Virus record (IMG/VR): IMGVR_UViG_3300014838_000024
Coordinates: 1-56,671 of that record
Origin: a virus
DNA: 56,671 nucleotides
Strand: one strand, 5' to 3'
In this document: piece after piece, positions 1-56,671 of the stretch
How the letters are laid out: each line of letters begins with the position of its first letter
How positions within the stretch are numbered: position 1 is the stretch's first letter
Notes under the pieces: generated by a model
The model's database searches: none
What the model was told of the DNA's origin: nothing
What the model saw: only the letters and a program-made list of their open reading frames with translations
Made by a program: the position numbers and the translations under genes

Positions 1-228
1 CCCATCATTGATCACTTCGGTGATCGCAATTGTCGGCTCATCAGGATTCGAGCCGAAGCACGAGGTTGCTCGTTCGAGAAGGACTCTCGCTCGTACATAC
101 AACTGCCGATCAAAACCCTCGATTTGCCTAATGATCAGGATCAAGAGCACTTCCTGATTCTTGGGCATCACATAATCAGGGAAATGCTGGACATCATCCA
201 GGAGGAGTTCGCTTATGCTCACTCGTGA
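1..228 (+). CDS. C-terminal fragment of an unidentified phage protein (cut by window edge)
   Basis: An open frame runs from the first base to a TGA at 226-228 and gives 75 residues with no start inside the window. It ends 14 bases inside the following terminase small-subunit gene, the same tight overlap seen at many other boundaries here, which supports it being real. The visible part is mixed charged/hydrophobic with a helical-looking C-terminus (key stretch LGHHIIREMLDIIQEEF). I recognise no family. The ribosome-binding site of the next gene (GGAGGAG at about 201-207) lies within its last codons. Confidence 0.6.
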   Translation, partial: PIIDHFGDRNCRLIRIRAEARGCSFEKDSRSYIQLPIKTLDLPNDQDQEHFLILGHHIIREMLDIIQEEFAYAHS

Positions 229-907
229 GATGGTCGAGAATGCCCTCCCCTCAAATCTGAGGGGGGCGGCAACTCAGGCTTTTACAGATCAGATCAACAA
301 CCTGGTCCAAGATCCAATCGTCGCCGAGCAGATCAGGAACAACTTCGTGAGTTATACGAAGGTGCTTCAGGATGGCCGGTTCAAGACGGAGGATTACCTC
401 CACGCAGTCGCCTATGTCTCGTTCAAGCACATGGGCTACACGAACCAGGACGCCTACTGCAAGACGTTTCCACATCGTCACGCGATCTTGGTCGCAAAGG
501 GAATTTCTGCGAAGGATCTCTCGTCCTATGTGAGCGCCTACCACCACAATAAATTGGTGAATATGGTGATGGAACAATCACTTGTTCCTATGTGGATCAT
601 CAACCAGGATGCTTACCAGAAGGCGATCAACGCCCAAATGGACATCATGGACAACAGCATGTCCGACATGGCTCGAACAGCTGCTGCGAATTCGATCCTC
701 ACCCATTTGGCCAAACCAAAAGAAGCCGCTGTCAATTTGAGCCTTCATATGCCCGAGACTTCTGGGATGCTCGAGATGCGGGAGATGCTGCGACAGCTCG
801 CTCAAAACCAGCAACAAGCTATCGAGGCTGGAATGTCGCCTCGAGAGATCGCCGGCCAGAAGCTGATCGACGTGACCCCAAACCCACCAGAAAAGAGTGA
901 GCTATAA
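215..907 (+). CDS. Putative terminase small subunit
   Basis: 230 residues. It lies directly upstream of the large terminase and its stop overlaps that start (TAATG at 905-909), the usual arrangement for the DNA-recognition subunit of the packaging motor. The sequence is mostly helical with no catalytic motif. A central segment (about residues 45-95, around AVAYVSFKHMGYTNQDAYCKTF) looks like a helix-turn-helix-type DNA-binding region, and the C-terminal third is a Gln-rich predicted helix. The start is ATG 215 with GGAGGAG eight bases upstream. The assignment rests mainly on position, size and helical character; I do not see a signature that proves it. Confidence 0.6.
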   Translation: MLTREMVENALPSNLRGAATQAFTDQINNLVQDPIVAEQIRNNFVSYTKVLQDGRFKTEDYLHAVAYVSFKHMGYTNQDAYCKTFPHRHAILVAKGISAKDLSSYVSAYHHNKLVNMVMEQSLVPMWIINQDAYQKAINAQMDIMDNSMSDMARTAAANSILTHLAKPKEAAVNLSLHMPETSGMLEMREMLRQLAQNQQQAIEAGMSPREIAGQKLIDVTPNPPEKSEL

Positions 908-2496
908 TGGAGCTCCTCAAGCAAGAACTCGACGAATGGCTCGATAGCGTCTCGTACAAGGATCTAAACGCTTCGAGCTATATGCCGAGTGACTTCGCAC
1001 TTACGTTCATGAACTTCATCAAGCTCGTGAATGGCAAAGAAGGTGAGTCGCATAAGACGCCTCCTGTGCATTTGAAGATGCTGGACAAGCTCGTTGAGGA
1101 CTCGCCCTATGTGGCGAATCTCTGTTTCCGTGGAGCAGCTAAAACCACACTCTTCATGGAATACTTCGTGCTCTTCCTGGCGTTCTATGGGTTTCTGCCT
1201 GGGTTCGGTAAAGTCGAGGGCATGATCTACGTGTCTGACTCCATGGAAAATGGTGTCAAAAGCGCCAGGAAGAACATCGAGTTTCGCTATAACAACTCTG
1301 ACTTCCTTCAGTACTGGATCCCGACAGCACACTTTACAGACAACTACATGGAATTCACTGGTCGAGAGGGAAACCGTCTAGGCGTGAAGATGTTCGGCGC
1401 TAAAACAGGTCTTCGAGGCACCAAGATCTTTGGAAAACGCCCTACGATCGCTGTGCTGGATGATCTGGTGAGCGATGACGATTCGAAGTCCCGCACCTCG
1501 ATGGAAGCCATAAAAGACACGGTTTACAAGGGTGTAAATCACGCTCTGGATCCCACGAGACGCAAAGTCATTTTCAATGGGACGCCATTTTCCAAGGAAG
1601 ACATTCTGATCGAGGCTGTCGAATCGGGTGCTTGGGATGTGAACGTCTGGCCGGTGTGTGAGAGGTTTCCCTGCACGCGCGAAGAGTTCATCGGAGCCTG
1701 GGAAGATCGTTTCATGTTCGATTACGTGCAACAACAATATGATATGGCCCTCAAGACGGGTAAACTCGCTGGCTTCTACCAGGAGTTGATGCTCAGAATC
1801 ACCTCTGCTGAAGACCGATTGATCCAAGACGAAGAGATCAAATGGTACTCTCGGGAGCAGCTACTCAACAACAAGAACACTTTCAATTTTTATATCACCA
1901 CGGACGTAGCGACTTCCACCAAACAAAAAGCCGACTTCTCTGTGATAAGTGTCTGGGCTTATAACCATTTGGGACACTGGTTTTGGGTGGACGGCATCTG
2001 TGAGCGACAGACGATCGACAAGACCTGGAATGATCTCTTCCGTCTGGTGAGTGAGTACAGACCTCAATCGGTTGGCATCGAAGTGACGGGGCAGCAACAA
2101 GCTTATGTGAGGCTTCTTCAATCTGAGCAGATGAATCGGAACATCTGGTTTACCTTCGCCAGCTCTGAGAAGAACAATGAGCCTGGCATCCGACCCACCA
2201 TCGACAAATTGTCTCGGTTGAACCTTGTAGTTCCTTGGTTCAAAGCCGGAGGCATGTACTTTCCTGAAGAAATGCGTCATTCTGTGATCATAGGGCACTT
2301 CCTCCAGCAGATCCGACTGGCCACCAAGAACGGACTGAAGGGCAAGGACGATTGTCTCGATACAATCTCGATGCTTGGCTACATGAAACCTTGGAAACCT
2401 TCTGAGTCGTCTCCTTTAATGGGGCACGAGGATGGTCCTTGGGAAGATGAGTCGCACGAAGCTGACAACAGCCCGCTCTCTGCCTACATTGTGTGA
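907..2496 (+). CDS. terL: Terminase large subunit (packaging ATPase and nuclease)
   Basis: 529 residues. It powers DNA translocation into the prohead and cuts the concatemer. The N-terminal ATPase has a Walker-A-like FRGAAKTT (residues 74-81), a Walker B IAVLDD (181-186), and the coupling motif NGTP (224-227). The RNase H-like nuclease has acidic residues at the expected places: D333 in YITTDVA, E392 in VGIEVTG, and D481/D482/D485 in KGKDDCLDTIS. The length is typical for T7-like and N4-like large terminases. It overlaps the upstream gene by one base and is followed six bases later by a head-tail gene, consistent with a late morphogenesis operon. The fold assignment is strong; the exact subfamily is inferred. 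Confidence 0.93.
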   Translation: MELLKQELDEWLDSVSYKDLNASSYMPSDFALTFMNFIKLVNGKEGESHKTPPVHLKMLDKLVEDSPYVANLCFRGAAKTTLFMEYFVLFLAFYGFLPGFGKVEGMIYVSDSMENGVKSARKNIEFRYNNSDFLQYWIPTAHFTDNYMEFTGREGNRLGVKMFGAKTGLRGTKIFGKRPTIAVLDDLVSDDDSKSRTSMEAIKDTVYKGVNHALDPTRRKVIFNGTPFSKEDILIEAVESGAWDVNVWPVCERFPCTREEFIGAWEDRFMFDYVQQQYDMALKTGKLAGFYQELMLRITSAEDRLIQDEEIKWYSREQLLNNKNTFNFYITTDVATSTKQKADFSVISVWAYNHLGHWFWVDGICERQTIDKTWNDLFRLVSEYRPQSVGIEVTGQQQAYVRLLQSEQMNRNIWFTFASSEKNNEPGIRPTIDKLSRLNLVVPWFKAGGMYFPEEMRHSVIIGHFLQQIRLATKNGLKGKDDCLDTISMLGYMKPWKPSESSPLMGHEDGPWEDESHEADNSPLSAYIV

Positions 2497-2502
2497 GGAC
2501 AT

Positions 2503-3213
2503 ATGCTCGTTTCAGATCTCTTCAGTAAGCTCTCTTTCGGAGAGCTCTCGAACCTGGCTATGTCAGGCAATGGCAGTGGTACGATCGTCACGGCTCAACA
2601 GCCTAAGCTGATCGGTTATGCCAATGATGGCCTCCTTCGGTTGCACACGAAGTTCGTCCTCAAGGAGAACGATCTCCTGTTGCAGCTGTACGAGCACATC
2701 ACGTTCTATCACCTGATCCCGAGGTTCTCGATCCAATACACTCCTCCGGTTGGGACGGTTAATGAGCCTATTCGCTACATCTTGGATTTGCCGGAAGAGC
2801 CTTTCAATGATGAATTGCTGAAGGTTACTACAATATATGATCATCTTGGAATGGAGATCCCACTTAATAACGAAGAGAAGCATAATTCGTGCTTCACTCC
2901 ACAGGTAAAGCTGCTACAAGTTCCTAACCCGGTGGATGAAAAGTTCCTCACGGTTCGGTATCAACAGCGTCACGCCAAACTTACAGGTGACTTGGAGCAA
3001 TATATCTCTCTCCCTGTATCGCTCGAAGAGGCGCTGACATCGTTTATCGCGTTCAAAGTGTTCAGCCACATGAACACAGCTGATAGCAACTCGAAAGCTC
3101 AAGAGTTCAATCAGACGTTTGAACAGCTCTGTGGTGAAGTGACGGACAGGGATCTGGTCAGTTCCAGCATATCTCAGTCCAACATCCGGTTTAGTAGAGG
3201 AGGTTGGGTCTGA
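2503..3213 (+). CDS. Putative head-to-tail adaptor / tail tube-type structural protein
   Basis: 236 residues, starting at ATG 2503 behind GAGGA. It begins with a helical segment (residues 1-60), then a beta-rich middle, and ends in a helical stretch with no catalytic motif. Size and position right after the large terminase match the small adaptor proteins that join portal and tail tube in short-tailed phages. It ends at TGA 3211-3213, overlapping the next ATG by one base. The last codons contain the AGGAGG that serves the next gene. The role is inferred from context and general shape, not from a signature. Confidence 0.5.
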   Translation: MLVSDLFSKLSFGELSNLAMSGNGSGTIVTAQQPKLIGYANDGLLRLHTKFVLKENDLLLQLYEHITFYHLIPRFSIQYTPPVGTVNEPIRYILDLPEEPFNDELLKVTTIYDHLGMEIPLNNEEKHNSCFTPQVKLLQVPNPVDEKFLTVRYQQRHAKLTGDLEQYISLPVSLEEALTSFIAFKVFSHMNTADSNSKAQEFNQTFEQLCGEVTDRDLVSSSISQSNIRFSRGGWV

Positions 3214-3560
3214 TGGGACTATGCGAAACCACCAATTATTTCGGCGGCCTTGGAGGTGAAACCCCTGGCAGGCCATACAGCTATGGGCAGGGAGGTTATC
3301 TCCAACCCTATGGTGGCGCTCGGTTTGCGCCCATGGTTGACCGACTCATTGGCAATGCTTTCCCCACTGTGAAGTTCGTCGCCGACAACATGGATTATAT
3401 CCGGTATGTCGCGGACAACATGCTAGCGATCGTCACTCTGGCCGAATCCCAGGCAACTCAGATAGCCACGCTTCAAGCGCAGATATTGGTGCTTCAAGCT
3501 CTGGTGGTCCCGAGTTCTCCGACGATTGTAGCCCCTGCTCTCTCCATGAGTTCAGATTGA
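3213..3560 (+). CDS. Small Gly/Tyr-rich protein with C-terminal coiled coil
   Basis: 115 residues from ATG 3213, chosen over an upstream in-frame TTG at 3204 because AGGAGG (3198-3203) is correctly spaced for 3213 and the ATG overlaps the previous stop (TGATG). The N-terminal 35 residues are rich in Gly, Tyr and Pro. Residues about 50-95 have a heptad-like pattern (ESQATQIATLQAQILVLQAL), suggesting a trimeric coiled coil as found in fibre or spike attachment proteins. I do not recognise a family. Its place between the adaptor and the fibre block suggests a minor virion or fibre-attachment protein. Confidence 0.6.
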   Translation: MGLCETTNYFGGLGGETPGRPYSYGQGGYLQPYGGARFAPMVDRLIGNAFPTVKFVADNMDYIRYVADNMLAIVTLAESQATQIATLQAQILVLQALVVPSSPTIVAPALSMSSD

Positions 3561-3581
3561 GTTCGGATTGAGGAGAGCACA

Positions 3582-3953
3582 ATGGCCGAGGTGATCACGC
3601 CATATGAAACTCTGGAGGCGTTCCTCGTCGCTAATCCAGCGTCGAACCACTCCAGTTATGTGCTGACTCCTCCTCCAGCTCTCTTCTCCATTGGTGTCTA
3701 TGTCTCTGACGCTATACTTGAGCCGGTTCCGGGTGGGTTGAGTGTCTCTGTAGCAGATGCAGTGCTGGAACCTGTCGGTGGAACTGGTCCTCAACTAGCT
3801 TTTGGAGTCCCTTCACTCTCGTTCGCTTCCACAGCAGTGGGAGCCAATATCAACTTGACGGTGACAATCTCCAATCCGGGGACCGCCGATCTTGTGATCA
3901 GTTCACTGATCCCAACAGGTGACTTCACCGTCGCCACAATCGTAGAGGACTAA
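3582..3953 (+). CDS. Virion protein ending in the first half of an ASH (Hydin-like) domain
   Basis: 123 residues, ATG 3582 behind GGAGAG. The first ~75 residues hold two similar short segments (SDAILEPVPGGLSVS and ADAVLEPVGG). From about residue 80 it reads as the start of an ASPM-SPD-2-Hydin (ASH) beta-sandwich: SLSFASTAVG, then TVTISNPGTADLVISS, then TGDF. The ORF stops at TAA 3951-3953, halfway through that domain. The missing second half is found at the N-terminus of the ORF at 6332, 2.4 kb downstream. Either the domain is completed by another polypeptide or an ancestral gene was split by insertion of the two genes between. No catalytic residues are seen. Confidence 0.7.
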   Translation: MAEVITPYETLEAFLVANPASNHSSYVLTPPPALFSIGVYVSDAILEPVPGGLSVSVADAVLEPVGGTGPQLAFGVPSLSFASTAVGANINLTVTISNPGTADLVISSLIPTGDFTVATIVED

Positions 3954-3957
3954 AGTT

Positions 3958-4374
3958 ATGGCGAATGCAGTCTATCCGAACTTCCGTAATGTTCTGCTCT
4001 CTCCGGGTGTGAACCTGGCGACGGCAGCTATCAAAGCCTGTCTTGTCACGCTCACCACGGGTACGACCAACTACACCTACTCGGCGGCCCATGCCAATCT
4101 GAGCGATGTCGCTTCGGGTTCGATCTTCGTTGCTGGTGTGGCTCTCACCTCCTTGGCGGTTTCTGCTCAGGCGCTGACCGCTGCTTCTGTCGTGTGGCCT
4201 TCGGTCGCAGTATCCGGCTCCAAGAAAGCCGAAGCGATCATTCTCTACATCGACACCGGCACGGGGAGCACTTCGACCCTGATCGGCTACATCGACACGG
4301 CCACTGGTTTGCCGGCTACGCCAACGGGTCAGAACATCACGCTGAATTGGTCTTCGTCCGTCCTGACCGACTAA
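3958..4374 (+). CDS. Phage structural protein of a family common near tail fibres (function unknown)
   Basis: 138 residues, ATG 3958 with AGAGGA upstream. The sequence has the pattern of a small beta-rich phage protein I have seen beside tail and fibre genes: it opens AVYPNFRNVLL, then has YTYSAAHANLSDV, EAIILYIDTG and a C-terminal ATGLPATPTGQNITLNW. No enzymatic motif is present. It sits between the two halves of a split ASH domain, encoded by the genes at 3582 and 6332, so it may be part of the same fibre assembly. No function is claimed beyond a probable virion component. Confidence 0.65.
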   Translation: MANAVYPNFRNVLLSPGVNLATAAIKACLVTLTTGTTNYTYSAAHANLSDVASGSIFVAGVALTSLAVSAQALTAASVVWPSVAVSGSKKAEAIILYIDTGTGSTSTLIGYIDTATGLPATPTGQNITLNWSSSVLTD

Positions 4375-4404
4375 AGCTCGTCTCTCTGATCTGAAAACGA
4401 GCAC

Positions 4405-6330
4405 ATGACCGCACCCACAGTCGTAAGTTCTGCGTATCATCCTTGGACTGGCGCTTATCCGCTGGCCTCATCGAACACGTTTGACTCGACTGGCTGCGAT
4501 GGTGTGCTCGTTTTCTTTTTCACCCTTACGGGTGCTTCTTGGACACCTCCTCCGTCTTGTACCTATTTGGGACAGACGGCTACGCTTATTGGTCAGAGCT
4601 ATGTTTCGTCGCAGACTTCTGCGGGAACGCTCTATGCCTATATTGTTCGAGGTTTCACCCCCGGTTCCGGCACGCTTTCGGTCGCTCAGAGCTCGAATTA
4701 CGCTGACTCGGGCTGCGTCTACATCATTGGTCTGACTGGCACCCAAGCCACGCCAATTGGCAACTCGATCGTTCATGTTAGCGCCAGCCCGTCCGACACA
4801 CAGTCGGTCACTGCGTCTGCTGCCAATTCGCTCTTCATTGTGTTCGGTGGCGATGCTCAGGCCCCGTCGATCACGGTCACGCCTCCTTCGGGAGCGACAG
4901 CACTTCTCAACAACACCACAGCGACAAACAACCTGGGTAAGGTTCACAGCGTTACTGGTGTTTCTTCCGGAGCCAGTGTCTCCGAAACTTCGACGGCTCC
5001 TTACAACTACACTTCAACTGCCGTCATTGAAGTGCTTGGTTCTGGTGGTGGTTCTGGCATAAGCTTGACGCTGACGACACCTCTCTCGATTACGCCTGCC
5101 TTGGGCGCTGAGACGGTGACGATCCCGATCATTGTGAGCGCCAGTCCTCTGTCTTTGAGCCCGGCTCAGCTTTCAGGCAGTGTCACAGCACCTCTCGCCA
5201 TCACAACTTCGCCCTTGGCTTTGACCCTGGGACAAGGTGCAGGCACGGTTCTCGATCCTGTAGGGATCACGTCTGGACCCTTGAACCTTAGTGTTCTTCT
5301 TGGTTCAGGCGATAGCGTCACTCTCCCAATCATCATAAATTCTGGGCCTCTGAGTGTTCTCACTCAGCTGACGACACCGAGCTATTTGAGCTTCCCGCCG
5401 ATGGTGGCTGGGCCTCTTGCTTTGAGCGTTGTCCAAGACGCTGGAAATGTGATCCAGCCGCCTCAGATCTCGTCTGGGCCTCTCTCGTTGAGCGTTGGCA
5501 ATGGCGCTGGAAGCGTTCTCGTCACGCCGGTCATTTACTCCTACGGCCTAAATTTGAGTGTCGGGTTTATTCCCGGTGTTCCCAGTGTGATAACGCCTCC
5601 ACTGATCACCACGGCACCACTTTCGATCTCACCTCTGATGGACGCATCTGCGGTGATTGTTTTCCCTGACAACATCATCTCATGGCCATTGTCGTTGAGC
5701 ATAGGGTTCCCTGGACCCAGCAACGTAATCACTCCAGCCGTGATCACGGCTACGGCTTTGAATGTGGCTGTGAACAACCACGTTGGTGAAGTCGATGTCG
5801 CCATTGTGATCCAAGCTCCTCCTTTGTCGCTCTCGTTGGGGAACGGTTCGGGAAGCATCGCCATTCCGGTGGCTGTCTACAGTGCTCCCTTGAGTCTGAG
5901 TCTCGGGCTCACGCCGTTGAACATCATGGCACCAGTCTTGATCGTTGTGCCGCCTTTAAGTTTGTCTGTGCTCTCTTACACGGGTACGATCACAGACCCC
6001 TTGGGCATCTATGCAATCCCGCTGTCGCTCACCCTCGGGCTTCAGGTGGACACGATCATCCAGATCCCTCCTCCGATTCAAGCTCCGGCTTTGAATCTTG
6101 GGATCAATTTGACCCCTGGATACGTTTCGGACCCGGTGGGGATCTATACATTCCCGCTCTCTATATCCGTTGGTCTAGGTTCAGTGAACCTTCCAATCAA
6201 TCTCTTTGTCGATCCTCTGAAACTCTCCTGGGGTCGAGTTCCTCCTGTGTATGTTGATGCACCCAATCTGAACATCTTGGTCGGGCTTCAACATCCATTC
6301 ACTCATCCTCCGACAGTCGTAGTAGGTTAA
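4405..6330 (+). CDS. Repetitive fibre-like protein: N-terminal beta domain plus about 18 tandem 22-residue repeats
   Basis: 641 residues. Residues 1 to about 215 form a Ser/Thr/Gly-rich beta domain of the type found on secreted or virion surface proteins, ending in a GSGGGSG linker. From about residue 218 to the end the protein is a tandem array with period near 22 residues and consensus roughly PLSLSVGxGxGSVxxPxxIxS, about 18 copies, ending in a divergent copy. Such an array could form an extended rod or beta-solenoid. No catalytic residues are seen. It ends at TAA 6328-6330, two bases before the next ATG. The upstream gap has an inverted repeat (GCTCGT 4376-4381 / ACGAGC 4397-4402). Likely a tail fibre or spacer; the exact role is unknown. 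Confidence 0.75.
   Translation: MTAPTVVSSAYHPWTGAYPLASSNTFDSTGCDGVLVFFFTLTGASWTPPPSCTYLGQTATLIGQSYVSSQTSAGTLYAYIVRGFTPGSGTLSVAQSSNYADSGCVYIIGLTGTQATPIGNSIVHVSASPSDTQSVTASAANSLFIVFGGDAQAPSITVTPPSGATALLNNTTATNNLGKVHSVTGVSSGASVSETSTAPYNYTSTAVIEVLGSGGGSGISLTLTTPLSITPALGAETVTIPIIVSASPLSLSPAQLSGSVTAPLAITTSPLALTLGQGAGTVLDPVGITSGPLNLSVLLGSGDSVTLPIIINSGPLSVLTQLTTPSYLSFPPMVAGPLALSVVQDAGNVIQPPQISSGPLSLSVGNGAGSVLVTPVIYSYGLNLSVGFIPGVPSVITPPLITTAPLSISPLMDASAVIVFPDNIISWPLSLSIGFPGPSNVITPAVITATALNVAVNNHVGEVDVAIVIQAPPLSLSLGNGSGSIAIPVAVYSAPLSLSLGLTPLNIMAPVLIVVPPLSLSVLSYTGTITDPLGIYAIPLSLTLGLQVDTIIQIPPPIQAPALNLGINLTPGYVSDPVGIYTFPLSISVGLGSVNLPINLFVDPLKLSWGRVPPVYVDAPNLNILVGLQHPFTHPPTVVVG
5059..6270 (+). repeat. Tandem repeat region encoding ~18 copies of a 22-residue unit
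   Basis: The coding sequence repeats about every 66 bases at the protein level (xPLSLSxG…GSVxxPxxI). The DNA copies are diverged, so the array is old or selected at protein level rather than a recent slippage expansion. The array fills the C-terminal two thirds of the fibre-like gene. Confidence 0.8.
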
Positions 6331-6331
6331 C

Positions 6332-6583
6332 ATGACCTGGACTCCAGGAAGCGCAGTAACTCCTCCGCTTACAATTCCCGCTGGTGAGAGCGTCACTGTG
6401 ACGGTGAAGTTCACCCCAACGGTGGCTGGAGCTCAGACTGGCTCGCTTGGAATAATGTCCAATGCTCCTTCAAGTCCAGATGCTCTACCTTTGTCAGGTA
6501 CTGGAACCAGTGGGACTACACCTGCACCAGCAGTTTCCCTTTCGGTCACTTCGTTGACCTTCCCCAGCACGGCGGTTGGATAA
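6332..6583 (+). CDS. Small protein made of two half ASH domains
   Basis: 83 residues. Residues 1-55 (from MTWTPGSAV through VTVKFTPTVAGAQTG to LPLSGTG) match the second half of an ASH/Hydin-like domain. Residues 63-83 (SVTSLTFPSTAVG) match the first strands of another. The first half of domain 1 is the C-terminus of the ORF at 3582. The remainder of domain 2 begins the next ORF, which overlaps by one base (TAATG at 6581-6585) in a different frame. The start ATG 6332 follows GTAGG. A single ancestral ASH-ASH-enzyme protein, or a chain of proteins joined by shared domains, would explain this. It could also reflect a frameshift near 6581. Confidence 0.6.
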   Translation: MTWTPGSAVTPPLTIPAGESVTVTVKFTPTVAGAQTGSLGIMSNAPSSPDALPLSGTGTSGTTPAPAVSLSVTSLTFPSTAVG

Positions 6584-8010
6584 TGGCTACTTCGGCTTCT
6601 CAGCGGATCACGCTTACAAACACCGGCACTGCTCCCTTGGTGATCTCTGGGATCACAGCTACGGGTGATTTTGCCGATGTCACCGACTATTCCGTGTCGG
6701 TTCTCGCTGGCGGTGTCTGCCATATCGACGTGACTTTCACTCCCCTAGCTGTGGGTTCTCGAACAGGTACGATCTCAATCGCCTCCAATGCGCCTGGATC
6801 TCCTCATGTCGTGACCTTGGGAGGCACAGCAGTTCCTGCGGTTTTGCCAAGGGTCTCTGCCTTGGGAAATCAGTTCATGGCTGCCGGTGCTCCCATTCGT
6901 TTGAAGAGCATCAATTGGACTGGTGGCGAAGGCACCAATTATGCGCCTCATGCTTTGTGGGCTCGTTCTTGGAAGAGCCAGCTCGATCAGTTCAAAGCCA
7001 TGGGTTTCAATTGCTTGAGGTTCCAGCTTTCTGGTGACTTCTGTGCGAATCCCTTGATCACATCCACAGCTATTGATCCCACGAAAAACCCTGATGTTGT
7101 GGGCCTTACGACCTTGGCTTTCTTGGATCTGATTGTCGCCTACTGCAACACGATCGGCATGTATATCGTGCTTGATCATCACAGGTGTTTTGCCTCTGGA
7201 GGCACAGGCACCGATGGTTGGCCAATGGCCGGTGGGGCAACTGGCTCTTATAGCCAGGCCCAGTGGATCACCCACTGGTCAGTGCTCGCCACTCGATATG
7301 CTTCCAGCACGGTGGTCATTGGTGCTGACGTTCACAACGAGCCCTATGCGATTGAGTGGGCTTATTGGGCTCCGATGGTTGAAGCCTGCGGTAATGCTAT
7401 CTTGGCGATTGCGCCAAATTGGCTGATCTTCGTCGAGGGTGACACCAATTGGACTGGTGCAGCTTATTACCCCACAGCAACGCTGACGAGCGACTCGATC
7501 TGGTGGGGTGGGCAGCTTATTGGCGCTCAGCCTGGCAACCGACCCATTGTGCTCTCGTCTCCCAATCATGTGGTCTATGCGCCTCACGAGTATGGAACAT
7601 CTGTATCTGGCCAGACTTGGCTGGCAACCTCATCGAGCGCACCTACTGGGTGGCCAAACAACCTTCAACCGATGTGGAGACAGCATTGGGGTTGGGCTTT
7701 CGAACAGAACATCGCTCCGATCTGGGTTGGTGAGTTCGGAGGACAGTTTGGTTTCGCCAATGCGACAGGTGCAGCCAATGGCAATGCCAATGCACCCACA
7801 GAGATCGTCTGGCTACAGACACTCATGAAGTATTTGAATGGTGATTGGAACGGAGACGGCACCAATCATCTCACTGGTTCGCAGTTGGGTATGTCATTTG
7901 CCTACTGGAATGACATGCTGAGCGGTGATACAGGGTCTCTAGTCATCGACAACGATCTCACAACGCCTCAGAGTGGCAAACTAGCCCTCCTCACCCCGCT
8001 CATCCCGTAA
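6583..8010 (+). CDS. Virion-associated GH5-type endoglucanase with N-terminal partial ASH domain
   Basis: 475 residues. Residues 1-90 are the larger part of an ASH domain whose first strands lie in the preceding ORF. Residues about 95-475 are a glycoside hydrolase family 5 (beta/alpha)8 enzyme. Visible signatures are VIGADVHNEPY with the acid/base E253, WVGEFGG with the nucleophile E384, YIVLDHH (residues ~190-196) and VVYAPHEYG. GH5 enzymes of this kind cut internal beta-1,4 bonds of cellulose or similar glucans. No signal peptide is seen, as expected for a particle-bound enzyme made in the host cytosol. The start overlaps the upstream stop (TAATG). The GH5 assignment is strong; substrate is inferred from family and from the GH48 neighbour. 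Confidence 0.88.
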   Translation: MATSASQRITLTNTGTAPLVISGITATGDFADVTDYSVSVLAGGVCHIDVTFTPLAVGSRTGTISIASNAPGSPHVVTLGGTAVPAVLPRVSALGNQFMAAGAPIRLKSINWTGGEGTNYAPHALWARSWKSQLDQFKAMGFNCLRFQLSGDFCANPLITSTAIDPTKNPDVVGLTTLAFLDLIVAYCNTIGMYIVLDHHRCFASGGTGTDGWPMAGGATGSYSQAQWITHWSVLATRYASSTVVIGADVHNEPYAIEWAYWAPMVEACGNAILAIAPNWLIFVEGDTNWTGAAYYPTATLTSDSIWWGGQLIGAQPGNRPIVLSSPNHVVYAPHEYGTSVSGQTWLATSSSAPTGWPNNLQPMWRQHWGWAFEQNIAPIWVGEFGGQFGFANATGAANGNANAPTEIVWLQTLMKYLNGDWNGDGTNHLTGSQLGMSFAYWNDMLSGDTGSLVIDNDLTTPQSGKLALLTPLIP

Positions 8011-8019
8011 GAGGGCTCC

Positions 8020-8370
8020 ATGACAACCGCACAAGAAGCCAACTTCACTGTTACTCTGACCCCTGCTCCTACGGTTACAGTGCTGCTCAACTACACCACA
8101 AGGGATGGAACGGCCACTGCTGCCAGCGGAGCTTACACTTTAACTTCAGGAGTGTTGACCTTTGCTCCAGGTGAAACCGTGAAACACGTCATTGTTCCGG
8201 TCAGTCTGCCTCTTGCGCCAGGTTCTGCCGCTGAACTCTTCTATCTCGATGTGACTTGGCCTTCTGGTTCGGTTAACACGATCACACGCAGTCCAGGTAT
8301 TTGTAACCTTCCAGGCAATACAACTACCCCACTGCCTTCTGTCTCTATCTCTAGTCCTTCGGTGGTGTGA
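8020..8370 (+). CDS. Calx-beta domain protein, ending with the first strand of the next Calx-beta domain
   Basis: 116 residues, ATG 8020 behind GAGGG. It reads as a Calx-beta sandwich lacking its first strand: ANFTVTLTPAP, then NYTTRDGTATAASGAYTLTSG, then LTFAPGETVKHVIVPV. The last residues, LPSVSISSPSVV, are the characteristic first strand of a second Calx-beta domain, which continues at the start of the following ORF in the same frame after TGA TCC ATG. Upstream, the GH5 frame would also run in frame into this ORF through TAA 8008-8010 and the codons for Glu-Gly-Ser. It probably links or stacks fibre proteins. It might be translated separately, or as part of a fusion if stops are read through. 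Confidence 0.65.
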   Translation: MTTAQEANFTVTLTPAPTVTVLLNYTTRDGTATAASGAYTLTSGVLTFAPGETVKHVIVPVSLPLAPGSAAELFYLDVTWPSGSVNTITRSPGICNLPGNTTTPLPSVSISSPSVV

Positions 8371-8373
8371 TCC

Positions 8374-11199
8374 ATGACAACCTTCAGCACAACTCGTATT
8401 GCAAACTTCGTGGTCACGCTCAGTGCAGCGGCCACGGCAGCTTGTTCGGTCAATTACGCCACGGTCGATGGAACTGCCATTGGTGGAACCGACTACCAAG
8501 TGACCACGGGCGTTTTGAACTTCGCCATCGGTGACATCACCAAGACGATCCCTGTGCCTTTGAATGCACTTTCGGTTGGTGGGCTCACTTTCGATATGCT
8601 CTTGTCCTCTCCCGTGGGCTGCACGATCACCACTGGCGAAGAAGGCATCGCCACCATTGGCGTCGTCACTCCTCCGGTCACGTATTTGAGCCGGTTCGAA
8701 TGGACCTATAATACGCTCAAGCTGACCACGAACGGCTATTTTGGTCCCACCACGGGAGGATCTACCCTCGCCTTTCAGTGCCCTTACCATGCACGCGAAA
8801 ACGCTATTATCGTTGAAGCTCCTGACTGGTGCCATGAGAGCGTTTCCGAGACGATCTCTTTCTGGGCCAAACTGGAAGCCTGGAAGACGATTGTCGATGG
8901 CACAACCACAGGCATGGCTGCCTGCTGGGCTTCGATCGAGGCGAATTATATTCCCACTCCCACAGTTGGTCAGCTTTGGGGAGCTTATACTCCTGCTTCT
9001 CCCGCAGGTTATGAGCCTGACGCTGCCACGATCGCTTTGACCCCGGTTGATTACAATACGACAGTGACGGTTGGCGCTGATCCGCTCTACACCGAGCTCG
9101 TTGCCGCCTACACCGGCAAAGACGTGTATCTGATGCACTGGCTCTATGATGTGGACGGAGCCTATGGTTTCCATGGCGCTGATGGCACCACAAAGCTCAT
9201 GGCTCCGATCAACAACTACCAACGTGGCCCGGTCGAAGATGGCTTGGCCACGATCACGCACTGTTGCTACGAGGACTACAAGAACGGTGGTCAGCCTATT
9301 GGTGCGAGCGGGTTTGGCTTCTTGCCAATTTATGACCAGGCTCCTCCGACTTATTCGAGCAGCGCCAACCCCTACTCTTACAGCGCCCAGTGGACGTATT
9401 CTTGCGCCCCTGACGCTGAGAGTCGGGCTATTGGAGCCATCTATGCGGCTCACACGCTCTCTACGGCGGCAGGCATTGCACCTATTGCCACGAAGTCTAT
9501 GAAGATGGCCGATTATATGCGGTACGCCTTCTACGACAAGTACTTCGTGCCGATCCACAATTATGCTGGCACGCTCATGAATGGTGCTGGCAAACACTAT
9601 CTGCTCAGCTGGGGTGCTGGCTTTGGTGGCGGCATCATCGTGCCTCCAGGCACGGCTTCCTATTGGGGCTTTCGCATTGGTTGTTCAGAGGTTCACTTTG
9701 GGTACAACTGCGTCGATGTGGCTTATGCCTGCATGACGGGGCAGGATTTCGCGCCTCTGGGAGCCACAGCTGCTGCTGATTATGCGACATCCTTGGATCG
9801 ACAGCTTGAATTGATCCGTTGGCTTCAAAGCCCTGCTGGACCGATTGCTGGTGGTGTGACCTCCAACTGGAAGGGTGTCTATGGCACCCCGACAGATGCT
9901 CGTGTGAGCGCCCAGTTCTATGGGATGAACTACACTTATTCTCCGAGCTGGCATAACCCGCCTTCGAACAACTGGACTGGCTATCAAGCATGGGGCCTCG
10001 GAAAAGTCTCGCAGCTTTATGCGACAGTCTGCCAGAAGACCGACACAGTGTCGTTGAGCCTGATCACTCGCTGTGGTGTGATCTTGGATCTGTGGGTTCA
10101 GTGGTTCTACACCAATTGCGTAATGGACCTCGTGAACGGTTCGATGGCCTATCCGATCAACTCGTCCTGGACGAGCCCTACGGTTGTGAGTGGTCATACT
10201 TCGACAGTTGCCACAGCAGCGGGTGACTATGAGTATTTGCCCACGTTGAACTGGGACTCGACTGGAAATTACGCTACCTTCTGGTCGGCGAGTGCTGTCC
10301 CGAACCCGAACCTGCTCTATACGACCACATCGACTGGCTGGGATCCTGGAACAGCTGCTGGCTTTGCTCAGGTTCTCATCCAGTATGCTTATGCCAAGTC
10401 CAAGCTCACTGGTTCTTTGACGGGTATAATCCCCGGAGGAACAGCTACATTCCAACAAGTGCTGACCAAAGCCCAGCAAATGATGGAAGTTGTCTGGTGG
10501 AACCAAGATCCAGTTGGGTTCGGTTCCATTGGTTCGCTTGCTCTTCCGAGACTGAACGACATTCTCTGGATCCCGACTCAGTTTGGGACTGGTGCAATGC
10601 CTAATGGAGAAGTGCTCGCTCACGGTGTGACGACTTTCAAGAGCGCCAGAATGAGCCTCTATTCGACGACTGCCAACTGGTCTGGTGTGCAGACCTATCT
10701 GGCAGCAGTTGCAACGGCTTATCCGACGATCTCTGGTATGTGGGTGGCCAATAACGCTCCTGCTTTGAACGCTGCTTTGAATACGATCGCAGCTGACACG
10801 ACACTTCCGATCGCTCCTTCGGTCAACTACCATCGGTTCTGGAATGGTGCTGATGTGGCTGTGGCTTTCGCTATGTTCCAGCAGTATTTCCCGACACTGG
10901 CGGTGCCCACATTCACCACGCCTTTCTCGCCTTGCTGGGTCAATGCTCAGATCAATTACGCTGTGTTCTTGGCGACAGAGTATGGATCCACCACAACCAC
11001 CAGAACAGCAGCAAAAGCTGCTTGTCTGACGGCTTTGACCAGCACTCTAATGAGTGGAGCTCAGGTGACTGCCATGACAACGGCAATCAACACCTGTGTC
11101 GATGCTTGTGTGGCAGCTCTGGCCACCCCAGCGACCTATGCAACGGTGTCAGCAGCGGCAATTGCCACGGGTATTACGGCTGCACTCGCTGCAATGTAA
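8374..11199 (+). CDS. Virion-associated GH48-type cellobiohydrolase with N-terminal Calx-beta domain
   Basis: 941 residues. Residues 1-105 are a Calx-beta domain whose first strand is at the end of the previous ORF. Residues ~105-840 match glycoside hydrolase family 48, reducing-end processive cellobiohydrolases. Visible motifs are CPYHARENAIIVEAPDW with E148, SVSETISFW with E159 (eleven residues apart, the spacing of the two active-site glutamates in GH48), YLMHWLYDVDGAYGF, INNYQRGPVED, KHYLLSWGAGFGG, QFYGMNYTYSP followed by PPSNNWTGYQAWG, MPNGEVLAHG and NYHRFWNGADVA. Residues 840-941 are an Ala/Thr-rich helical tail. GH48 is normally bacterial and cellulosomal; I know of no common phage occurrence. 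The assignment is strong; activity is inferred. Confidence 0.9.
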   Translation: MTTFSTTRIANFVVTLSAAATAACSVNYATVDGTAIGGTDYQVTTGVLNFAIGDITKTIPVPLNALSVGGLTFDMLLSSPVGCTITTGEEGIATIGVVTPPVTYLSRFEWTYNTLKLTTNGYFGPTTGGSTLAFQCPYHARENAIIVEAPDWCHESVSETISFWAKLEAWKTIVDGTTTGMAACWASIEANYIPTPTVGQLWGAYTPASPAGYEPDAATIALTPVDYNTTVTVGADPLYTELVAAYTGKDVYLMHWLYDVDGAYGFHGADGTTKLMAPINNYQRGPVEDGLATITHCCYEDYKNGGQPIGASGFGFLPIYDQAPPTYSSSANPYSYSAQWTYSCAPDAESRAIGAIYAAHTLSTAAGIAPIATKSMKMADYMRYAFYDKYFVPIHNYAGTLMNGAGKHYLLSWGAGFGGGIIVPPGTASYWGFRIGCSEVHFGYNCVDVAYACMTGQDFAPLGATAAADYATSLDRQLELIRWLQSPAGPIAGGVTSNWKGVYGTPTDARVSAQFYGMNYTYSPSWHNPPSNNWTGYQAWGLGKVSQLYATVCQKTDTVSLSLITRCGVILDLWVQWFYTNCVMDLVNGSMAYPINSSWTSPTVVSGHTSTVATAAGDYEYLPTLNWDSTGNYATFWSASAVPNPNLLYTTTSTGWDPGTAAGFAQVLIQYAYAKSKLTGSLTGIIPGGTATFQQVLTKAQQMMEVVWWNQDPVGFGSIGSLALPRLNDILWIPTQFGTGAMPNGEVLAHGVTTFKSARMSLYSTTANWSGVQTYLAAVATAYPTISGMWVANNAPALNAALNTIAADTTLPIAPSVNYHRFWNGADVAVAFAMFQQYFPTLAVPTFTTPFSPCWVNAQINYAVFLATEYGSTTTTRTAAKAACLTALTSTLMSGAQVTAMTTAINTCVDACVAALATPATYATVSAAAIATGITAALAAM

Positions 11200-11228
11200 A
11201 CTGAGTTCTTCAAATATACGTCTAATTT

Positions 11229-11255
11229 GGGGGAAGCTTGTACAAAGCTTCCCCC
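11229..11255 (+). terminator. Strong hairpin after the GH48 gene, possible terminator
   Basis: Perfect 11-bp stem GGGGGAAGCTT (11229-11239) / AAGCTTCCCCC (11245-11255) with a GTACA loop, 30 bases after the GH48 stop. The following TAGTTATTTAG is only moderately T-rich, so it may be a weak or processing-type terminator. Confidence 0.6.
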
Positions 11256-11292
11256 TAGTTATTTAGAGTTGTACTCAAGGTCTATTGTACTT

Positions 11293-11329
11293 CTTCTGAA
11301 CCAGCTATAAGCAAATTGGTATTCAGAAG
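11293..11329. promoter_or_regulatory. Inverted repeat in the leader of the gene at 11342
   Basis: CTTCTGAA (11293-11300) and TTCAGAAG (11322-11329) form an 8-bp inverted repeat with inner CCA/TGG pairing, directly before the ribosome-binding site (AGAGGTG) of the next gene. The 143-base gap 11200-11341 is one of the longer non-coding stretches on the + strand, so a promoter or leader structure is plausible. I cannot identify a standard -35/-10 pair with confidence. Confidence 0.35.
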
Positions 11330-11341
11330 AGGTGAACCACA

Positions 11342-11713
11342 ATGGCTGATCAATGGCAGACAGGGGTAATACCTCCGAACGCAGCTGACGTGCAGACGAC
11401 CCCCAATGAGCTGACCGTTTTGACGGATGGCTCCATTGCAGGAGCGAACCTGGTTACGAACCAGAACGCTGCCATCGGAACTTCGGCGACACTCATTGTT
11501 GCTGCTCGTCCTGGAATTCCCGGTGTCGGGCGAAAGAGCCTCACGATCACCAACAAGGGTTCTAGCCCGGTCTTCATCGGCAATGCCGGTGTGACGGCTG
11601 CCACAGGCACCGAGATTCTGCCCGGCACCTCCAGAGATTTCATTACCTTCGTGGCGATTTACGGCGTCGTGGCTTCGGGCACTGGCTCTGTCGATTACGT
11701 CGAAATTTTCTGA
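11342..11713 (+). CDS. Small beta-rich virion protein, decoration-like
   Basis: 123 residues, ATG 11342 after AGAGGTG. Residues ~45-120 form a compact Thr/Gly/Val-rich beta domain (LIVAARPG, RKSLTITNKGSSPVFIGN, ATGTEILPGTSRDF), a pattern common in phage structural or decoration proteins. No catalytic motif or membrane segment is present. It follows a strong hairpin and opens a short cluster leading into the lysis genes. Specific role unknown. Confidence 0.6.
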   Translation: MADQWQTGVIPPNAADVQTTPNELTVLTDGSIAGANLVTNQNAAIGTSATLIVAARPGIPGVGRKSLTITNKGSSPVFIGNAGVTAATGTEILPGTSRDFITFVAIYGVVASGTGSVDYVEIF

Positions 11714-11725
11714 GGAGAACCTCCA

Positions 11726-12250
11726 ATGGCCGACGATACTTCAGGCGTGATCTCTGCTGATCCGATCATTGTCAACACTGGCATTGATCCAAATGGGATC
11801 GTTCGTGAGAACTCCCCTCGTCGTCAGAAGAGCGAGATTGTTTGGCGGGATGCCGCCAACAACATCTGGAAGACCAAGCTCTATGAGGGTGGCCCTACTG
11901 GTGGTGAAACCAGTGATCTTGAACTCGTGAGTTCAGCCACCCCTGGTGTTCTGCCGGCTGGTCCTGTGCCTGTTCCAGTTTGCCCGTATCCTCCGATGCT
12001 CATCCAAGAGCTCAAATACGTGCAGGATGTCGGCCTCAAGTCGAGGCTCTCTCCCAAGAGTACTTCTGGCGTCAAGACTGGCCAGATTTATTGGCGGGAT
12101 CTCGCCAACAACCTTTGGCTCACCGAGTCTTTCGAAGACATCGCCAAAGAGACCTTCTCCGTGGACACCCTTATTGCAGCTGCCGTTCAGGGGGTTCCCC
12201 CGGCTGTGCCTGTGGTGTCTCCCATTCCCACTTCATCTTCTACCAGCTGA
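11726..12250 (+). CDS. Virion or accessory protein with two WRDxANN repeats
   Basis: 174 residues, ATG 11726 behind GAGGAGA. It holds two related segments, IVWRDAANNIWKTKLYEGG (about residues 38-56) and IYWRDLANNLWLTESFED (about 121-138). Each is followed by a Thr/Val stretch and a Pro/Val-rich linker (PAGPVPVPV and PAVPVVSPIP), so the protein is an internal duplication of about 85 residues. The C-terminus is Ser/Thr-rich. I do not recognise a family; the composition suits a virion surface protein. Confidence 0.6.
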   Translation: MADDTSGVISADPIIVNTGIDPNGIVRENSPRRQKSEIVWRDAANNIWKTKLYEGGPTGGETSDLELVSSATPGVLPAGPVPVPVCPYPPMLIQELKYVQDVGLKSRLSPKSTSGVKTGQIYWRDLANNLWLTESFEDIAKETFSVDTLIAAAVQGVPPAVPVVSPIPTSSSTS

Positions 12251-12258
12251 GGATTACC

Positions 12259-13263
12259 ATGACCGATTGGGCCAAGATCGTACGAGGCATATCGCCCGGA
12301 GCTGCTGAACATATCGTTGCAATGATCGCTGATCATGCAGACGAAGTGTTCCCCAGATATGGGATCACTACTATTCGTCGTCAGGCTTGTGTTTTGGCTC
12401 ATATGAGTGTCGAGACACAGGGCTTCACCAAGCTCGAAGAGAACCTGAAATACTCGGCTGAGCGTTTGCTCGAAGTGTTCCCGACACACTTCAACCGTGA
12501 GCAGGCCGAAGCCTGTGCTCTCGTGCCGCAATTGATCGCCGATCGGGCTTACGATGGTCGAATGGGCAATCGTCCTGGTTCAGACGATGGCTGGTTGTTC
12601 AGAGGCAAAGGTCTCTGGGAATGTACTGGTCGCTCCAATGGAGAGCTCATCGCCAGGAAGTTGGGGATCACCCCGGATCAAGCAGCTGTTTGGCTGATCC
12701 ATCCTGACCATGCTCTCGAATGTGTCGGCGCTCTCTTTCAGATCCTGAAGGTTGCTCCTTCAGCCGACTCGGGCAATGTCACCGAGCAGACCAAACATAT
12801 CAATGGTGGTCTAAACGGCCTCTATGAGCGGGAATCCGCTTATACGAAGGCCCTTCGTCTTCTGAATTTGGAAGGTGCTAACAAGCGTGTTGCACTCACC
12901 GAACAAGACACTCCCGAACTTCAATCTTCCGTGAACGATCTCCGTGAAGACGGATCTCGCACCATCAAAGGAGCCGACCAGTCCCAGAGAGGATTGATTG
13001 GTGCCCTTGGTTCGGTTGGAGGCGCGACAGCGGCTCTCTCTCAGGTTCAAGACACTGCCAACCAGGTCCAGTCTGCTGTTCAGACTGTACAGTCTGGTGG
13101 TGCTCTTGTCCCTTGGGCTCAGACTCATTGGCCTTTGATCTTGGCCGGAGTGGCTACTGGTTTGGCGATCTTCTTCGCCTATCGGGCTTGGCAGGGTGCC
13201 AATGCCGTCAAGCTGGCTCGTGTCGATGACGCGAACACCGGCCTCAACCCCACGAGGATATGA
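12259..13263 (+). CDS. GH19-type endolysin with C-terminal membrane segment
   Basis: 334 residues from ATG 12259; a longer frame upstream is only overlap with the previous gene. Residues ~15-200 match the glycoside hydrolase 19 (chitinase-fold) endolysins. MSVETQGF carries the catalytic Glu (E52), followed by KLEENLKYSAERLLEVFPTHF-type sequence (about 58-78), then GDxxLFRGKG-like DGWLFRGKGLWECTGR and a DPDHALE-type region. Residues 200-285 are a linker with coiled-coil tendency. Residues ~290-307 (PLILAGVATGLAIFFAY) form a hydrophobic helix near the C-terminus. The enzyme cuts peptidoglycan glycan strands at lysis. The C-terminal anchor is unusual. The stop overlaps the spanin start (ATGA). 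Confidence 0.88.
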   Translation: MTDWAKIVRGISPGAAEHIVAMIADHADEVFPRYGITTIRRQACVLAHMSVETQGFTKLEENLKYSAERLLEVFPTHFNREQAEACALVPQLIADRAYDGRMGNRPGSDDGWLFRGKGLWECTGRSNGELIARKLGITPDQAAVWLIHPDHALECVGALFQILKVAPSADSGNVTEQTKHINGGLNGLYERESAYTKALRLLNLEGANKRVALTEQDTPELQSSVNDLREDGSRTIKGADQSQRGLIGALGSVGGATAALSQVQDTANQVQSAVQTVQSGGALVPWAQTHWPLILAGVATGLAIFFAYRAWQGANAVKLARVDDANTGLNPTRI

Positions 13264-13694
13264 TGCTTGCACTTCTCGGCCCTTGGGCTTCGGTGGCCTC
13301 AAGTGTGTGGTCTTTCGCAACTTCCCGCATTGGGAACGTGCTTCTGGCGGCGACAGTCGCTTATGGTGTTGCTCATTTCCGTGAGGAATACGCCTGGAAA
13401 AAGAGCCTAATAGCTCAGGAAGTCGCTCTCAAAGCGGCTCATGCCGAAGAGCTCGCTCGTGAAACTCAAGCGAGTTCTGAGATTGCAGCTGCGGCCACTT
13501 CTCGTGTCGTGGAAGACGAAGCTGCCGTCACCTCGATGCAGCACCAAATCGACCTTCTCAAAGCTCTGGAGCCCATCAATGTCCCGTCCCTCAAGTCTGC
13601 TCCTTGTTCTCTTGACAGCATTTTCGCTAACAGCGTGCGCGAGTTCGACGCAGCTGGTGCTCGAAAGACCAAAACTTCCGGTCGCTCCCGCTGA
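13260..13694 (+). CDS. Inner-membrane spanin (Rz-like)
   Basis: 144 residues. An N-terminal membrane helix (about residues 24-41, IGNVLLAATVAYGVAHF) is followed by a charged Ala/Glu/Lys-rich periplasmic coiled coil (residues 45-105), the layout of an i-spanin that bridges to the outer-membrane partner and fuses the membranes in the last step of lysis. It starts inside the endolysin stop (ATGA at 13260). The outer-membrane spanin gene begins within it in another frame at 13579 and runs past its end. Confidence 0.8.
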   Translation: MMLALLGPWASVASSVWSFATSRIGNVLLAATVAYGVAHFREEYAWKKSLIAQEVALKAAHAEELARETQASSEIAAAATSRVVEDEAAVTSMQHQIDLLKALEPINVPSLKSAPCSLDSIFANSVREFDAAGARKTKTSGRSR

Positions 13695-13851
13695 GTTCGG
13701 GAAACCGATCCCTCTTCCCGAGGCGACAAAAGGCAAGAGCCTGAAGGTCTTCGTCCTCGAGAACCGAGCTGTAGCCATCGAGGCTAACCACCGCCTCGAG
13801 GACGACGCTGCCTTCTATGGCGACGTGCAAGACCAGTTCGGAACCAAGTAA
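13579..13851 (+). CDS. Outer-membrane lipoprotein spanin (Rz1-like), overlapping Rz
   Basis: 90 residues from ATG 13579; the same frame is open further upstream but only this Met gives a signal peptide. The N-terminus is a lipoprotein signal: basic start, hydrophobic core (LLLVLLTAFSL) and lipobox LTAC with the lipidated Cys at residue 20. The mature part contains Pro-rich LERPKLPVAPAEFGKPIPLP, typical for o-spanins. It lies in an alternative frame of the i-spanin for 116 bases and extends beyond it. Together they form the two-component spanin complex. Confidence 0.85.
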   Translation: MSRPSSLLLVLLTAFSLTACASSTQLVLERPKLPVAPAEFGKPIPLPEATKGKSLKVFVLENRAVAIEANHRLEDDAAFYGDVQDQFGTK

Positions 13852-13867
13852 AGTAAGGTGTTTAGAG

Positions 13868-14173
13868 ATGATCGACGTTGACTACACAATGCGCCTTGGT
13901 GACATTCTGCAAGCTGTTGTAGTCGCAGTGGGAGGTCTCACCGTGTTCAACCAAATGAGAAACGAATCCAACGAGAACAAATCTCGGCTTGATCGTGTCG
14001 ATGGTGAACTGATCAAGCAGACCGACATCCTTACTCGTCTTGCTTCTGGTGAAGAGCGCATGAATGGCTTTAGTCATCGTCTTTCGATGGTGGAGCAGCG
14101 TCTGTTCAACCAACGTGATCGTGATCGTGAGAATAATCGCTGTGATCCACGAGATCGTAACGACGTTGCGTAG
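13868..14173 (+). CDS. Small single-span membrane protein in the lysis cassette, holin candidate
   Basis: 101 residues from ATG 13868; a longer in-frame extension overlaps the spanin and lacks a good start. Residues ~9-29 (LGDILQAVVVAVGGLTVFNQM) are one hydrophobic helix. The rest is hydrophilic with heptad character (residues 32-80) and an Arg/Asp/Asn-rich tail. Its place after endolysin and spanins makes it the best holin candidate in the window, but one membrane span and a coiled coil would also suit an antiholin or unrelated protein. Confidence 0.55.
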   Translation: MIDVDYTMRLGDILQAVVVAVGGLTVFNQMRNESNENKSRLDRVDGELIKQTDILTRLASGEERMNGFSHRLSMVEQRLFNQRDRDRENNRCDPRDRNDVA

Positions 14174-14198
14174 TCCAACACGGTAGGAAGAGTCCCCA

Positions 14199-16442
14199 AT
14201 GGATTATAAAACCACCAGTGCGATGGAACCGAATGTCAACGGTAACGACAGCGACATGCAGTTCCAGCAGGCGGAAAGTGTCTCCACAAAGCTCACCGAG
14301 TGGACGAACGAACCGTGCGTGGAAGATCTAAAGCGGGATCTCGAAGCGGCAAGACCTCACCACACCACCCAGATGGCGCTTATCGAGGCATGGAATGATC
14401 TGCTCCATGTTCGAGGCAAAGCCAAACCTCCGGAAGTCAAGGGACGTTCTCGTGTCCAACCAAAGCTCATTCGGCGTCAAGCTGAGTGGCGCTATTCGGC
14501 GCTGACAGAGCCTTTCCTTGGCTCAGACAAGCTCTTCAAGGTCGATCCTGTGACTTTTGAAGACGCTGACGCAGCTGAGCAGAACGAGCTTGTTCTGAAT
14601 TGGCAGTTTCGAACCAAGATGAACCGAGTCAAGTTCATCGACGATTATGTTCGTTCCAATGTGGACGAAGGTACCTGTATCGTTCGAGTGGGCTGGAAAC
14701 GAGTCACAGTCAAAGTCAAGCAGCAAGTTCCGGTATGGTCTCACCATGCAATGACGGACGAAGCGAGTGCTCAGAAGCTTCAGCAGGCTCTCGCTTTGAA
14801 GCAGGAAAATCCTCGTGGATATTCCGAGCAGGTTCCTCCTGAAATCCAAGCGGCTGTGGACTACTATGAAGAGTCCCAGATCCCTACGGTTGCAGTTCAA
14901 ACTGGCACCCAGGAGGTCATGGTCGAGAAAGCTATCGAGAACCGACCCACAGCTGAGGTGCTTTCTCCTGAGAACGTGGTCATTGATCCTTCGTGCAATG
15001 GTGACATCGACAAAGCGAATTTCTGTGTGATCTCTTTTGAGACCTGCAAGGCAGAGCTCCTAAAGGAACCAGACAAATACAAGAACCTTGAGCATGTCGT
15101 CTGGACTTCGAACAGTCCTTCGACAGAGCCGAACCATGCCACCCACACCCCAGCTGACTTCGTGCTGAACGATGTCGCTCGTAGGAAAATCGTCGCCTAC
15201 GAATATTGGGGTTTCTGGGACATGGAGAACGATGGGAAGCTCGTTCCCTTCGTTGCCACTTGGATCGGTGCCACGCTTATTCGATGCCAGGTGAACCCTT
15301 ATCCTGACGAGAAGCTCCCCATTGTTTTGGTTCCTTACATGCCCAAGAAGCGGGACTTGTATGGTGAGCCTGACGCTGAGCTCCTGAAGGACAATCAACG
15401 AATTCTCGGTGCTGTAACTCGTGGCATGATCGACTTGCTCGGTCGAAGCGCCAATGGTCAACAAGGCATTGCTAAGGGAATGCTCGATCCATTGAATCGT
15501 CGGCGTTACGAGAATGGCCAGGATTATGAGTTCAACCCGAGCATGACGCCTACTCAGGGGATCATCGAACACAAATATCCAGAGATGCCAAACTCGGCTC
15601 TCGCTATGGCCCAGATGGTCAACTCGGAAGCCGAAGCTCTCACAGGTGTGAAGAGTTTCTCGGGTGGATTGTCTGGTGACTCTTATGGGCAGGTTGCAAC
15701 CAACACCAAAGACGTGGTGGATGCAGCTTCGACCAGAGAGATCGCCATCCTGAGACGACTCGCCAAAGGCATGTCGGAAATTGGTACGAAGATCATCTCC
15801 ATGAACTGCGAATTCATGTCCGAGGAAGAGACTGTTCGTGTGACGAACGAGATCTTCGTCAAGGTAAAGCGTGAAGACCTCAAAGGAAACTTCGATCTTC
15901 AGGTCGATATTTCAACTGCCCAGGCTGACAACGCCAAAGCCCAGGATCTTGGCTTTCTTCTTCAGACGATCGGCCCCAATGCAGGCCAGGAAATCACCAT
16001 GATGATCATGAGTGAGATCGCCAAACTGAAGCGGATGCCTGTGCTTGCTCACAAGTTGAAGACTTATCAGCCGCCTCCGCCCACGCCTGAACAGCAGCAG
16101 ATGCAGCAGCTCCAGCTTGAAGAGCAACAGCTCAAGGTACAGAAGCTCCAGGCTGAGATTCAGCTCCTTGGTTCAAAGGCTGGTGAGATCTCTTCTAAGA
16201 AAGATCTAATGGACTTGGACTACGTTGAACAAGAGAGTGGGACTAAACATGCTCGTGACATGCAGAAACAGCAGGCACAGAGTGAAGGCAACCAGAATCT
16301 TGCTGTAACTAAGGCTCTTACGAGTCCCCTTAAAGATGGACATAAAGCTCCTAATCTTGAAGCGGCCATCGGTTATAATGCACTTAGTGCTAAATTGGGG
16401 GGAGGAAGCACCCCTCAACCTCAAAATAGTCTTGGCTCCTGA
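14199..16442 (+). CDS. Portal protein (P22-like family)
   Basis: 747 residues, ATG 14199 behind GGAAGAG. It forms the twelve-subunit ring at the capsid vertex through which DNA enters and leaves. Sequence features suit the large portal type: a helical N-terminus, the core ([15 protein letters not shown], then [31 protein letters not shown], and [19 protein letters not shown]), and a long Gln-rich helical barrel (residues ~625-660, [20 protein letters not shown]). Length agrees with N4- and P22-type portals. The final ~60 residues are low-complexity and use noticeably different codons from the body. It precedes the scaffold and capsid genes as expected. Confidence 0.88.
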
Positions 16443-16514
16443 ATAGGATGCTGATACAGAAAAGTAGAAGACGGAGTTAAACACGTCTCAACTCGTAATA
16501 AGGACCACTCAGAC

Positions 16515-16862
16515 ATGTCTGAAGTCGAAGGACTCGAATATCAACTCGAGCAAACCAAAGTTCTGAAGCATCGCCGTGAGATGGCAGAACGCCTGTTCAA
16601 GAATCCGGACTTCCGTGCATTGATCGTCGATGGTTTCTGCCGTGACGATGCTGCTCGGTTCGTTCAAGAGAGCGGTGATCCTGCTCTGAGTGAAAAGCCT
16701 GGTGCTCGTGAAGATTGTCTAGCGATGGCTCAGGCCAGTGGACATCTGAAGCGTTATTTGGCGATGCAAATTCAGATGGGCTCAACTGCCGAGCGAAACA
16801 TCTCAGAGCTCGAAAATGCTCTGACCGAAGCTCGTCTGGAAGAGGGCTTCAATCATGGGTGA
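16515..16862 (+). CDS. Small helical protein between portal and scaffold, unknown
   Basis: 115 residues, ATG 16515 with AAGGA upstream. It is almost entirely helical and charged, with a central FRALIVDGFCRDDAARFVQ and a C-terminal predicted helix (ERNISELENALTEARLEEG). The scaffold gene starts inside its last codons. Small proteins of this kind at this locus are common in N4-like phages, but I cannot assign a function. A 72-base gap with weak inverted repeats separates it from the portal gene. Confidence 0.65.
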   Translation: MSEVEGLEYQLEQTKVLKHRREMAERLFKNPDFRALIVDGFCRDDAARFVQESGDPALSEKPGAREDCLAMAQASGHLKRYLAMQIQMGSTAERNISELENALTEARLEEGFNHG

Positions 16863-18096
16863 AGCTCCTGACTTTCTCGGCATGTCCGATGAGGATTTCC
16901 TGAAACAATCACCGGCTGCCGGTGAGATCGCAGCATCCAAGGATGCAGAAGTCGAAGAGGAAGCCTCTACGGGGGCCGAGGAAGACAAAACGGAGCGAAC
17001 AGAGCGAAAGTCGCCCGAAGGTACGACCGAAACAACGGCCCATACCCAAGAAGAGCCTTCGGTCGATGGGGAAGAAGTCGAACCTAAGAAGGTTGTGACC
17101 AAAGCTCCGAAGAAGGTTGTCGTTGCCGAAGTCAAGAAGGAAGAGACCGAAGCCAATAAGGATGCCACCGCTGCTCAGACCTCGGATAACACCGAGAACA
17201 CTGAAGGCGAGCAGACTGAAGGTGAGGTCACTGAGACCGAGACCCCGGACTACGAGACTTTCTACAAGCAGATCATGACCCCTTTTAAGGCCAATGGCCG
17301 TACTGTGGAACTGAAGACGCCCGAAGAGGCGATTCAGCTGATGCAGATGGGGGCGAACTATACCAAAAAGATGCAGGAGCTGGTGCCGCACCGTAAGTTG
17401 CTCACCATGCTGCAAAACAATGGGCTGACGGACGAGGGCAAGCTTTCTTATCTGATCGACTTGGATAAGAAGAACCCAGAAGCCATAAAGAAGCTCATCA
17501 AAGAATCGGGTGTCGATCCTCTGGAGATCGACACCTCTGTCGAACCGAACTACCATGAAGGCAATCACAGAGTCAGTGATGAAGAAGTAGCCTTCCACCA
17601 AACTTTGGACGACATGAAGTCGAGTCCGGAGCGGGTGGCGACACTTCAAGTCATCAATGGCGATTGGGATCAGGCCAGTAAAGAGGCTCTCTGGAAGAAT
17701 CCAGACATCATGAACGTAATTCATGGTCAGCGTGAGAACGGTATCTACGACCGGATCACCACTGAAGTGAACAGGCGCAAGGTGTTGGGACAAATTCCAT
17801 CGAATGTCCCTTTCCTACAGGCTTACAAGATCGTTGGCGATCAGATGACTGAGGCTAATGCCTTTGCAGATCTGAACATCAAAGCTCCTGTACAGCAACA
17901 GCAGTCCAAGACCACACCAGAAGTGGTGGCTACTCGAGTAGCAGCGCCTAAACCCGCTGTGAAAAATGGAGCCAGGGCAGCTGCGGCCTCAACCTCCCGC
18001 CAAACCTCCGGTAAGGTCCAGGAATCCTCGAAAAATCCGCTCTCGATGAGTGACGAGGAGTTCATGAAACTGGATCACTTCTCCGGACGGGTCTGA
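16855..18096 (+). CDS. Putative capsid scaffolding protein
   Basis: 413 residues, very acidic in its first 130 residues (Glu/Thr/Ala/Lys-rich, disordered-looking), with helical segments from 135 to 330 and a low-complexity Ala/Ser region before a short C-terminal helix. It lies immediately before the major capsid gene, where scaffolds are encoded. The motif MSDEDFLKQ near the N-terminus (about residues 10-18) recurs as MSDEEFMKL near the C-terminus (about 399-407), so both ends may carry the same coat-binding helix. The start ATG 16855 is inside the previous gene behind GAGGG. Function is inferred from composition and position. Confidence 0.75.
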   Translation: MGEAPDFLGMSDEDFLKQSPAAGEIAASKDAEVEEEASTGAEEDKTERTERKSPEGTTETTAHTQEEPSVDGEEVEPKKVVTKAPKKVVVAEVKKEETEANKDATAAQTSDNTENTEGEQTEGEVTETETPDYETFYKQIMTPFKANGRTVELKTPEEAIQLMQMGANYTKKMQELVPHRKLLTMLQNNGLTDEGKLSYLIDLDKKNPEAIKKLIKESGVDPLEIDTSVEPNYHEGNHRVSDEEVAFHQTLDDMKSSPERVATLQVINGDWDQASKEALWKNPDIMNVIHGQRENGIYDRITTEVNRRKVLGQIPSNVPFLQAYKIVGDQMTEANAFADLNIKAPVQQQQSKTTPEVVATRVAAPKPAVKNGARAAAASTSRQTSGKVQESSKNPLSMSDEEFMKLDHFSGRV

Positions 18097-18115
18097 TCTG
18101 TAAAGGATCCCTGCC

Positions 18116-19348
18116 ATGTTGAATTATGTGCCTACCACTTCCGACCAGTACGGTATTGACGGTACTGGCTCTGCTCAGCAGCATCCGCTGTTTTGGCTGA
18201 AGAAAGCCATTATAACTGCCCGCAAAGAGCAGTTCTTCATGCCTTTGGCTTCCACGATCAACATGCCGAAGCACTTCGGCAAGACGATCACCGTCTACGA
18301 ATACGTGCCTCTGCTCGACGACCGCAACGTCAACGATCAAGGTCTCGATGCTTCGGGCGCTGTGGAAACCAACGGCAATCTCTATGGTTCGAGCCGTGAC
18401 ATCGGCACGATCTCTTCGAAGCTGCCGACGCTCACCGAAAACGGCGGACGTGTGAACCGGGTTGGCTTTACCCGTCTTCTGCGCTCGGCGACCATCCACA
18501 AGTTTGGCTTCTTCACGGAATTTACCCAGGAATCCCTCGACTTCGATACCGACGAAGCTCTGATGGATCACCTTTCCCGTGAGCTGATGAACGGTGCCGT
18601 GCAGCTGACCGAAGCCGTGCTTCAGCGTGATCTGCTGAACTCTGCCGGCGTTATTCTGTTCGCTGGTGGAGCGACCTCGCAGAACGGCACCATCGGTGTC
18701 TCCGGCGAAGTTCAGACCATCGGGGGTGTCTCGATCCCGGCTGCGATCGTGAACTACAAGAACATCATGCGTCTGGACCAGATCCTGACCGACAATCGTA
18801 CGCCTCGGCAGACGACTGTTATCACTGGTTCGCGCCTGTTTGACACGAAGACCATTCCGGCTGCTCGTGTCATGTTCGTTGGTTCGGAACTGGTGCCTTT
18901 GCTCAAGGGTCTCACGGATCTCTTCGGCAATAAGGCGTTCATCCCGGTCCAGCAGTATGCTGACGCTGGCACGATCCTGAACGGCGAGATCGGCTCCATC
19001 GACAACTTCCGCATTATACAAGTGCCGGAGATGCTGCATTGGGCTGGCGGTGGAGCGGCTGTCGGCACGAACCCCGGCTATCGTTCGACCTCGATCGGTG
19101 GCGTCCAGAAATACGACATCTACCCGATGCTCGTTCTGGGCGAAGACAGCTGGACGACCGTTGGCTTCCAGACGGACGGCAAGACTGTCAAGTTTGCTGT
19201 GATGACCAAAATGCCTGGCAAGGACACTGCCACCCGTGAGCTAGATCCGTTCGGCGAAATGGGCTTCAGCTCGATCAAGTGGTACTACGGCATCCTGATC
19301 AAGCGTTCCGAGCGTATGGGCATCATCCAGACCGTCGCCCCGGTCTAA
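18116..19348 (+). CDS. Major capsid protein (N4 gp56 family)
   Basis: 410 residues, ATG 18116 behind AAGGATCC. The sequence pattern is that of the N4-gp56-type HK97-fold coat protein: [21 protein letters not shown] and [19 protein letters not shown] near the N-terminus, a [21 protein letters not shown] central helix region, and a conserved late segment ([17 protein letters not shown]). GC content and codon use are the most biased in the window, as expected for a highly expressed gene. A strong terminator follows directly. Confidence 0.9.
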
Positions 19349-19360
19349 GTTTGAACCAAT

Positions 19361-19390
19361 GAGGGAAGGGCTTCGGCCCTTCTCTCTCTT
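19361..19390 (+). terminator. Intrinsic terminator after the capsid gene
   Basis: An 11-bp stem with one wobble, GAGGGAAGGGC (19361-19371) / GCCCTTCTCTC (19376-19386), with a TTCG tetraloop and a pyrimidine/T tract, 12 bases after the capsid stop. Confidence 0.85.
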
Positions 19391-19425
19391 TAATCCCACT
19401 CTTCTTAGAACACGGGTTCGAACCA

Positions 19426-20061
19426 ATGACCGAAGTGCAGATCGCCCACTACGACTACGACAACAGTGACCAGCCCACTGAGCTTCCGGGAGCCGATGAG
19501 CTCACCGTATTGAAGGCTCGTGCGAAGCTGATGGGGATCGTCTTCTCGAACAACATCGGCCTGGCTGCTCTTCGTTCGAAGATCGAAGCCAAGCAGAACG
19601 AAGCCGAGAGTGAAGACGAGACCGAGACGGCTCAGGTCGTCAATGCGCTCACCGGGGAAAACCCCAAGGCACCGAAGCGAACCATTCGTCAGTTCATGAT
19701 CGACGAAGAGATGAAACTCGTTCGACTTCGGATCACGAACCTGGATCCCAAGAAGAAGGATCTACCCGGTGAAATCTTCACGGTCGCCAACGAATATCTC
19801 GGCACCGTCAGGAAGTATGTGCCCTTCGGCGAAGTGACCGATGGTGGCTACCATGTGCCATGGTGCATCTATCAGATGATGAAGAACCGGAAGTTCATCA
19901 ACATCCGAACCATCAAAAGCGCCAATGGCAAAACCCGTGTCGAACATAAGCCGGCCCAGGAATTCGCTCTCGAAGTGCTTCCTCCTTTGACCAAGGAAGA
20001 ACGTGAACGTCTGGCCAATGCCCAGGCTGCTGCTGGAACTTTCACGCAGCCTGACAACTGA
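19426..20061 (+). CDS. Head-region protein with N-terminal HeH/LEM-like helical motif
   Basis: 211 residues, ATG 19426. Residues ~22-53 (ELTVLKARAKLMGIVFSN and the following GLAALRSKIEA) resemble the short helix-extended-helix motif found in several phage proteins and in SAP/LEM-type DNA-binding modules. An acidic linker follows (residues 54-85). Residues ~88-195 are a conserved-looking alpha/beta domain with GEIFTVANEYLGTVRKYVPFG and WCIYQMMKNRKFINI. It follows the coat gene in its own terminator-bounded unit. Possible head-closure or DNA-contact protein; function not established. Confidence 0.65.
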   Translation: MTEVQIAHYDYDNSDQPTELPGADELTVLKARAKLMGIVFSNNIGLAALRSKIEAKQNEAESEDETETAQVVNALTGENPKAPKRTIRQFMIDEEMKLVRLRITNLDPKKKDLPGEIFTVANEYLGTVRKYVPFGEVTDGGYHVPWCIYQMMKNRKFINIRTIKSANGKTRVEHKPAQEFALEVLPPLTKEERERLANAQAAAGTFTQPDN

Positions 20062-20062
20062 T

Positions 20063-20096
20063 TGGCTTCATGCAAACCCGCCGCAGGGTGAAGCCA
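20063..20096 (+). other. First of two tandem hairpins after the 211-residue gene
   Basis: TGGCTTCA (20063-20070) / TGAAGCCA (20089-20096) form an 8-bp stem with inner CCC/GGG pairing, no T tract. It stands six bases before a classical terminator. Confidence 0.6.
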
Positions 20097-20101
20097 TTAT
20101 G

Positions 20102-20138
20102 GCCCACTTGGTTCCAAAAGAACCTGGTGGGCTTTTTT
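20102..20138 (+). terminator. Intrinsic terminator
   Basis: GCCCACTTGGTTC (20102-20114) pairs with GAACCTGGTGGGC (20120-20132) across a CAAAA loop, followed by TTTTTT. One mismatch or wobble in a 13-bp stem. Confidence 0.9.
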
Positions 20139-20172
20139 ATAACTGCACATAAGTTAGAGGAAGAACACTCCC

Positions 20173-20886
20173 ATGGCTGAAGTCCTTGATCCTGCGATCG
20201 ACAATCCGATTATTCCTTCTGTCGATGTGACTGGACCTTTGTTCCAGATCCCTGAGATCGCTACCGATGCCATGTATGCCAAGATCCTGCCTTTGGATAT
20301 GACGGCATTCACCACAGGCACTCCGGCAGGGACAGGCTTCTTTGATCTGCTCATGGCCTCGTTGAAAGCTCAGCTCGATGTTGAGTTCCAGAACAACCGG
20401 ATCACAGGTGCCGAGTACACCAAGGCGTACATCGAGCTCACTCAGAGCGCACTTCAGACGAGCTTGCAGTTCCTCCTGGGTAAGGGTCAAGCGTTCTGGC
20501 AGGAACAGTCTGGGCAAATTGCCGCTGTGACTGCTCGTATCGCCTTGGAGAGTGCTCGTTTCACCTACCAGAACATCCAGCCAGCCCAGCTTCAATTGCT
20601 CAATGAGCAGGGGGATCAGGCTCGTGCTCAGACGAGTGACACTCGTTTGGATGGTCTTCCGGTAGCTGGCGTCATGGGCGCACAAGAGTCGCTCTACCAG
20701 CAGCAGATCATTTCCTACAAGCGAGATGCTGAGGTGAAAGCCGCCAAGATCTTCACGGATGCCTGGATCACCCAGAAGACCATGGATATTGGCCTCCTAC
20801 CGCCTGTCGGCTTCACGAATGACAGCGTGAACGAGATCCTCACGGTCCTCATGGCGAACAATGCCTTCGGAGCTCCGACAGCGTAA
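20173..20886 (+). CDS. Putative virion-internal protein
   Basis: 237 residues, ATG 20173 behind AGAGGAAG. After a Pro/Ile-rich N-terminus (DPAIDNPIIPSVDVTGP) the protein is largely alpha-helical and Gln/Ala-rich (residues 60-200), with no motif I recognise. Its stop overlaps the next start (TAATG). It begins the run of genes leading to the virion RNA polymerase. In N4-like phages this interval encodes internal or injected virion proteins, which is the most likely role here. Confidence 0.65.
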   Translation: MAEVLDPAIDNPIIPSVDVTGPLFQIPEIATDAMYAKILPLDMTAFTTGTPAGTGFFDLLMASLKAQLDVEFQNNRITGAEYTKAYIELTQSALQTSLQFLLGKGQAFWQEQSGQIAAVTARIALESARFTYQNIQPAQLQLLNEQGDQARAQTSDTRLDGLPVAGVMGAQESLYQQQIISYKRDAEVKAAKIFTDAWITQKTMDIGLLPPVGFTNDSVNEILTVLMANNAFGAPTA

Positions 20887-23012
20887 TGGGCTTCTTTCAA
20901 GGCTCCAAGCAGATAGCTGTCTCGTCCTCGGTCTGGAATTTGGCCGGGGACGTGACCAAGCGTCCAAATTTTCTCGAGACAACTGTGCTGGGGGCTACAC
21001 TCTCCAGCAGTGATCTCGATATGTGTGAGCAGTTGAACAATGCTTACATCGGTGGACCTGGTATTCAGATCCGTAATTATGGGGATTGGGCTAACCAAAG
21101 TGGGTACAACACCACCATTGGCATGAATGCCTCGACTCTAAACATTGCTCCTCCAATTGATCCGACAGTCTTGGCACCTTTGTTGCCTGTGGTTACTGGA
21201 GAAACCACTCTTATTCAACAAGACGCCATTGGGTATGGGGATTATACCTATTGGGTCGATCAATATATGCTTATTCATTACCCTGCTCTGATCTCGACGG
21301 CTTACAGCTGCGATCTGGATACGACGACCAACATTGTCACGATCACTTTTGCCGACACCACGACGACAACCTTCGCTCTCTCTGGGTTCAATCCCGGTTT
21401 GAGGTATCTCTATGTCGTCTATAACTATGAAATTCCTCCGGTTTTGCCGTCCACAACGCCCACTTATTCGCCGCTGACGATGCTCATATATCAGCAGGGC
21501 TCAGGCACTCCGGCTTTGGACGCCCTCTTCTCGGCAACCTCTTCGGGGGACTATTTTCTCCCTTATATACCTTTCTTGGTGGACAAGAATATCGTTGGAC
21601 CGAGCACGTTTCCTGCGGTCTATACAGCTTCAAAAGAGGCTCTTCGTAGGTCCATTGGAGCTGACTACGACGAGCTCATAGTCAAGATCCTGGAAAACCA
21701 TTCGATCGCTGATGTGGATTACATCTATGCAGTGTTCGGGGTGGCTCTTAATGTGCTCGAAAACTCTTGCCGGATGTACATTTATCAGTTCTTCTTGGCT
21801 GCTACAGCTGGCCAAGACTTGACACTTCCGGCTGCTATGTACACTGGAGGCACAGTTGTTGTGACTTCCAATGGTGCTTGGTTCATGGACTATTGGCAGC
21901 AAGTGCTCTGGACCGGCTGCACAGAAACCAAAGGCACGGGTCTACTCACCAATGGAGACACTGGGAACCCAGCCAAGGTGAACGATTGTTGGTTCACCAT
22001 TGAGTATGACACGATAGTTTCCAACCAAGTGAAGTCTGCGGTGAGACTCACCTGGCAAGTCGATCTAAACAACTGGCGATACCTGATCATCTACGACCTT
22101 GAACACCTCAATATGATCTATGGTGGCAAGGGAGTGATCACTTACATGGGGCAAGCTCTGGCTGACTCCAATGAGAGCAGCTTTCTGATCCCCTTGAACT
22201 CAGCTGTTTATGCGGCAATGTCGCTTAAAGACAGCACTCAGATGTGTACGGCTTGCTGTTATCTCGTGTTCAACTGCTACACAGTGAAGCGAGCGCCATG
22301 GTACACAGCAGGTTTCTTTAAGGTGCTCCTGATCGTAGTGGGCATTGCCTTGTCCATTGTGCTCGGTGGAGCAGGGGGTCTTGGTCTTCTTGGTTCGAAC
22401 ATTGCCGTTGGAACCATGTTCGGCTTCACTGGAACCATGGCGGTCATCGCTGGAGCGATAGCTAATGCTCTCGCAGCTATGGTTCTCTTGCAGGTTGTGC
22501 AGTGGGGATCGACGAAACTCTTCGGTCCTCAGCTTGGAGCGATCATTGGAGCCGTGGTTGGGCTCTTCGCAATGCAGATTGGCACGGCTCTAGCCAATGG
22601 CATGAGCATGTCAGCTCTCTTCAACCTGCTTACACAGCCGGCCAACCTCATCAAACTTACGGAGGCCGCCGGTAATGTCTATGCTCAAATCATGCAGATT
22701 CAAGCTCAAGACATCAATACCTCGACACAGACGATGGAAAACAGCTATAATGTCGCAGACGCTAAGATCCAGGCCCAATGGGTGCAAGAATTTGGGACTG
22801 GTGGAGGCGCTGATCTGGCAATCAATCCGTTAGCTCTGACTGATACGGCTCTCCCCAACGTAGGACCGAACATTGTCCTGGCAGAGTCTCCTTCGAGCTT
22901 CTTTAGTCGGACATTGCTCTCAGGAAGCGACATCGCTGACCTGTCATTGAGCTATGTGAACAACTTCTGCGATGCCAACATCAGCACTACGCTGCCCACC
23001 AACCAAGCTTGA
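20886..23012 (+). CDS. Large virion protein with hydrophobic segments, possible ejection protein
   Basis: 708 residues. Residues 1 to ~470 are a soluble, aromatic-rich region. Residues ~478-575 hold three or four hydrophobic, Gly/Ala-rich stretches (KVLLIVVGIALSIVLGGAGG, FGFTGTMAVIAGAIANALAA, LGAIIGAVVGLFAMQIGTAL) able to cross a membrane. The C-terminus is soluble with Gln-rich helix and a Ser-rich tail. A virion protein with this composition could form or line a DNA-ejection channel; that is inference from composition and position. It overlaps the gene before by one base. Confidence 0.65.
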   Translation: MGFFQGSKQIAVSSSVWNLAGDVTKRPNFLETTVLGATLSSSDLDMCEQLNNAYIGGPGIQIRNYGDWANQSGYNTTIGMNASTLNIAPPIDPTVLAPLLPVVTGETTLIQQDAIGYGDYTYWVDQYMLIHYPALISTAYSCDLDTTTNIVTITFADTTTTTFALSGFNPGLRYLYVVYNYEIPPVLPSTTPTYSPLTMLIYQQGSGTPALDALFSATSSGDYFLPYIPFLVDKNIVGPSTFPAVYTASKEALRRSIGADYDELIVKILENHSIADVDYIYAVFGVALNVLENSCRMYIYQFFLAATAGQDLTLPAAMYTGGTVVVTSNGAWFMDYWQQVLWTGCTETKGTGLLTNGDTGNPAKVNDCWFTIEYDTIVSNQVKSAVRLTWQVDLNNWRYLIIYDLEHLNMIYGGKGVITYMGQALADSNESSFLIPLNSAVYAAMSLKDSTQMCTACCYLVFNCYTVKRAPWYTAGFFKVLLIVVGIALSIVLGGAGGLGLLGSNIAVGTMFGFTGTMAVIAGAIANALAAMVLLQVVQWGSTKLFGPQLGAIIGAVVGLFAMQIGTALANGMSMSALFNLLTQPANLIKLTEAAGNVYAQIMQIQAQDINTSTQTMENSYNVADAKIQAQWVQEFGTGGGADLAINPLALTDTALPNVGPNIVLAESPSSFFSRTLLSGSDIADLSLSYVNNFCDANISTTLPTNQA

Positions 23013-23023
23013 TCGGAGCCAAG

Positions 23024-23437
23024 ATGGCTGATCCCTTTTCTATTTCGTCTGACCAGTTGGCCAATTTTGGGTTCAATCCTCAGCAGCTTGCTTCTATGCA
23101 GGCTGGCACCTTTAATTTTGGCCAGAATAATGGAGCTGGAGGTGCAGCTGGAGGTTTGGCTGCAACTGGTCTCGGTGCGAATATAGGCACTGCTCAGCTC
23201 GCTCTAGGTGGTCTCTCGACCTTGGGCAATCTCTGGACTGCCTGGAACGCAACTGACCTGGCCAAAAAGCAGTTCAAGTTCCAGAGCCAACTCGCCTCCG
23301 ACAATTATACGAACCAGTCGCAGGCTTACAACACGAACCTCACCGATCGTGAAAGCGCCCGTGGTGCTATGGAGAACCTCTCTCCCGGCCAGGTGGCTGC
23401 CTACAACAACGCCAATAGCCTGAAGACCACGATGTAA
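23024..23437 (+). CDS. Small Gly/Ala/Gln-rich virion protein
   Basis: 137 residues from ATG 23024; an upstream in-frame TTG at 23009 overlaps the preceding gene and has no ribosome-binding site, whereas GGAGC precedes 23024. Composition is Gly/Ala/Asn/Gln-rich in residues 20-75, then a helical segment (FKFQSQLASDNYTNQSQAYN). No family recognised. Its position suggests a minor internal virion component. Confidence 0.6.
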   Translation: MADPFSISSDQLANFGFNPQQLASMQAGTFNFGQNNGAGGAAGGLAATGLGANIGTAQLALGGLSTLGNLWTAWNATDLAKKQFKFQSQLASDNYTNQSQAYNTNLTDRESARGAMENLSPGQVAAYNNANSLKTTM

Positions 23438-23451
23438 GGGGGGTAATTCCA

Positions 23452-25485
23452 ATGGCTGAACTCACTTGGCGTGATGTTGCCGCCCCTGATTTCTCGGGGG
23501 CTATGCGAGGGTATCAGATCGCTGGAGATCAGATCACTCAGGCCGGAAAAGGTCTAAGTGATGCTCTCGGCAACTTCGACACGACCAGAAAGAACGACGC
23601 TGCCAACGCTATTTATCAAGCGTCGATGAACTATAAAGACCCTGCTGCTTTGCACGCTGCAATGGCTGATGGATCTCTCTATGCGAAAGCTGGTGTGGAT
23701 CCTTCTCTGATCACAGCTGATGCGAACAAGGCTCTCGACAATCGTGCTGGTCAGCTTCTGAACCAATCAGTGACACAGACGGCTCTCGACCAGTCCAAGC
23801 AGATGAACCCTCTTCTGGTGGATCAAGAGAAGCTGAAGAATCAGCTTGCTCAAGGCACTCTGGCTGCGAACATTGCTCAGCCGGGGCTGGCCAATGCTTC
23901 GACTGCGGCTCAGACTGCCAGAATATTGCAGGACAACTCACAAAGTGGAACCAGGTTCCATGATGAGCAAGTTGCTCAGGCTGACGAATTGGCTGCGAAG
24001 CGCCGTGCTGCGGATATTGCTCAGAGCACAGGGTCTTATGCTGAGGGTCTGGGTAAAATTGCTGACACAGCCAATGGTGGTGAAGACGACATCGACGGTG
24101 GTACTCGCGCTAGGATGATTGCTAACTACCCTGCGCTCTATCGGCAGTTCCATCCGGATGCCACTGACATCCCTGGTTCAAATGGGGTTTCTGCAAATGG
24201 TGCTGGTGGTGGAGGCGCTCCTGGAAGTGCAGCTGCTATTGGAGCTCAACTAGCTGCTTCGGTAAATCCCAATCTTGCTGGACCTTCTGACAGCTACAAT
24301 GCCATGACCAGAAAGATGGAGAGTGGTGGCAATCCTAATGCACATGCCACGACGGGTAGTGCAGGAGGACTCTACGGCTTTACGAATGACACCTGGAAGG
24401 GTGTCATGGCGAACCATCCCGAGTTGGGTTTGACGGCTGCTGGGAAGATGGACCCTGGACAGCAAGAAAAAGCTATGCAGGCTCTCACGAGCGACAACAG
24501 TAAATCGCTCAAGGCTGGTGGCGTTGAAGCCACTCCAGCGAACCTGCGTATGGCGCATTTTCTTGGTGCTCCTCAAGCGACCAAGTTCCTCAATGCGATG
24601 GGCAATGATCCCAATGCAGATGCTTCTTCGCTGTTCCCCAAGGAAGCAAAAGCGAACCCGACAATCTTCAATGGGAAGACGCTTGGTCAGGTTTATGCTG
24701 CTCAAACCGCAGGTTTTGGTGGGGTCATTCCTCCAGATCTCGTAGCGAACAGTCAAAATCAATCTAATCGTGCCATCGAGCTGTTGAGCAACATTGACAC
24801 GAAGACCAACCAAAATAATGCGGCAGGTATTCAGGGTAACTACTCTGAGGCTATGGCTGATACTAAAATGGATATGGCTGGAGCTGTCAAAAAGCTTCAG
24901 CAAGGTAGGTTTGGTAATGCTGATCCTACTCTTCTTGCTCAAGCCGTCCGTCAAGTAATCACGCAAAGCAAAACAGAAGGCAATGTTGAAGTAAATCCTG
25001 CCACTGCTGCGGCAATTCTTGATAGATCTTCTGATGTTCACTCTGGACCATTTGGTGGACTCAATCCTTACAACTTTGGGCGTCAAAGTATTGATACTGA
25101 CGAGGATGCTCAGACAGCTGAGTTGGCAAAAATTGGTCAAGGTGAGGCTCAGAAACTTGCCCAGTCGAATGCTGGCCATGCTGCGCTTGCTGCGAAACTT
25201 CAAGCTGCCATGGCTGCAAAGAACCAGGCCCAGAACGAGCTCTTCCAGGCTCAAAAGGACTCGACGACTCGACAGATGGATCCTGCGATCCTGCAAGCGA
25301 AGCTCGACAAGTACAATCGCATGTCTCAAGCGATGGAAACGATCCTTCGGGCGAACGGTCCAAATTATAAAAAGGACGGGACTCTTGCTGAAGGTCCAAC
25401 GACACCTTCGTATGCACCAGTAAAAACAAAAACACAGAAAGCCCTCGATGAAGCAGTAAGCCCTAAGTGGCTCAAAGAAGGCTAA
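23452..25485 (+). CDS. Virion-associated protein with lytic transglycosylase-like domain
   Basis: 677 residues, ATG 23452 behind GGGGGG. The N-terminal 240 residues are helical and Gln/Ala-rich. Residues ~280-430 resemble a soluble lytic transglycosylase: MTRKMESGGNPNAHATTGS with the likely catalytic Glu E290, AGGLYGFTNDTW, and a downstream LGAPQATKFLNAM. It would open a hole in peptidoglycan during genome entry. The rest (430-677) is helical. It is the last gene before the virion RNA polymerase, separated by a terminator. The domain call is moderately strong; catalytic competence is unproven. Confidence 0.75.
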   Translation: MAELTWRDVAAPDFSGAMRGYQIAGDQITQAGKGLSDALGNFDTTRKNDAANAIYQASMNYKDPAALHAAMADGSLYAKAGVDPSLITADANKALDNRAGQLLNQSVTQTALDQSKQMNPLLVDQEKLKNQLAQGTLAANIAQPGLANASTAAQTARILQDNSQSGTRFHDEQVAQADELAAKRRAADIAQSTGSYAEGLGKIADTANGGEDDIDGGTRARMIANYPALYRQFHPDATDIPGSNGVSANGAGGGGAPGSAAAIGAQLAASVNPNLAGPSDSYNAMTRKMESGGNPNAHATTGSAGGLYGFTNDTWKGVMANHPELGLTAAGKMDPGQQEKAMQALTSDNSKSLKAGGVEATPANLRMAHFLGAPQATKFLNAMGNDPNADASSLFPKEAKANPTIFNGKTLGQVYAAQTAGFGGVIPPDLVANSQNQSNRAIELLSNIDTKTNQNNAAGIQGNYSEAMADTKMDMAGAVKKLQQGRFGNADPTLLAQAVRQVITQSKTEGNVEVNPATAAAILDRSSDVHSGPFGGLNPYNFGRQSIDTDEDAQTAELAKIGQGEAQKLAQSNAGHAALAAKLQAAMAAKNQAQNELFQAQKDSTTRQMDPAILQAKLDKYNRMSQAMETILRANGPNYKKDGTLAEGPTTPSYAPVKTKTQKALDEAVSPKWLKEG

Positions 25486-25487
25486 CC

Positions 25488-25508
25488 TTTCTCTAAGTTA
25501 TAGAGAAA
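25488..25508. other. Short perfect hairpin directly after the transglycosylase gene
   Basis: TTTCTCTA (25488-25495) / TAGAGAAA (25501-25508) with a 5-base loop, no T tract, ten bases before a terminator. Confidence 0.5.
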
Positions 25509-25517
25509 ATAGAATAA

Positions 25518-25551
25518 GAAGGTCAGACTTAAAGTCTGGCCTTCTTTTTTT
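25518..25551 (+). terminator. Intrinsic terminator before the virion RNA polymerase gene
   Basis: GAAGGTCAGACTT (25518-25530) pairs with AAGTCTGGCCTTC (25532-25544), one wobble, followed by seven T. The polymerase gene may therefore have its own promoter or depend on readthrough. Confidence 0.88.
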
Positions 25552-25603
25552 GTAATTCACCCACTATGGTCAAAAAATACATTCCTCTTGGCCGAGGCTT
25601 TTT

Positions 25604-28600
25604 ATGACTGACGTGTCTGACCTCATCAATACTGCTGCGAATGGTCCTGCTCCGAGTGTAGACGCTCCTGCTCCTCCAACTAATCCTGGGCAAGAGAAGC
25701 TTGGAGCCCTCATGAAGGGGCTTCCTCAGCAGAAACAACAGGAAGTTGCTGCCACAGCTGACGCTAAGCGTGTCGCTCTCGGTGGTATGCCTGATGAGGA
25801 GACCTTTAAGAGCGCAGCTATTGCTCGTGTCACTGGTGCAGGTGTAGCCAGCGCCAATCCGATCGAGCATGACTTCGCTACGATGGCGTGGCCCGATGTC
25901 GAAGCCAAATATGGTCCAGAAGCTGCTTCAAATTTGCTTCATGCCACGACAAATTATCGCAATCTGTCGGTGGGAAATCGTGGAACCGATGGTCTCATTA
26001 GCGTCAGGACCAAAGACCTCTTCAAGAGTGCTGCTCTTGGTGCTGGTGAAATGGTTGGAGGCATTGGAGCTCTCGGTCTAAGTGGTCTCGATGCTATCGG
26101 TCGTCAGGTCGGTGCCGATACTCATATGGGTGTCTGGGCTTCAAAAGAGATCAAAGATGCCGCAGACCGGATTGAAGGCACAGAGAGTCCTTATCTCAGG
26201 AACCTTCGTAAAGCGAACCAAGAAAAGGGAGAACTTAATACTCGAGATAATGCTGCTCAAGCTGAAATCGACAAGGCCAATGGCGATGGAGAAATCGTCT
26301 CTGGTTTGAAGGAAATTGGTCGGAACGCTCTCGATAGTTTTGGAAATGTGATCGAAAATCCAACGCTCTTGAGCGATGCTTCTGCTGGTGCTCTTGGTTC
26401 AGTTGTAGCTGGTGGTCCCATTGCCAAAGGCGTTGGCTTGACTGGGAAAATCATTGCTCCTGCGGTTGAGAAAGCTGCGACTTTGGGTCTTGGAGGTGTC
26501 TCCAAAGGCATGGTCGCACTTAACGAAGCTGGTGCTCCGAGAGCTGCGCAACTTTTGGGTGATGCAGCCTCGGGTGTGGGTAAAGTTGGGAAGTATCTTC
26601 CTGGTGAAGAGAGCATTGGTGTCGGAGCGATGTTTGGTGGTGGATCCTACCAACAGACGGCTGCGAATATCGCTTCGATGGATCCTGAAGAACTTAAAGC
26701 GAAGTCTCCCTATTTCAGAGAGCTTCTCGCCAAGGGTATGAGCCCTGAAGACGCTCAGGCTCAAGTGGCTGACAAAGCTGGCCAAATGGCAGGTGCAATC
26801 GCTGCTCCTGCTGGCATGGTGGCCGGTGCCCTTGCCAAGAGTGTGATCAAGAGCCCCTTCACTTCGGAAAGCCTCCCGGATGCTGCCTACAATGTTGTGA
26901 AAAGCACGGGTGAGCAGGCTCTTCAAGGTGGTGCTGGTCAGGCTGCAAATAACGTAGGTGAGCAGCAATATGCTGACCCAAACAAAGATCTCACCCAAGG
27001 TGTCGGTGAGGCTATGGGTTCAAGCCTTGCGGGTGGTCTCGGTGCAGGTGTGGTAATGGCTGCTCCTGGAGCAGCTGTTCATACTGCTGGCGTGGCTAAA
27101 GACGCAGTGAAAGCGAGCTTCAATGCTCGACTTGACAAACTGGCTGCTGCCAATGAGGCGAAGAACCCTTCTTCGGATGCGAACATCTCGGCTGCCAGTG
27201 CTGCTGCCAGTGAAGCCATGCAGGACCGAACTGCTCACGAGTCTCTCGCAGATGCAGTGATCAGAGCTCACACCAATGACGACATAACGCCAGAGAACCG
27301 TGCCAAAGATGTATCTCTGGCCGACAAGATCACAAGACTGGGTGTGTTCAGTTCCAAAGAAGTATCTTCTGAAGGGCTTGACCCTGAACTGAAGACTGAT
27401 CTGGATGGCACTACCAATCGGGTGGATGCTCTTCTGCACATGGCGAACAGCGTCAACGAGCATGGTGCCGACTCAATAGAGGGGCTTTCTGCTGCTCGTG
27501 AGCTGAACAAGTTCCTTGGGCACTATGAAGACCTGATCAATAGCGATCAGAGAGCCTTCGCTGCGATCGACGACCATGAACCTGCTGGAAAGCTGAACAA
27601 CGAGTTCAATGTGCTCGCTGATCATCTCATGAGCAATCCGACGATCCAAAAAGCCATGACTAAAGTTCGTGGTCTCTCGGAAGAAGCCATTACAAAGCTG
27701 GTCAATCCGATCACTGAGGAGAGCCTCAAGTCAGGTAAAGCCCAGACAGATGCTGAGAACATCGCTGGATTGGCGGCTATCGTTCCAGAGAATAGCAATC
27801 TGGACGCCATAAACTCAGTGTTGAAGCACGCCACTGAAGGTGGTGACGGCAAACTGCATCTTTCTGCGGAACAACACCAAGCTCTCCTGGCTGCATGGTC
27901 GCTGCTCACTGCGTCCAAAGATTCGATTGATCGCCAGAAAAAGATGGGCAACAAAAACCAGTTGAATTCAGTCTCCAGCGATGTGTTGTCAGAACCAGGG
28001 AAAAAAGGTGACACAGCCCTCTCAGCATTGGCGTTTACTAAGCGCATCTTCAATAACATGCGTGCAGGTAATGTGGACGCTGCTCGTCAGGAGCTTCGTA
28101 ATTTCGGCATGTTCACTGACCATATGGCTAACAAGTCTGATGCCGTGAACACCCACTATACCAATGGTGACGGAAAGTCGGTGCCCTTCAAGGCTCGTAA
28201 TTCCGAGACGAACGAATGGTACAAGTCCTATGCGCCTATAATTCATCCGAAGAATGCTGTTTCGGTTGAGCTCGCTCAGAGGATCAACCTCGAAGCCAAG
28301 CGAACCAATGACATCTACAACAATCTGACCAAGGCTTTTCCTGAACTAAAAGGAAAAGAAAAGAGCGTCGCTGACCTTCATCCCAACTTGATTGGAGATT
28401 CCAATGCAGTGGCTAAAGCGCATTCTAAGAATGAGCGGGTTCAACCGAAAACTGACAAGTCTGTGGTCCCCGTTGAAGCAGACGCTGAAGGAGCACCTGC
28501 CTCTATTGTTCCCGTTGGTTCCAGCGAAGCCGGATCTGCTCAGAAAGATGAAGCGCCGGCCCTTCTGAAGGCTCCTACGGTCGGCAAGAACTACATCGCA

Positions 28601-31600
28601 GCCGAGGGTGATGCTCCCTTTGGTTCAAAAGAAGAAGCCCACCAGGCGATCTTGGAAGTGGCTCATGACCCTGCGAAATACAATATCGAACCCGTCACCA
28701 CAGGCGAGGGGTTCATTGCCCACTTGAAGAACGAGTTCCAAGGCGAAGCGACAACCGGAACGAAGGATGTGCCGCCTGCGGCACAGGCTTCTGACGAGGG
28801 AGCGAAGCTTCCCACTGAGAGCGAACTCGCTAAAGCACATAAGTTTGAGGAAGGGCTTTCGAAGCTCACCCCTGACGAAGTGTGGGACAAATACAGCGCC
28901 TACCATGACAAGCATAACAATCGAGAACGCACTCCCTACGAGCAGCTGATCTGGGATGCTCTTGAGCGTGAGTACCTTCGTAGAAACCCTGAAGAAGCCA
29001 AGGTTTCCGAAGCGACACCCGATCGTTCTCTGGAGGTTGCGAAACCCAAGGCGGAGGCGTCTTCGCCGGAGCCGAAGGAGATTTTGAAAGCTCAAGAGAA
29101 AGTCGAGGGAGCTGAGGATCGAGCTAAACTATTTGAAGACACCAAACGCTCAGCGATCGCTGATGAATTGAGCGAGCTTTACGCCAAAGAAGACAAAAAA
29201 GGAAACATTCGCTCGAAGGCAGACGATGCTCGTATAAACGAGCTCGAAATGATGCACGAGGAGATGCTCCAAAACGACAAAGCCAAGGAGAAAACCAAGG
29301 ACGAGATCGAAGCCGAAGTCGAACCAATCAAAGAAGAAACCACTTCCAAGCCCACAACGACCGAGGACTTGTATCCTGATCTCGTTGGAACCAAGCAGGA
29401 AGATGGAAGCCCTCTCAAGAACTGGTTCCATGAAGCTTTTGAAGTGCCCAAGGACCACGAAGAGACGGGATCCAGGCTCCTGGGGCTCGAGAAGCCTTAT
29501 GAGGCTGTGCGCTACGCTCTGAGCTCTGACGAGCGCCTCAAAGAGTTCCTGGGCAAGGACAAGCGCCTTGCAGCACTCCCTTCCAATATTGCCCGAGCTT
29601 TCAAAGCGTATCTGGGTTTGGTTCCAGATATGCAAAAAATCATGGAAGATCGCTTAACAACCAAACTTGGGGATGTGAATGATCCAAAATCTCCTGGAGC
29701 AAACTTGCTCACAGGCAAGTCGAACCGTTGGGCTGAAACGAGAGTGTTTAATCTCGTTGAACAAAAGGAAGATGGCTCTTTCGCCTACAATAAGCAGCTG
29801 GCTGAACAGTCGATCATGGCTGGTCTTCATTGGCTTTTGGTATCAGATCGGTTCGCCTCCAAAATGGATGCCAATCTGGCTGGTGCGCTTACTGGAATCC
29901 CCTCAGACAAGGCTGACAGCTTCGTGGACCGGCTTGCTGTCGGACTCTCTCCACTTGAAGCAAAGCGTTCTCTTGCTGATCGGATCGTAAAGTTCTGGGG
30001 TCTCAAAGAGAACAAGAACGCTGATAACGGCCATACGCAGGGCATTGCCGAAGCCATGGCTGTTGAAGTGCTCAAAGCTCTGGAAGGGCTTTCGCTTCCC
30101 GATGAAGACGCTCCAAATGGGAGACAGGGCCTTCTAAAGGTCCAGAAGTTCTATGTTATGAGCGACGACTCACTCCAAACAGGGGATTACACGAAGACGC
30201 CCGGCACAAAAGTCGTAAGGTCGCTCCAGAGGATTATCTCGAACCTCGCAGTGGGTGATCTCCTTCATGCGGCTCCTTCATTGATTGAAGAAGCTGTGCT
30301 TAGAGAGCCTGAAGACAAGAACTATTATGGTGGCGACAAGATCAAGGTTCCCGACACTCAGATGAACAATCCGAGTGTGCGAAACACTCGTGCCGACAAA
30401 GAGCAAATCGAGAAGTCCAACGCTGAGCCGCACTACCTGAACACCCACATGCACGATCTCTATACAGCCATTGGAAACTCTGGGCTTCTGGATCTGTTTG
30501 GTGGTGGAAGCGACCTTCAAGAGCGTATCGAAAAAGGCACCATCAACAACGAGCACGCTTCCAGTTTGGATGGCAAGAACACAACTGTAAGGTCTGCCTG
30601 GGAAGCCCTCCAGAACCGTGTCTCCGAGATGAAAACGAGGCCCTTGGGTCTCGAGGAAGCGATCCATTACGCCAACAACATCAGTGCGATTGGTCGTTTG
30701 CAGCAATTGGGAGGCCAGACTCCTCAAGGGAGCAAGCTTATTCGTGCAGCAATTTTGCCGACTTGGAGCAACTTGGATCTTCGTGCAGGCGGCGAAGGAA
30801 AAGCAGACCATCTCAAATTTTGGACGATGGGTCTCGCTCAGGCGCTTGGTGTGAAGATCCACACACTCGATCCTTTCGACGCTCAAGGCACGTCTGGGAA
30901 CACGCTCAACGAGAAGGTGAACCACCTGATCGAGAACAGGTTCTCGAAGAGCATCGAAATGCTCCAGGACCATCTGAACAACAGCAATAAATTCTCGTCT
31001 CTGGATTTTGTGGATCAGCTCAAGAGCGACTTTGCTGGAGCCAAGGATGAAGGTGCTTCGCTCACTGAAAATGCTGTGCAAGCCCTCCTTGAGCACGCTC
31101 GTTGGCTCAATTCTTCAGATGAAGAGAAAGCCAACTTCAAGACTTCGCTTTATGTCGAAGCCGATGGTGTGACGAACGGTCTGGCCAACGCTATCCATTT
31201 GCTCTCCACAGGACGCTTTACGTCAGAAGAGTTCACTCGCTTGGCCAGAGCAGGGCACTTCTTTGATGGAACCAAAACCATGAACGAGCATCGTGCTCGA
31301 GATGGTGTGGATCTCTATGAGCAAGCGTCTGAGAGGCAACAAAAGCACCTCGACGACATGTATGATCGCTATGATCAGAAGAATCCAGACGTTACCAGGC
31401 AAATGGATAACGTGAACACGGTCTTGGGTCGTCTTGTGAAGGGTGTCAGGTTCGATCCCACCACTGGCGACGTAGACGTGAGCCGTGATGTCACCAAGAA
31501 CCCCGCTACAATCACAGTCTATGGTTCTGGACCTAAAGGCATTGCTTCCAAACTCACGGACAATCTGGTTCGAAAGCTCTATGAGAAGTTCTCAGACGCT

Positions 31601-34600
31601 GCTGAGATTCTCCATGACCATCCTGAAGCTGACATACATGAAGCTCTGATGGGTAAGGGCGCTACTGTTGACGACTTGAAAAAGTTTCAAGATGCCTTCA
31701 ATCAGCTTCTAACCCGAAAGACCGACAAGAATTTTGGCTCACTGTCTATGGTGAATACCGGCCATGAGCCAATCGACTTTTCAAAGTTCACTAAGAAAGA
31801 CTTTGTGGACTTTTCCTTGAGCAAAGCCGCCTTCGAAAACATCCAGACGAATGTCCACCACTTGTTTGTTGATCCAATGGTGAAGGGGATCAATGACACC
31901 GTAGGTAAACCGCTCCTTAACTCCAAGAAGGCTATCCAGAAGGCTTCTCAAGTTCAGTCAATAGTTCTCGAGCACCTATTCAAAGCCGCTGTTGCAAAGC
32001 TTCAAGCAGAGAAAGCCAAGGATCCGACCTACTCACCGACAGATGGTATCTCTCAAAACGAGACTGATGCGATCCAAAGAGAGCTTCTAAAGAAGTTCCC
32101 TATGATTGAGGCTCCTGGTCAGAGGTTCTTTCCGGTTGGAAGAGACACTTCGGATGTGAAGAACGTGACGAGCTCAGGGCTCGATGGTGCGTTCAAGACG
32201 AATGTACAAATTCATGGCCCTTCAGATGGTGGTGTGAAGGTTCTCGCCACGGTCAATGTGGGTATGGGTGATGGCAAGACCATGCAGACGGCCATCAACA
32301 AATATGGTGTCGGTGGTCTCCATGTGTTCGACGGAAATAATCTGGCTCTCGACAAAATCGCTGACGGTAGCCAAAAAATGAACCAGGCTGTCTCTGACGC
32401 TTGGCAGGGAAACTCGATCCGAGCTGTGCTGAAGAGTTTCGAAATTGCGAACTCCAATATTACAGCAGATATGTTTGATAAGAATCTAAATCTTCGCAGC
32501 AAAATTAGTGAAGTTCTCTTTGGTGAAGATTCGCACTTGGTAGATGGAGGCACGCTCAAAGCCGCTTTCGATACTCTCAGAGATACTCTCGGCGCTTTCG
32601 CTGACAGTGTGGACGATCGCCATCAAGTCATGCACGAGTTCGAGAGCCATATCGACAACATGGCAGGAGCCCAAGAATCTTATAAGAGCCCTGGTATTGC
32701 TCTCACTGGTTCACACGAAGACATTGCCAACAGAATGAACGCCCGTCTTGATGAGGTTCAACAAGAGAACACTAAGAAACGCAACCAAACCAAAGAAAAA
32801 GAGATCTCGCTCAAAAACGCCAAAGATCTCGAAGCCGTTATGGACAGCGTGGAATTCTCTCCCGAGCAAAATCTCATCATGCGTGAGGTCGATCGCTCTG
32901 GAGCTCTCAAGGACTACGCGATCAAGACTGGCGACTTTGATGGCGCTTCTGAAAACACGCAAGGCTTCATCGACGTAACCAACAAAGTGATCCACCTAAT
33001 CAGCCCCACGGCTGAGACGATCACTCACGAAGCGATCCATGCTGCGACCTTCAATAAGGTGCTTGCCCATTACGAAGGCCAAGACCTTGGCCCAAGGTCG
33101 AGAGAGATCCAAAAGGCAGTGGGCAATCTCGAAAAGCTGATGGATCAGTTCTTGAAACTGAACATCGCTGACGTGGGAGAAAACCAGCATTCCTACAGAG
33201 ACGCTGTGGCTGCGATCAACGAATATCGCAACGACGTTGATACACCTCTGAACAAAGCCCGTGCTCTCAATGAGTTTATGGCTTGGAGCTTGTCGAACCA
33301 AGGACTTGTAGACACCCTTAAAGGTGTGCCTGTTCATTTCTTGGTTCAAATGGCCAAGAATGTCTGGGAACAGATCAAAAATATCGTCTTTGGTTCGAAG
33401 CTTGATGTGTCGAAGGCTTACGCCCATGTGCTGTTTAATACGGCGATAATCGCTCGTGAACAGCCGACTGTGGCTGATCTGAACCGAAAGGTTATGCTCT
33501 TCCAGAACAGCACTTATGGCACTGACGCTCGTTTGAGTGGGTTCAACAAGACCTTCAGCGATATGTTCTCTCGCTTCCTCAAAGAAGACGACACGATTAA
33601 AACCAGAGCCACCGCTCTCGTAAAGAGCAACACAGATGCTGCTGATCTAATGGCCATGGCCAATGCTCAGGGCTTCTATATGGATCAACAAGCGAGAGGC
33701 GTCTTTACAAAGGTTGTGAGTGCTCTCGCTTCTAAAATGACGCTCGATCCCAATTCGCTGGTCGCTATAAGCGAGCTTTATCAGCACGTTTCGGAGAACT
33801 TGACTTCGGACATGCTCATGGATCCGAACATCGTTGATCAGCAACAAGCTGGAGAGCTCGCCAAACGCAAGTACGACATGCTCATGGGAAATGCTGGCTC
33901 TAGAAAAGACGCACAGGGACGCTCTTCCTTGATGCCGGTGTTCTTGGGTCTCTCGCTCGTGGACGATGGCCTTCGAGATGCTCTTCGTCAGATGGATCTT
34001 CCCAAGGGTGAAAAGCACTTGGGCGGCACCACGAACGATTGGCTGAGAAATACTGCAAACGACCAACTTCAAGGTATGAGCGAGATCTTCGCAGGGCAGG
34101 GCAAAGCCAAAAACGTCCAGGATGCGATCGACAATCTCACCAAACAAATTGGCAAGACAGCTTTAGATGCAAATTCTGCAATGGAGCAGCTCGCTCTCGC
34201 ACCCAATGCAGGGATCAACCGAGCCAACGAAATATTCGTGGATTTCGTGGGCCGTGTGGTTGACGTGGTGAGAGACCAAAACCAAAAAATTCAATCCGAC
34301 CCAACAAAAAGCAATTTCGTCAAGAAAGCTGCTGACATTGCTGAGTTCGTGGCGAACTTCGCCACTCAGGAAGGAGGCGAACGTATTGCTGAAGGTGTGA
34401 CGACCTTTATGAACAAACTCACCAACAAAAATTGGAGAGATGTCCAAGAGATCGTGTCTGAAATCACTGGACGCTCGCAGAGCAATGGTGGTCCCTACGA
34501 TTACATAAAGCTGGCGTCTACGATGATCGGCCAAGTGCGTCAGCAATATCGGGATCACTTCCCGGAACTTTTCAACGAGCAATTTAAGCGCAAACTCGAA

Positions 34601-36868
34601 AAGAACGAACAAAGCAACATGCACTTGAGCATGGGTAGAACCGATCTTGCGGCTCTCCTGAGCTCTGGATCACACTCTTCCAAAGACGTGCTCAATATGC
34701 TGCATGACGAGAGGGCTTCGAACAGGGAAATTCGTGTTCTCGAGACTTCTCTCAAGGCCCAGGATCCCCAGCATTTCGACAAGGTGCAAGCGAAAGCCCA
34801 GCAACTTGCTGATCACATGGTCAATCGCACCCAGGGCAAGAACCTGCTTCTTAATGCCCAGGCCGTGAGCGATCTCTTGCAGGAGAGCCCCCGTGTAAAT
34901 CGGGTCAAGCCCGACAAGGCTTATGTGGATAATGTGGACAGGCTGACGACGCTCTATGCGTTGAACAAGCTTCCCCCCGAAGTGAGAAAATCCATGAGAT
35001 CCTTGGTTCAATCTGAACCGGATGGCATGAACTTCGTGCTCAGTTACCTGAAGGGAAATCGTTCAGACGAAACCAAAAAAGCCACAGGCATGGCTCTCTA
35101 CAACTCGAGGAAAGGTTATATTCCCTCTGTGCAACAAGAGGGTGTGAGTCTTCGTGTCGCAAAAGACAGCGAAGCTGGTCCTTTGCTCGCTCAAAGCTAT
35201 GTTCGGATTGGAGACTATAAAGGCTCCAAAGCCGAAGAGAATTACAGCACCATGGGGTACTACTACGCACCTGTTTCGAACAGAGCCGGGTTCTCCCAGG
35301 GTATCATCCAAAACGCTGCTCACACCTCGGGTGGCGTAGAAGTAGCCACAGGCAAGTCTATGGGCCTCACTGGTGGGCGGATCACAAATCCGGCAGCTGT
35401 CGAGCGTATTTCCAAACAACTCGCCAGGGAAGGCTCCCAGACCACTGAGAACCTACAGCCTATTTTCAACGACAAGGGCAAGCTAGTCGCCTACGAGCGA
35501 AGCATTGATCCGACGCAACTTAGTGCTTTGAATCAAGACACTCACATGGGCCGCATGATTGGTGTCTGGCAGGGTCGTCAGGTCGAAGAAGGGCTTACCC
35601 AAGAGTTCAATAAAAGCTTCGTTGATGTGCTTCACGATAACTACAAGAACGCTTCCAAAGATGAGAAGCAGGGCTATGTTGATCTCAATGATCCAAAATC
35701 CTGGGGTAACGACAAAGTGAACTTGGACGCTCTGCATTTGATGACGCCTGAGACCAGGGAATACATCAAAGACAAGTTTGGCGAACAGTTCATGGTTCGT
35801 CGGGATCTTATCAATGATGCGATCGGCTATCGCAAAGCGACTATCGGAGACGCCTGGACAGGAAACTGTCGCTGGAGCGATGAGACCCAGGCGGGTGTGA
35901 GAAATCTTTGCATGAGTGTCTTTGGAAACAAGGCTTATGCTCAGATGGTCAATTCTGAGAACGATTGGAAATACCTCGTTCGAGAAGCCAAGACCAACAT
36001 CGTGGTGAAGAGCGTTATCGTGCCTTTGGCAAACTTCGCTTCCAACTTGTTGCAGCTGGCTTCTCGTGGTGTGCCAATGGCTCACATGGCGACGAGCATC
36101 CCCAAGAAGATCGCTGAGGCTGAGGCTTACCAAAAGGGACGTTTGGCCCTCATGAAAGCCGAAGGACAACTTCGTGCAGCCGAGGGAGCTCAGGACTTCA
36201 CTGCTCAGCTTAAACTCAAAAACAAGATTGAAGCGATCAACGACAGGTTCACACGTCTCTCGATATGGCCTTTGATCAAAGCAGGTGAGTTCGGTTCGAT
36301 CTCACATAGCGACATGTCGAAGGACGATCAGATGCTCACTGGTGGTCGGCTTCATGATTATGTGGATAAGCAGATCTCGAAGCTGCCTAAAGCCGTCCAG
36401 AACGCTGGGGACCTGGCGCTCATTGGCAAAGACACGGCTCTCTTCCAGGGTCTTGCGAAGTCTGTCGAGTATGGAGACTTCCTCGGCAAAGCGATCCAAT
36501 ACGATCACTATGTCAACAAGAAAGGCTTCACAGAGAAACAAGCTTTGGCCCGGATCACTGAGGAATACGTGAACTTCGATCGGCTTCCCGGCAGATCCCG
36601 TGGGTATCTCGATGAAATGGGCATGATGTGGTTCTTCAATTTCAAACTTCGAACCACGAAGGTTGCTCTCTCGATGCTCAGAGAGAACCCTCTTCAGGCT
36701 TTGATCGGGACAATGATGCCTGCTCACCAGCTGGGACTTGGAACGCCCTTTGCGGATAACATCGTCTCCAAGACTTTCGCTGGACATCTGGGGTATTCGC
36801 TTGGACCGGCCATGATGTTGCACTCGCCAATGCTGAACCCTCTTGCACATTTGCTCGGGAAGCTCTGA
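25604..36868 (+). CDS. N4-like virion RNA polymerase (giant, with embedded zincin motif)
   Basis: 3754 residues. In N4 the homologue is packaged, injected with the DNA and transcribes early genes from hairpin promoters. The T7-like core is readable: SAIGR (1694-1698) followed by PQGS, motif A AYxEADG-type YVEADGVTNG with D1854, motif B R1961/K1965/Y1973-G in SRDVTKNPATITVYGS (same 4 and 8 spacing as T7 R627/K631/Y639), and motif C LHVFDG with D2243. The N-terminal ~500 residues have several Gly/Ala hydrophobic stretches, perhaps for membrane passage. Residues 1000-1360 are acidic and Lys/Glu-rich. Beyond the polymerase is THEAIH (H2475, E2476, H2479) with a candidate third ligand E2557 (NEFMAW), a zincin-like signature. 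The C-terminal 1200 residues are helical and unassigned. Confidence 0.92.
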   Translation: MTDVSDLINTAANGPAPSVDAPAPPTNPGQEKLGALMKGLPQQKQQEVAATADAKRVALGGMPDEETFKSAAIARVTGAGVASANPIEHDFATMAWPDVEAKYGPEAASNLLHATTNYRNLSVGNRGTDGLISVRTKDLFKSAALGAGEMVGGIGALGLSGLDAIGRQVGADTHMGVWASKEIKDAADRIEGTESPYLRNLRKANQEKGELNTRDNAAQAEIDKANGDGEIVSGLKEIGRNALDSFGNVIENPTLLSDASAGALGSVVAGGPIAKGVGLTGKIIAPAVEKAATLGLGGVSKGMVALNEAGAPRAAQLLGDAASGVGKVGKYLPGEESIGVGAMFGGGSYQQTAANIASMDPEELKAKSPYFRELLAKGMSPEDAQAQVADKAGQMAGAIAAPAGMVAGALAKSVIKSPFTSESLPDAAYNVVKSTGEQALQGGAGQAANNVGEQQYADPNKDLTQGVGEAMGSSLAGGLGAGVVMAAPGAAVHTAGVAKDAVKASFNARLDKLAAANEAKNPSSDANISAASAAASEAMQDRTAHESLADAVIRAHTNDDITPENRAKDVSLADKITRLGVFSSKEVSSEGLDPELKTDLDGTTNRVDALLHMANSVNEHGADSIEGLSAARELNKFLGHYEDLINSDQRAFAAIDDHEPAGKLNNEFNVLADHLMSNPTIQKAMTKVRGLSEEAITKLVNPITEESLKSGKAQTDAENIAGLAAIVPENSNLDAINSVLKHATEGGDGKLHLSAEQHQALLAAWSLLTASKDSIDRQKKMGNKNQLNSVSSDVLSEPGKKGDTALSALAFTKRIFNNMRAGNVDAARQELRNFGMFTDHMANKSDAVNTHYTNGDGKSVPFKARNSETNEWYKSYAPIIHPKNAVSVELAQRINLEAKRTNDIYNNLTKAFPELKGKEKSVADLHPNLIGDSNAVAKAHSKNERVQPKTDKSVVPVEADAEGAPASIVPVGSSEAGSAQKDEAPALLKAPTVGKNYIAAEGDAPFGSKEEAHQAILEVAHDPAKYNIEPVTTGEGFIAHLKNEFQGEATTGTKDVPPAAQASDEGAKLPTESELAKAHKFEEGLSKLTPDEVWDKYSAYHDKHNNRERTPYEQLIWDALEREYLRRNPEEAKVSEATPDRSLEVAKPKAEASSPEPKEILKAQEKVEGAEDRAKLFEDTKRSAIADELSELYAKEDKKGNIRSKADDARINELEMMHEEMLQNDKAKEKTKDEIEAEVEPIKEETTSKPTTTEDLYPDLVGTKQEDGSPLKNWFHEAFEVPKDHEETGSRLLGLEKPYEAVRYALSSDERLKEFLGKDKRLAALPSNIARAFKAYLGLVPDMQKIMEDRLTTKLGDVNDPKSPGANLLTGKSNRWAETRVFNLVEQKEDGSFAYNKQLAEQSIMAGLHWLLVSDRFASKMDANLAGALTGIPSDKADSFVDRLAVGLSPLEAKRSLADRIVKFWGLKENKNADNGHTQGIAEAMAVEVLKALEGLSLPDEDAPNGRQGLLKVQKFYVMSDDSLQTGDYTKTPGTKVVRSLQRIISNLAVGDLLHAAPSLIEEAVLREPEDKNYYGGDKIKVPDTQMNNPSVRNTRADKEQIEKSNAEPHYLNTHMHDLYTAIGNSGLLDLFGGGSDLQERIEKGTINNEHASSLDGKNTTVRSAWEALQNRVSEMKTRPLGLEEAIHYANNISAIGRLQQLGGQTPQGSKLIRAAILPTWSNLDLRAGGEGKADHLKFWTMGLAQALGVKIHTLDPFDAQGTSGNTLNEKVNHLIENRFSKSIEMLQDHLNNSNKFSSLDFVDQLKSDFAGAKDEGASLTENAVQALLEHARWLNSSDEEKANFKTSLYVEADGVTNGLANAIHLLSTGRFTSEEFTRLARAGHFFDGTKTMNEHRARDGVDLYEQASERQQKHLDDMYDRYDQKNPDVTRQMDNVNTVLGRLVKGVRFDPTTGDVDVSRDVTKNPATITVYGSGPKGIASKLTDNLVRKLYEKFSDAAEILHDHPEADIHEALMGKGATVDDLKKFQDAFNQLLTRKTDKNFGSLSMVNTGHEPIDFSKFTKKDFVDFSLSKAAFENIQTNVHHLFVDPMVKGINDTVGKPLLNSKKAIQKASQVQSIVLEHLFKAAVAKLQAEKAKDPTYSPTDGISQNETDAIQRELLKKFPMIEAPGQRFFPVGRDTSDVKNVTSSGLDGAFKTNVQIHGPSDGGVKVLATVNVGMGDGKTMQTAINKYGVGGLHVFDGNNLALDKIADGSQKMNQAVSDAWQGNSIRAVLKSFEIANSNITADMFDKNLNLRSKISEVLFGEDSHLVDGGTLKAAFDTLRDTLGAFADSVDDRHQVMHEFESHIDNMAGAQESYKSPGIALTGSHEDIANRMNARLDEVQQENTKKRNQTKEKEISLKNAKDLEAVMDSVEFSPEQNLIMREVDRSGALKDYAIKTGDFDGASENTQGFIDVTNKVIHLISPTAETITHEAIHAATFNKVLAHYEGQDLGPRSREIQKAVGNLEKLMDQFLKLNIADVGENQHSYRDAVAAINEYRNDVDTPLNKARALNEFMAWSLSNQGLVDTLKGVPVHFLVQMAKNVWEQIKNIVFGSKLDVSKAYAHVLFNTAIIAREQPTVADLNRKVMLFQNSTYGTDARLSGFNKTFSDMFSRFLKEDDTIKTRATALVKSNTDAADLMAMANAQGFYMDQQARGVFTKVVSALASKMTLDPNSLVAISELYQHVSENLTSDMLMDPNIVDQQQAGELAKRKYDMLMGNAGSRKDAQGRSSLMPVFLGLSLVDDGLRDALRQMDLPKGEKHLGGTTNDWLRNTANDQLQGMSEIFAGQGKAKNVQDAIDNLTKQIGKTALDANSAMEQLALAPNAGINRANEIFVDFVGRVVDVVRDQNQKIQSDPTKSNFVKKAADIAEFVANFATQEGGERIAEGVTTFMNKLTNKNWRDVQEIVSEITGRSQSNGGPYDYIKLASTMIGQVRQQYRDHFPELFNEQFKRKLEKNEQSNMHLSMGRTDLAALLSSGSHSSKDVLNMLHDERASNREIRVLETSLKAQDPQHFDKVQAKAQQLADHMVNRTQGKNLLLNAQAVSDLLQESPRVNRVKPDKAYVDNVDRLTTLYALNKLPPEVRKSMRSLVQSEPDGMNFVLSYLKGNRSDETKKATGMALYNSRKGYIPSVQQEGVSLRVAKDSEAGPLLAQSYVRIGDYKGSKAEENYSTMGYYYAPVSNRAGFSQGIIQNAAHTSGGVEVATGKSMGLTGGRITNPAAVERISKQLAREGSQTTENLQPIFNDKGKLVAYERSIDPTQLSALNQDTHMGRMIGVWQGRQVEEGLTQEFNKSFVDVLHDNYKNASKDEKQGYVDLNDPKSWGNDKVNLDALHLMTPETREYIKDKFGEQFMVRRDLINDAIGYRKATIGDAWTGNCRWSDETQAGVRNLCMSVFGNKAYAQMVNSENDWKYLVREAKTNIVVKSVIVPLANFASNLLQLASRGVPMAHMATSIPKKIAEAEAYQKGRLALMKAEGQLRAAEGAQDFTAQLKLKNKIEAINDRFTRLSIWPLIKAGEFGSISHSDMSKDDQMLTGGRLHDYVDKQISKLPKAVQNAGDLALIGKDTALFQGLAKSVEYGDFLGKAIQYDHYVNKKGFTEKQALARITEEYVNFDRLPGRSRGYLDEMGMMWFFNFKLRTTKVALSMLRENPLQALIGTMMPAHQLGLGTPFADNIVSKTFAGHLGYSLGPAMMLHSPMLNPLAHLLGKL

Positions 36869-36882
36869 ACGGGTGCTGACAT

Positions 36883-36919
36883 AAAAAAAGGGAGACGATC
36901 TGTAAAGATCATCTCCCTT
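36883..36919 (-). terminator. Intrinsic terminator at the end of the - strand block
   Basis: On the - strand AAGGGAGATGATC / GATCGTCTCCCTT (one wobble, 6-base loop) is followed by a run of T (the A tract 36883-36889 on +). It lies between the converging virion RNA polymerase and Tad2-like genes and may act in both directions, though only the - side has the T tract. Confidence 0.8.
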
Positions 36920-36929
36920 AATACTGGCT

Positions 36930-37010
36930 TTGAGTCGTTGGCCAAAATCACAAGTCCGTGGGCTAGACCTTCCAGACTATGATCCTGCTGCTCTACCCTC
37001 AATTAAGCGT
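36930..37010 (-). other. tRNA-like half (D arm plus CAU-type anticodon arm), probably degenerate
   Basis: Read on the - strand, the stretch GCTTAATTGAGGGTAGAGC fits a tRNA D arm (GCTT/GAGC). The next arm has a 7-base loop ATCATAG whose middle bases CAT follow a T, as in a tRNA anticodon loop, on a 4-bp stem CAGG/TCTG. I find no canonical T loop (TTCRA) and no matching acceptor stem, so this is not called a functional tRNA. It occupies the 120-base gap between the terminator and the Tad2-like gene. Confidence 0.2.
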
Positions 37011-37042
37011 GTTCCTTGCAGTCAGTTCACGCACCAGTTCGC

Positions 37043-37564
37043 TCAAGCCTCGCCAACAATGCACCAATCATGGGCCAGCATGTCAGTTTGCGAAGCGAGC
37101 CAACCCATGAGGATCTCGCCAGTGGCGGTCTTCATGGTGATGCACGGCAGCACTTTGGCAGAGCCATACGGCTGTGTTCGTGCATATTCGGCATTGTTCT
37201 CCGACCAGAACTCCTGATCGGTGATTATTTTCCCTTTGAGATGCCCACTCAACGAAAGCCACATGTCCTTACCGTTCCAACCAGAGCGAGAGATTTTCTT
37301 GCCTGCCTGAAGCGCATGGAGAGCATGGCCGAAGCTCATATTCCCCGAGCTCTTGTAAGAGCTCTCGAACACGTCCTTGGGCGACCAAGAGACGTAACCT
37401 TCACGTCCTTCGATGTTTGGTTTGCCGCCGTCCATGTATTCGACGAGATAGCCTTCCTCATCCGGGTCTTCGCCCCTGGGCGGAACCCATCCTCGGAAGA
37501 TGTTGTAATCGCCTTTGGTCATCGGCTCGGCACCAAGCAATTTGGTCCCATAGTAAAGTTTCAT
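37043..37564 (-). CDS. Tad2-like (DUF2829) protein, predicted anti-Thoeris, with N-terminal phage domain
   Basis: 173 residues from ATG 37564 (AGAGGA seven bases upstream; the longer frame would need TTG). Residues 1-72 are a phage-associated domain with GYLVEYMDGGKPN and GYVSWSPKDVFE. Residues 76-170 match DUF2829: MSFGHALHALQAGKKISRSGWNGKDMW-type sequence, ITMKTATGE, and GWLASQTDMLAHDW. Characterised DUF2829 proteins (Tad2) bind and sequester the cyclic signal of the Thoeris defence system. That role here is by homology only. The gene stands alone between two terminators at the end of the early block. Family call strong, function probable. Confidence 0.85.
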   Translation of the reverse strand: MKLYYGTKLLGAEPMTKGDYNIFRGWVPPRGEDPDEEGYLVEYMDGGKPNIEGREGYVSWSPKDVFESSYKSSGNMSFGHALHALQAGKKISRSGWNGKDMWLSLSGHLKGKIITDQEFWSENNAEYARTQPYGSAKVLPCITMKTATGEILMGWLASQTDMLAHDWCIVGEA

Positions 37565-37590
37565 TGATTTTCCTCTTGGTTCCCTCTTCA

Positions 37591-37619
37591 AAAGAAAACC
37601 CCCGAGATCACTCTCGGGG
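37591..37619 (-). terminator. Intrinsic terminator overlapping the end of the 67-residue gene
   Basis: On the - strand CCCCGAGA / TCTCGGGG (37600-37607 and 37612-37619), perfect 8 bp with a GTGA loop, then GTTTTCTTT. The stop codon of the upstream gene is in the loop. Confidence 0.85.
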
Positions 37620-37811
37620 ACTCATTTTCGTTTTGGCCTTGGGCTCAGATGAGAAGTCTTCGTCACCCCAGAACTTAAAGAATATGAAGAAAAGTCCTGC
37701 GATAACAAAACCTCCCGCGAGGAAGGGTGCCAATGCGAGGATGATCGCAGTAAGGGCCAACACTGCGATCACAGATAGCACCCCGGAGATCAGAGTGCAG
37801 ATGCCTCGCAT
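37608..37811 (-). CDS. Small two-span membrane protein
   Basis: 67 residues, ATG 37811 overlapping the previous stop (TAATG). Two hydrophobic helices at about residues 5-27 and 30-48 are followed by an acidic/basic hydrophilic tail (GDEDFSSEPKAKTKMSPRE). No family recognised. It is the last gene of the replication operon before a terminator. Small early membrane proteins in phages often modify host functions, but nothing here shows that. Confidence 0.6.
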   Translation of the reverse strand: MRGICTLISGVLSVIAVLALTAIILALAPFLAGGFVIAGLFFIFFKFWGDEDFSSEPKAKTKMSPRE

Positions 37812-38263
37812 TAGTTATTCTTCGGCTTGCCAAGACCCTTGAAGAGCGAACGACCCTGAGAGGCAGCAGCCTCAGCAGGTTGAGCAACACCGTCTCCCTG
37901 GGTTGCTTCGGCTGCAACCACAGTTTCAACCGAGGCAGTTTCCTCGAACGGAGCTTTCTCTTCCGGTTCCGGCTGTTCAACAACCGGAGCAGTGGTACGA
38001 GCCACAACAAACGGCTGCTGCCGAATCGGAAACTCCTCGACCTTAACCTCAGATCCCAAGAAGGGAGCCTTGTGTTCGGGCTTGATCGAGTTGATCGGCC
38101 TAATGTCGATCGTGGCCTTAAAGCCCTCACTACCACGAGTGGCAGAGATGTCGATGAGCATTTCCATGCCATCGTGGACCTTCATCTGACGACCAACATA
38201 GTCGCGGATGGCTTGTTCAATCTCGGACTGAACGATGGTGATTTGCACTGTTTTCCCCTTCAT
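37811..38263 (-). CDS. Unknown protein with acidic linker and basic C-terminal SLF tail
   Basis: 150 residues, ATG 38263 overlapping the resolvase stop (ATGA). Residues 1-75 look like a small alpha/beta domain (VQITIVQSEIEQAIRDYVG, then MLIDISATRGSEGFKATIDI). Residues 85-135 are a Glu/Val/Ala/Pro-rich linker. The end is GRSLFKGLGKPKNN, similar to the C-terminus of the SSB in the same operon (RKSLFGAKA). It could dock on a shared partner in the replication complex, which is inference. Family not recognised. Confidence 0.6.
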   Translation of the reverse strand: MKGKTVQITIVQSEIEQAIRDYVGRQMKVHDGMEMLIDISATRGSEGFKATIDIRPINSIKPEHKAPFLGSEVKVEEFPIRQQPFVVARTTAPVVEQPEPEEKAPFEETASVETVVAAEATQGDGVAQPAEAAASQGRSLFKGLGKPKNN

Positions 38264-38808
38264 AGGTATAAACGCATGAGTTGTTGGAACACTGGTGTGT
38301 TCACTCCTGCGTGAATTGCACCTAAAGCGTCAGCCACATGCTCCGCCGCTTGCGTGACCTTGCCCCTATATACCGGGAAATTGGCTTTGGGGTAAAGACT
38401 TTGCGCTTGAGCAATCATCTGGAGCTTTGAGGCATTCTTATTTCCGGTGAACGCCTTCTTCACCTCGGTTGCGGTGACTTCGATCAACTCGAAGTCTTTT
38501 GCGAGCATAGCTCCAAGAATTCCCACGCATACACCGTAGGAAGTCATTGCTCGCGCGGACTGTGACCCAACAGGAACCTCTACGAAGATGGCTTTAGCCC
38601 CCTCCGCTCGGGCAAAAGCAGCTGTTGCCAGCTGTTTAGCCACATTGAGATCCTTTGAGTTCTGTCGAACCTGTTTATGAGCCACTATATCAGGTTCCAG
38701 AACCCATAGAATTGGGTCATAGAGGAACCCTGTCGTTAGATCGAGTTCGCCTTTAGCTATGCCCCAATGGGTGAGGCTTGGATCAAATCCAACGACAGGT
38801 ATTCTCAT
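38260..38808 (-). CDS. RuvC-like Holliday junction resolvase
   Basis: 182 residues. RNase H-fold motifs in order: VVGFDPSLTHWG with catalytic Asp D9, IFVEVP with Glu (~residue 78), a KxAxTGNKNASK-type helix (VKKAFTGNKNASK), and the C-terminal AEHVADALGAIHA with Glu/Asp at about 157 and 161. Such enzymes cleave branched DNA before packaging. N4-like phages carry a homologue. It sits downstream of SSB with 33 bases between and overlaps the next gene by four. Confidence 0.85.
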   Translation of the reverse strand: MRIPVVGFDPSLTHWGIAKGELDLTTGFLYDPILWVLEPDIVAHKQVRQNSKDLNVAKQLATAAFARAEGAKAIFVEVPVGSQSARAMTSYGVCVGILGAMLAKDFELIEVTATEVKKAFTGNKNASKLQMIAQAQSLYPKANFPVYRGKVTQAAEHVADALGAIHAGVNTPVFQQLMRLYL

Positions 38809-38841
38809 TTCTCGCCAATCTTCATGCAGTTCTCGCCAAAG

Positions 38842-39603
38842 TTAGGCTTTGGCTCCGAAAAGGCTCTTTCGAGCCGGCGCTGCACCATTGGCCTGGGGCG
38901 GACCACTCACAGGCTTAGAGCTGGGACGACCAGGTGTTCCACCCACGCCGTCCTTGATAACCCGCTTATCACGGACTTTGCCTTTGTTGCGTTCGAGCCA
39001 AGCATCCCAGAAGATCCCCTTTTCGGCACCATTACGGGCCTCAGCGACGGTCATCCTGGTTTCGGTGTGGAACACCTTGTCGATGAAGTTGGTCTCACGC
39101 TCCTCACCAGTGGGAACGTATTCGCCGGAGCTGTCCTTGACGTTCTTGTTCTCGAGCTGCTTGACGATCGCCAAAGAAACGACCAGGCCAAGAAGACCTG
39201 TGAGCACAGGAACCGACTTGGGCAGTTCCTTTCTGGCGTCGTTGTCCCAGATCTTGACCATCTTATCCTCGCCTTCCTGCTCAGCCAGGGGCTTGCCGGA
39301 GGTCACGAGGCAGATGTCGTCGATGGTGGTGAAGCCGGGGAGAGGCACCTTCTTGGACTTGTCGTCCTTGTTGAGGAAGAAGTTCTCGCCCTTCTTGTTG
39401 GTGATGTAGATGGTCTCCCGATACTCCTTGCCGTCATGCTCGACGATGAGCGTGACCGAACGAGCGCCCGAAGCAGCCTGGCCGGCATAGGCCATCTTGA
39501 TCGGACCCGTGTAAATATCGGTTTCGAGGACGGAAAATCCGCCCAGACGATCCTGGGACTCTTCCAGACCGTCGTTCTTCAGTTCGCCAAACAGGCTGCT
39601 CAT
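38842..39603 (-). CDS. Single-stranded DNA-binding protein (N4 gp45-like)
   Basis: 253 residues. Its OB-fold-like beta-rich core spans about residues 25-150 (FSVLETDIYTGPIKMAYAG, RETIYITNKKGENFFLN, FTTIDDICLVTSG), followed by a helical segment and a Gly/Pro/Ser linker to the tail RKSLFGAKA. In N4 the SSB is needed for replication and recombination and also activates host RNA polymerase at late promoters. It lies with the ATPase, primase and nuclease genes in the N4 order. The tail is basic, not the acidic tip of bacterial SSBs. Ribosome-binding site AGAGAAAG upstream. Confidence 0.8.
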   Translation of the reverse strand: MSSLFGELKNDGLEESQDRLGGFSVLETDIYTGPIKMAYAGQAASGARSVTLIVEHDGKEYRETIYITNKKGENFFLNKDDKSKKVPLPGFTTIDDICLVTSGKPLAEQEGEDKMVKIWDNDARKELPKSVPVLTGLLGLVVSLAIVKQLENKNVKDSSGEYVPTGEERETNFIDKVFHTETRMTVAEARNGAEKGIFWDAWLERNKGKVRDKRVIKDGVGGTPGRPSSKPVSGPPQANGAAPARKSLFGAKA

Positions 39604-39641
39604 TGTATATCGCTTTCTCTAAGTTGAAGTTGGTGGGGTGA

Positions 39642-40373
39642 TTACGCCCCGTAGAAGGCTGAAAGGTGATCCAAGAGGATCTGGCAATCGTTGTCGATAA
39701 AGGTCTGTTTCTTTTCAAACATACCCATAGGTGATCGGATCTTCTCGCCAATAGTCGTCTTGGTCGGACGGGTTTGGAAGACGTGCTTGTAGCCAAGCTC
39801 TTCGTCTTCCTCAGAGATGTGCAAGAGCTCTGAATGATAATCCTTCAGATCCTTGAGCACCATCTTCTTGGTGGCTACGACTGTCGAAAAGTAGGACTCG
39901 ACGCCATTGTTTTTGAGAGAGCCCTTTATGGGCACACTCGTCTTTATGTCCATGGCCTTCTCATCCAACTCGTCTTTGACGTGAGCTGTGATGATGACGG
40001 GCTTGCCGAAGCGAACGACTTTCTCCTGCATCAGCACTTTGAAGAACTGGGCGAAGTCTCCCCAGGCTTTCATCGTGTTGGTGCTTGGAAGCACATATTG
40101 GGTCTCGAGCATATCCATAAGGAACGTGAGCGAATCCAAGACGATGCCGTCGATTGCAGGGTTCCCTGTGGCGTAGTCGAACGCTTCATGGACCTGATAG
40201 GGATCGTCGATTCGATATGGCTGGAATTTGTTCTTGAACGGAAGACGCTTTCCAGCCTCGGTGTTCAAGTGCATCCATTTTTCTTGGTTCCGGATGTTTC
40301 GCAAGCTGGCGCTCTTTCCAGTTGCTGAATACCCCACGACCAGGATCAGTTGGTCGTTGACTTCACTTGACAT
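39642..40373 (-). CDS. RecA-fold ATPase (Sak4-like), recombination/replication
   Basis: 243 residues from ATG 40373; a TTG-initiated longer frame is less likely. Walker A is GYSATGKS (14-21), a Walker B-like GIVLDSLTFL follows at about residues 89-98, and a PVIITAHVKDE segment suits the sensor region. Phage Sak4-type ATPases promote single-strand annealing with the phage SSB, and the next gene is the SSB. The same position in N4 holds a replication gene of this class. The 63-base gap before it can pair GACCCCG with the CGGGGT at the ribosome-binding site. Confidence 0.8.
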   Translation of the reverse strand: MSSEVNDQLILVVGYSATGKSASLRNIRNQEKWMHLNTEAGKRLPFKNKFQPYRIDDPYQVHEAFDYATGNPAIDGIVLDSLTFLMDMLETQYVLPSTNTMKAWGDFAQFFKVLMQEKVVRFGKPVIITAHVKDELDEKAMDIKTSVPIKGSLKNNGVESYFSTVVATKKMVLKDLKDYHSELLHISEEDEELGYKHVFQTRPTKTTIGEKIRSPMGMFEKKQTFIDNDCQILLDHLSAFYGA

Positions 40374-40436
40374 TTTGTAACCCCGTTTTTGAGGAGGAGA
40401 TCCCAAACCAAATTAAGGCTCGGGGTCTCTTCAGCT

Positions 40437-42611
40437 TTAAGCAGCAGGAGTTTTGGCGAACCGTCTTCCAACGGTCGTCATGATCGTGCTGTCGATCTCC
40501 TCTTCTTCCAGGGGATCATTGAGCTTGCGATTGAAGGAGTGAACCTGCTTAGAGACCGTGATTAGGTCCAATCCAGAATCCACGAGAGCGAGAGCGAACT
40601 TGATCATCTGATTGTTGCGAGAGCCATTGGCGATCCGTTGTGCGAACCACCTCTCGAGGTTGTCGAGGGATGCAACAGCCTTGTAATCTTTCTTGTAGGC
40701 TTCGTTCTTCGTGGTCTTTGGAATGAACGGCAGGATGTCGAAGAGAGCTCCGTCCAGATTGTAATGGTAGGTGCCTGTGTCACAGGTCATCCACTTCTTC
40801 GATCTCTGGTTGGAGCTGCTGTCCACGTCTGCCGTCTTGAAAGGCAGCCAGGCCACCACATCGTTGACGAGCTCGGTGTATTCATCCTTATCGAGTTTCA
40901 GGATGAAATTGATCGGGATCAAAAGCCTGAAGCGGTTCTCTTCAGGTGTGCTCCTCTTGGTCGTGTAGGTGAGGAACTTGTATTCACTCAAAAGATCGTG
41001 AACCAGGTCGATCGAGATGCCTCCATCCACATCAAGCACGAGCATATTGAACCCAGGAGTGACGTTCTCCTCGGCTCGATGTTTGTTCTTGAACAAATGG
41101 TTGGCCCAGTGCATGTCAGGTGCTTGGGTCAAATTGAAGAGCTGATCGAACGGAACTGGATCGTCCGGAGGTGCATAATCAAACGCCCAATTGTCGCTGA
41201 ACGAGAAGATCATGTCGTCGAGATTAGTCTCTTTCAGGCATTCGCCTTTGAAAAATTCGATCCCGTCTACAAAGTTCTTCTTGATGATGATGTTGTTCTT
41301 GTAGCCCCAGGCTGTCGCCAGGGTCATCATCTCGTTTCGAGCAGAGTTACCCTTCTGATAGAAAGGAAGCGCCTCCAGCAAGTCTGCGTGAGTGACTTCT
41401 TCGCCACATCCCGAGACATATTTCGCCAGACGCACATGTGCTTTTTCACGCTTGAGGATCGTGGCGAAAGCCTCACCAGATTCTTCGACCAGGAGTATCG
41501 CCTGCTGAAGATGGATGAGTTCGATCTCGTTGCTCTGATCGACGAAGGCCAGAGCTCCAGCCAATTTTATGGCTTTGAAATACCGATGAGAAAGCTCGGC
41601 TTTCTGGATCTCGCAATGATCAGGCATGAGGTCAGCTGCCTGTTCGCAGGCGATCTTATACTTCAGTGATTCGATGCCTACTTCTTCCTCGACGACCATC
41701 TTCCAATTGTACATTCCAGAATCGGCCAGAGAGTGAAAATGAGCCGCCCATTGCTGAAGCTTTTCATTGTTCTGTGGCTCTGTAAGCCGACGATAGATCT
41801 CCTCTGGAGACTGTGAATTGAACGCTTTGCGATCCTGTTGGCCATAACCAAAGAGGCAACGACGAGCATACCCAGTTTCCAGGAACGAGTAGAACTGCTC
41901 CTCTGCAATGCCGCCGTCGAAGAGCTTCGAAGGCGTGCCGAACAAAAGCATATTGGTGGGTGTCTTACCCTCCAATTCTTCGTTTCGCTCATTGTCGGGA
42001 GTGTTCTTGGTGAGCTTGTCCTTGACGAGTCCCTGATCGTAGAGCTCCAGGAAGAGCGTCAACACATCGACGGAACCAATGAGGTTAGAACCGATCTCGT
42101 CGATCTGGAGATTCACTGAACCGCAGTTGGCCATGATCAGCTTGTGACGCAGCTGCTTCACAGCCGGAGGCGTGCCAGAGTCGAAAGTGAAGCTGAAAGC
42201 GCCGAAACGCTTATATTCCTTCACAACTTTATCGAACTCCTCCTGCACGTCTGAATTGTTCCGAGCAGCTCGATCATTGGCAATGACCCAGTGGTTCGTC
42301 TCAGAGATGCTCGGAAGCGTGTCTTCCATGAAACGCTTTTTGAAGCCCCTCATGAATTCGTTCTCGATCACATTGACTGAGTGTCCTTTGCCGAAGCCTG
42401 AAGTGGCCAGAGCAAGAGCGTAGATATTGACCGGGATGTCGCCTCGGTCCTTGGTGACGATGGTTGCCCGCATCGAAGAAGCCATTTTTCCAAGGAAATA
42501 AGCGACTTCACAGCGAAAGAATCCACGGTCGGTGTTCTGGGTTTTATTGCAAAGCACCTCGACCAGCTCTTCGATCGCCGGATGATGTGTTACGCCTGCA
42601 AGGTCGATCAT
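40437..42611 (-). CDS. Helicase-primase fusion: P-loop ATPase plus archaeo-eukaryotic-type primase
   Basis: 724 residues from ATG 42611, which overlaps the nuclease stop (ATGA). A start 30 bases earlier is possible. The N-terminal ATPase (residues ~55-260) has Walker A ATSGFGKGHS (K75) and Walker B NLQIDE (D171/E172). The C-terminal primase has LVLDVDGG with D527 and D529, followed by YTTKRSTPEENRFRLLIP (R560/R562), the metal-binding and substrate motifs of the archaeo-eukaryotic primase fold. A PriCT-like helix set follows (GSRNNQMIKFALALVDSG). The helicase-first order differs from many plasmid primases. N4 gp43 occupies this place. Confidence 0.82.
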   Translation of the reverse strand: MIDLAGVTHHPAIEELVEVLCNKTQNTDRGFFRCEVAYFLGKMASSMRATIVTKDRGDIPVNIYALALATSGFGKGHSVNVIENEFMRGFKKRFMEDTLPSISETNHWVIANDRAARNNSDVQEEFDKVVKEYKRFGAFSFTFDSGTPPAVKQLRHKLIMANCGSVNLQIDEIGSNLIGSVDVLTLFLELYDQGLVKDKLTKNTPDNERNEELEGKTPTNMLLFGTPSKLFDGGIAEEQFYSFLETGYARRCLFGYGQQDRKAFNSQSPEEIYRRLTEPQNNEKLQQWAAHFHSLADSGMYNWKMVVEEEVGIESLKYKIACEQAADLMPDHCEIQKAELSHRYFKAIKLAGALAFVDQSNEIELIHLQQAILLVEESGEAFATILKREKAHVRLAKYVSGCGEEVTHADLLEALPFYQKGNSARNEMMTLATAWGYKNNIIIKKNFVDGIEFFKGECLKETNLDDMIFSFSDNWAFDYAPPDDPVPFDQLFNLTQAPDMHWANHLFKNKHRAEENVTPGFNMLVLDVDGGISIDLVHDLLSEYKFLTYTTKRSTPEENRFRLLIPINFILKLDKDEYTELVNDVVAWLPFKTADVDSSSNQRSKKWMTCDTGTYHYNLDGALFDILPFIPKTTKNEAYKKDYKAVASLDNLERWFAQRIANGSRNNQMIKFALALVDSGLDLITVSKQVHSFNRKLNDPLEEEEIDSTIMTTVGRRFAKTPAA

Positions 42612-43591
42612 GACGGAAAATACCGATCCTTTTGAGTGCAAATTGGGAAGACTTCGCAGTAGCCGCAGCGTTTGGGTTCTCCAGGAATCGTCTTGACGAC
42701 GCCCTTTCCACCTTTTTCCGCTTGGAAGGCACGAGCCTCCATGGCGTTGTCGAAGTTCTTGGTTGATCGTCCTGTGGTTTTGGTAGCGTCACCGTAGTAT
42801 TTGAACACGGGATCGGACTTCCAAAGCTCTTCGTCGGTACACTCAGGGAGATCTGGCTCTGGGTGATTACTAAAGAGCTCGATGTCATTGAGTTTGTTAC
42901 GAACCCAATCCTCTGTCTCTTTGAGAGACCAGAGAGTGATCTCTTTGTATTCGACCCGCTTCTGAGGATACTTTGGGTTGGTCTTTGCCATCATCTTCTG
43001 CCAGTCGGTGAAGATGAAGTTGATGCGACCATAATCCTCGGTGATCTTGGGCATGGCCTGGGTAGCGTCGAGCCAACGATAGATGCTCATCTGGAGCCTG
43101 TAATCGTCGTCCTTATCGCCATGAACCCAGGAATAAGCAGAGGTGCTCTTGTTGTCCTGAACAATGCCCTCAGTCACGAGATCGAATTTACCGCCGATCG
43201 TGTAACCCCCAAACTCACGGAACAATCGCTGCTCCAGATAAATGGGAATGATGGCGTTGCTGGCTCGAACTTCGTCGTCGGTTGGGTTCACTTTCACCCG
43301 CTCGATGAGATCGTCCGGATAGCCCAGGAGCGAGAGAGATCTCTCGTAGCCTTTGGTCCAGGCTTTCTCCACAGAGTCGTGAAGCGACTTGCCGAGAGCT
43401 CGTGCAATGAAGGCTTCCACGTCGATCTTGATCGTTTCAGGCGGCATCCTCTTGGGGAGCACGATATGCCTGAGCGGCTTCATCAGCGTGGTTGCTGAAA
43501 TGTATTTATCGACACCCCTGACATAATCGTATTCGTCATGCAGGAGCCACACAGCCAATGCCAGGCTGATGTCAGAATCGTTGGTGATCAT
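42608..43591 (-). CDS. Cas4/RecB-like PD-(D/E)XK exonuclease
   Basis: 327 residues. Nuclease motifs in order: GKSLHDSVE (H71, E75), E120, GGKFDLV with D137, VQDNKST with D146 and K148, and QMSIY with Q167 and Y171. The C-terminus has CGYCEVFPIC, plus another Cys in PECTDEE, which may bind an iron-sulfur cluster or zinc; the N-terminal Cys of classical Cas4 is not seen. It probably processes DNA ends for replication and recombination with the adjacent SSB and ATPase. No CRISPR array or other cas gene is visible, so this is a replication gene and not part of a CRISPR system. Confidence 0.83.
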   Translation of the reverse strand: MITNDSDISLALAVWLLHDEYDYVRGVDKYISATTLMKPLRHIVLPKRMPPETIKIDVEAFIARALGKSLHDSVEKAWTKGYERSLSLLGYPDDLIERVKVNPTDDEVRASNAIIPIYLEQRLFREFGGYTIGGKFDLVTEGIVQDNKSTSAYSWVHGDKDDDYRLQMSIYRWLDATQAMPKITEDYGRINFIFTDWQKMMAKTNPKYPQKRVEYKEITLWSLKETEDWVRNKLNDIELFSNHPEPDLPECTDEELWKSDPVFKYYGDATKTTGRSTKNFDNAMEARAFQAEKGGKGVVKTIPGEPKRCGYCEVFPICTQKDRYFPS

Positions 43592-43620
43592 TAGGGAAGT
43601 CTCCTGCTAGAATTTAAGAG

Positions 43621-43649
43621 GACCGTAGCCCCGAGAAAGAGCTACGGTC
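43621..43649 (-). terminator. Hairpin between the 139-residue gene and the nuclease
   Basis: GACCGTAGC (43621-43629) / GCTACGGTC (43641-43649), perfect 9 bp. On the - strand it is followed by CTCTTAAATT, a weak T tract, so termination may be partial. Confidence 0.6.
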
Positions 43650-43667
43650 TCTCGATCAGGTGGTTGA

Positions 43668-44087
43668 TCAGGCGGTGCCGACTAATTCTTCTTCTTCTGC
43701 ACGAGCAACCGAGACTGTCGGCTCTTCGGTGCCGACGATCGGGCTGGGAGGAATGTTGAACTCTTCCTTGGTGAAGTCGCCGAGCTTGGTGAGAGTGATG
43801 ATCACCACATCGAGAACCTTCACTTTTTCGCTGCCGCCCATGCGGTTGAAGAAGTTCTGCTGAACAGCTTGCTGAGCACGGCCAATCTGAGGAACAGCGA
43901 ACTGACCGTCCGTGCTCATCACGACAGCATTGGCGCGAATCGCATTGGGAGTGGCGTTCGGATCTTCCGTATGTGAAAACACGATCTCCGCCGCCACGAG
44001 GTAATACCCCTGGCGTTCGACCGGCTGATCAGCCTTCAGGTCGATTGTATTGTCTTGGTCGGTGATTCTTTTTTCCCTTTGGTTCAA
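43668..44087 (-). CDS. Small protein of the replication operon, unusual start codon
   Basis: Up to 139 residues. No ATG or GTG lies near the 5' end. A TTG at 44087 overlaps the DNA polymerase stop (TTGA) but has no ribosome-binding site. Downstream, AAAGGGAAAAAAG is correctly spaced for an ATC codon at 44064-44066, in frame, which would give 132 residues (ITDQDNTIDLK). The domain (residues 25-110) is beta-rich with YYLVAAEIVFSHTED and RANAVVMSTDGQFAVPQIG; the C-terminus is acidic. I do not recognise a family. Its position between polymerase and nuclease suggests a replication accessory protein. Confidence 0.6.
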   Translation of the reverse strand: MNQREKRITDQDNTIDLKADQPVERQGYYLVAAEIVFSHTEDPNATPNAIRANAVVMSTDGQFAVPQIGRAQQAVQQNFFNRMGGSEKVKVLDVVIITLTKLGDFTKEEFNIPPSPIVGTEEPTVSVARAEEEELVGTA

Positions 44088-46684
44088 CTGCCCAGAGCCT
44101 TTTCAATGATCCCTGGGATTTCGATTTCAGTGGCCCCATTTGGGATGACGATCTCCTTGGCCCAACTGGGATAGAAGATCGACACTTCGCCACCGAGTTT
44201 CACTTGATCGTGCCAAATGTCAGGGTGATCCTGCCATTGAACAGCCTTGACCAGGTGTTCATTGACGTAAGCTACGACTCGAGTGTCGTCTCGAACGAGC
44301 GCATAGCCTGCATCATGGATTTGAGCGCAGGGTCTTATGTCCAAACGGTGATCGCTCTTGCGAACTTTCCCCATGAACTCAACCCATGCTCGGGAATTTA
44401 AGAGACACCAGCTCTGCCCAAGTGCATTACCTGCACTTCGACCTTCAGCCTCAGCCTCTTGTGGTGTTTTGCCGTTGCCCCTGATGACTTGTGCGAGCAG
44501 TGGAGTGCGAACTCTCAGCCCAAAAGCCACTGTGACATATCCATCTATGCAGGCTCTATCCAATTTAGCTGCAACCCAGTCGATTGAGACTTTGTACAGT
44601 TCCTTGAAGCTTGCTTCGATGCGCTTGGCTTCATCCAAAGAGAACCCGCAATTCTTCATCAAGGTGGAGAAAGTCCCTTGATAAGTCAGAGCAAAGGTAG
44701 GTGGCTTGGAGTCTTGCCGAAGCTTTTTATATTTACCCTGTATGGAGTTGATCGAGTCCACACTGATCGGGTCAATATCCGGCATAAGATTGGTCCAATA
44801 GCTGTAGGCCCTAAGCGAATGACCGTCGTAGCCATCCGTGTACACCTTCAACTTATTTGGATCTTTGGTTGTGAGAGCTGAGATACGATCTTCGAGCGAA
44901 GAGAAATCCAGACCCAGGAGGATCCAACCCAAGGGAGCTTCGATGCAGCTCTTGATAAGCTTTGCATATTTGCTGTTGGCAGGAAGGTTCTGGAGATTGG
45001 GATCACTCGAAGAGAGTCTCCCTGAGAGAGTGCCCCCAAGGTTGAAATTCCCACACAGATAGTGCCAGCCATCAGGCCCAGGAACAGAGTTCTCGAGGGC
45101 CGGAATGAAGGTTTCGAGGATGATCGAGACAGCTGCATAATCGACGAGAGCATCCAGGAAAATGATCACGTCAGGGTTGGTCGTATGGCTCTTCAGAGAT
45201 TTGATGATCTCGGCTTTGGTGCTCGGCTGTTTTGCAGCCGTGTAACCGAGCACAGGAAGCTCCAGCATATTGTAGAGGAGGTCTTGCAGCTGAGGTCCAG
45301 AGTTGGGATTGAACACTTCTCTGGCGTCTGCAAGCGTCACCCTCTTTTTCTTGAGGGTGGCATTCTTCATCGTCACCCATTGCTGGTTGAGTCGATTTGT
45401 GAACTCCTGACCAATCTGGCTGTCCTGGAGTGTGACCACAGCTTTCTGCTCGTCAGCCACGAGGAGAGCCTTCACTTCGACGACTCGTTCCATGTTCACA
45501 GGCAAGCCTGTGAGTTGCATCTGGATAATGTCTCGAGTGGTCGGCTTGAAGAGTGTCTCATAGATCTCGAGCTGCTGATCTGCGACAAGCTTGTCCCAGT
45601 GCTTCTCAAACACGTACCAAGTCGAGCAGGTGTCGATCAGATTGTAACGAAGGAGCTTGCTGAGCTCGATCTTCGTAATGTCCTTGATGTCTTCACCCAA
45701 GGCATAATTGCCGGCGAACTCCTGAGCTTGATCCTTGAGTGAGAGACGGTTCCCAGAGCATGAATTCGTTGCCAAATATGCAATGAGGCGAGTACACTCC
45801 CACATGCCAGGTTTGAGTAAGATGCCCATTCCCAAAAGAAGCCCTTTGGTATCGAGCTGATCCTTCATATAGAGCTGGTAAATCAGCACGTACACGTCGA
45901 AAGAGACCTGATGATAAATCGCCCTTTGAGCCATCCGAGCGAAGAAAAATCTCAGCAACTCTCTGACTTGCTCGTTGCGAACTTGTTTCCCGAAGACACC
46001 CTCGATCGGCTCGTCCAGAGGCTCGTAGTCTACGGCGAATGCAACACCCGAATGTTTGTCCCAGGAGAAGGCGATCGTTCCGATCCCACATGTGTGGTGC
46101 TTGAGTCCGAAGCCTTCTATGTCGATTGTAAGAGGGACGTTTATTTCGATCAGATGATCGAGAGCATCTGAAATCTCTTGGATCGTGCGAGGATAGCTCT
46201 CGCTTTTGATCAGGCCATTGCCGGGATCTGTGTAAGTCCCATTCTTGTGATCCATGAGGGCTACGATGCCCTGAGCGATCTTCACTTGAACCTTCTCCGG
46301 ATCATAGAAGATCGAGCGATAGCTGGGAACGTAGACGACCTTCCAGGGACCGAACACACAGTCCAGGACGTAGCCCAAATTCACGTCGATCTTGGCGCTC
46401 TTGGTGAGCACCTTGAAATATTCAGAGTCATTTACGACCAAATATTCAACATGCAGATCATTGAGCACTGAGGTCAGCTGCTCGTCGATGTAAGCCTTCA
46501 TTTCCTTGGCCGGGGTCTTCTTTTTCCCAGGTGTGTAATGAAGATCGAGGACCAGCACTTCGTTGGGGTCCAAGCCATAAGGGTCGATGTAAGCTTTCCG
46601 GATGTCGTCCTTGCGGATTGAACCAACCAGAAAGCACACCGGATAAGCCGTCAGCACTTCGGGGCTGTAATAAAGATGGTGCAT
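44084..46684 (-). CDS. Family A DNA polymerase with 3'-5' exonuclease domain
   Basis: 866 residues. Residues 1-180 form an N-terminal domain I cannot assign. The exonuclease domain shows LTIDIEG (D188, E190), YHQVSFD (D263) and RYNLIDTC (Y347, D351). The polymerase has GTLSGRLSSSDPNLQNLP (551-568), motif A LLGLDFSSLEDR (D593), motif B RQDSKPPTFALTYQG (R656, K660, Y668) and motif C QIHDAGY (D791). Motif C is HDA rather than HDE. Length and gene order match the N4-type replicative polymerase. The start ATG 46684 has a GAGAGAAG purine tract upstream. The stop overlaps the next gene. Confidence 0.93.
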   Translation of the reverse strand: MHHLYYSPEVLTAYPVCFLVGSIRKDDIRKAYIDPYGLDPNEVLVLDLHYTPGKKKTPAKEMKAYIDEQLTSVLNDLHVEYLVVNDSEYFKVLTKSAKIDVNLGYVLDCVFGPWKVVYVPSYRSIFYDPEKVQVKIAQGIVALMDHKNGTYTDPGNGLIKSESYPRTIQEISDALDHLIEINVPLTIDIEGFGLKHHTCGIGTIAFSWDKHSGVAFAVDYEPLDEPIEGVFGKQVRNEQVRELLRFFFARMAQRAIYHQVSFDVYVLIYQLYMKDQLDTKGLLLGMGILLKPGMWECTRLIAYLATNSCSGNRLSLKDQAQEFAGNYALGEDIKDITKIELSKLLRYNLIDTCSTWYVFEKHWDKLVADQQLEIYETLFKPTTRDIIQMQLTGLPVNMERVVEVKALLVADEQKAVVTLQDSQIGQEFTNRLNQQWVTMKNATLKKKRVTLADAREVFNPNSGPQLQDLLYNMLELPVLGYTAAKQPSTKAEIIKSLKSHTTNPDVIIFLDALVDYAAVSIILETFIPALENSVPGPDGWHYLCGNFNLGGTLSGRLSSSDPNLQNLPANSKYAKLIKSCIEAPLGWILLGLDFSSLEDRISALTTKDPNKLKVYTDGYDGHSLRAYSYWTNLMPDIDPISVDSINSIQGKYKKLRQDSKPPTFALTYQGTFSTLMKNCGFSLDEAKRIEASFKELYKVSIDWVAAKLDRACIDGYVTVAFGLRVRTPLLAQVIRGNGKTPQEAEAEGRSAGNALGQSWCLLNSRAWVEFMGKVRKSDHRLDIRPCAQIHDAGYALVRDDTRVVAYVNEHLVKAVQWQDHPDIWHDQVKLGGEVSIFYPSWAKEIVIPNGATEIEIPGIIEKALGS

Positions 46685-46713
46685 GTCGGCTTCTCTCTTT
46701 TCCTTGGTTCAAA

Positions 46714-47214
46714 TCAATAAAGCAGCCGACCGACTGAATAGATTTCCATCTTGGGGACCAGCTTTGAGAACTGTCTCATTGCTCGGAGATCTCCACGAAG
46801 GGTGTATCCAGCATTGTCGGCTCTAGGTTCGTTACCCATGCCCGGAACCAGAACGACAAGGCATTCTGGTAGGGCGTTCCTGATCTCACGGTCGCTTGTG
46901 CAAGGTTTGAGCACCCTGAACAGCATCTGTTTGATCAAGCAGAGGTCGTCCTTGACGGTTTTCTCGTCCCTAAGCCATGCTTCCATGGTGTTGTTCAACG
47001 TAAAATGAAGTGTGGGCTTACACACTCCCTGTTGAACCACGGTCGAGACGCCTGAAGGCATGAACACCTGGCCTCCATAGAGGAAACCATCTGCTGTAAG
47101 GCTCTTCAGGCGCTTGTTCGAGTTGTTGAGTTCGAGAATTACCCCGGCCAATCGACGCTTCTCAGCCTCGAAGAGCTTCTCAAGCACGAAGTTTATAACT
47201 TTGCTGTTGTCCAT
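46714..47214 (-). CDS. Unknown protein between helicase and DNA polymerase
   Basis: 166 residues from ATG 47214; a GTG at 47229 is an alternative start giving 171. The N-terminal third is a charged helix (FVLEKLFEAEKRRLAGVILELN), followed by a beta-rich region with YGGQVFMPSGVSTVVQQG and a C-terminal alpha/beta part (LPECLVVLVPGMGN). No motif recognised. Its conserved-looking position inside the replication operon suggests an accessory role. Confidence 0.6.
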   Translation of the reverse strand: MDNSKVINFVLEKLFEAEKRRLAGVILELNNSNKRLKSLTADGFLYGGQVFMPSGVSTVVQQGVCKPTLHFTLNNTMEAWLRDEKTVKDDLCLIKQMLFRVLKPCTSDREIRNALPECLVVLVPGMGNEPRADNAGYTLRGDLRAMRQFSKLVPKMEIYSVGRLLY

Positions 47215-47232
47215 GACGCATTGTCCCACAAC

Positions 47233-48579
47233 TCAGGCGACAATGCCGCCGTATTTCTCTGAGAGTTCACCGTAGAGGATCACCCGAGAACGAGCTCTGG
47301 TGAAGGCGACATATAGAAGACGAGCAACTGTCGCAGCTTGGTGACAGGTGCTTATGTCTCCCATGTCCAAGAAGACAACATCATAGGTGCTCCCCTGGGC
47401 TTTATGCACAGTGGCTGCATCTCGAGGCCGAAGATCAGGGATCTTGTTCTTCAGGAAGAAGTATCTGTTCCAGTTTTTCGTGCGACTGAAATATTGAACC
47501 AAGGAGGAATAATGATCCCGGTTCACAGGCAGAGGCACATGGTAGAACATCTCCCCGAGTCGGGATTTGAGTGTGGCTGTCCGGATTTCGACGCTCACGT
47601 CATCGTTGACGACGAGCATCTCGGTCTTGGTGGTCTGGTCGATGATCTCGACTTCCTCTTCGACCGATAAACTCTGGTTTCCAATCCGAATTGCCTGGTT
47701 GTTAATTAGAAACTCACCAGATCCATATTCACCAGGAAGGTGACGGACATCTCGGATGTGATCATTGTAAAGAACGACCCGTTTGTTCGTGTAAGCCAGA
47801 ATTCTGGCATCACGAGTTTGTACCTTGAAGGTTGCATTGATCAGATCCTCCATTGTGGTGCTGTCCACCCAGTCGATGACGCCAGGGACAACCTTGATTG
47901 GGTTGAAGACGCCTGTTTCGACGGTGTTCCGGAGCTGCTGACACACGTTCATCAATGCAGGTTGCCCTGCATTACGGACGTTCTCAGTGAGCTCGAAGAA
48001 CGAGAGCCCAGCTCGATGAATGGGTGAGATCGTCTCCATGACTGGAGCCAACTGACAATGATCGCCAACGAAGACGATCTTGCAATTGTGGGTGCCTTCA
48101 CGGATCAACAAAAGCAGCGCCGAATCAACCATATAGGCTTCGTCCACGAAGATGATCTTTCGCTCGTGAACCTGCCAAGCGCCTGTCTTCGTGAGCTTGG
48201 ATTTGCCTGTCGAATAATCGTCCGTGACCTTGAGAGCCAGGAACGAATGGATCGTCTCGGTCGGACGGCCTGTGCTGAGAGAGAGCACTTCAGCCGCCTT
48301 GTTAGTGGTGGCCGTCATCTGCACCGAGTCATACTCGGGTTGGATCCCCATCATCTTGCAGGATTTGAAGTATTCCGGCATTACCTGGTCGATCAACCAG
48401 CCCATTAGGAAGGTCTTACCAACTCCTCCCGGCCCGGAAATGATGATCTCTTTCTCTGGTCCAAAGAGGAACTGAAAGAAGCCGTCAGCAGCTTCTTGTT
48501 GTCCTTGGTTCAAAGACGCCAAAGGAAGTGACGGGGGTGGAGGAGTAGCTTTGGTCTTTTCAGGATAAAAGAAGGACAT
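47233..48579 (-). CDS. SF1B (RecD/Dda-like) DNA helicase
   Basis: 448 residues from ATG 48579, which has GGAGAA upstream; the frame is open 28 codons further but without a good start. Motifs: NQGQQEA Q-like motif (24-30), Walker A SGPGGVGKT (48-56), Walker B IIFVDEA (142-148), motif III FVGDHCQLAPV (170-180), motif V VHKAQGSTYDVV and motif VI LYVAFTRAR near the C-terminus. It unwinds DNA 5'-3' for replication or recombination. N4-like phages carry a helicase at this place, before the DNA polymerase. Confidence 0.9.
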   Translation of the reverse strand: MSFFYPEKTKATPPPPSLPLASLNQGQQEAADGFFQFLFGPEKEIIISGPGGVGKTFLMGWLIDQVMPEYFKSCKMMGIQPEYDSVQMTATTNKAAEVLSLSTGRPTETIHSFLALKVTDDYSTGKSKLTKTGAWQVHERKIIFVDEAYMVDSALLLLIREGTHNCKIVFVGDHCQLAPVMETISPIHRAGLSFFELTENVRNAGQPALMNVCQQLRNTVETGVFNPIKVVPGVIDWVDSTTMEDLINATFKVQTRDARILAYTNKRVVLYNDHIRDVRHLPGEYGSGEFLINNQAIRIGNQSLSVEEEVEIIDQTTKTEMLVVNDDVSVEIRTATLKSRLGEMFYHVPLPVNRDHYSSLVQYFSRTKNWNRYFFLKNKIPDLRPRDAATVHKAQGSTYDVVFLDMGDISTCHQAATVARLLYVAFTRARSRVILYGELSEKYGGIVA

Positions 48580-48593
48580 ACGGGTTCTCCGAC

Positions 48594-48629
48594 AGAGAAA
48601 AACCCTCCTTTTTAGGGGAGGGGTTCTCT
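48594..48629 (-). terminator. Hairpin before the helicase gene, probable terminator of the MazG-like unit
   Basis: AGAGAA / TTCTCT (48594-48599, 48624-48629) enclose CCCTCC / GGAGGG (48603-48608, 48617-48622). On the - strand the inner stem is followed by TTTTTCTC. It lies in the 111-base gap between the MazG-like gene and the helicase and may divide two transcripts. Confidence 0.65.
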
Positions 48630-48690
48630 GCTCGTTATTAAGCGGGTGAAGTGGGAACGACACCCTTCGGAAAAAACCAAATGGTGTAGC

Positions 48691-49149
48691 TTAGTGGGGA
48701 ACGAACTGCCTTAGATTGGGCTTCGAATAGTGAGGCCCTTTCACGATCTTCTGGTTGGCATCAAATATTGCCTGTCCATCGACGAATTTGGACCAGTTGG
48801 AACGGTTCACTTCGTCTACAGCACCCAGAATGTCATAGCGGTTCATGTGAGCGACACCGACTGCGGTGACAATCTGGTCGGCCAAGGCATCGAGGAGCTC
48901 TGTGGTATCCACCACAGAAATTTTGTTGACCTCAGAAGCCTTTAGATGCAATGCCAGACTGTGAAGTGAGACAAGAGCTGCCGTTAACAGAGATTGCGTA
49001 AGACGATCATTGCCTTTCAGGGCGCTGACCATCTCAGCGACTTCCTCAAAATGGACACCGAGAGCTGTCTGTTCGTTTCTCGGTGTCGGCTTTGGAACGG
49101 CTGTCTGGCACCAGGCCAGGGTCTTATTGAGAATTTGGGGATCAAACAT
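48691..49149 (-). CDS. MazG-like nucleotide pyrophosphohydrolase
   Basis: 152 residues. The all-alpha NTP-pyrophosphohydrolase pattern is visible: GVHFEEVAEMVSAL (metal-binding Glu residues at about 34, 35 and 38), then ELLDALADQIVTAVGVAH (Asp at about 87 and 91), and the phage-typical tail EVNRSNWSKF with KIVKGPHYSKPNL. Phage MazG-like proteins hydrolyse nucleotides, perhaps altering (p)ppGpp or dNTP pools. Its start is eight bases inside the end of the HTH gene, so the two are co-transcribed. Confidence 0.8.
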   Translation of the reverse strand: MFDPQILNKTLAWCQTAVPKPTPRNEQTALGVHFEEVAEMVSALKGNDRLTQSLLTAALVSLHSLALHLKASEVNKISVVDTTELLDALADQIVTAVGVAHMNRYDILGAVDEVNRSNWSKFVDGQAIFDANQKIVKGPHYSKPNLRQFVPH

Positions 49150-49498
49150 CTTGGGAGCAGTCCGCGAGTTGCTCAGCTGGAGCGTGCGCCTGACGTTTTG
49201 ACGATATGTCGTCGTTGATCAATGTGGCAATGTAGCTTTTGATGGAAAGAATCTTCTTCTCTTCCATCAGGTCAGCGATGTCGTCTTGGAACTCAGTCGG
49301 GAGTTCGTTGAAGATGTCCTCCATAAAAGCCCGTCGAGTGTCGGCTGGAGGTATCTTGAGTGACTTTAAGCGCAGGGTGATCGAGGTCGGGTGGCAGCGA
49401 AGCTTTTCACCAATCGTCGAAAGTGAGAACCCGAGGCTGTTGAGGCGGGTGATGTCCCGATCAGAGCCCTTTCGATTGCGGCGTAGCACGGTTGACAT
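49142..49498 (-). CDS. Helix-turn-helix protein, probable regulator
   Basis: 118 residues from ATG 49498 with AAAGGA eight bases upstream. Residues ~12-45 (RDITRLNSLGFSLSTIGEKL followed by HPTSITLRLKSLKI) fit a DNA-binding helix-turn-helix similar to resolvase/sigma-type modules. The rest is helical (EDIFNELPTEFQDDIADLM). The 143 bases upstream contain three copies of ACTACCTA, candidate operators for this protein. It precedes the MazG-like gene and follows rIIB. Confidence 0.7.
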   Translation of the reverse strand: MSTVLRRNRKGSDRDITRLNSLGFSLSTIGEKLRCHPTSITLRLKSLKIPPADTRRAFMEDIFNELPTEFQDDIADLMEEKKILSIKSYIATLINDDISSKRQAHAPAEQLADCSQDV

Positions 49499-49525
49499 GC
49501 AATGGTCCTTTAAGAGGGTGAGGGT

Positions 49526-49627
49526 GAAACTACCTACTATATGTTTGAGGAGCACTACCTATAGACTCGCTCCTCCTTGAACGAGCTATAACTTGAGTAG
49601 GGGAAACTACCTAGTAGCTCCCCCTAC
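49526..49627. promoter_or_regulatory. Candidate operator region: three ACTACCTA repeats and a hairpin
   Basis: The 8-base word ACTACCTA occurs at 49529-49536, 49554-49561 and 49606-49613, two of the copies preceded by GAA. The third is inside a hairpin with stem GTAGGGG (49597-49603) / CCCCTAC (49621-49627) and inner CTA/TAG. The region separates rIIB from the HTH gene and is AT-rich around 49535-49545. The most likely function is regulation of the HTH-MazG transcript; no T-tract terminator is seen. Confidence 0.5.
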
Positions 49628-49641
49628 AATTCGTATTCAGT

Positions 49642-51171
49642 TTAGAGATTATCTTCGACGGTTTGCAGCACCAGTTTGGAAGATTTCTCATCCAGACCCA
49701 AAGCCTGCCAACTCAGCTTGACAGTTTTCTTGTGCTCAAGCAGCTCTCGTGCCGCTTTCACGCTCTCTGATGCCAACTTAGCGTTCACAAACGAGTCATA
49801 AAGTCGCAGGGCTTTCTGTTTGCGGCTTTCGACCTCGGCTTTTACCAAGACGACCTCCTTGACAACGGCCTTCGGATCGACCTTGGGCGCACTCAAGGGC
49901 GTCTCAACGTCATCCGGAAGAGCTTCTACCGCCTCAGCCTTTACGATTGCCGGGGCAATCGTGGGGGCTTCGGCTTTAGGAGCCTTCTTGATCGGGTAGA
50001 GTTCACTCCAAGGAGTGATCTTGACGTTCTGTCCCTGGTGTCCCTGGATCCTGACTTCCTCGATTGGCAGGTCATGATCTCCGGTAAGAGCACGTCCAAG
50101 CAAAAGCTGGGCTTGCTCGTTATCGGTAAATGGCTGATTTTTCTTGAGCTTTTGGAAAGCGTCGTCCGAAAGCTCAAACAGGATGTGGTAGCCGCAGACA
50201 CGCATCTTGTTGGCGTCGTGGTTCGGCACAGCGATCACGTCCTCGGGGCGAACCTTGGCCAGAACCACGACATCCCCAAAAAAGCCTCCGACATAGGCTC
50301 GTCGAGCCACATGGAGACCATTGGAGCACTCGTTGGCGCGGTTTGGATCGACAAGCGAAGGATCCATACAGACGTAGGAGCCAACCTGCTGAGAGACCTT
50401 CTGCGTGTGACAATCCACGTAGCCCCGTCTTGTTGGGCTCTGAATGGCCCGCTTCAGGACTTTGTAAATGATGATGCAGCCGTCATCAGCGATGGGGAGA
50501 TCTCCACGCTGAAGAAACTTGAGCAGGTCATCGACTGAGTGCCGGCGTTGATCCGACACAGCCGCAACACGCTGCATGAAGGCGTCCATTCCTTTGGTGG
50601 AAGAAGTCTGCACAGCTCGCTTGAACTGCGGTTTCAGCTTCTCGACGTTGGCAACCACTTTGTCGCCGACGATAGCCACGATGGTTTGATCGCCTTTGTC
50701 GCCTGTGTCCCGATCATGGAACCCAGGCTCATTCGCCGGTTGAGCATTAGCGATGATCTCTTCGGCCACAGAGAGAAGGTGCTCTGCCTGAGTCTCTTTA
50801 TGGCCAGGTACAGAGCCTATGACCATCGGAGGCACAGGTTTCCCTCCAGGGACGGTAATCGCCTCAGCGGCTCTTACAAGCCAGCTGGAGAGCTTGTGCT
50901 TCGCCACTTTGAAGAAACTGATCCCAGTTTTGGTCTGTTCCTGGTAGTCCTTGTACGGATTGCCGTCTTTGGGCTCCTCAAGATCGACCTCAGCGACAGC
51001 ACCAGGTCCAGACGCCAGAGTCGGCGTAATGACCTTGATGATTTTGGCGAGACGATCGTCACCCTGAAAGATGACAACCGTTTCTCCGTCTTCTTTATAG
51101 AGTGTGAGCTGGCGGTCATCGACGACCGCAGCGATCACACGAGTCAGGATAGGTTCGCTTTGAGTTTGCAT
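49642..51171 (-). CDS. rIIB-like protein
   Basis: 509 residues from ATG 51171 (AAGGA nine bases upstream), ten bases after the rIIA-like stop; the frame extends 21 codons upstream but overlaps rIIA. The central region matches rIIB: LLKFLQRGDLPIADDGCIIIYK (about residues 228-249), then VGSYVCMDPSLVDPNRANEC (about 275-294), SNGLHVARRAY and DVIAVPNHDANKMRVCGYH. The C-terminal ~120 residues are an Ala/Lys/Glu-rich linker and helix. rIIA and rIIB act together at the membrane in T4, affecting superinfection and host exclusion responses; N4-like phages often carry both. Confidence 0.83.
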   Translation of the reverse strand: MQTQSEPILTRVIAAVVDDRQLTLYKEDGETVVIFQGDDRLAKIIKVITPTLASGPGAVAEVDLEEPKDGNPYKDYQEQTKTGISFFKVAKHKLSSWLVRAAEAITVPGGKPVPPMVIGSVPGHKETQAEHLLSVAEEIIANAQPANEPGFHDRDTGDKGDQTIVAIVGDKVVANVEKLKPQFKRAVQTSSTKGMDAFMQRVAAVSDQRRHSVDDLLKFLQRGDLPIADDGCIIIYKVLKRAIQSPTRRGYVDCHTQKVSQQVGSYVCMDPSLVDPNRANECSNGLHVARRAYVGGFFGDVVVLAKVRPEDVIAVPNHDANKMRVCGYHILFELSDDAFQKLKKNQPFTDNEQAQLLLGRALTGDHDLPIEEVRIQGHQGQNVKITPWSELYPIKKAPKAEAPTIAPAIVKAEAVEALPDDVETPLSAPKVDPKAVVKEVVLVKAEVESRKQKALRLYDSFVNAKLASESVKAARELLEHKKTVKLSWQALGLDEKSSKLVLQTVEDNL

Positions 51172-51181
51172 TTGGGTTCCT

Positions 51182-53689
51182 TCAGCCCAGCAGGGCAAGT
51201 TTGATGATCTTGGCCAGTCGGGCAGAATGTCCATTGGCTTTGGCTTGAGATTGGTGAGCGACTATTCGGAACTTCTCGATGTCGATCAGGTCCATGAAGG
51301 GATTACCCTCCAGTTTTTGTTTGACATCCAGAATTGTCTGAGACACCGGAAAAGCCTTGATGATCCTTCCAGTATCTTCGATGGTCGAACCAGAGTTTCT
51401 GTAGGTTCTGGAGTATTTGACCATGTGCCTCCAAATAACGAGCACCATCAGATCATGCTCATTGAGGCTGTGTTTTAGCCCAACAGCTTTTCTGATCTCA
51501 GGAACATCAAAGATCTCATTCACCTTCTGGGGATGATCGTACTGATCGAGTTCTTTTCCATCACCATTGCCATGTGCTCGATTTATATCCTCAGCCCAAT
51601 AAGCAATGAAGGTCGGGGAGGTAGTGACTGTCTTCGTGATGTAGCTTATCACGTACTCGTTGAGCTCCATGAGACCAGACTCTTTCAGTTTCTTGGCTTG
51701 GGGTTCGGTTCGAACAACGGCGCATTGATCACCAAAAAGCTTGGTGACTATACGAGCAGTGTCTCCATCAAAGACGCCTAAATCAAAAGTCCGGTGATCA
51801 GCTTTTGAAAACCAGACTTTATGGAAGAAGAGCGGCTTCTTTATCCGAGGAGCATTTTCAAGGAAGCAATTATCGACACGAGTGGGCTTGTCACTGACGA
51901 AGACGCCACTGAGTGAAGGATAGCCTGTGAGGACTGGCTTCTTTGGTTTGTTGGGATTAACTGGAGCACGAAATGCTCTGGTTTTTTTCAGCTCAGCTTC
52001 TTCAGTAAGGTCGAATATAATGAAACCTCTGGCCTTGAAGAAGTCCCTGATGTGTTGAATTTTCGTCTTCGCCAAAGGTGCATGGTAGAACCACACTTGC
52101 TGCTTGCCACCAAGGCTTTTAAGTTCGTCGGTGACTGTAAGTCTACTCATGACCTCTTTTTGAGAATAGCTGATCACCATGACCTTCCGCATGATCGGCA
52201 GATATTCGCTGTGCTTGTCGAAGTGAAGTCTTTGTGGTGCGACCATATTTTCACTTCCCTTGTAGCTTTTTTCGCCCAGGTAAATGAAAAATCGGTTTAG
52301 TTCCAGGATACGATCAGCAGCAATATCTCGAACCAAGGGACGAACAACACTCCTCTTAAACCATTCATGAGCGTGGCTTGAGGAGTACCAACTTCTCTCT
52401 TTGCCAAACAGGATAGAGATCTTCCCCTTTTTTGACTTAGGATGAATGATGCTGTGCTTCACTTGGTTCAGATGACCACGATTTCCAATGCCAAGTTCGA
52501 TGACCTTGTTGATCCGCAGTTCCATGTCCCGGCGATGGAAAGTTGGATCGCTGGGATAATTCCTGCGTGTGTACTGCTCGGTCAGCTGTTTGACGTTGTT
52601 GATGATTGGTAGATCACTCCTTGTGTCCGAATAGATAAACCTAGGCATTTCCTGTTTTTCATTCATCAGCACGCCAACTTCACGCTTCTCGCCGATCTCC
52701 TTGATCTGTATTTCCAAGAGAGGCCAGGCTTCCTTGATGATCTGCTGGTCGAGACGCTCTGAAAAAAAGCCTGAGACCAACTCCTTCAAGGTGTTGATCG
52801 TATGCTCCTGCATCGAGAGCGATTCTCTGGAAGGAGTGACGCTGATCGTGTCAGGCTTGGCTTGAAAAACGATCGAGTAATTGGTGCCATACGTGCGTCC
52901 TGACAACTTTGAAAGGATGCCTGTTAGTGTGGTGTATTGTGAACTATAAGCTCCATTGCTTTCAATGGGATAGATCACGTTCCCATAACGCACAAAGACG
53001 TTGTTCTTTTTTTCTGAGAGAATTTTGTTAGTGATCACCCAGTTGTATTCAGCCGTGGAAAGCGGAAGTCCTTCGATAGCACTTCCATTGATCGTGACGT
53101 TCATTTCGCCGTTGAAAGCGACTTGCTCAAACAGTTCCTTGAAGGTGTTTTTGTCGTATAAGCCCTTGACCGGGATTTTGACTTGAAGGCCCATTTCGTC
53201 AGTCGGAAGAGCCACAATGGGTGTGATCCCAGGCTTGCCGAACTTGTCGGCTGAGCTTTTTGAGAGGTTGTAAATCGTCTTCACGCCTTCGTGCCATGAA
53301 GTCACTTCGAAGTGATCGCCATAAGCGAAGGGGGACTTACAACCGAGACCGAAGCCACCTGTCTCGGTGCCGTTGTTCTTCTTGTCAGAGCCGCCATAGG
53401 TGCCATAGAGAGGCCCCATCATGTCGGGGTGAATTCCTGCACCAAAATCTCTGACGATAATTTCTTCGCCGATCGTGACAATAACCGGCTTGTCGGTGAT
53501 GCCGGCCCGGATGTGAGCATCCCAGGCGTTGCAAAGAACCTCTCTGGCCACAGCCAAACGCTGATTGGAATAGAGCGTGCTCGAAAGGATCTGGAAAAAT
53601 GCTGCATCGTTGGAGATGCCAAACTCAATGGTCTTGGCTCCGCCGATCATGGCGTGTGTAATATGGTCAGCGACATGTGTGACTTGCAT
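51182..53689 (-). CDS. rIIA-like protein with GHKL (Bergerat) ATPase domain
   Basis: 835 residues, ATG 53689 with CAGGAG upstream. The N-terminal ATPase has all three boxes: REVLCNAWDAH (E50, N54, D57), VRDFGAG (D81) and TGGFGLGCKSP (G111-P120). A second conserved segment (about residues 255-290, KLSGRTYGTNYSIVFQAKP then PSRESL) belongs to the transducer-like part. The remaining two thirds are unassigned alpha/beta sequence. It is paired with rIIB downstream, ten bases apart. In T4 rIIA is membrane-associated; no membrane helix is evident here. Confidence 0.85.
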   Translation of the reverse strand: MQVTHVADHITHAMIGGAKTIEFGISNDAAFFQILSSTLYSNQRLAVAREVLCNAWDAHIRAGITDKPVIVTIGEEIIVRDFGAGIHPDMMGPLYGTYGGSDKKNNGTETGGFGLGCKSPFAYGDHFEVTSWHEGVKTIYNLSKSSADKFGKPGITPIVALPTDEMGLQVKIPVKGLYDKNTFKELFEQVAFNGEMNVTINGSAIEGLPLSTAEYNWVITNKILSEKKNNVFVRYGNVIYPIESNGAYSSQYTTLTGILSKLSGRTYGTNYSIVFQAKPDTISVTPSRESLSMQEHTINTLKELVSGFFSERLDQQIIKEAWPLLEIQIKEIGEKREVGVLMNEKQEMPRFIYSDTRSDLPIINNVKQLTEQYTRRNYPSDPTFHRRDMELRINKVIELGIGNRGHLNQVKHSIIHPKSKKGKISILFGKERSWYSSSHAHEWFKRSVVRPLVRDIAADRILELNRFFIYLGEKSYKGSENMVAPQRLHFDKHSEYLPIMRKVMVISYSQKEVMSRLTVTDELKSLGGKQQVWFYHAPLAKTKIQHIRDFFKARGFIIFDLTEEAELKKTRAFRAPVNPNKPKKPVLTGYPSLSGVFVSDKPTRVDNCFLENAPRIKKPLFFHKVWFSKADHRTFDLGVFDGDTARIVTKLFGDQCAVVRTEPQAKKLKESGLMELNEYVISYITKTVTTSPTFIAYWAEDINRAHGNGDGKELDQYDHPQKVNEIFDVPEIRKAVGLKHSLNEHDLMVLVIWRHMVKYSRTYRNSGSTIEDTGRIIKAFPVSQTILDVKQKLEGNPFMDLIDIEKFRIVAHQSQAKANGHSARLAKIIKLALLG

Positions 53690-53786
53690 AGTAGGTGCTC
53701 CTGGTTGAGGTATAGACGTGCGAAATCGCTACTCTTTGGGCAATGAGCCCGAAGAACAGGTAAATGTCGCTACAAATCAGACTGAG

Positions 53787-54341
53787 TTAGCTCAGTGCGA
53801 CTTGAGTTTTCTTCTCAAAGTTATCTTTGAACCGCTTCAACGATGCTTCAAGCGCAGACTCACTCTCTATATTCGAAGAGAATGAAACTTGAGTCGTGGT
53901 TCCAGACCGTCTTTCGGATTGTTCTTTCTTTACAATGGGGTGTGGGTCTATGAGCTGGTAGCCATTAGAAGTGCGATGCACTCTCCAGACCCATTGTCGC
54001 AGCTCAATGCTGTGCTCACGGATACGTTTGATCCGGTGGACCCAGGTGATGAGTCCGGCTTCTTCGAGAGCCTTGATCGCAGCACAAGCTGTTGATCGAG
54101 CGCAATCTGCTGCTTTAGCCAGCTTGTCTAAGCTCGGGTAGCAAAAGCCTTTTTTGGCGTTGTGAAACACCCAAAGGAGAGCCTTGAGCACGTCCAGCTG
54201 CTTGGCTGTGATCCATCCATAGTGCTTTCCCTTCTTGGTTCGAAAAGTGAGGGCTCTGCCCAGGGTCATAATCCTGAGTTTGGCTTCTCGATCAAGAGGT
54301 TGTGGCTTTCCAAAGCCGAAGAGTTTCTCTCTCTGGTGCAT
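53787..54341 (-). CDS. Winged helix-turn-helix DNA-binding protein
   Basis: 184 residues, ATG 54341. Residues ~45-100 form a winged helix: WITAKQLDVLKALLWVFHN, FCYPSLDKLAKAADCARST, ACAAIKALEEAGLITWVHRI. This is the pattern of helix-turn-helix proteins and plasmid or phage replication-initiation-like regulators common in Proteobacteria. The C-terminal 60 residues are charged and variable. It stands alone between hairpin-rich spacers, upstream of rIIA, and could control this block. A plasmid-type replication function is an alternative. Confidence 0.75.
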   Translation of the reverse strand: MHQREKLFGFGKPQPLDREAKLRIMTLGRALTFRTKKGKHYGWITAKQLDVLKALLWVFHNAKKGFCYPSLDKLAKAADCARSTACAAIKALEEAGLITWVHRIKRIREHSIELRQWVWRVHRTSNGYQLIDPHPIVKKEQSERRSGTTTQVSFSSNIESESALEASLKRFKDNFEKKTQVALS

Positions 54342-54365
54342 GTGCCTGGTCCCTGGTTAGGACCG

Positions 54366-54437
54366 TAAAAAAAAAAGACGCACGAATCCGATCTTCAGAA
54401 CTTGCGTTCTGAAGTTGGATATGAGAACTTTCGTCTT
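54366..54437 (-). terminator. Large branched terminator downstream of thyX
   Basis: On the - strand a base stem AAGACG (54432-54437 side) / CGTCTT (54376-54381 side) is followed directly by a run of ten T. Inside is a long hairpin, 54386-54420, with about 15 paired bases (core CTTCAGAAC/GTTCTGAAG, GCAA loop). The combination makes a strong - strand terminator for the ThyX operon. Confidence 0.75.
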
Positions 54438-54467
54438 GTCAGGGAGCGAAAGCCCTCATTCGAAATT

Positions 54468-54508
54468 ACGGCCTGCCAAGCTGGTAACTTGGCGGGCCGT
54501 TTCTTTTT
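54468..54508 (+). terminator. Terminator oriented against the surrounding genes
   Basis: ACGGCCTGCCAAG (54468-54480) / CTTGGCGGGCCGT (54488-54500), 13 bp with one mismatch, followed on the + strand by TTCTTTTT. All neighbouring genes are on the - strand, so it would stop + strand (antisense) transcription. The - strand reading has no T tract. Confidence 0.75.
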
Positions 54509-54512
54509 CCAC

Positions 54513-54540
54513 GGCCTGCTTCGTGATTCGAAGCAGCCGC
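54513..54540. other. Hairpin just downstream of the thyX stop
   Basis: CTGCTTCG (54516-54523) / CGAAGCAG (54529-54536), perfect 8 bp, extended by CGG/CCG with a bulge. It repeats the ACGGCCTGC word of the adjacent terminator. With the two elements before it, the whole 209-base gap 54342-54550 is structured and holds no gene. Confidence 0.55.
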
Positions 54541-54550
54541 CAGTCTGAGG

Positions 54551-55474
54551 CTAGAGGCATTCATCTTCAAGCGTCTTTCTGAACTGGATCCAACCCTCCC
54601 CGAGATTTCCGCCCGTCTCTGGGTTGTTCCAGGCGTCGTTATCGTCAGCTGCATCGTCTCCATCGGCTTCAACGATGTGCTCGAACGGCGAAGCATGAAC
54701 AGGCTTCATCGTGAAGAGCTTGTCGTAGAGAGCCACAGCCCGATCGAACGTCATGTCGAAGCCTTCGACCGTCTTGTAGGAAGTCGAAGCACAGCAAGCC
54801 ACTGAGAGCTTCCGGAGAAGCTCGAATTTGGTCTGGCCGCTGATGTTCATTGACATGACTTCGAGCACGTCACTGTCCTTGATGAACGGCAGATGTGCTT
54901 CGCCTGGATTGAGGATCTGAGGCTTGGCGCTTTTAAGCGCCTTACGTACTTCCCGAGCCAAGAGCATGATGTGTGGCTCAGCGTCCTTGTGATCCCGGAG
55001 AGCCAAGAAGTTCGACCAATTTGAGCTCGTCACAACCACGGTGATGTGGCTGAAAGGCTCGAGAAGTCGGTTAACGATCTGCTTGTGGTAGCCGGCCTTG
55101 GAGAAGGCACGGGCCATCGCCACTGCATTGTCTCGGGCATAGAGCCAGGCTTCTTCGCGACTTGCAGGACGACAGCCTGTCCTAGTGAAGCGTTCGTCCA
55201 GGATCAGTATCTGAGTATTGCACTCCTCGCTGGCCTGCATTCCCTTCTGGTTGGCTCCCCAATGAAGAGGCACGTAGGGATCGTCGAGCACATCCTGGAT
55301 GAGCTTCTCGACCGGGATCGCTCTGGAGGAGCTCGCATTGCGGGAGAACATCCGATGCGTCATGAACTCGCTGTGGATGCAGCGAGGATAACGAAGCAGG
55401 AGTGTGTCGATCCGCTTCGAAGGATCGAGAGCATGGATTGACGAGAGGATACTTGTCGCAGCAATGGTGGTCAT
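54551..55474 (-). CDS. thyX: ThyX-like flavin-dependent thymidylate synthase
   Basis: 307 residues, ATG 55474 overlapping the upstream stop (ATGA). The ThyX signature RHRxxSxNxxSxR is present as THRMFSRNASSSR (39-51), with Thr in place of the first Arg. Other ThyX-like parts are an FSHITVVVTSSNWSNFLALRD region (about 160-180) followed by conserved Ala/Glu helix (IMLLAREVRKAL) and a C-terminal RKLSVACCASTSYKT. The enzyme would make dTMP from dUMP using methylene-tetrahydrofolate and FAD for phage DNA synthesis. The C-terminal 60 residues are an acidic extension. Confidence 0.85.
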   Translation of the reverse strand: MTTIAATSILSSIHALDPSKRIDTLLLRYPRCIHSEFMTHRMFSRNASSSRAIPVEKLIQDVLDDPYVPLHWGANQKGMQASEECNTQILILDERFTRTGCRPASREEAWLYARDNAVAMARAFSKAGYHKQIVNRLLEPFSHITVVVTSSNWSNFLALRDHKDAEPHIMLLAREVRKALKSAKPQILNPGEAHLPFIKDSDVLEVMSMNISGQTKFELLRKLSVACCASTSYKTVEGFDMTFDRAVALYDKLFTMKPVHASPFEHIVEADGDDAADDNDAWNNPETGGNLGEGWIQFRKTLEDECL

Positions 55475-55677
55475 TGTGTAAGTTCCTGTTTGGCGAGCTT
55501 CTTCTTTGCAGCTCGCTCTCTGGAGTTTTTTCGGTTTCGCTCCATGGCTCGAAGATCAGAGCAGGGGGAGCAGAGGATCTTCCGACCGTTGTTGTGGATC
55601 TCGGTCTTACAGTCCTGGCAGAAGCATTTATTTGCCACTGGGGGAATTAGCTTTCTTCGCCTCTTTTTCGAACTCAA
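55471..55677 (-). CDS. Small zinc-ribbon protein
   Basis: Up to 68 residues. It has a four-Cys knuckle CFCQDCKTEI…ILCSPC (CxxC-x13-CxxC type) and very basic flanks (KKRRRK before; RNRKNSRERAAKKKLAK after), suggesting nucleic-acid binding. The start is uncertain: TTG 55677 or GTG 55638, neither with a clear ribosome-binding site; the TTG form overlaps the gene before by 50 bases. It is related in plan to the zinc-ribbon protein at 56442-56627. The stop overlaps the thyX start. Confidence 0.55.
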   Translation of the reverse strand: MSSKKRRRKLIPPVANKCFCQDCKTEIHNNGRKILCSPCSDLRAMERNRKNSRERAAKKKLAKQELTQ

Positions 55678-55885
55678 CCTGAGTTTTCAGTTTGGTGATC
55701 TCGCTGTCGATGAGCCAGATAATGTCTTCACCAAAGCCTTGACTCTTCTGAGGAAGTAGTCCGAGCACGGTTGTGAGGGTGTCGTAAGCGTCAGCTTTAG
55801 GAGCAAGCCTGGCAACTTCCTTTTTGAGATACTGGATCTCGTGACGACACCTGCTGAGCATGTCGAGAACATAAGTAGTGTTCAA
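55628..55885 (-). CDS. Small helical protein initiated from TTG
   Basis: 85 residues. The only suitable start is TTG 55885, preceded nine bases upstream by AAGGAGA, a strong ribosome-binding site located in the last codons of the GcrA-like gene. Residues 1-30 are a coiled-coil-like helix (MLSRCRHEIQYLKKEVARL), followed by YDTLTTVLGLLPQKSQGFGE and DIIWLIDSEI. The WLIDSEI segment resembles short proteins seen in other phages, but I cannot name a function. Confidence 0.6.
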   Translation of the reverse strand: MNTTYVLDMLSRCRHEIQYLKKEVARLAPKADAYDTLTTVLGLLPQKSQGFGEDIIWLIDSEITKLKTQVEFEKEAKKANSPSGK

Positions 55886-55889
55886 TGGA

Positions 55890-56279
55890 TCAGTCTCCTT
55901 TTTTCAGTCGGTTGATTTTGCTGATCACGCAGTTTTTGGTGAAGAACACGTCAACCCTTTGAGGGCAGCGTTTGTTCAGTTCTTTAGCGGCTCCTTCTCT
56001 GGTGAATCCCTCCTTGTTGATGAGGTTCAACAACTCAGTGACGGTTGCCTCGTCCCAGATCACAGCTTTGCGAGGATCGACGTAGGTTCGCTTTGCTGGC
56101 TTGGTGTAGCCTCGACGAGCTCCAGGAATTGTGAAGCCTCGATCGAGATCAGGCACAAATGGAGGTGGAGGTAGGGGAGCACGAGCTCGATGCAGATCAC
56201 CACCGCAGAGCTGTTGTTTCGTTGGTTCAGGGAGTCTCACCAAAGGAGTGCCTCCGAGCGAAATATGTCGGTTACTCAT
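55890..56279 (-). CDS. GcrA-like regulator
   Basis: 129 residues, ATG 56279 with GAGGATC upstream. The first 70 residues are Pro/Arg-rich. Residues ~74-127 resemble the DNA-binding domain of GcrA, the alphaproteobacterial cell-cycle regulator that recruits sigma70 polymerase to methylated promoters: WDEATVTELLNLINKEGFTR then VISKINRLKKG, compared with the family pattern W-T…L…W-x-G-x-S and N-A-V-I-G-K-x-H-R-L. The order is reversed to the usual N-terminal placement in GcrA. It may redirect host transcription. Similarity is clear in pattern but distant. Confidence 0.65.
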   Translation of the reverse strand: MSNRHISLGGTPLVRLPEPTKQQLCGGDLHRARAPLPPPPFVPDLDRGFTIPGARRGYTKPAKRTYVDPRKAVIWDEATVTELLNLINKEGFTREGAAKELNKRCPQRVDVFFTKNCVISKINRLKKGD

Positions 56280-56442
56280 GAGGGATCCTCGGCATTAGGC
56301 TCACCCAGATGGCAGCCATAGCAAGACCAAAATCCAAGCCATAAATAAGTTTCATCTGAAAGAGCTTGAACCAAATGACATAGATAAGGACAGGGACGAT
56401 CCCAATAAATGCGATCACAGTGAAGGAAGAGAACTTATTCAT
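56272..56442 (-). CDS. Very small two-span membrane protein
   Basis: 56 residues from ATG 56442, overlapping the preceding stop (TAATG); a longer frame upstream overlaps the zinc-ribbon gene and is not used. Hydrophobic helices at about residues 5-25 (FTVIAFIGIVPVLIYVIWF) and 32-50 (YGLDFGLAMAAIWVSL). It overlaps the GcrA-like gene by eight bases. Function unknown. Confidence 0.55.
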   Translation of the reverse strand: MNKFSSFTVIAFIGIVPVLIYVIWFKLFQMKLIYGLDFGLAMAAIWVSLMPRIPHE

Positions 56443-56627
56443 TACTTTCTCGCTTTGAGGTTCGCAGCCTTTTGTCGCTTCTCGTGGCGTGTCCACGAGC
56501 ATGATGAGCAAACTTTCTTTGCACCATGAGCAAGTATTGTTATGCCACAATCTTCACACAACTTGGTATTCTGTTTCTTTGCGGGAGTGATCGCAGGGTC
56601 TCCAGCGTAATAACAAGTTAACGCCAT
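56442..56627 (-). CDS. Small zinc-ribbon protein
   Basis: 61 residues, ATG 56627 with AAAGAAAGAG upstream. It contains LCEDCGITILAHGAKKVCSSC, a CxxC-x13-CxxC knuckle, and a basic C-terminus (RHEKRQKAANLKARK). The same plan is found in the protein at 55471-55677, suggesting a duplication or a recurrent mini-protein type. Probably nucleic-acid binding. The last 44 bases of the window upstream of it are AT-rich and hold no gene. Confidence 0.6.
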   Translation of the reverse strand: MALTCYYAGDPAITPAKKQNTKLCEDCGITILAHGAKKVCSSCSWTRHEKRQKAANLKARK

Positions 56628-56671
56628 TAGCGTACTCTTTCTTTACATAAAAAAAGCGACCCTCTTTACAG

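Follow-up and report, generated by a model that had tools for sequence, protein, structure and literature searches.

Adjacent GH5 and GH48 cellulases in an N4-like podovirus and their possible attachment to the particle through split Ig-like domains

Virions of Erwinia phage S6 reportedly degrade cellulose, a result attributed to Knecht et al. 2022. PMC9544554 describes cellulose as the first receptor of S6, which the phage degrades, gp95 as an active cellulase that cuts carboxymethylcellulose, and gp094 and gp095 as predicted exo- and endo-enzymes, respectively. According to this commentary, the S6 enzymes could be attached to the particle by their N-terminal domains; their place there is left open. 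Adjacent GH5 and GH48 genes are also carried by the myoviruses Hena1 and SNUABM_01 (Henunavirus; gp204 GH5, gp203 GH48 and gp202), whose GH5 forms a fusion with a baseplate protein. Among systems of other kinds, cellulosomes gather GH5 and GH48 enzymes on a scaffold via small docking modules (cohesin-dockerin), while in chaperone-usher pili an incomplete Ig-like fold is completed by a strand of the neighbouring subunit (donor-strand exchange).

The window, i.e., the whole stretch of DNA analysed here, has a length of 56,671 nucleotides (IMG/VR record IMGVR_UViG_3300014838_000024). The source record is a 56.7-kb N4-like podovirus (Schitoviridae), whose terminase shows 77% identity with that of Pseudomonas phage Zuri and 73% with that of N4, whose portal protein has relatives across the Schitoviridae and which encodes a virion RNA polymerase of 3754 aa. 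The stretch that separates the virion RNA polymerase gene from the DNA primase gene (36869-40437) shows no clear gene, and ORF 38767-39627 within it is without a Pfam match. The features of the locus are as follows.

3582-3953, + strand: anchor-like ORF of 123 aa; the N-x-S-S signature at its N-terminus is also that of S6-type GH5 proteins, and two free Calx-beta A-strand motifs in tandem are followed by the first ASH half.
3690-3725, + strand: donor A-strand motif 1 (IGVYVSDAILEP), identified by sequence and aligned with the donor position in L038 4902-5255.
3738-3773, + strand: donor A-strand motif 2 (LSVSVADAVLEP), from the donor motif scan.
3795-3950, + strand: first half of a split ASH domain (Pfam), with the same truncation in L038 and L053.
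3958-4374, + strand: conserved 138-aa tail-module protein with no function assigned (phrog_644, E=1e-23); an orthologue lies at the same place in L038 and L053.
4405-6330, + strand: beta-repeat shaft protein with a minor-tail-like N-terminus and ~20-residue repeats (weak phrog_553 tail match).
6332-6583, + strand: second half of the split ASH domain (ASH 60-97/98, 27.6 bits); its C-terminus is the A-strand of the ASH domain continued in the GH5 ORF, and the split at 6583 is also present in L033/the Rhodoblastus prophage.
6583-8010, + strand: GH5 endoglucanase of the E1/CelE2 type; its catalytic residues are E253 and E384, and the ASH domain at its N-terminus is without the first strand (Pfam, solved relatives, alignment).
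8020-8370, + strand: adaptor, a Calx-beta domain without its A-strand and with a C-terminal free A-strand (8329-8367, PLPSVSISSPSVV; Pfam, own Calx-beta model, donor motif scan).
8374-11199, + strand: GH48 cellulase with a Calx-beta domain without its A-strand (8389-8658), the GH48 domain from ~8683, E159 and D347, and an Ala/Thr-rich C-terminal extension (Pfam, solved relatives, alignment).

The repeats of the shaft form a long run of the type xSxPLxLSVGxGxG..., and a similar but different repeat shaft precedes GH5 in L053. In L038, the shaft is continuous with the half-ASH and GH5 (5686-7989).

The product of 6583-8010 matched the Pfam family Cellulase (PF00150, E=1.7e-37), with CelE2 and endocellulase E1 as the best solved relatives (E down to 9e-64), while that of 8374-11199 matched Glyco_hydro_48 (PF02011, E=2e-128) and solved cellobiohydrolases (E down to 7e-84). 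Besides the family profile, each enzyme carries its catalytic residues. Both GH5 glutamates, E253 (NEP) and E384 (GEFG), are invariant in 11 aligned phage GH5 proteins; the GH48 acid E159 and base D347 are invariant in 8 aligned phage GH48s and equivalent to E155 and D331 of S6 gp94, residues named in PMC9544554. The initial annotation had placed a GH5 enzyme with these two glutamates and a GH48 enzyme in one operon without signal peptides, and this was borne out: the GH5, 8020-8370 and GH48 ORFs all lie head-to-tail on the + strand with gaps <10 nt, and no N-terminal signal sequence is visible. Its wording that GH5 lies two ORFs before GH48 is also right, one ORF (8020-8370) standing between them. 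The Ig-like N-terminal domains on both enzymes had been missed; these are ASH on GH5 and Calx-beta on GH48, as on 8020-8370, and they are cut by ORF boundaries. The window GH48 moreover ends in an Ala/Thr-rich extension of ~90 residues (10924-11196) that is absent from 7/7 aligned Erwinia phage GH48s.

The pair was also sought in related phage genomes, a check proposed with the initial annotation. By tblastn, a GH48 gene was detected in 17 Erwinia phage records, with a GH5 gene alongside in 17/17. In S6, phiEaP8, Fifi067, Pastis and Fifi011, the pair occupies the same slot as in the window, flanked by the lysis genes and a gene for a 30-kDa virion structural protein, and the window likewise holds adjacent GH5 and GH48 genes in a Schitoviridae tail module. 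The earlier statement that no system of this kind had been described was therefore wrong, as the same adjacent pair stands in the same slot in S6 (gp95/gp94) and its relatives; the window's cellulases add a further case to a system already described in 2022. The enzymes, their catalytic residues and the synteny with S6 are evident from sequence comparison. The proposal of a virion cellulase system itself stands as the best reading, because in S6, with its orthologous, syntenic pair, the phage degrades cellulose as its first receptor and gp95 is an active cellulase, and not as a case without precedent; the window pair would be virion-borne cellulases orthologous to S6 gp95 (GH5) and gp94 (GH48).

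The window shares with S6 (also with phiEaP8, Fifi067 and Pastis) the virus family, the slot, the GH5-then-GH48 order and the catalytic residues, as well as ASH on GH5, Calx-beta on GH48 and a free A-strand motif, which in the S6 type lies within the GH5 protein. However, a single S6 polypeptide unites GH5 with the anchor, the ASH domains and the donor motif, which is the only donor, whereas the window distributes the same parts among several ORFs and has tandem donors plus an additional adaptor. Henunavirus shares the adjacent pair, two tandem donor-like motifs and a small Calx protein that, as in window 8020-8370, is A-less and ends in a donor, but these phages are myoviruses with GH5 fused to the baseplate protein and with the adaptor gene after GH48. 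The adaptor-type design is found in L038 (7989-8333), Hena1 gp202 and SNUABM_01 gp073.

Our own Calx-beta model was built from 29 bacterial domains, and for 27 of them the match begins at model position 1-3. In the 18 phage domains of this family (the window plus 11 phage records), by contrast, it begins without exception at position 14-19, at protein residue 2-7. An in-frame stop lies 1-8 codons upstream of most acceptors of the named phages, and 2 and 4 codons upstream of the window's two; because of this stop, the A-strand is not encodable upstream in most acceptors. Judged by their sequences, the phage Calx-beta acceptors, including the N-terminal domains of the window's GH48 and adaptor, are without the first strand. 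The Pfam start position was dropped as evidence of truncation, because in intact bacterial Calx-beta domains, too, the match begins at 16-23. With a phage acceptor domain as the tblastn query, 155 phage records were hit, phi92-like phages among them, and the Calx consensus gave no tblastn match against phages. Single-sequence searches of IMG/VR with the window proteins returned nothing; alignment queries were required.

When a matrix derived from the first strands of bacterial domains was applied, a lone motif of the xLSISDAVLxx type stood out in Erwinia phage GH5 proteins. In the donor scan, all 8-mers of a locus (roughly 3000-8000) were scored, with the tested lineage left out of training and with 20 shuffles. 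A matching free strand on a partner protein was the top-scoring 8-mer of the locus in 14/20 lineages, usually scoring above all 20 shuffles. With the window left out, the motif in ORF 3582-3953 ranked first of 8013 8-mers, at 16.5 bits against a 20-shuffle maximum of 14.7. Hits at the C-terminus of LASTA gp08, in the L058 GH5 protein and at the C-terminus of Hena1 gp202 were obtained blind, as these were never in training, and the control phage Zuri gave no donor motif in the same scan. A top-ranked donor was missing in 6/20 lineages, none being visible in L053 and L052, and the C-terminal donors of phi92, PEp14, L056 and Parlo were ranked lower or missed by the scan. Tandem motifs occur in window ORF 3582-3953, L038, L036, L032, L035, L055 and Hena1; in L043 (GGSGGTVNVSISDAVLG, directly followed by the stop), L047, Parlo, PEp14 and window 8020-8370 the donor stands at the very C-terminus, often past a linker rich in Gly or Pro. 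The number of donors does not always match that of acceptors. For the Calx domain of the window GH48, the candidate donor peptides are TTPLPSVSISSPSVV and those of ORF 3582. In the 360-kb viral contig L055 (6576-12248), a phage GH5 protein bearing three donor motifs in tandem lies ahead of a Calx-beta enzyme.

The small tail protein PEp14_20 has a conserved anchor of 93 residues, which offers a natural control for the donor motif. Where a Calx-beta acceptor enzyme is present, namely in PEp14, Pavtok, LASTA, ZX1, Parlo, L043, L056 and one of the two L036 copies, this anchor continues into a linker and a lone strand. The same anchor leads into a longer fibre protein in Itty13, POI1126, PBC5, BcepIL02 and RothD, for which no Calx-beta domain above noise was detected in the regions examined near the anchor; L052, without an acceptor enzyme, has the anchor without a tail. 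The Calx-beta enzyme beside the donor anchor in L043 (9071-11974) has a fold like GH116 beta-glucosidase (E about 2e-4), and its counterparts in PEp14, LASTA and Parlo are annotated only as tail protein. Two-gene lateral tail fibres were seen in phi92 (L011 5116-10160) and JohannJBalmer (L068 616-5576). There, gp142 opens with an A-less Calx-beta domain and gp141 ends in an A-strand-like peptide, as in the other loci, but the enzymes are different and the motif is only third-ranked in the locus.

The last 52 residues of ORF 3582-3953 correspond to ASH positions 12-56/98 (18.1 bits, Pfam). When the two ASH halves of the window were joined, the score reached 40.7 bits (12-97), compared with 18.1 and 27.6 bits apart. 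The L038 halves cover positions 3-52 and 54-99 of a related model and scored 23.3 and 22.2 bits, and 41.4 bits joined; L053 shows the same split with weaker scores. In the window, L038 and L053, the halves lie on different proteins with an ORF of 138-144 aa between them. Moreover, the GH5 ORF of the window starts one strand into an ASH domain, the missing strand being the end of the preceding ORF.

From these features, it is probable that the virion would carry the cellulase pair with GH48 and the adaptor held by donor-strand complementation in trans, and with the split ASH domains joining anchor, shaft and GH5. On its way to a deeper receptor, the particle would bind and cut the cellulose coat around the host. 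GH48 and the adaptor 8020-8370 would be fixed to the particle by donor strands, i.e., free strands that may complete their Calx-beta folds, two in tandem on ORF 3582-3953 and one at the adaptor C-terminus. The likely chain would then run from anchor to adaptor to GH48, with GH5 on the shaft, as a small 'phage cellulosome'. The split layout recurs in independent contigs; strand insertion in trans, presence in the virion and the order of assembly are what we infer. Like a cellulosome, the system would gather GH5 and GH48, but it would sit on a virus particle, and no cohesin or dockerin was detected by Pfam in ORFs 2503-13263. The likeness to chaperone-usher pili concerns the way of working only and no homology is claimed; here, the folds are Calx-beta and ASH, enzymes take the place of pilins, and no pilin, chaperone or usher families were found with Pfam and PHROGs among the tail-module ORFs searched.

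In the AlphaFold model of window chain 8020-8685 (the stop read as Gly), which matched the tandem Calx-beta fold of NCX1 (CBD12, E=5.8e-9), donor strands were built at 107-110 and 114-116 with a low pLDDT of about 50-58. In the L043 read-through chain, comprising the acceptor enzyme and the anchor with its C-terminal donor, confidence was good for the acceptor domain and low for the donor strand. Over both chains, the donor segments were assigned as strand at pLDDT of about 40-58. Joining donor to acceptor gave no gain in score with Pfam Calx-beta, and small gains for the window's own donors with our own model. Such results would also suit an S6-like virion pair whose Calx-beta and ASH pieces are ordinary domains, stable alone or self-completed by a strand swap in a homo-oligomer or by the adaptor's C-terminal strand folding back, with no donation between proteins: AlphaFold builds the B-G Calx domain without the A-strand at pLDDT 75-88, and joining hardly lifts the Calx scores of the window pair. 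This reading, however, leaves unexplained both the conserved lone A-strand that recurs in linkers and C-termini beside acceptors and the placement of ASH halves on different proteins in three lineages, and we regard it as rather unlikely, though worth serious consideration.

That the enzymes act off the virion, freeing progeny from a cellulose matrix or releasing sugar instead of serving adsorption, is improbable. The lysis cassette (endolysin ~12259-13263) does adjoin the cellulase genes, but the enzymes are fused to virion-type modules, as in the GH5-baseplate fusion of Hena1 and SNUABM_01, and S6 infection requires cellulose according to PMC9544554.

The ORF boundaries might also be read through or frameshifted, so that larger fusions such as GH5-Calx-Calx-GH48 are made as well. 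The stretch 6583-11199 is one frame interrupted only by TAA at 8008 and TGA at 8368, and GH5 and GH48 share one frame in S6 and Fifi067 too. Yet the GH5 and GH48 frames differ in EaP8, Hena1 and Pastis, and good ribosome-binding sites precede several starts (GAGG before 8020; AAGGAG before S6 gp94). L033 is broken as the window is at 6583, but in the other frame (+1 against -1), so that the break is shared and a programmed frameshift is not. Since the frames differ among relatives, programmed frameshift or readthrough was rejected as a conserved feature, and we consider such fusions very unlikely. The 6330/6332 break, continuous in L038 and L053, could be one indel. It is nevertheless scarcely credible that assembly or sequencing errors or gene decay produced the broken domains, since independent contigs and a bacterial genome show the remaining breaks as well, the rest of the window is intact, the 3754-aa virion RNA polymerase included, and each piece keeps its start codon and catalytic residues.

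Bacterial genomes were searched with the GH48 alignment query, and the phage-type GH48 with an N-terminal Calx-beta domain was present in two of them, Rhodoblastus acidophilus DSM 142 and Azotobacter beijerinckii DSM 378. IMG/VR contig L033 and the locus in Rhodoblastus are identical. The GH5 + GH48 loci of both species (L069 and L111, respectively) are probably prophages; they hold phage-type pairs with the same kind of donor and acceptor features. The cellulose synthase BcsA was found above the curated cut-off in both pair-carrying genomes (n=2). Among the other genomes of these orders it is uncommon, with a match in 26/149 in one order and 12/145 in the other, 11 of these 12 passing the cut-off. 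With only two genomes to compare, the trend agrees with cellulose as the target. A cellulose-producing alphaproteobacterial host, as initially suggested, is plausible for the window phage from the close GH5/GH48 relative in the probable Rhodoblastus acidophilus prophage, whose host has BcsA, but the nearest relatives of its terminase and portal are, in turn, Pseudomonas, Sinorhizobium and Erwinia phages.

No relevant account of phage docking by donor strands or Calx-beta domains turned up in a search of open-access papers, and the split-domain docking, if confirmed, would be the novel part, with a reach beyond cellulases. On balance, we lean towards a plug-and-socket code shared by N4-like, Bcep22-like, phi92-like and Henunavirus phages. 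The sockets would be A-less Calx-beta domains on depolymerases or cellulases, and the plugs 1-3 bare strands, in tandem linkers or at C-termini, on tail anchors or baseplate proteins; adaptors with both socket and plug would lengthen the chain, and split ASH domains would form a second code. If this is true, sets of virion enzymes could be swapped by the exchange of one gene. The window pair supports cellulose as a phage receptor outside Erwinia. If the docking proposal is right, it would answer how and where the S6 cellulases attach, and would provide a testable and possibly general rule for the mounting and exchange of phage depolymerases.
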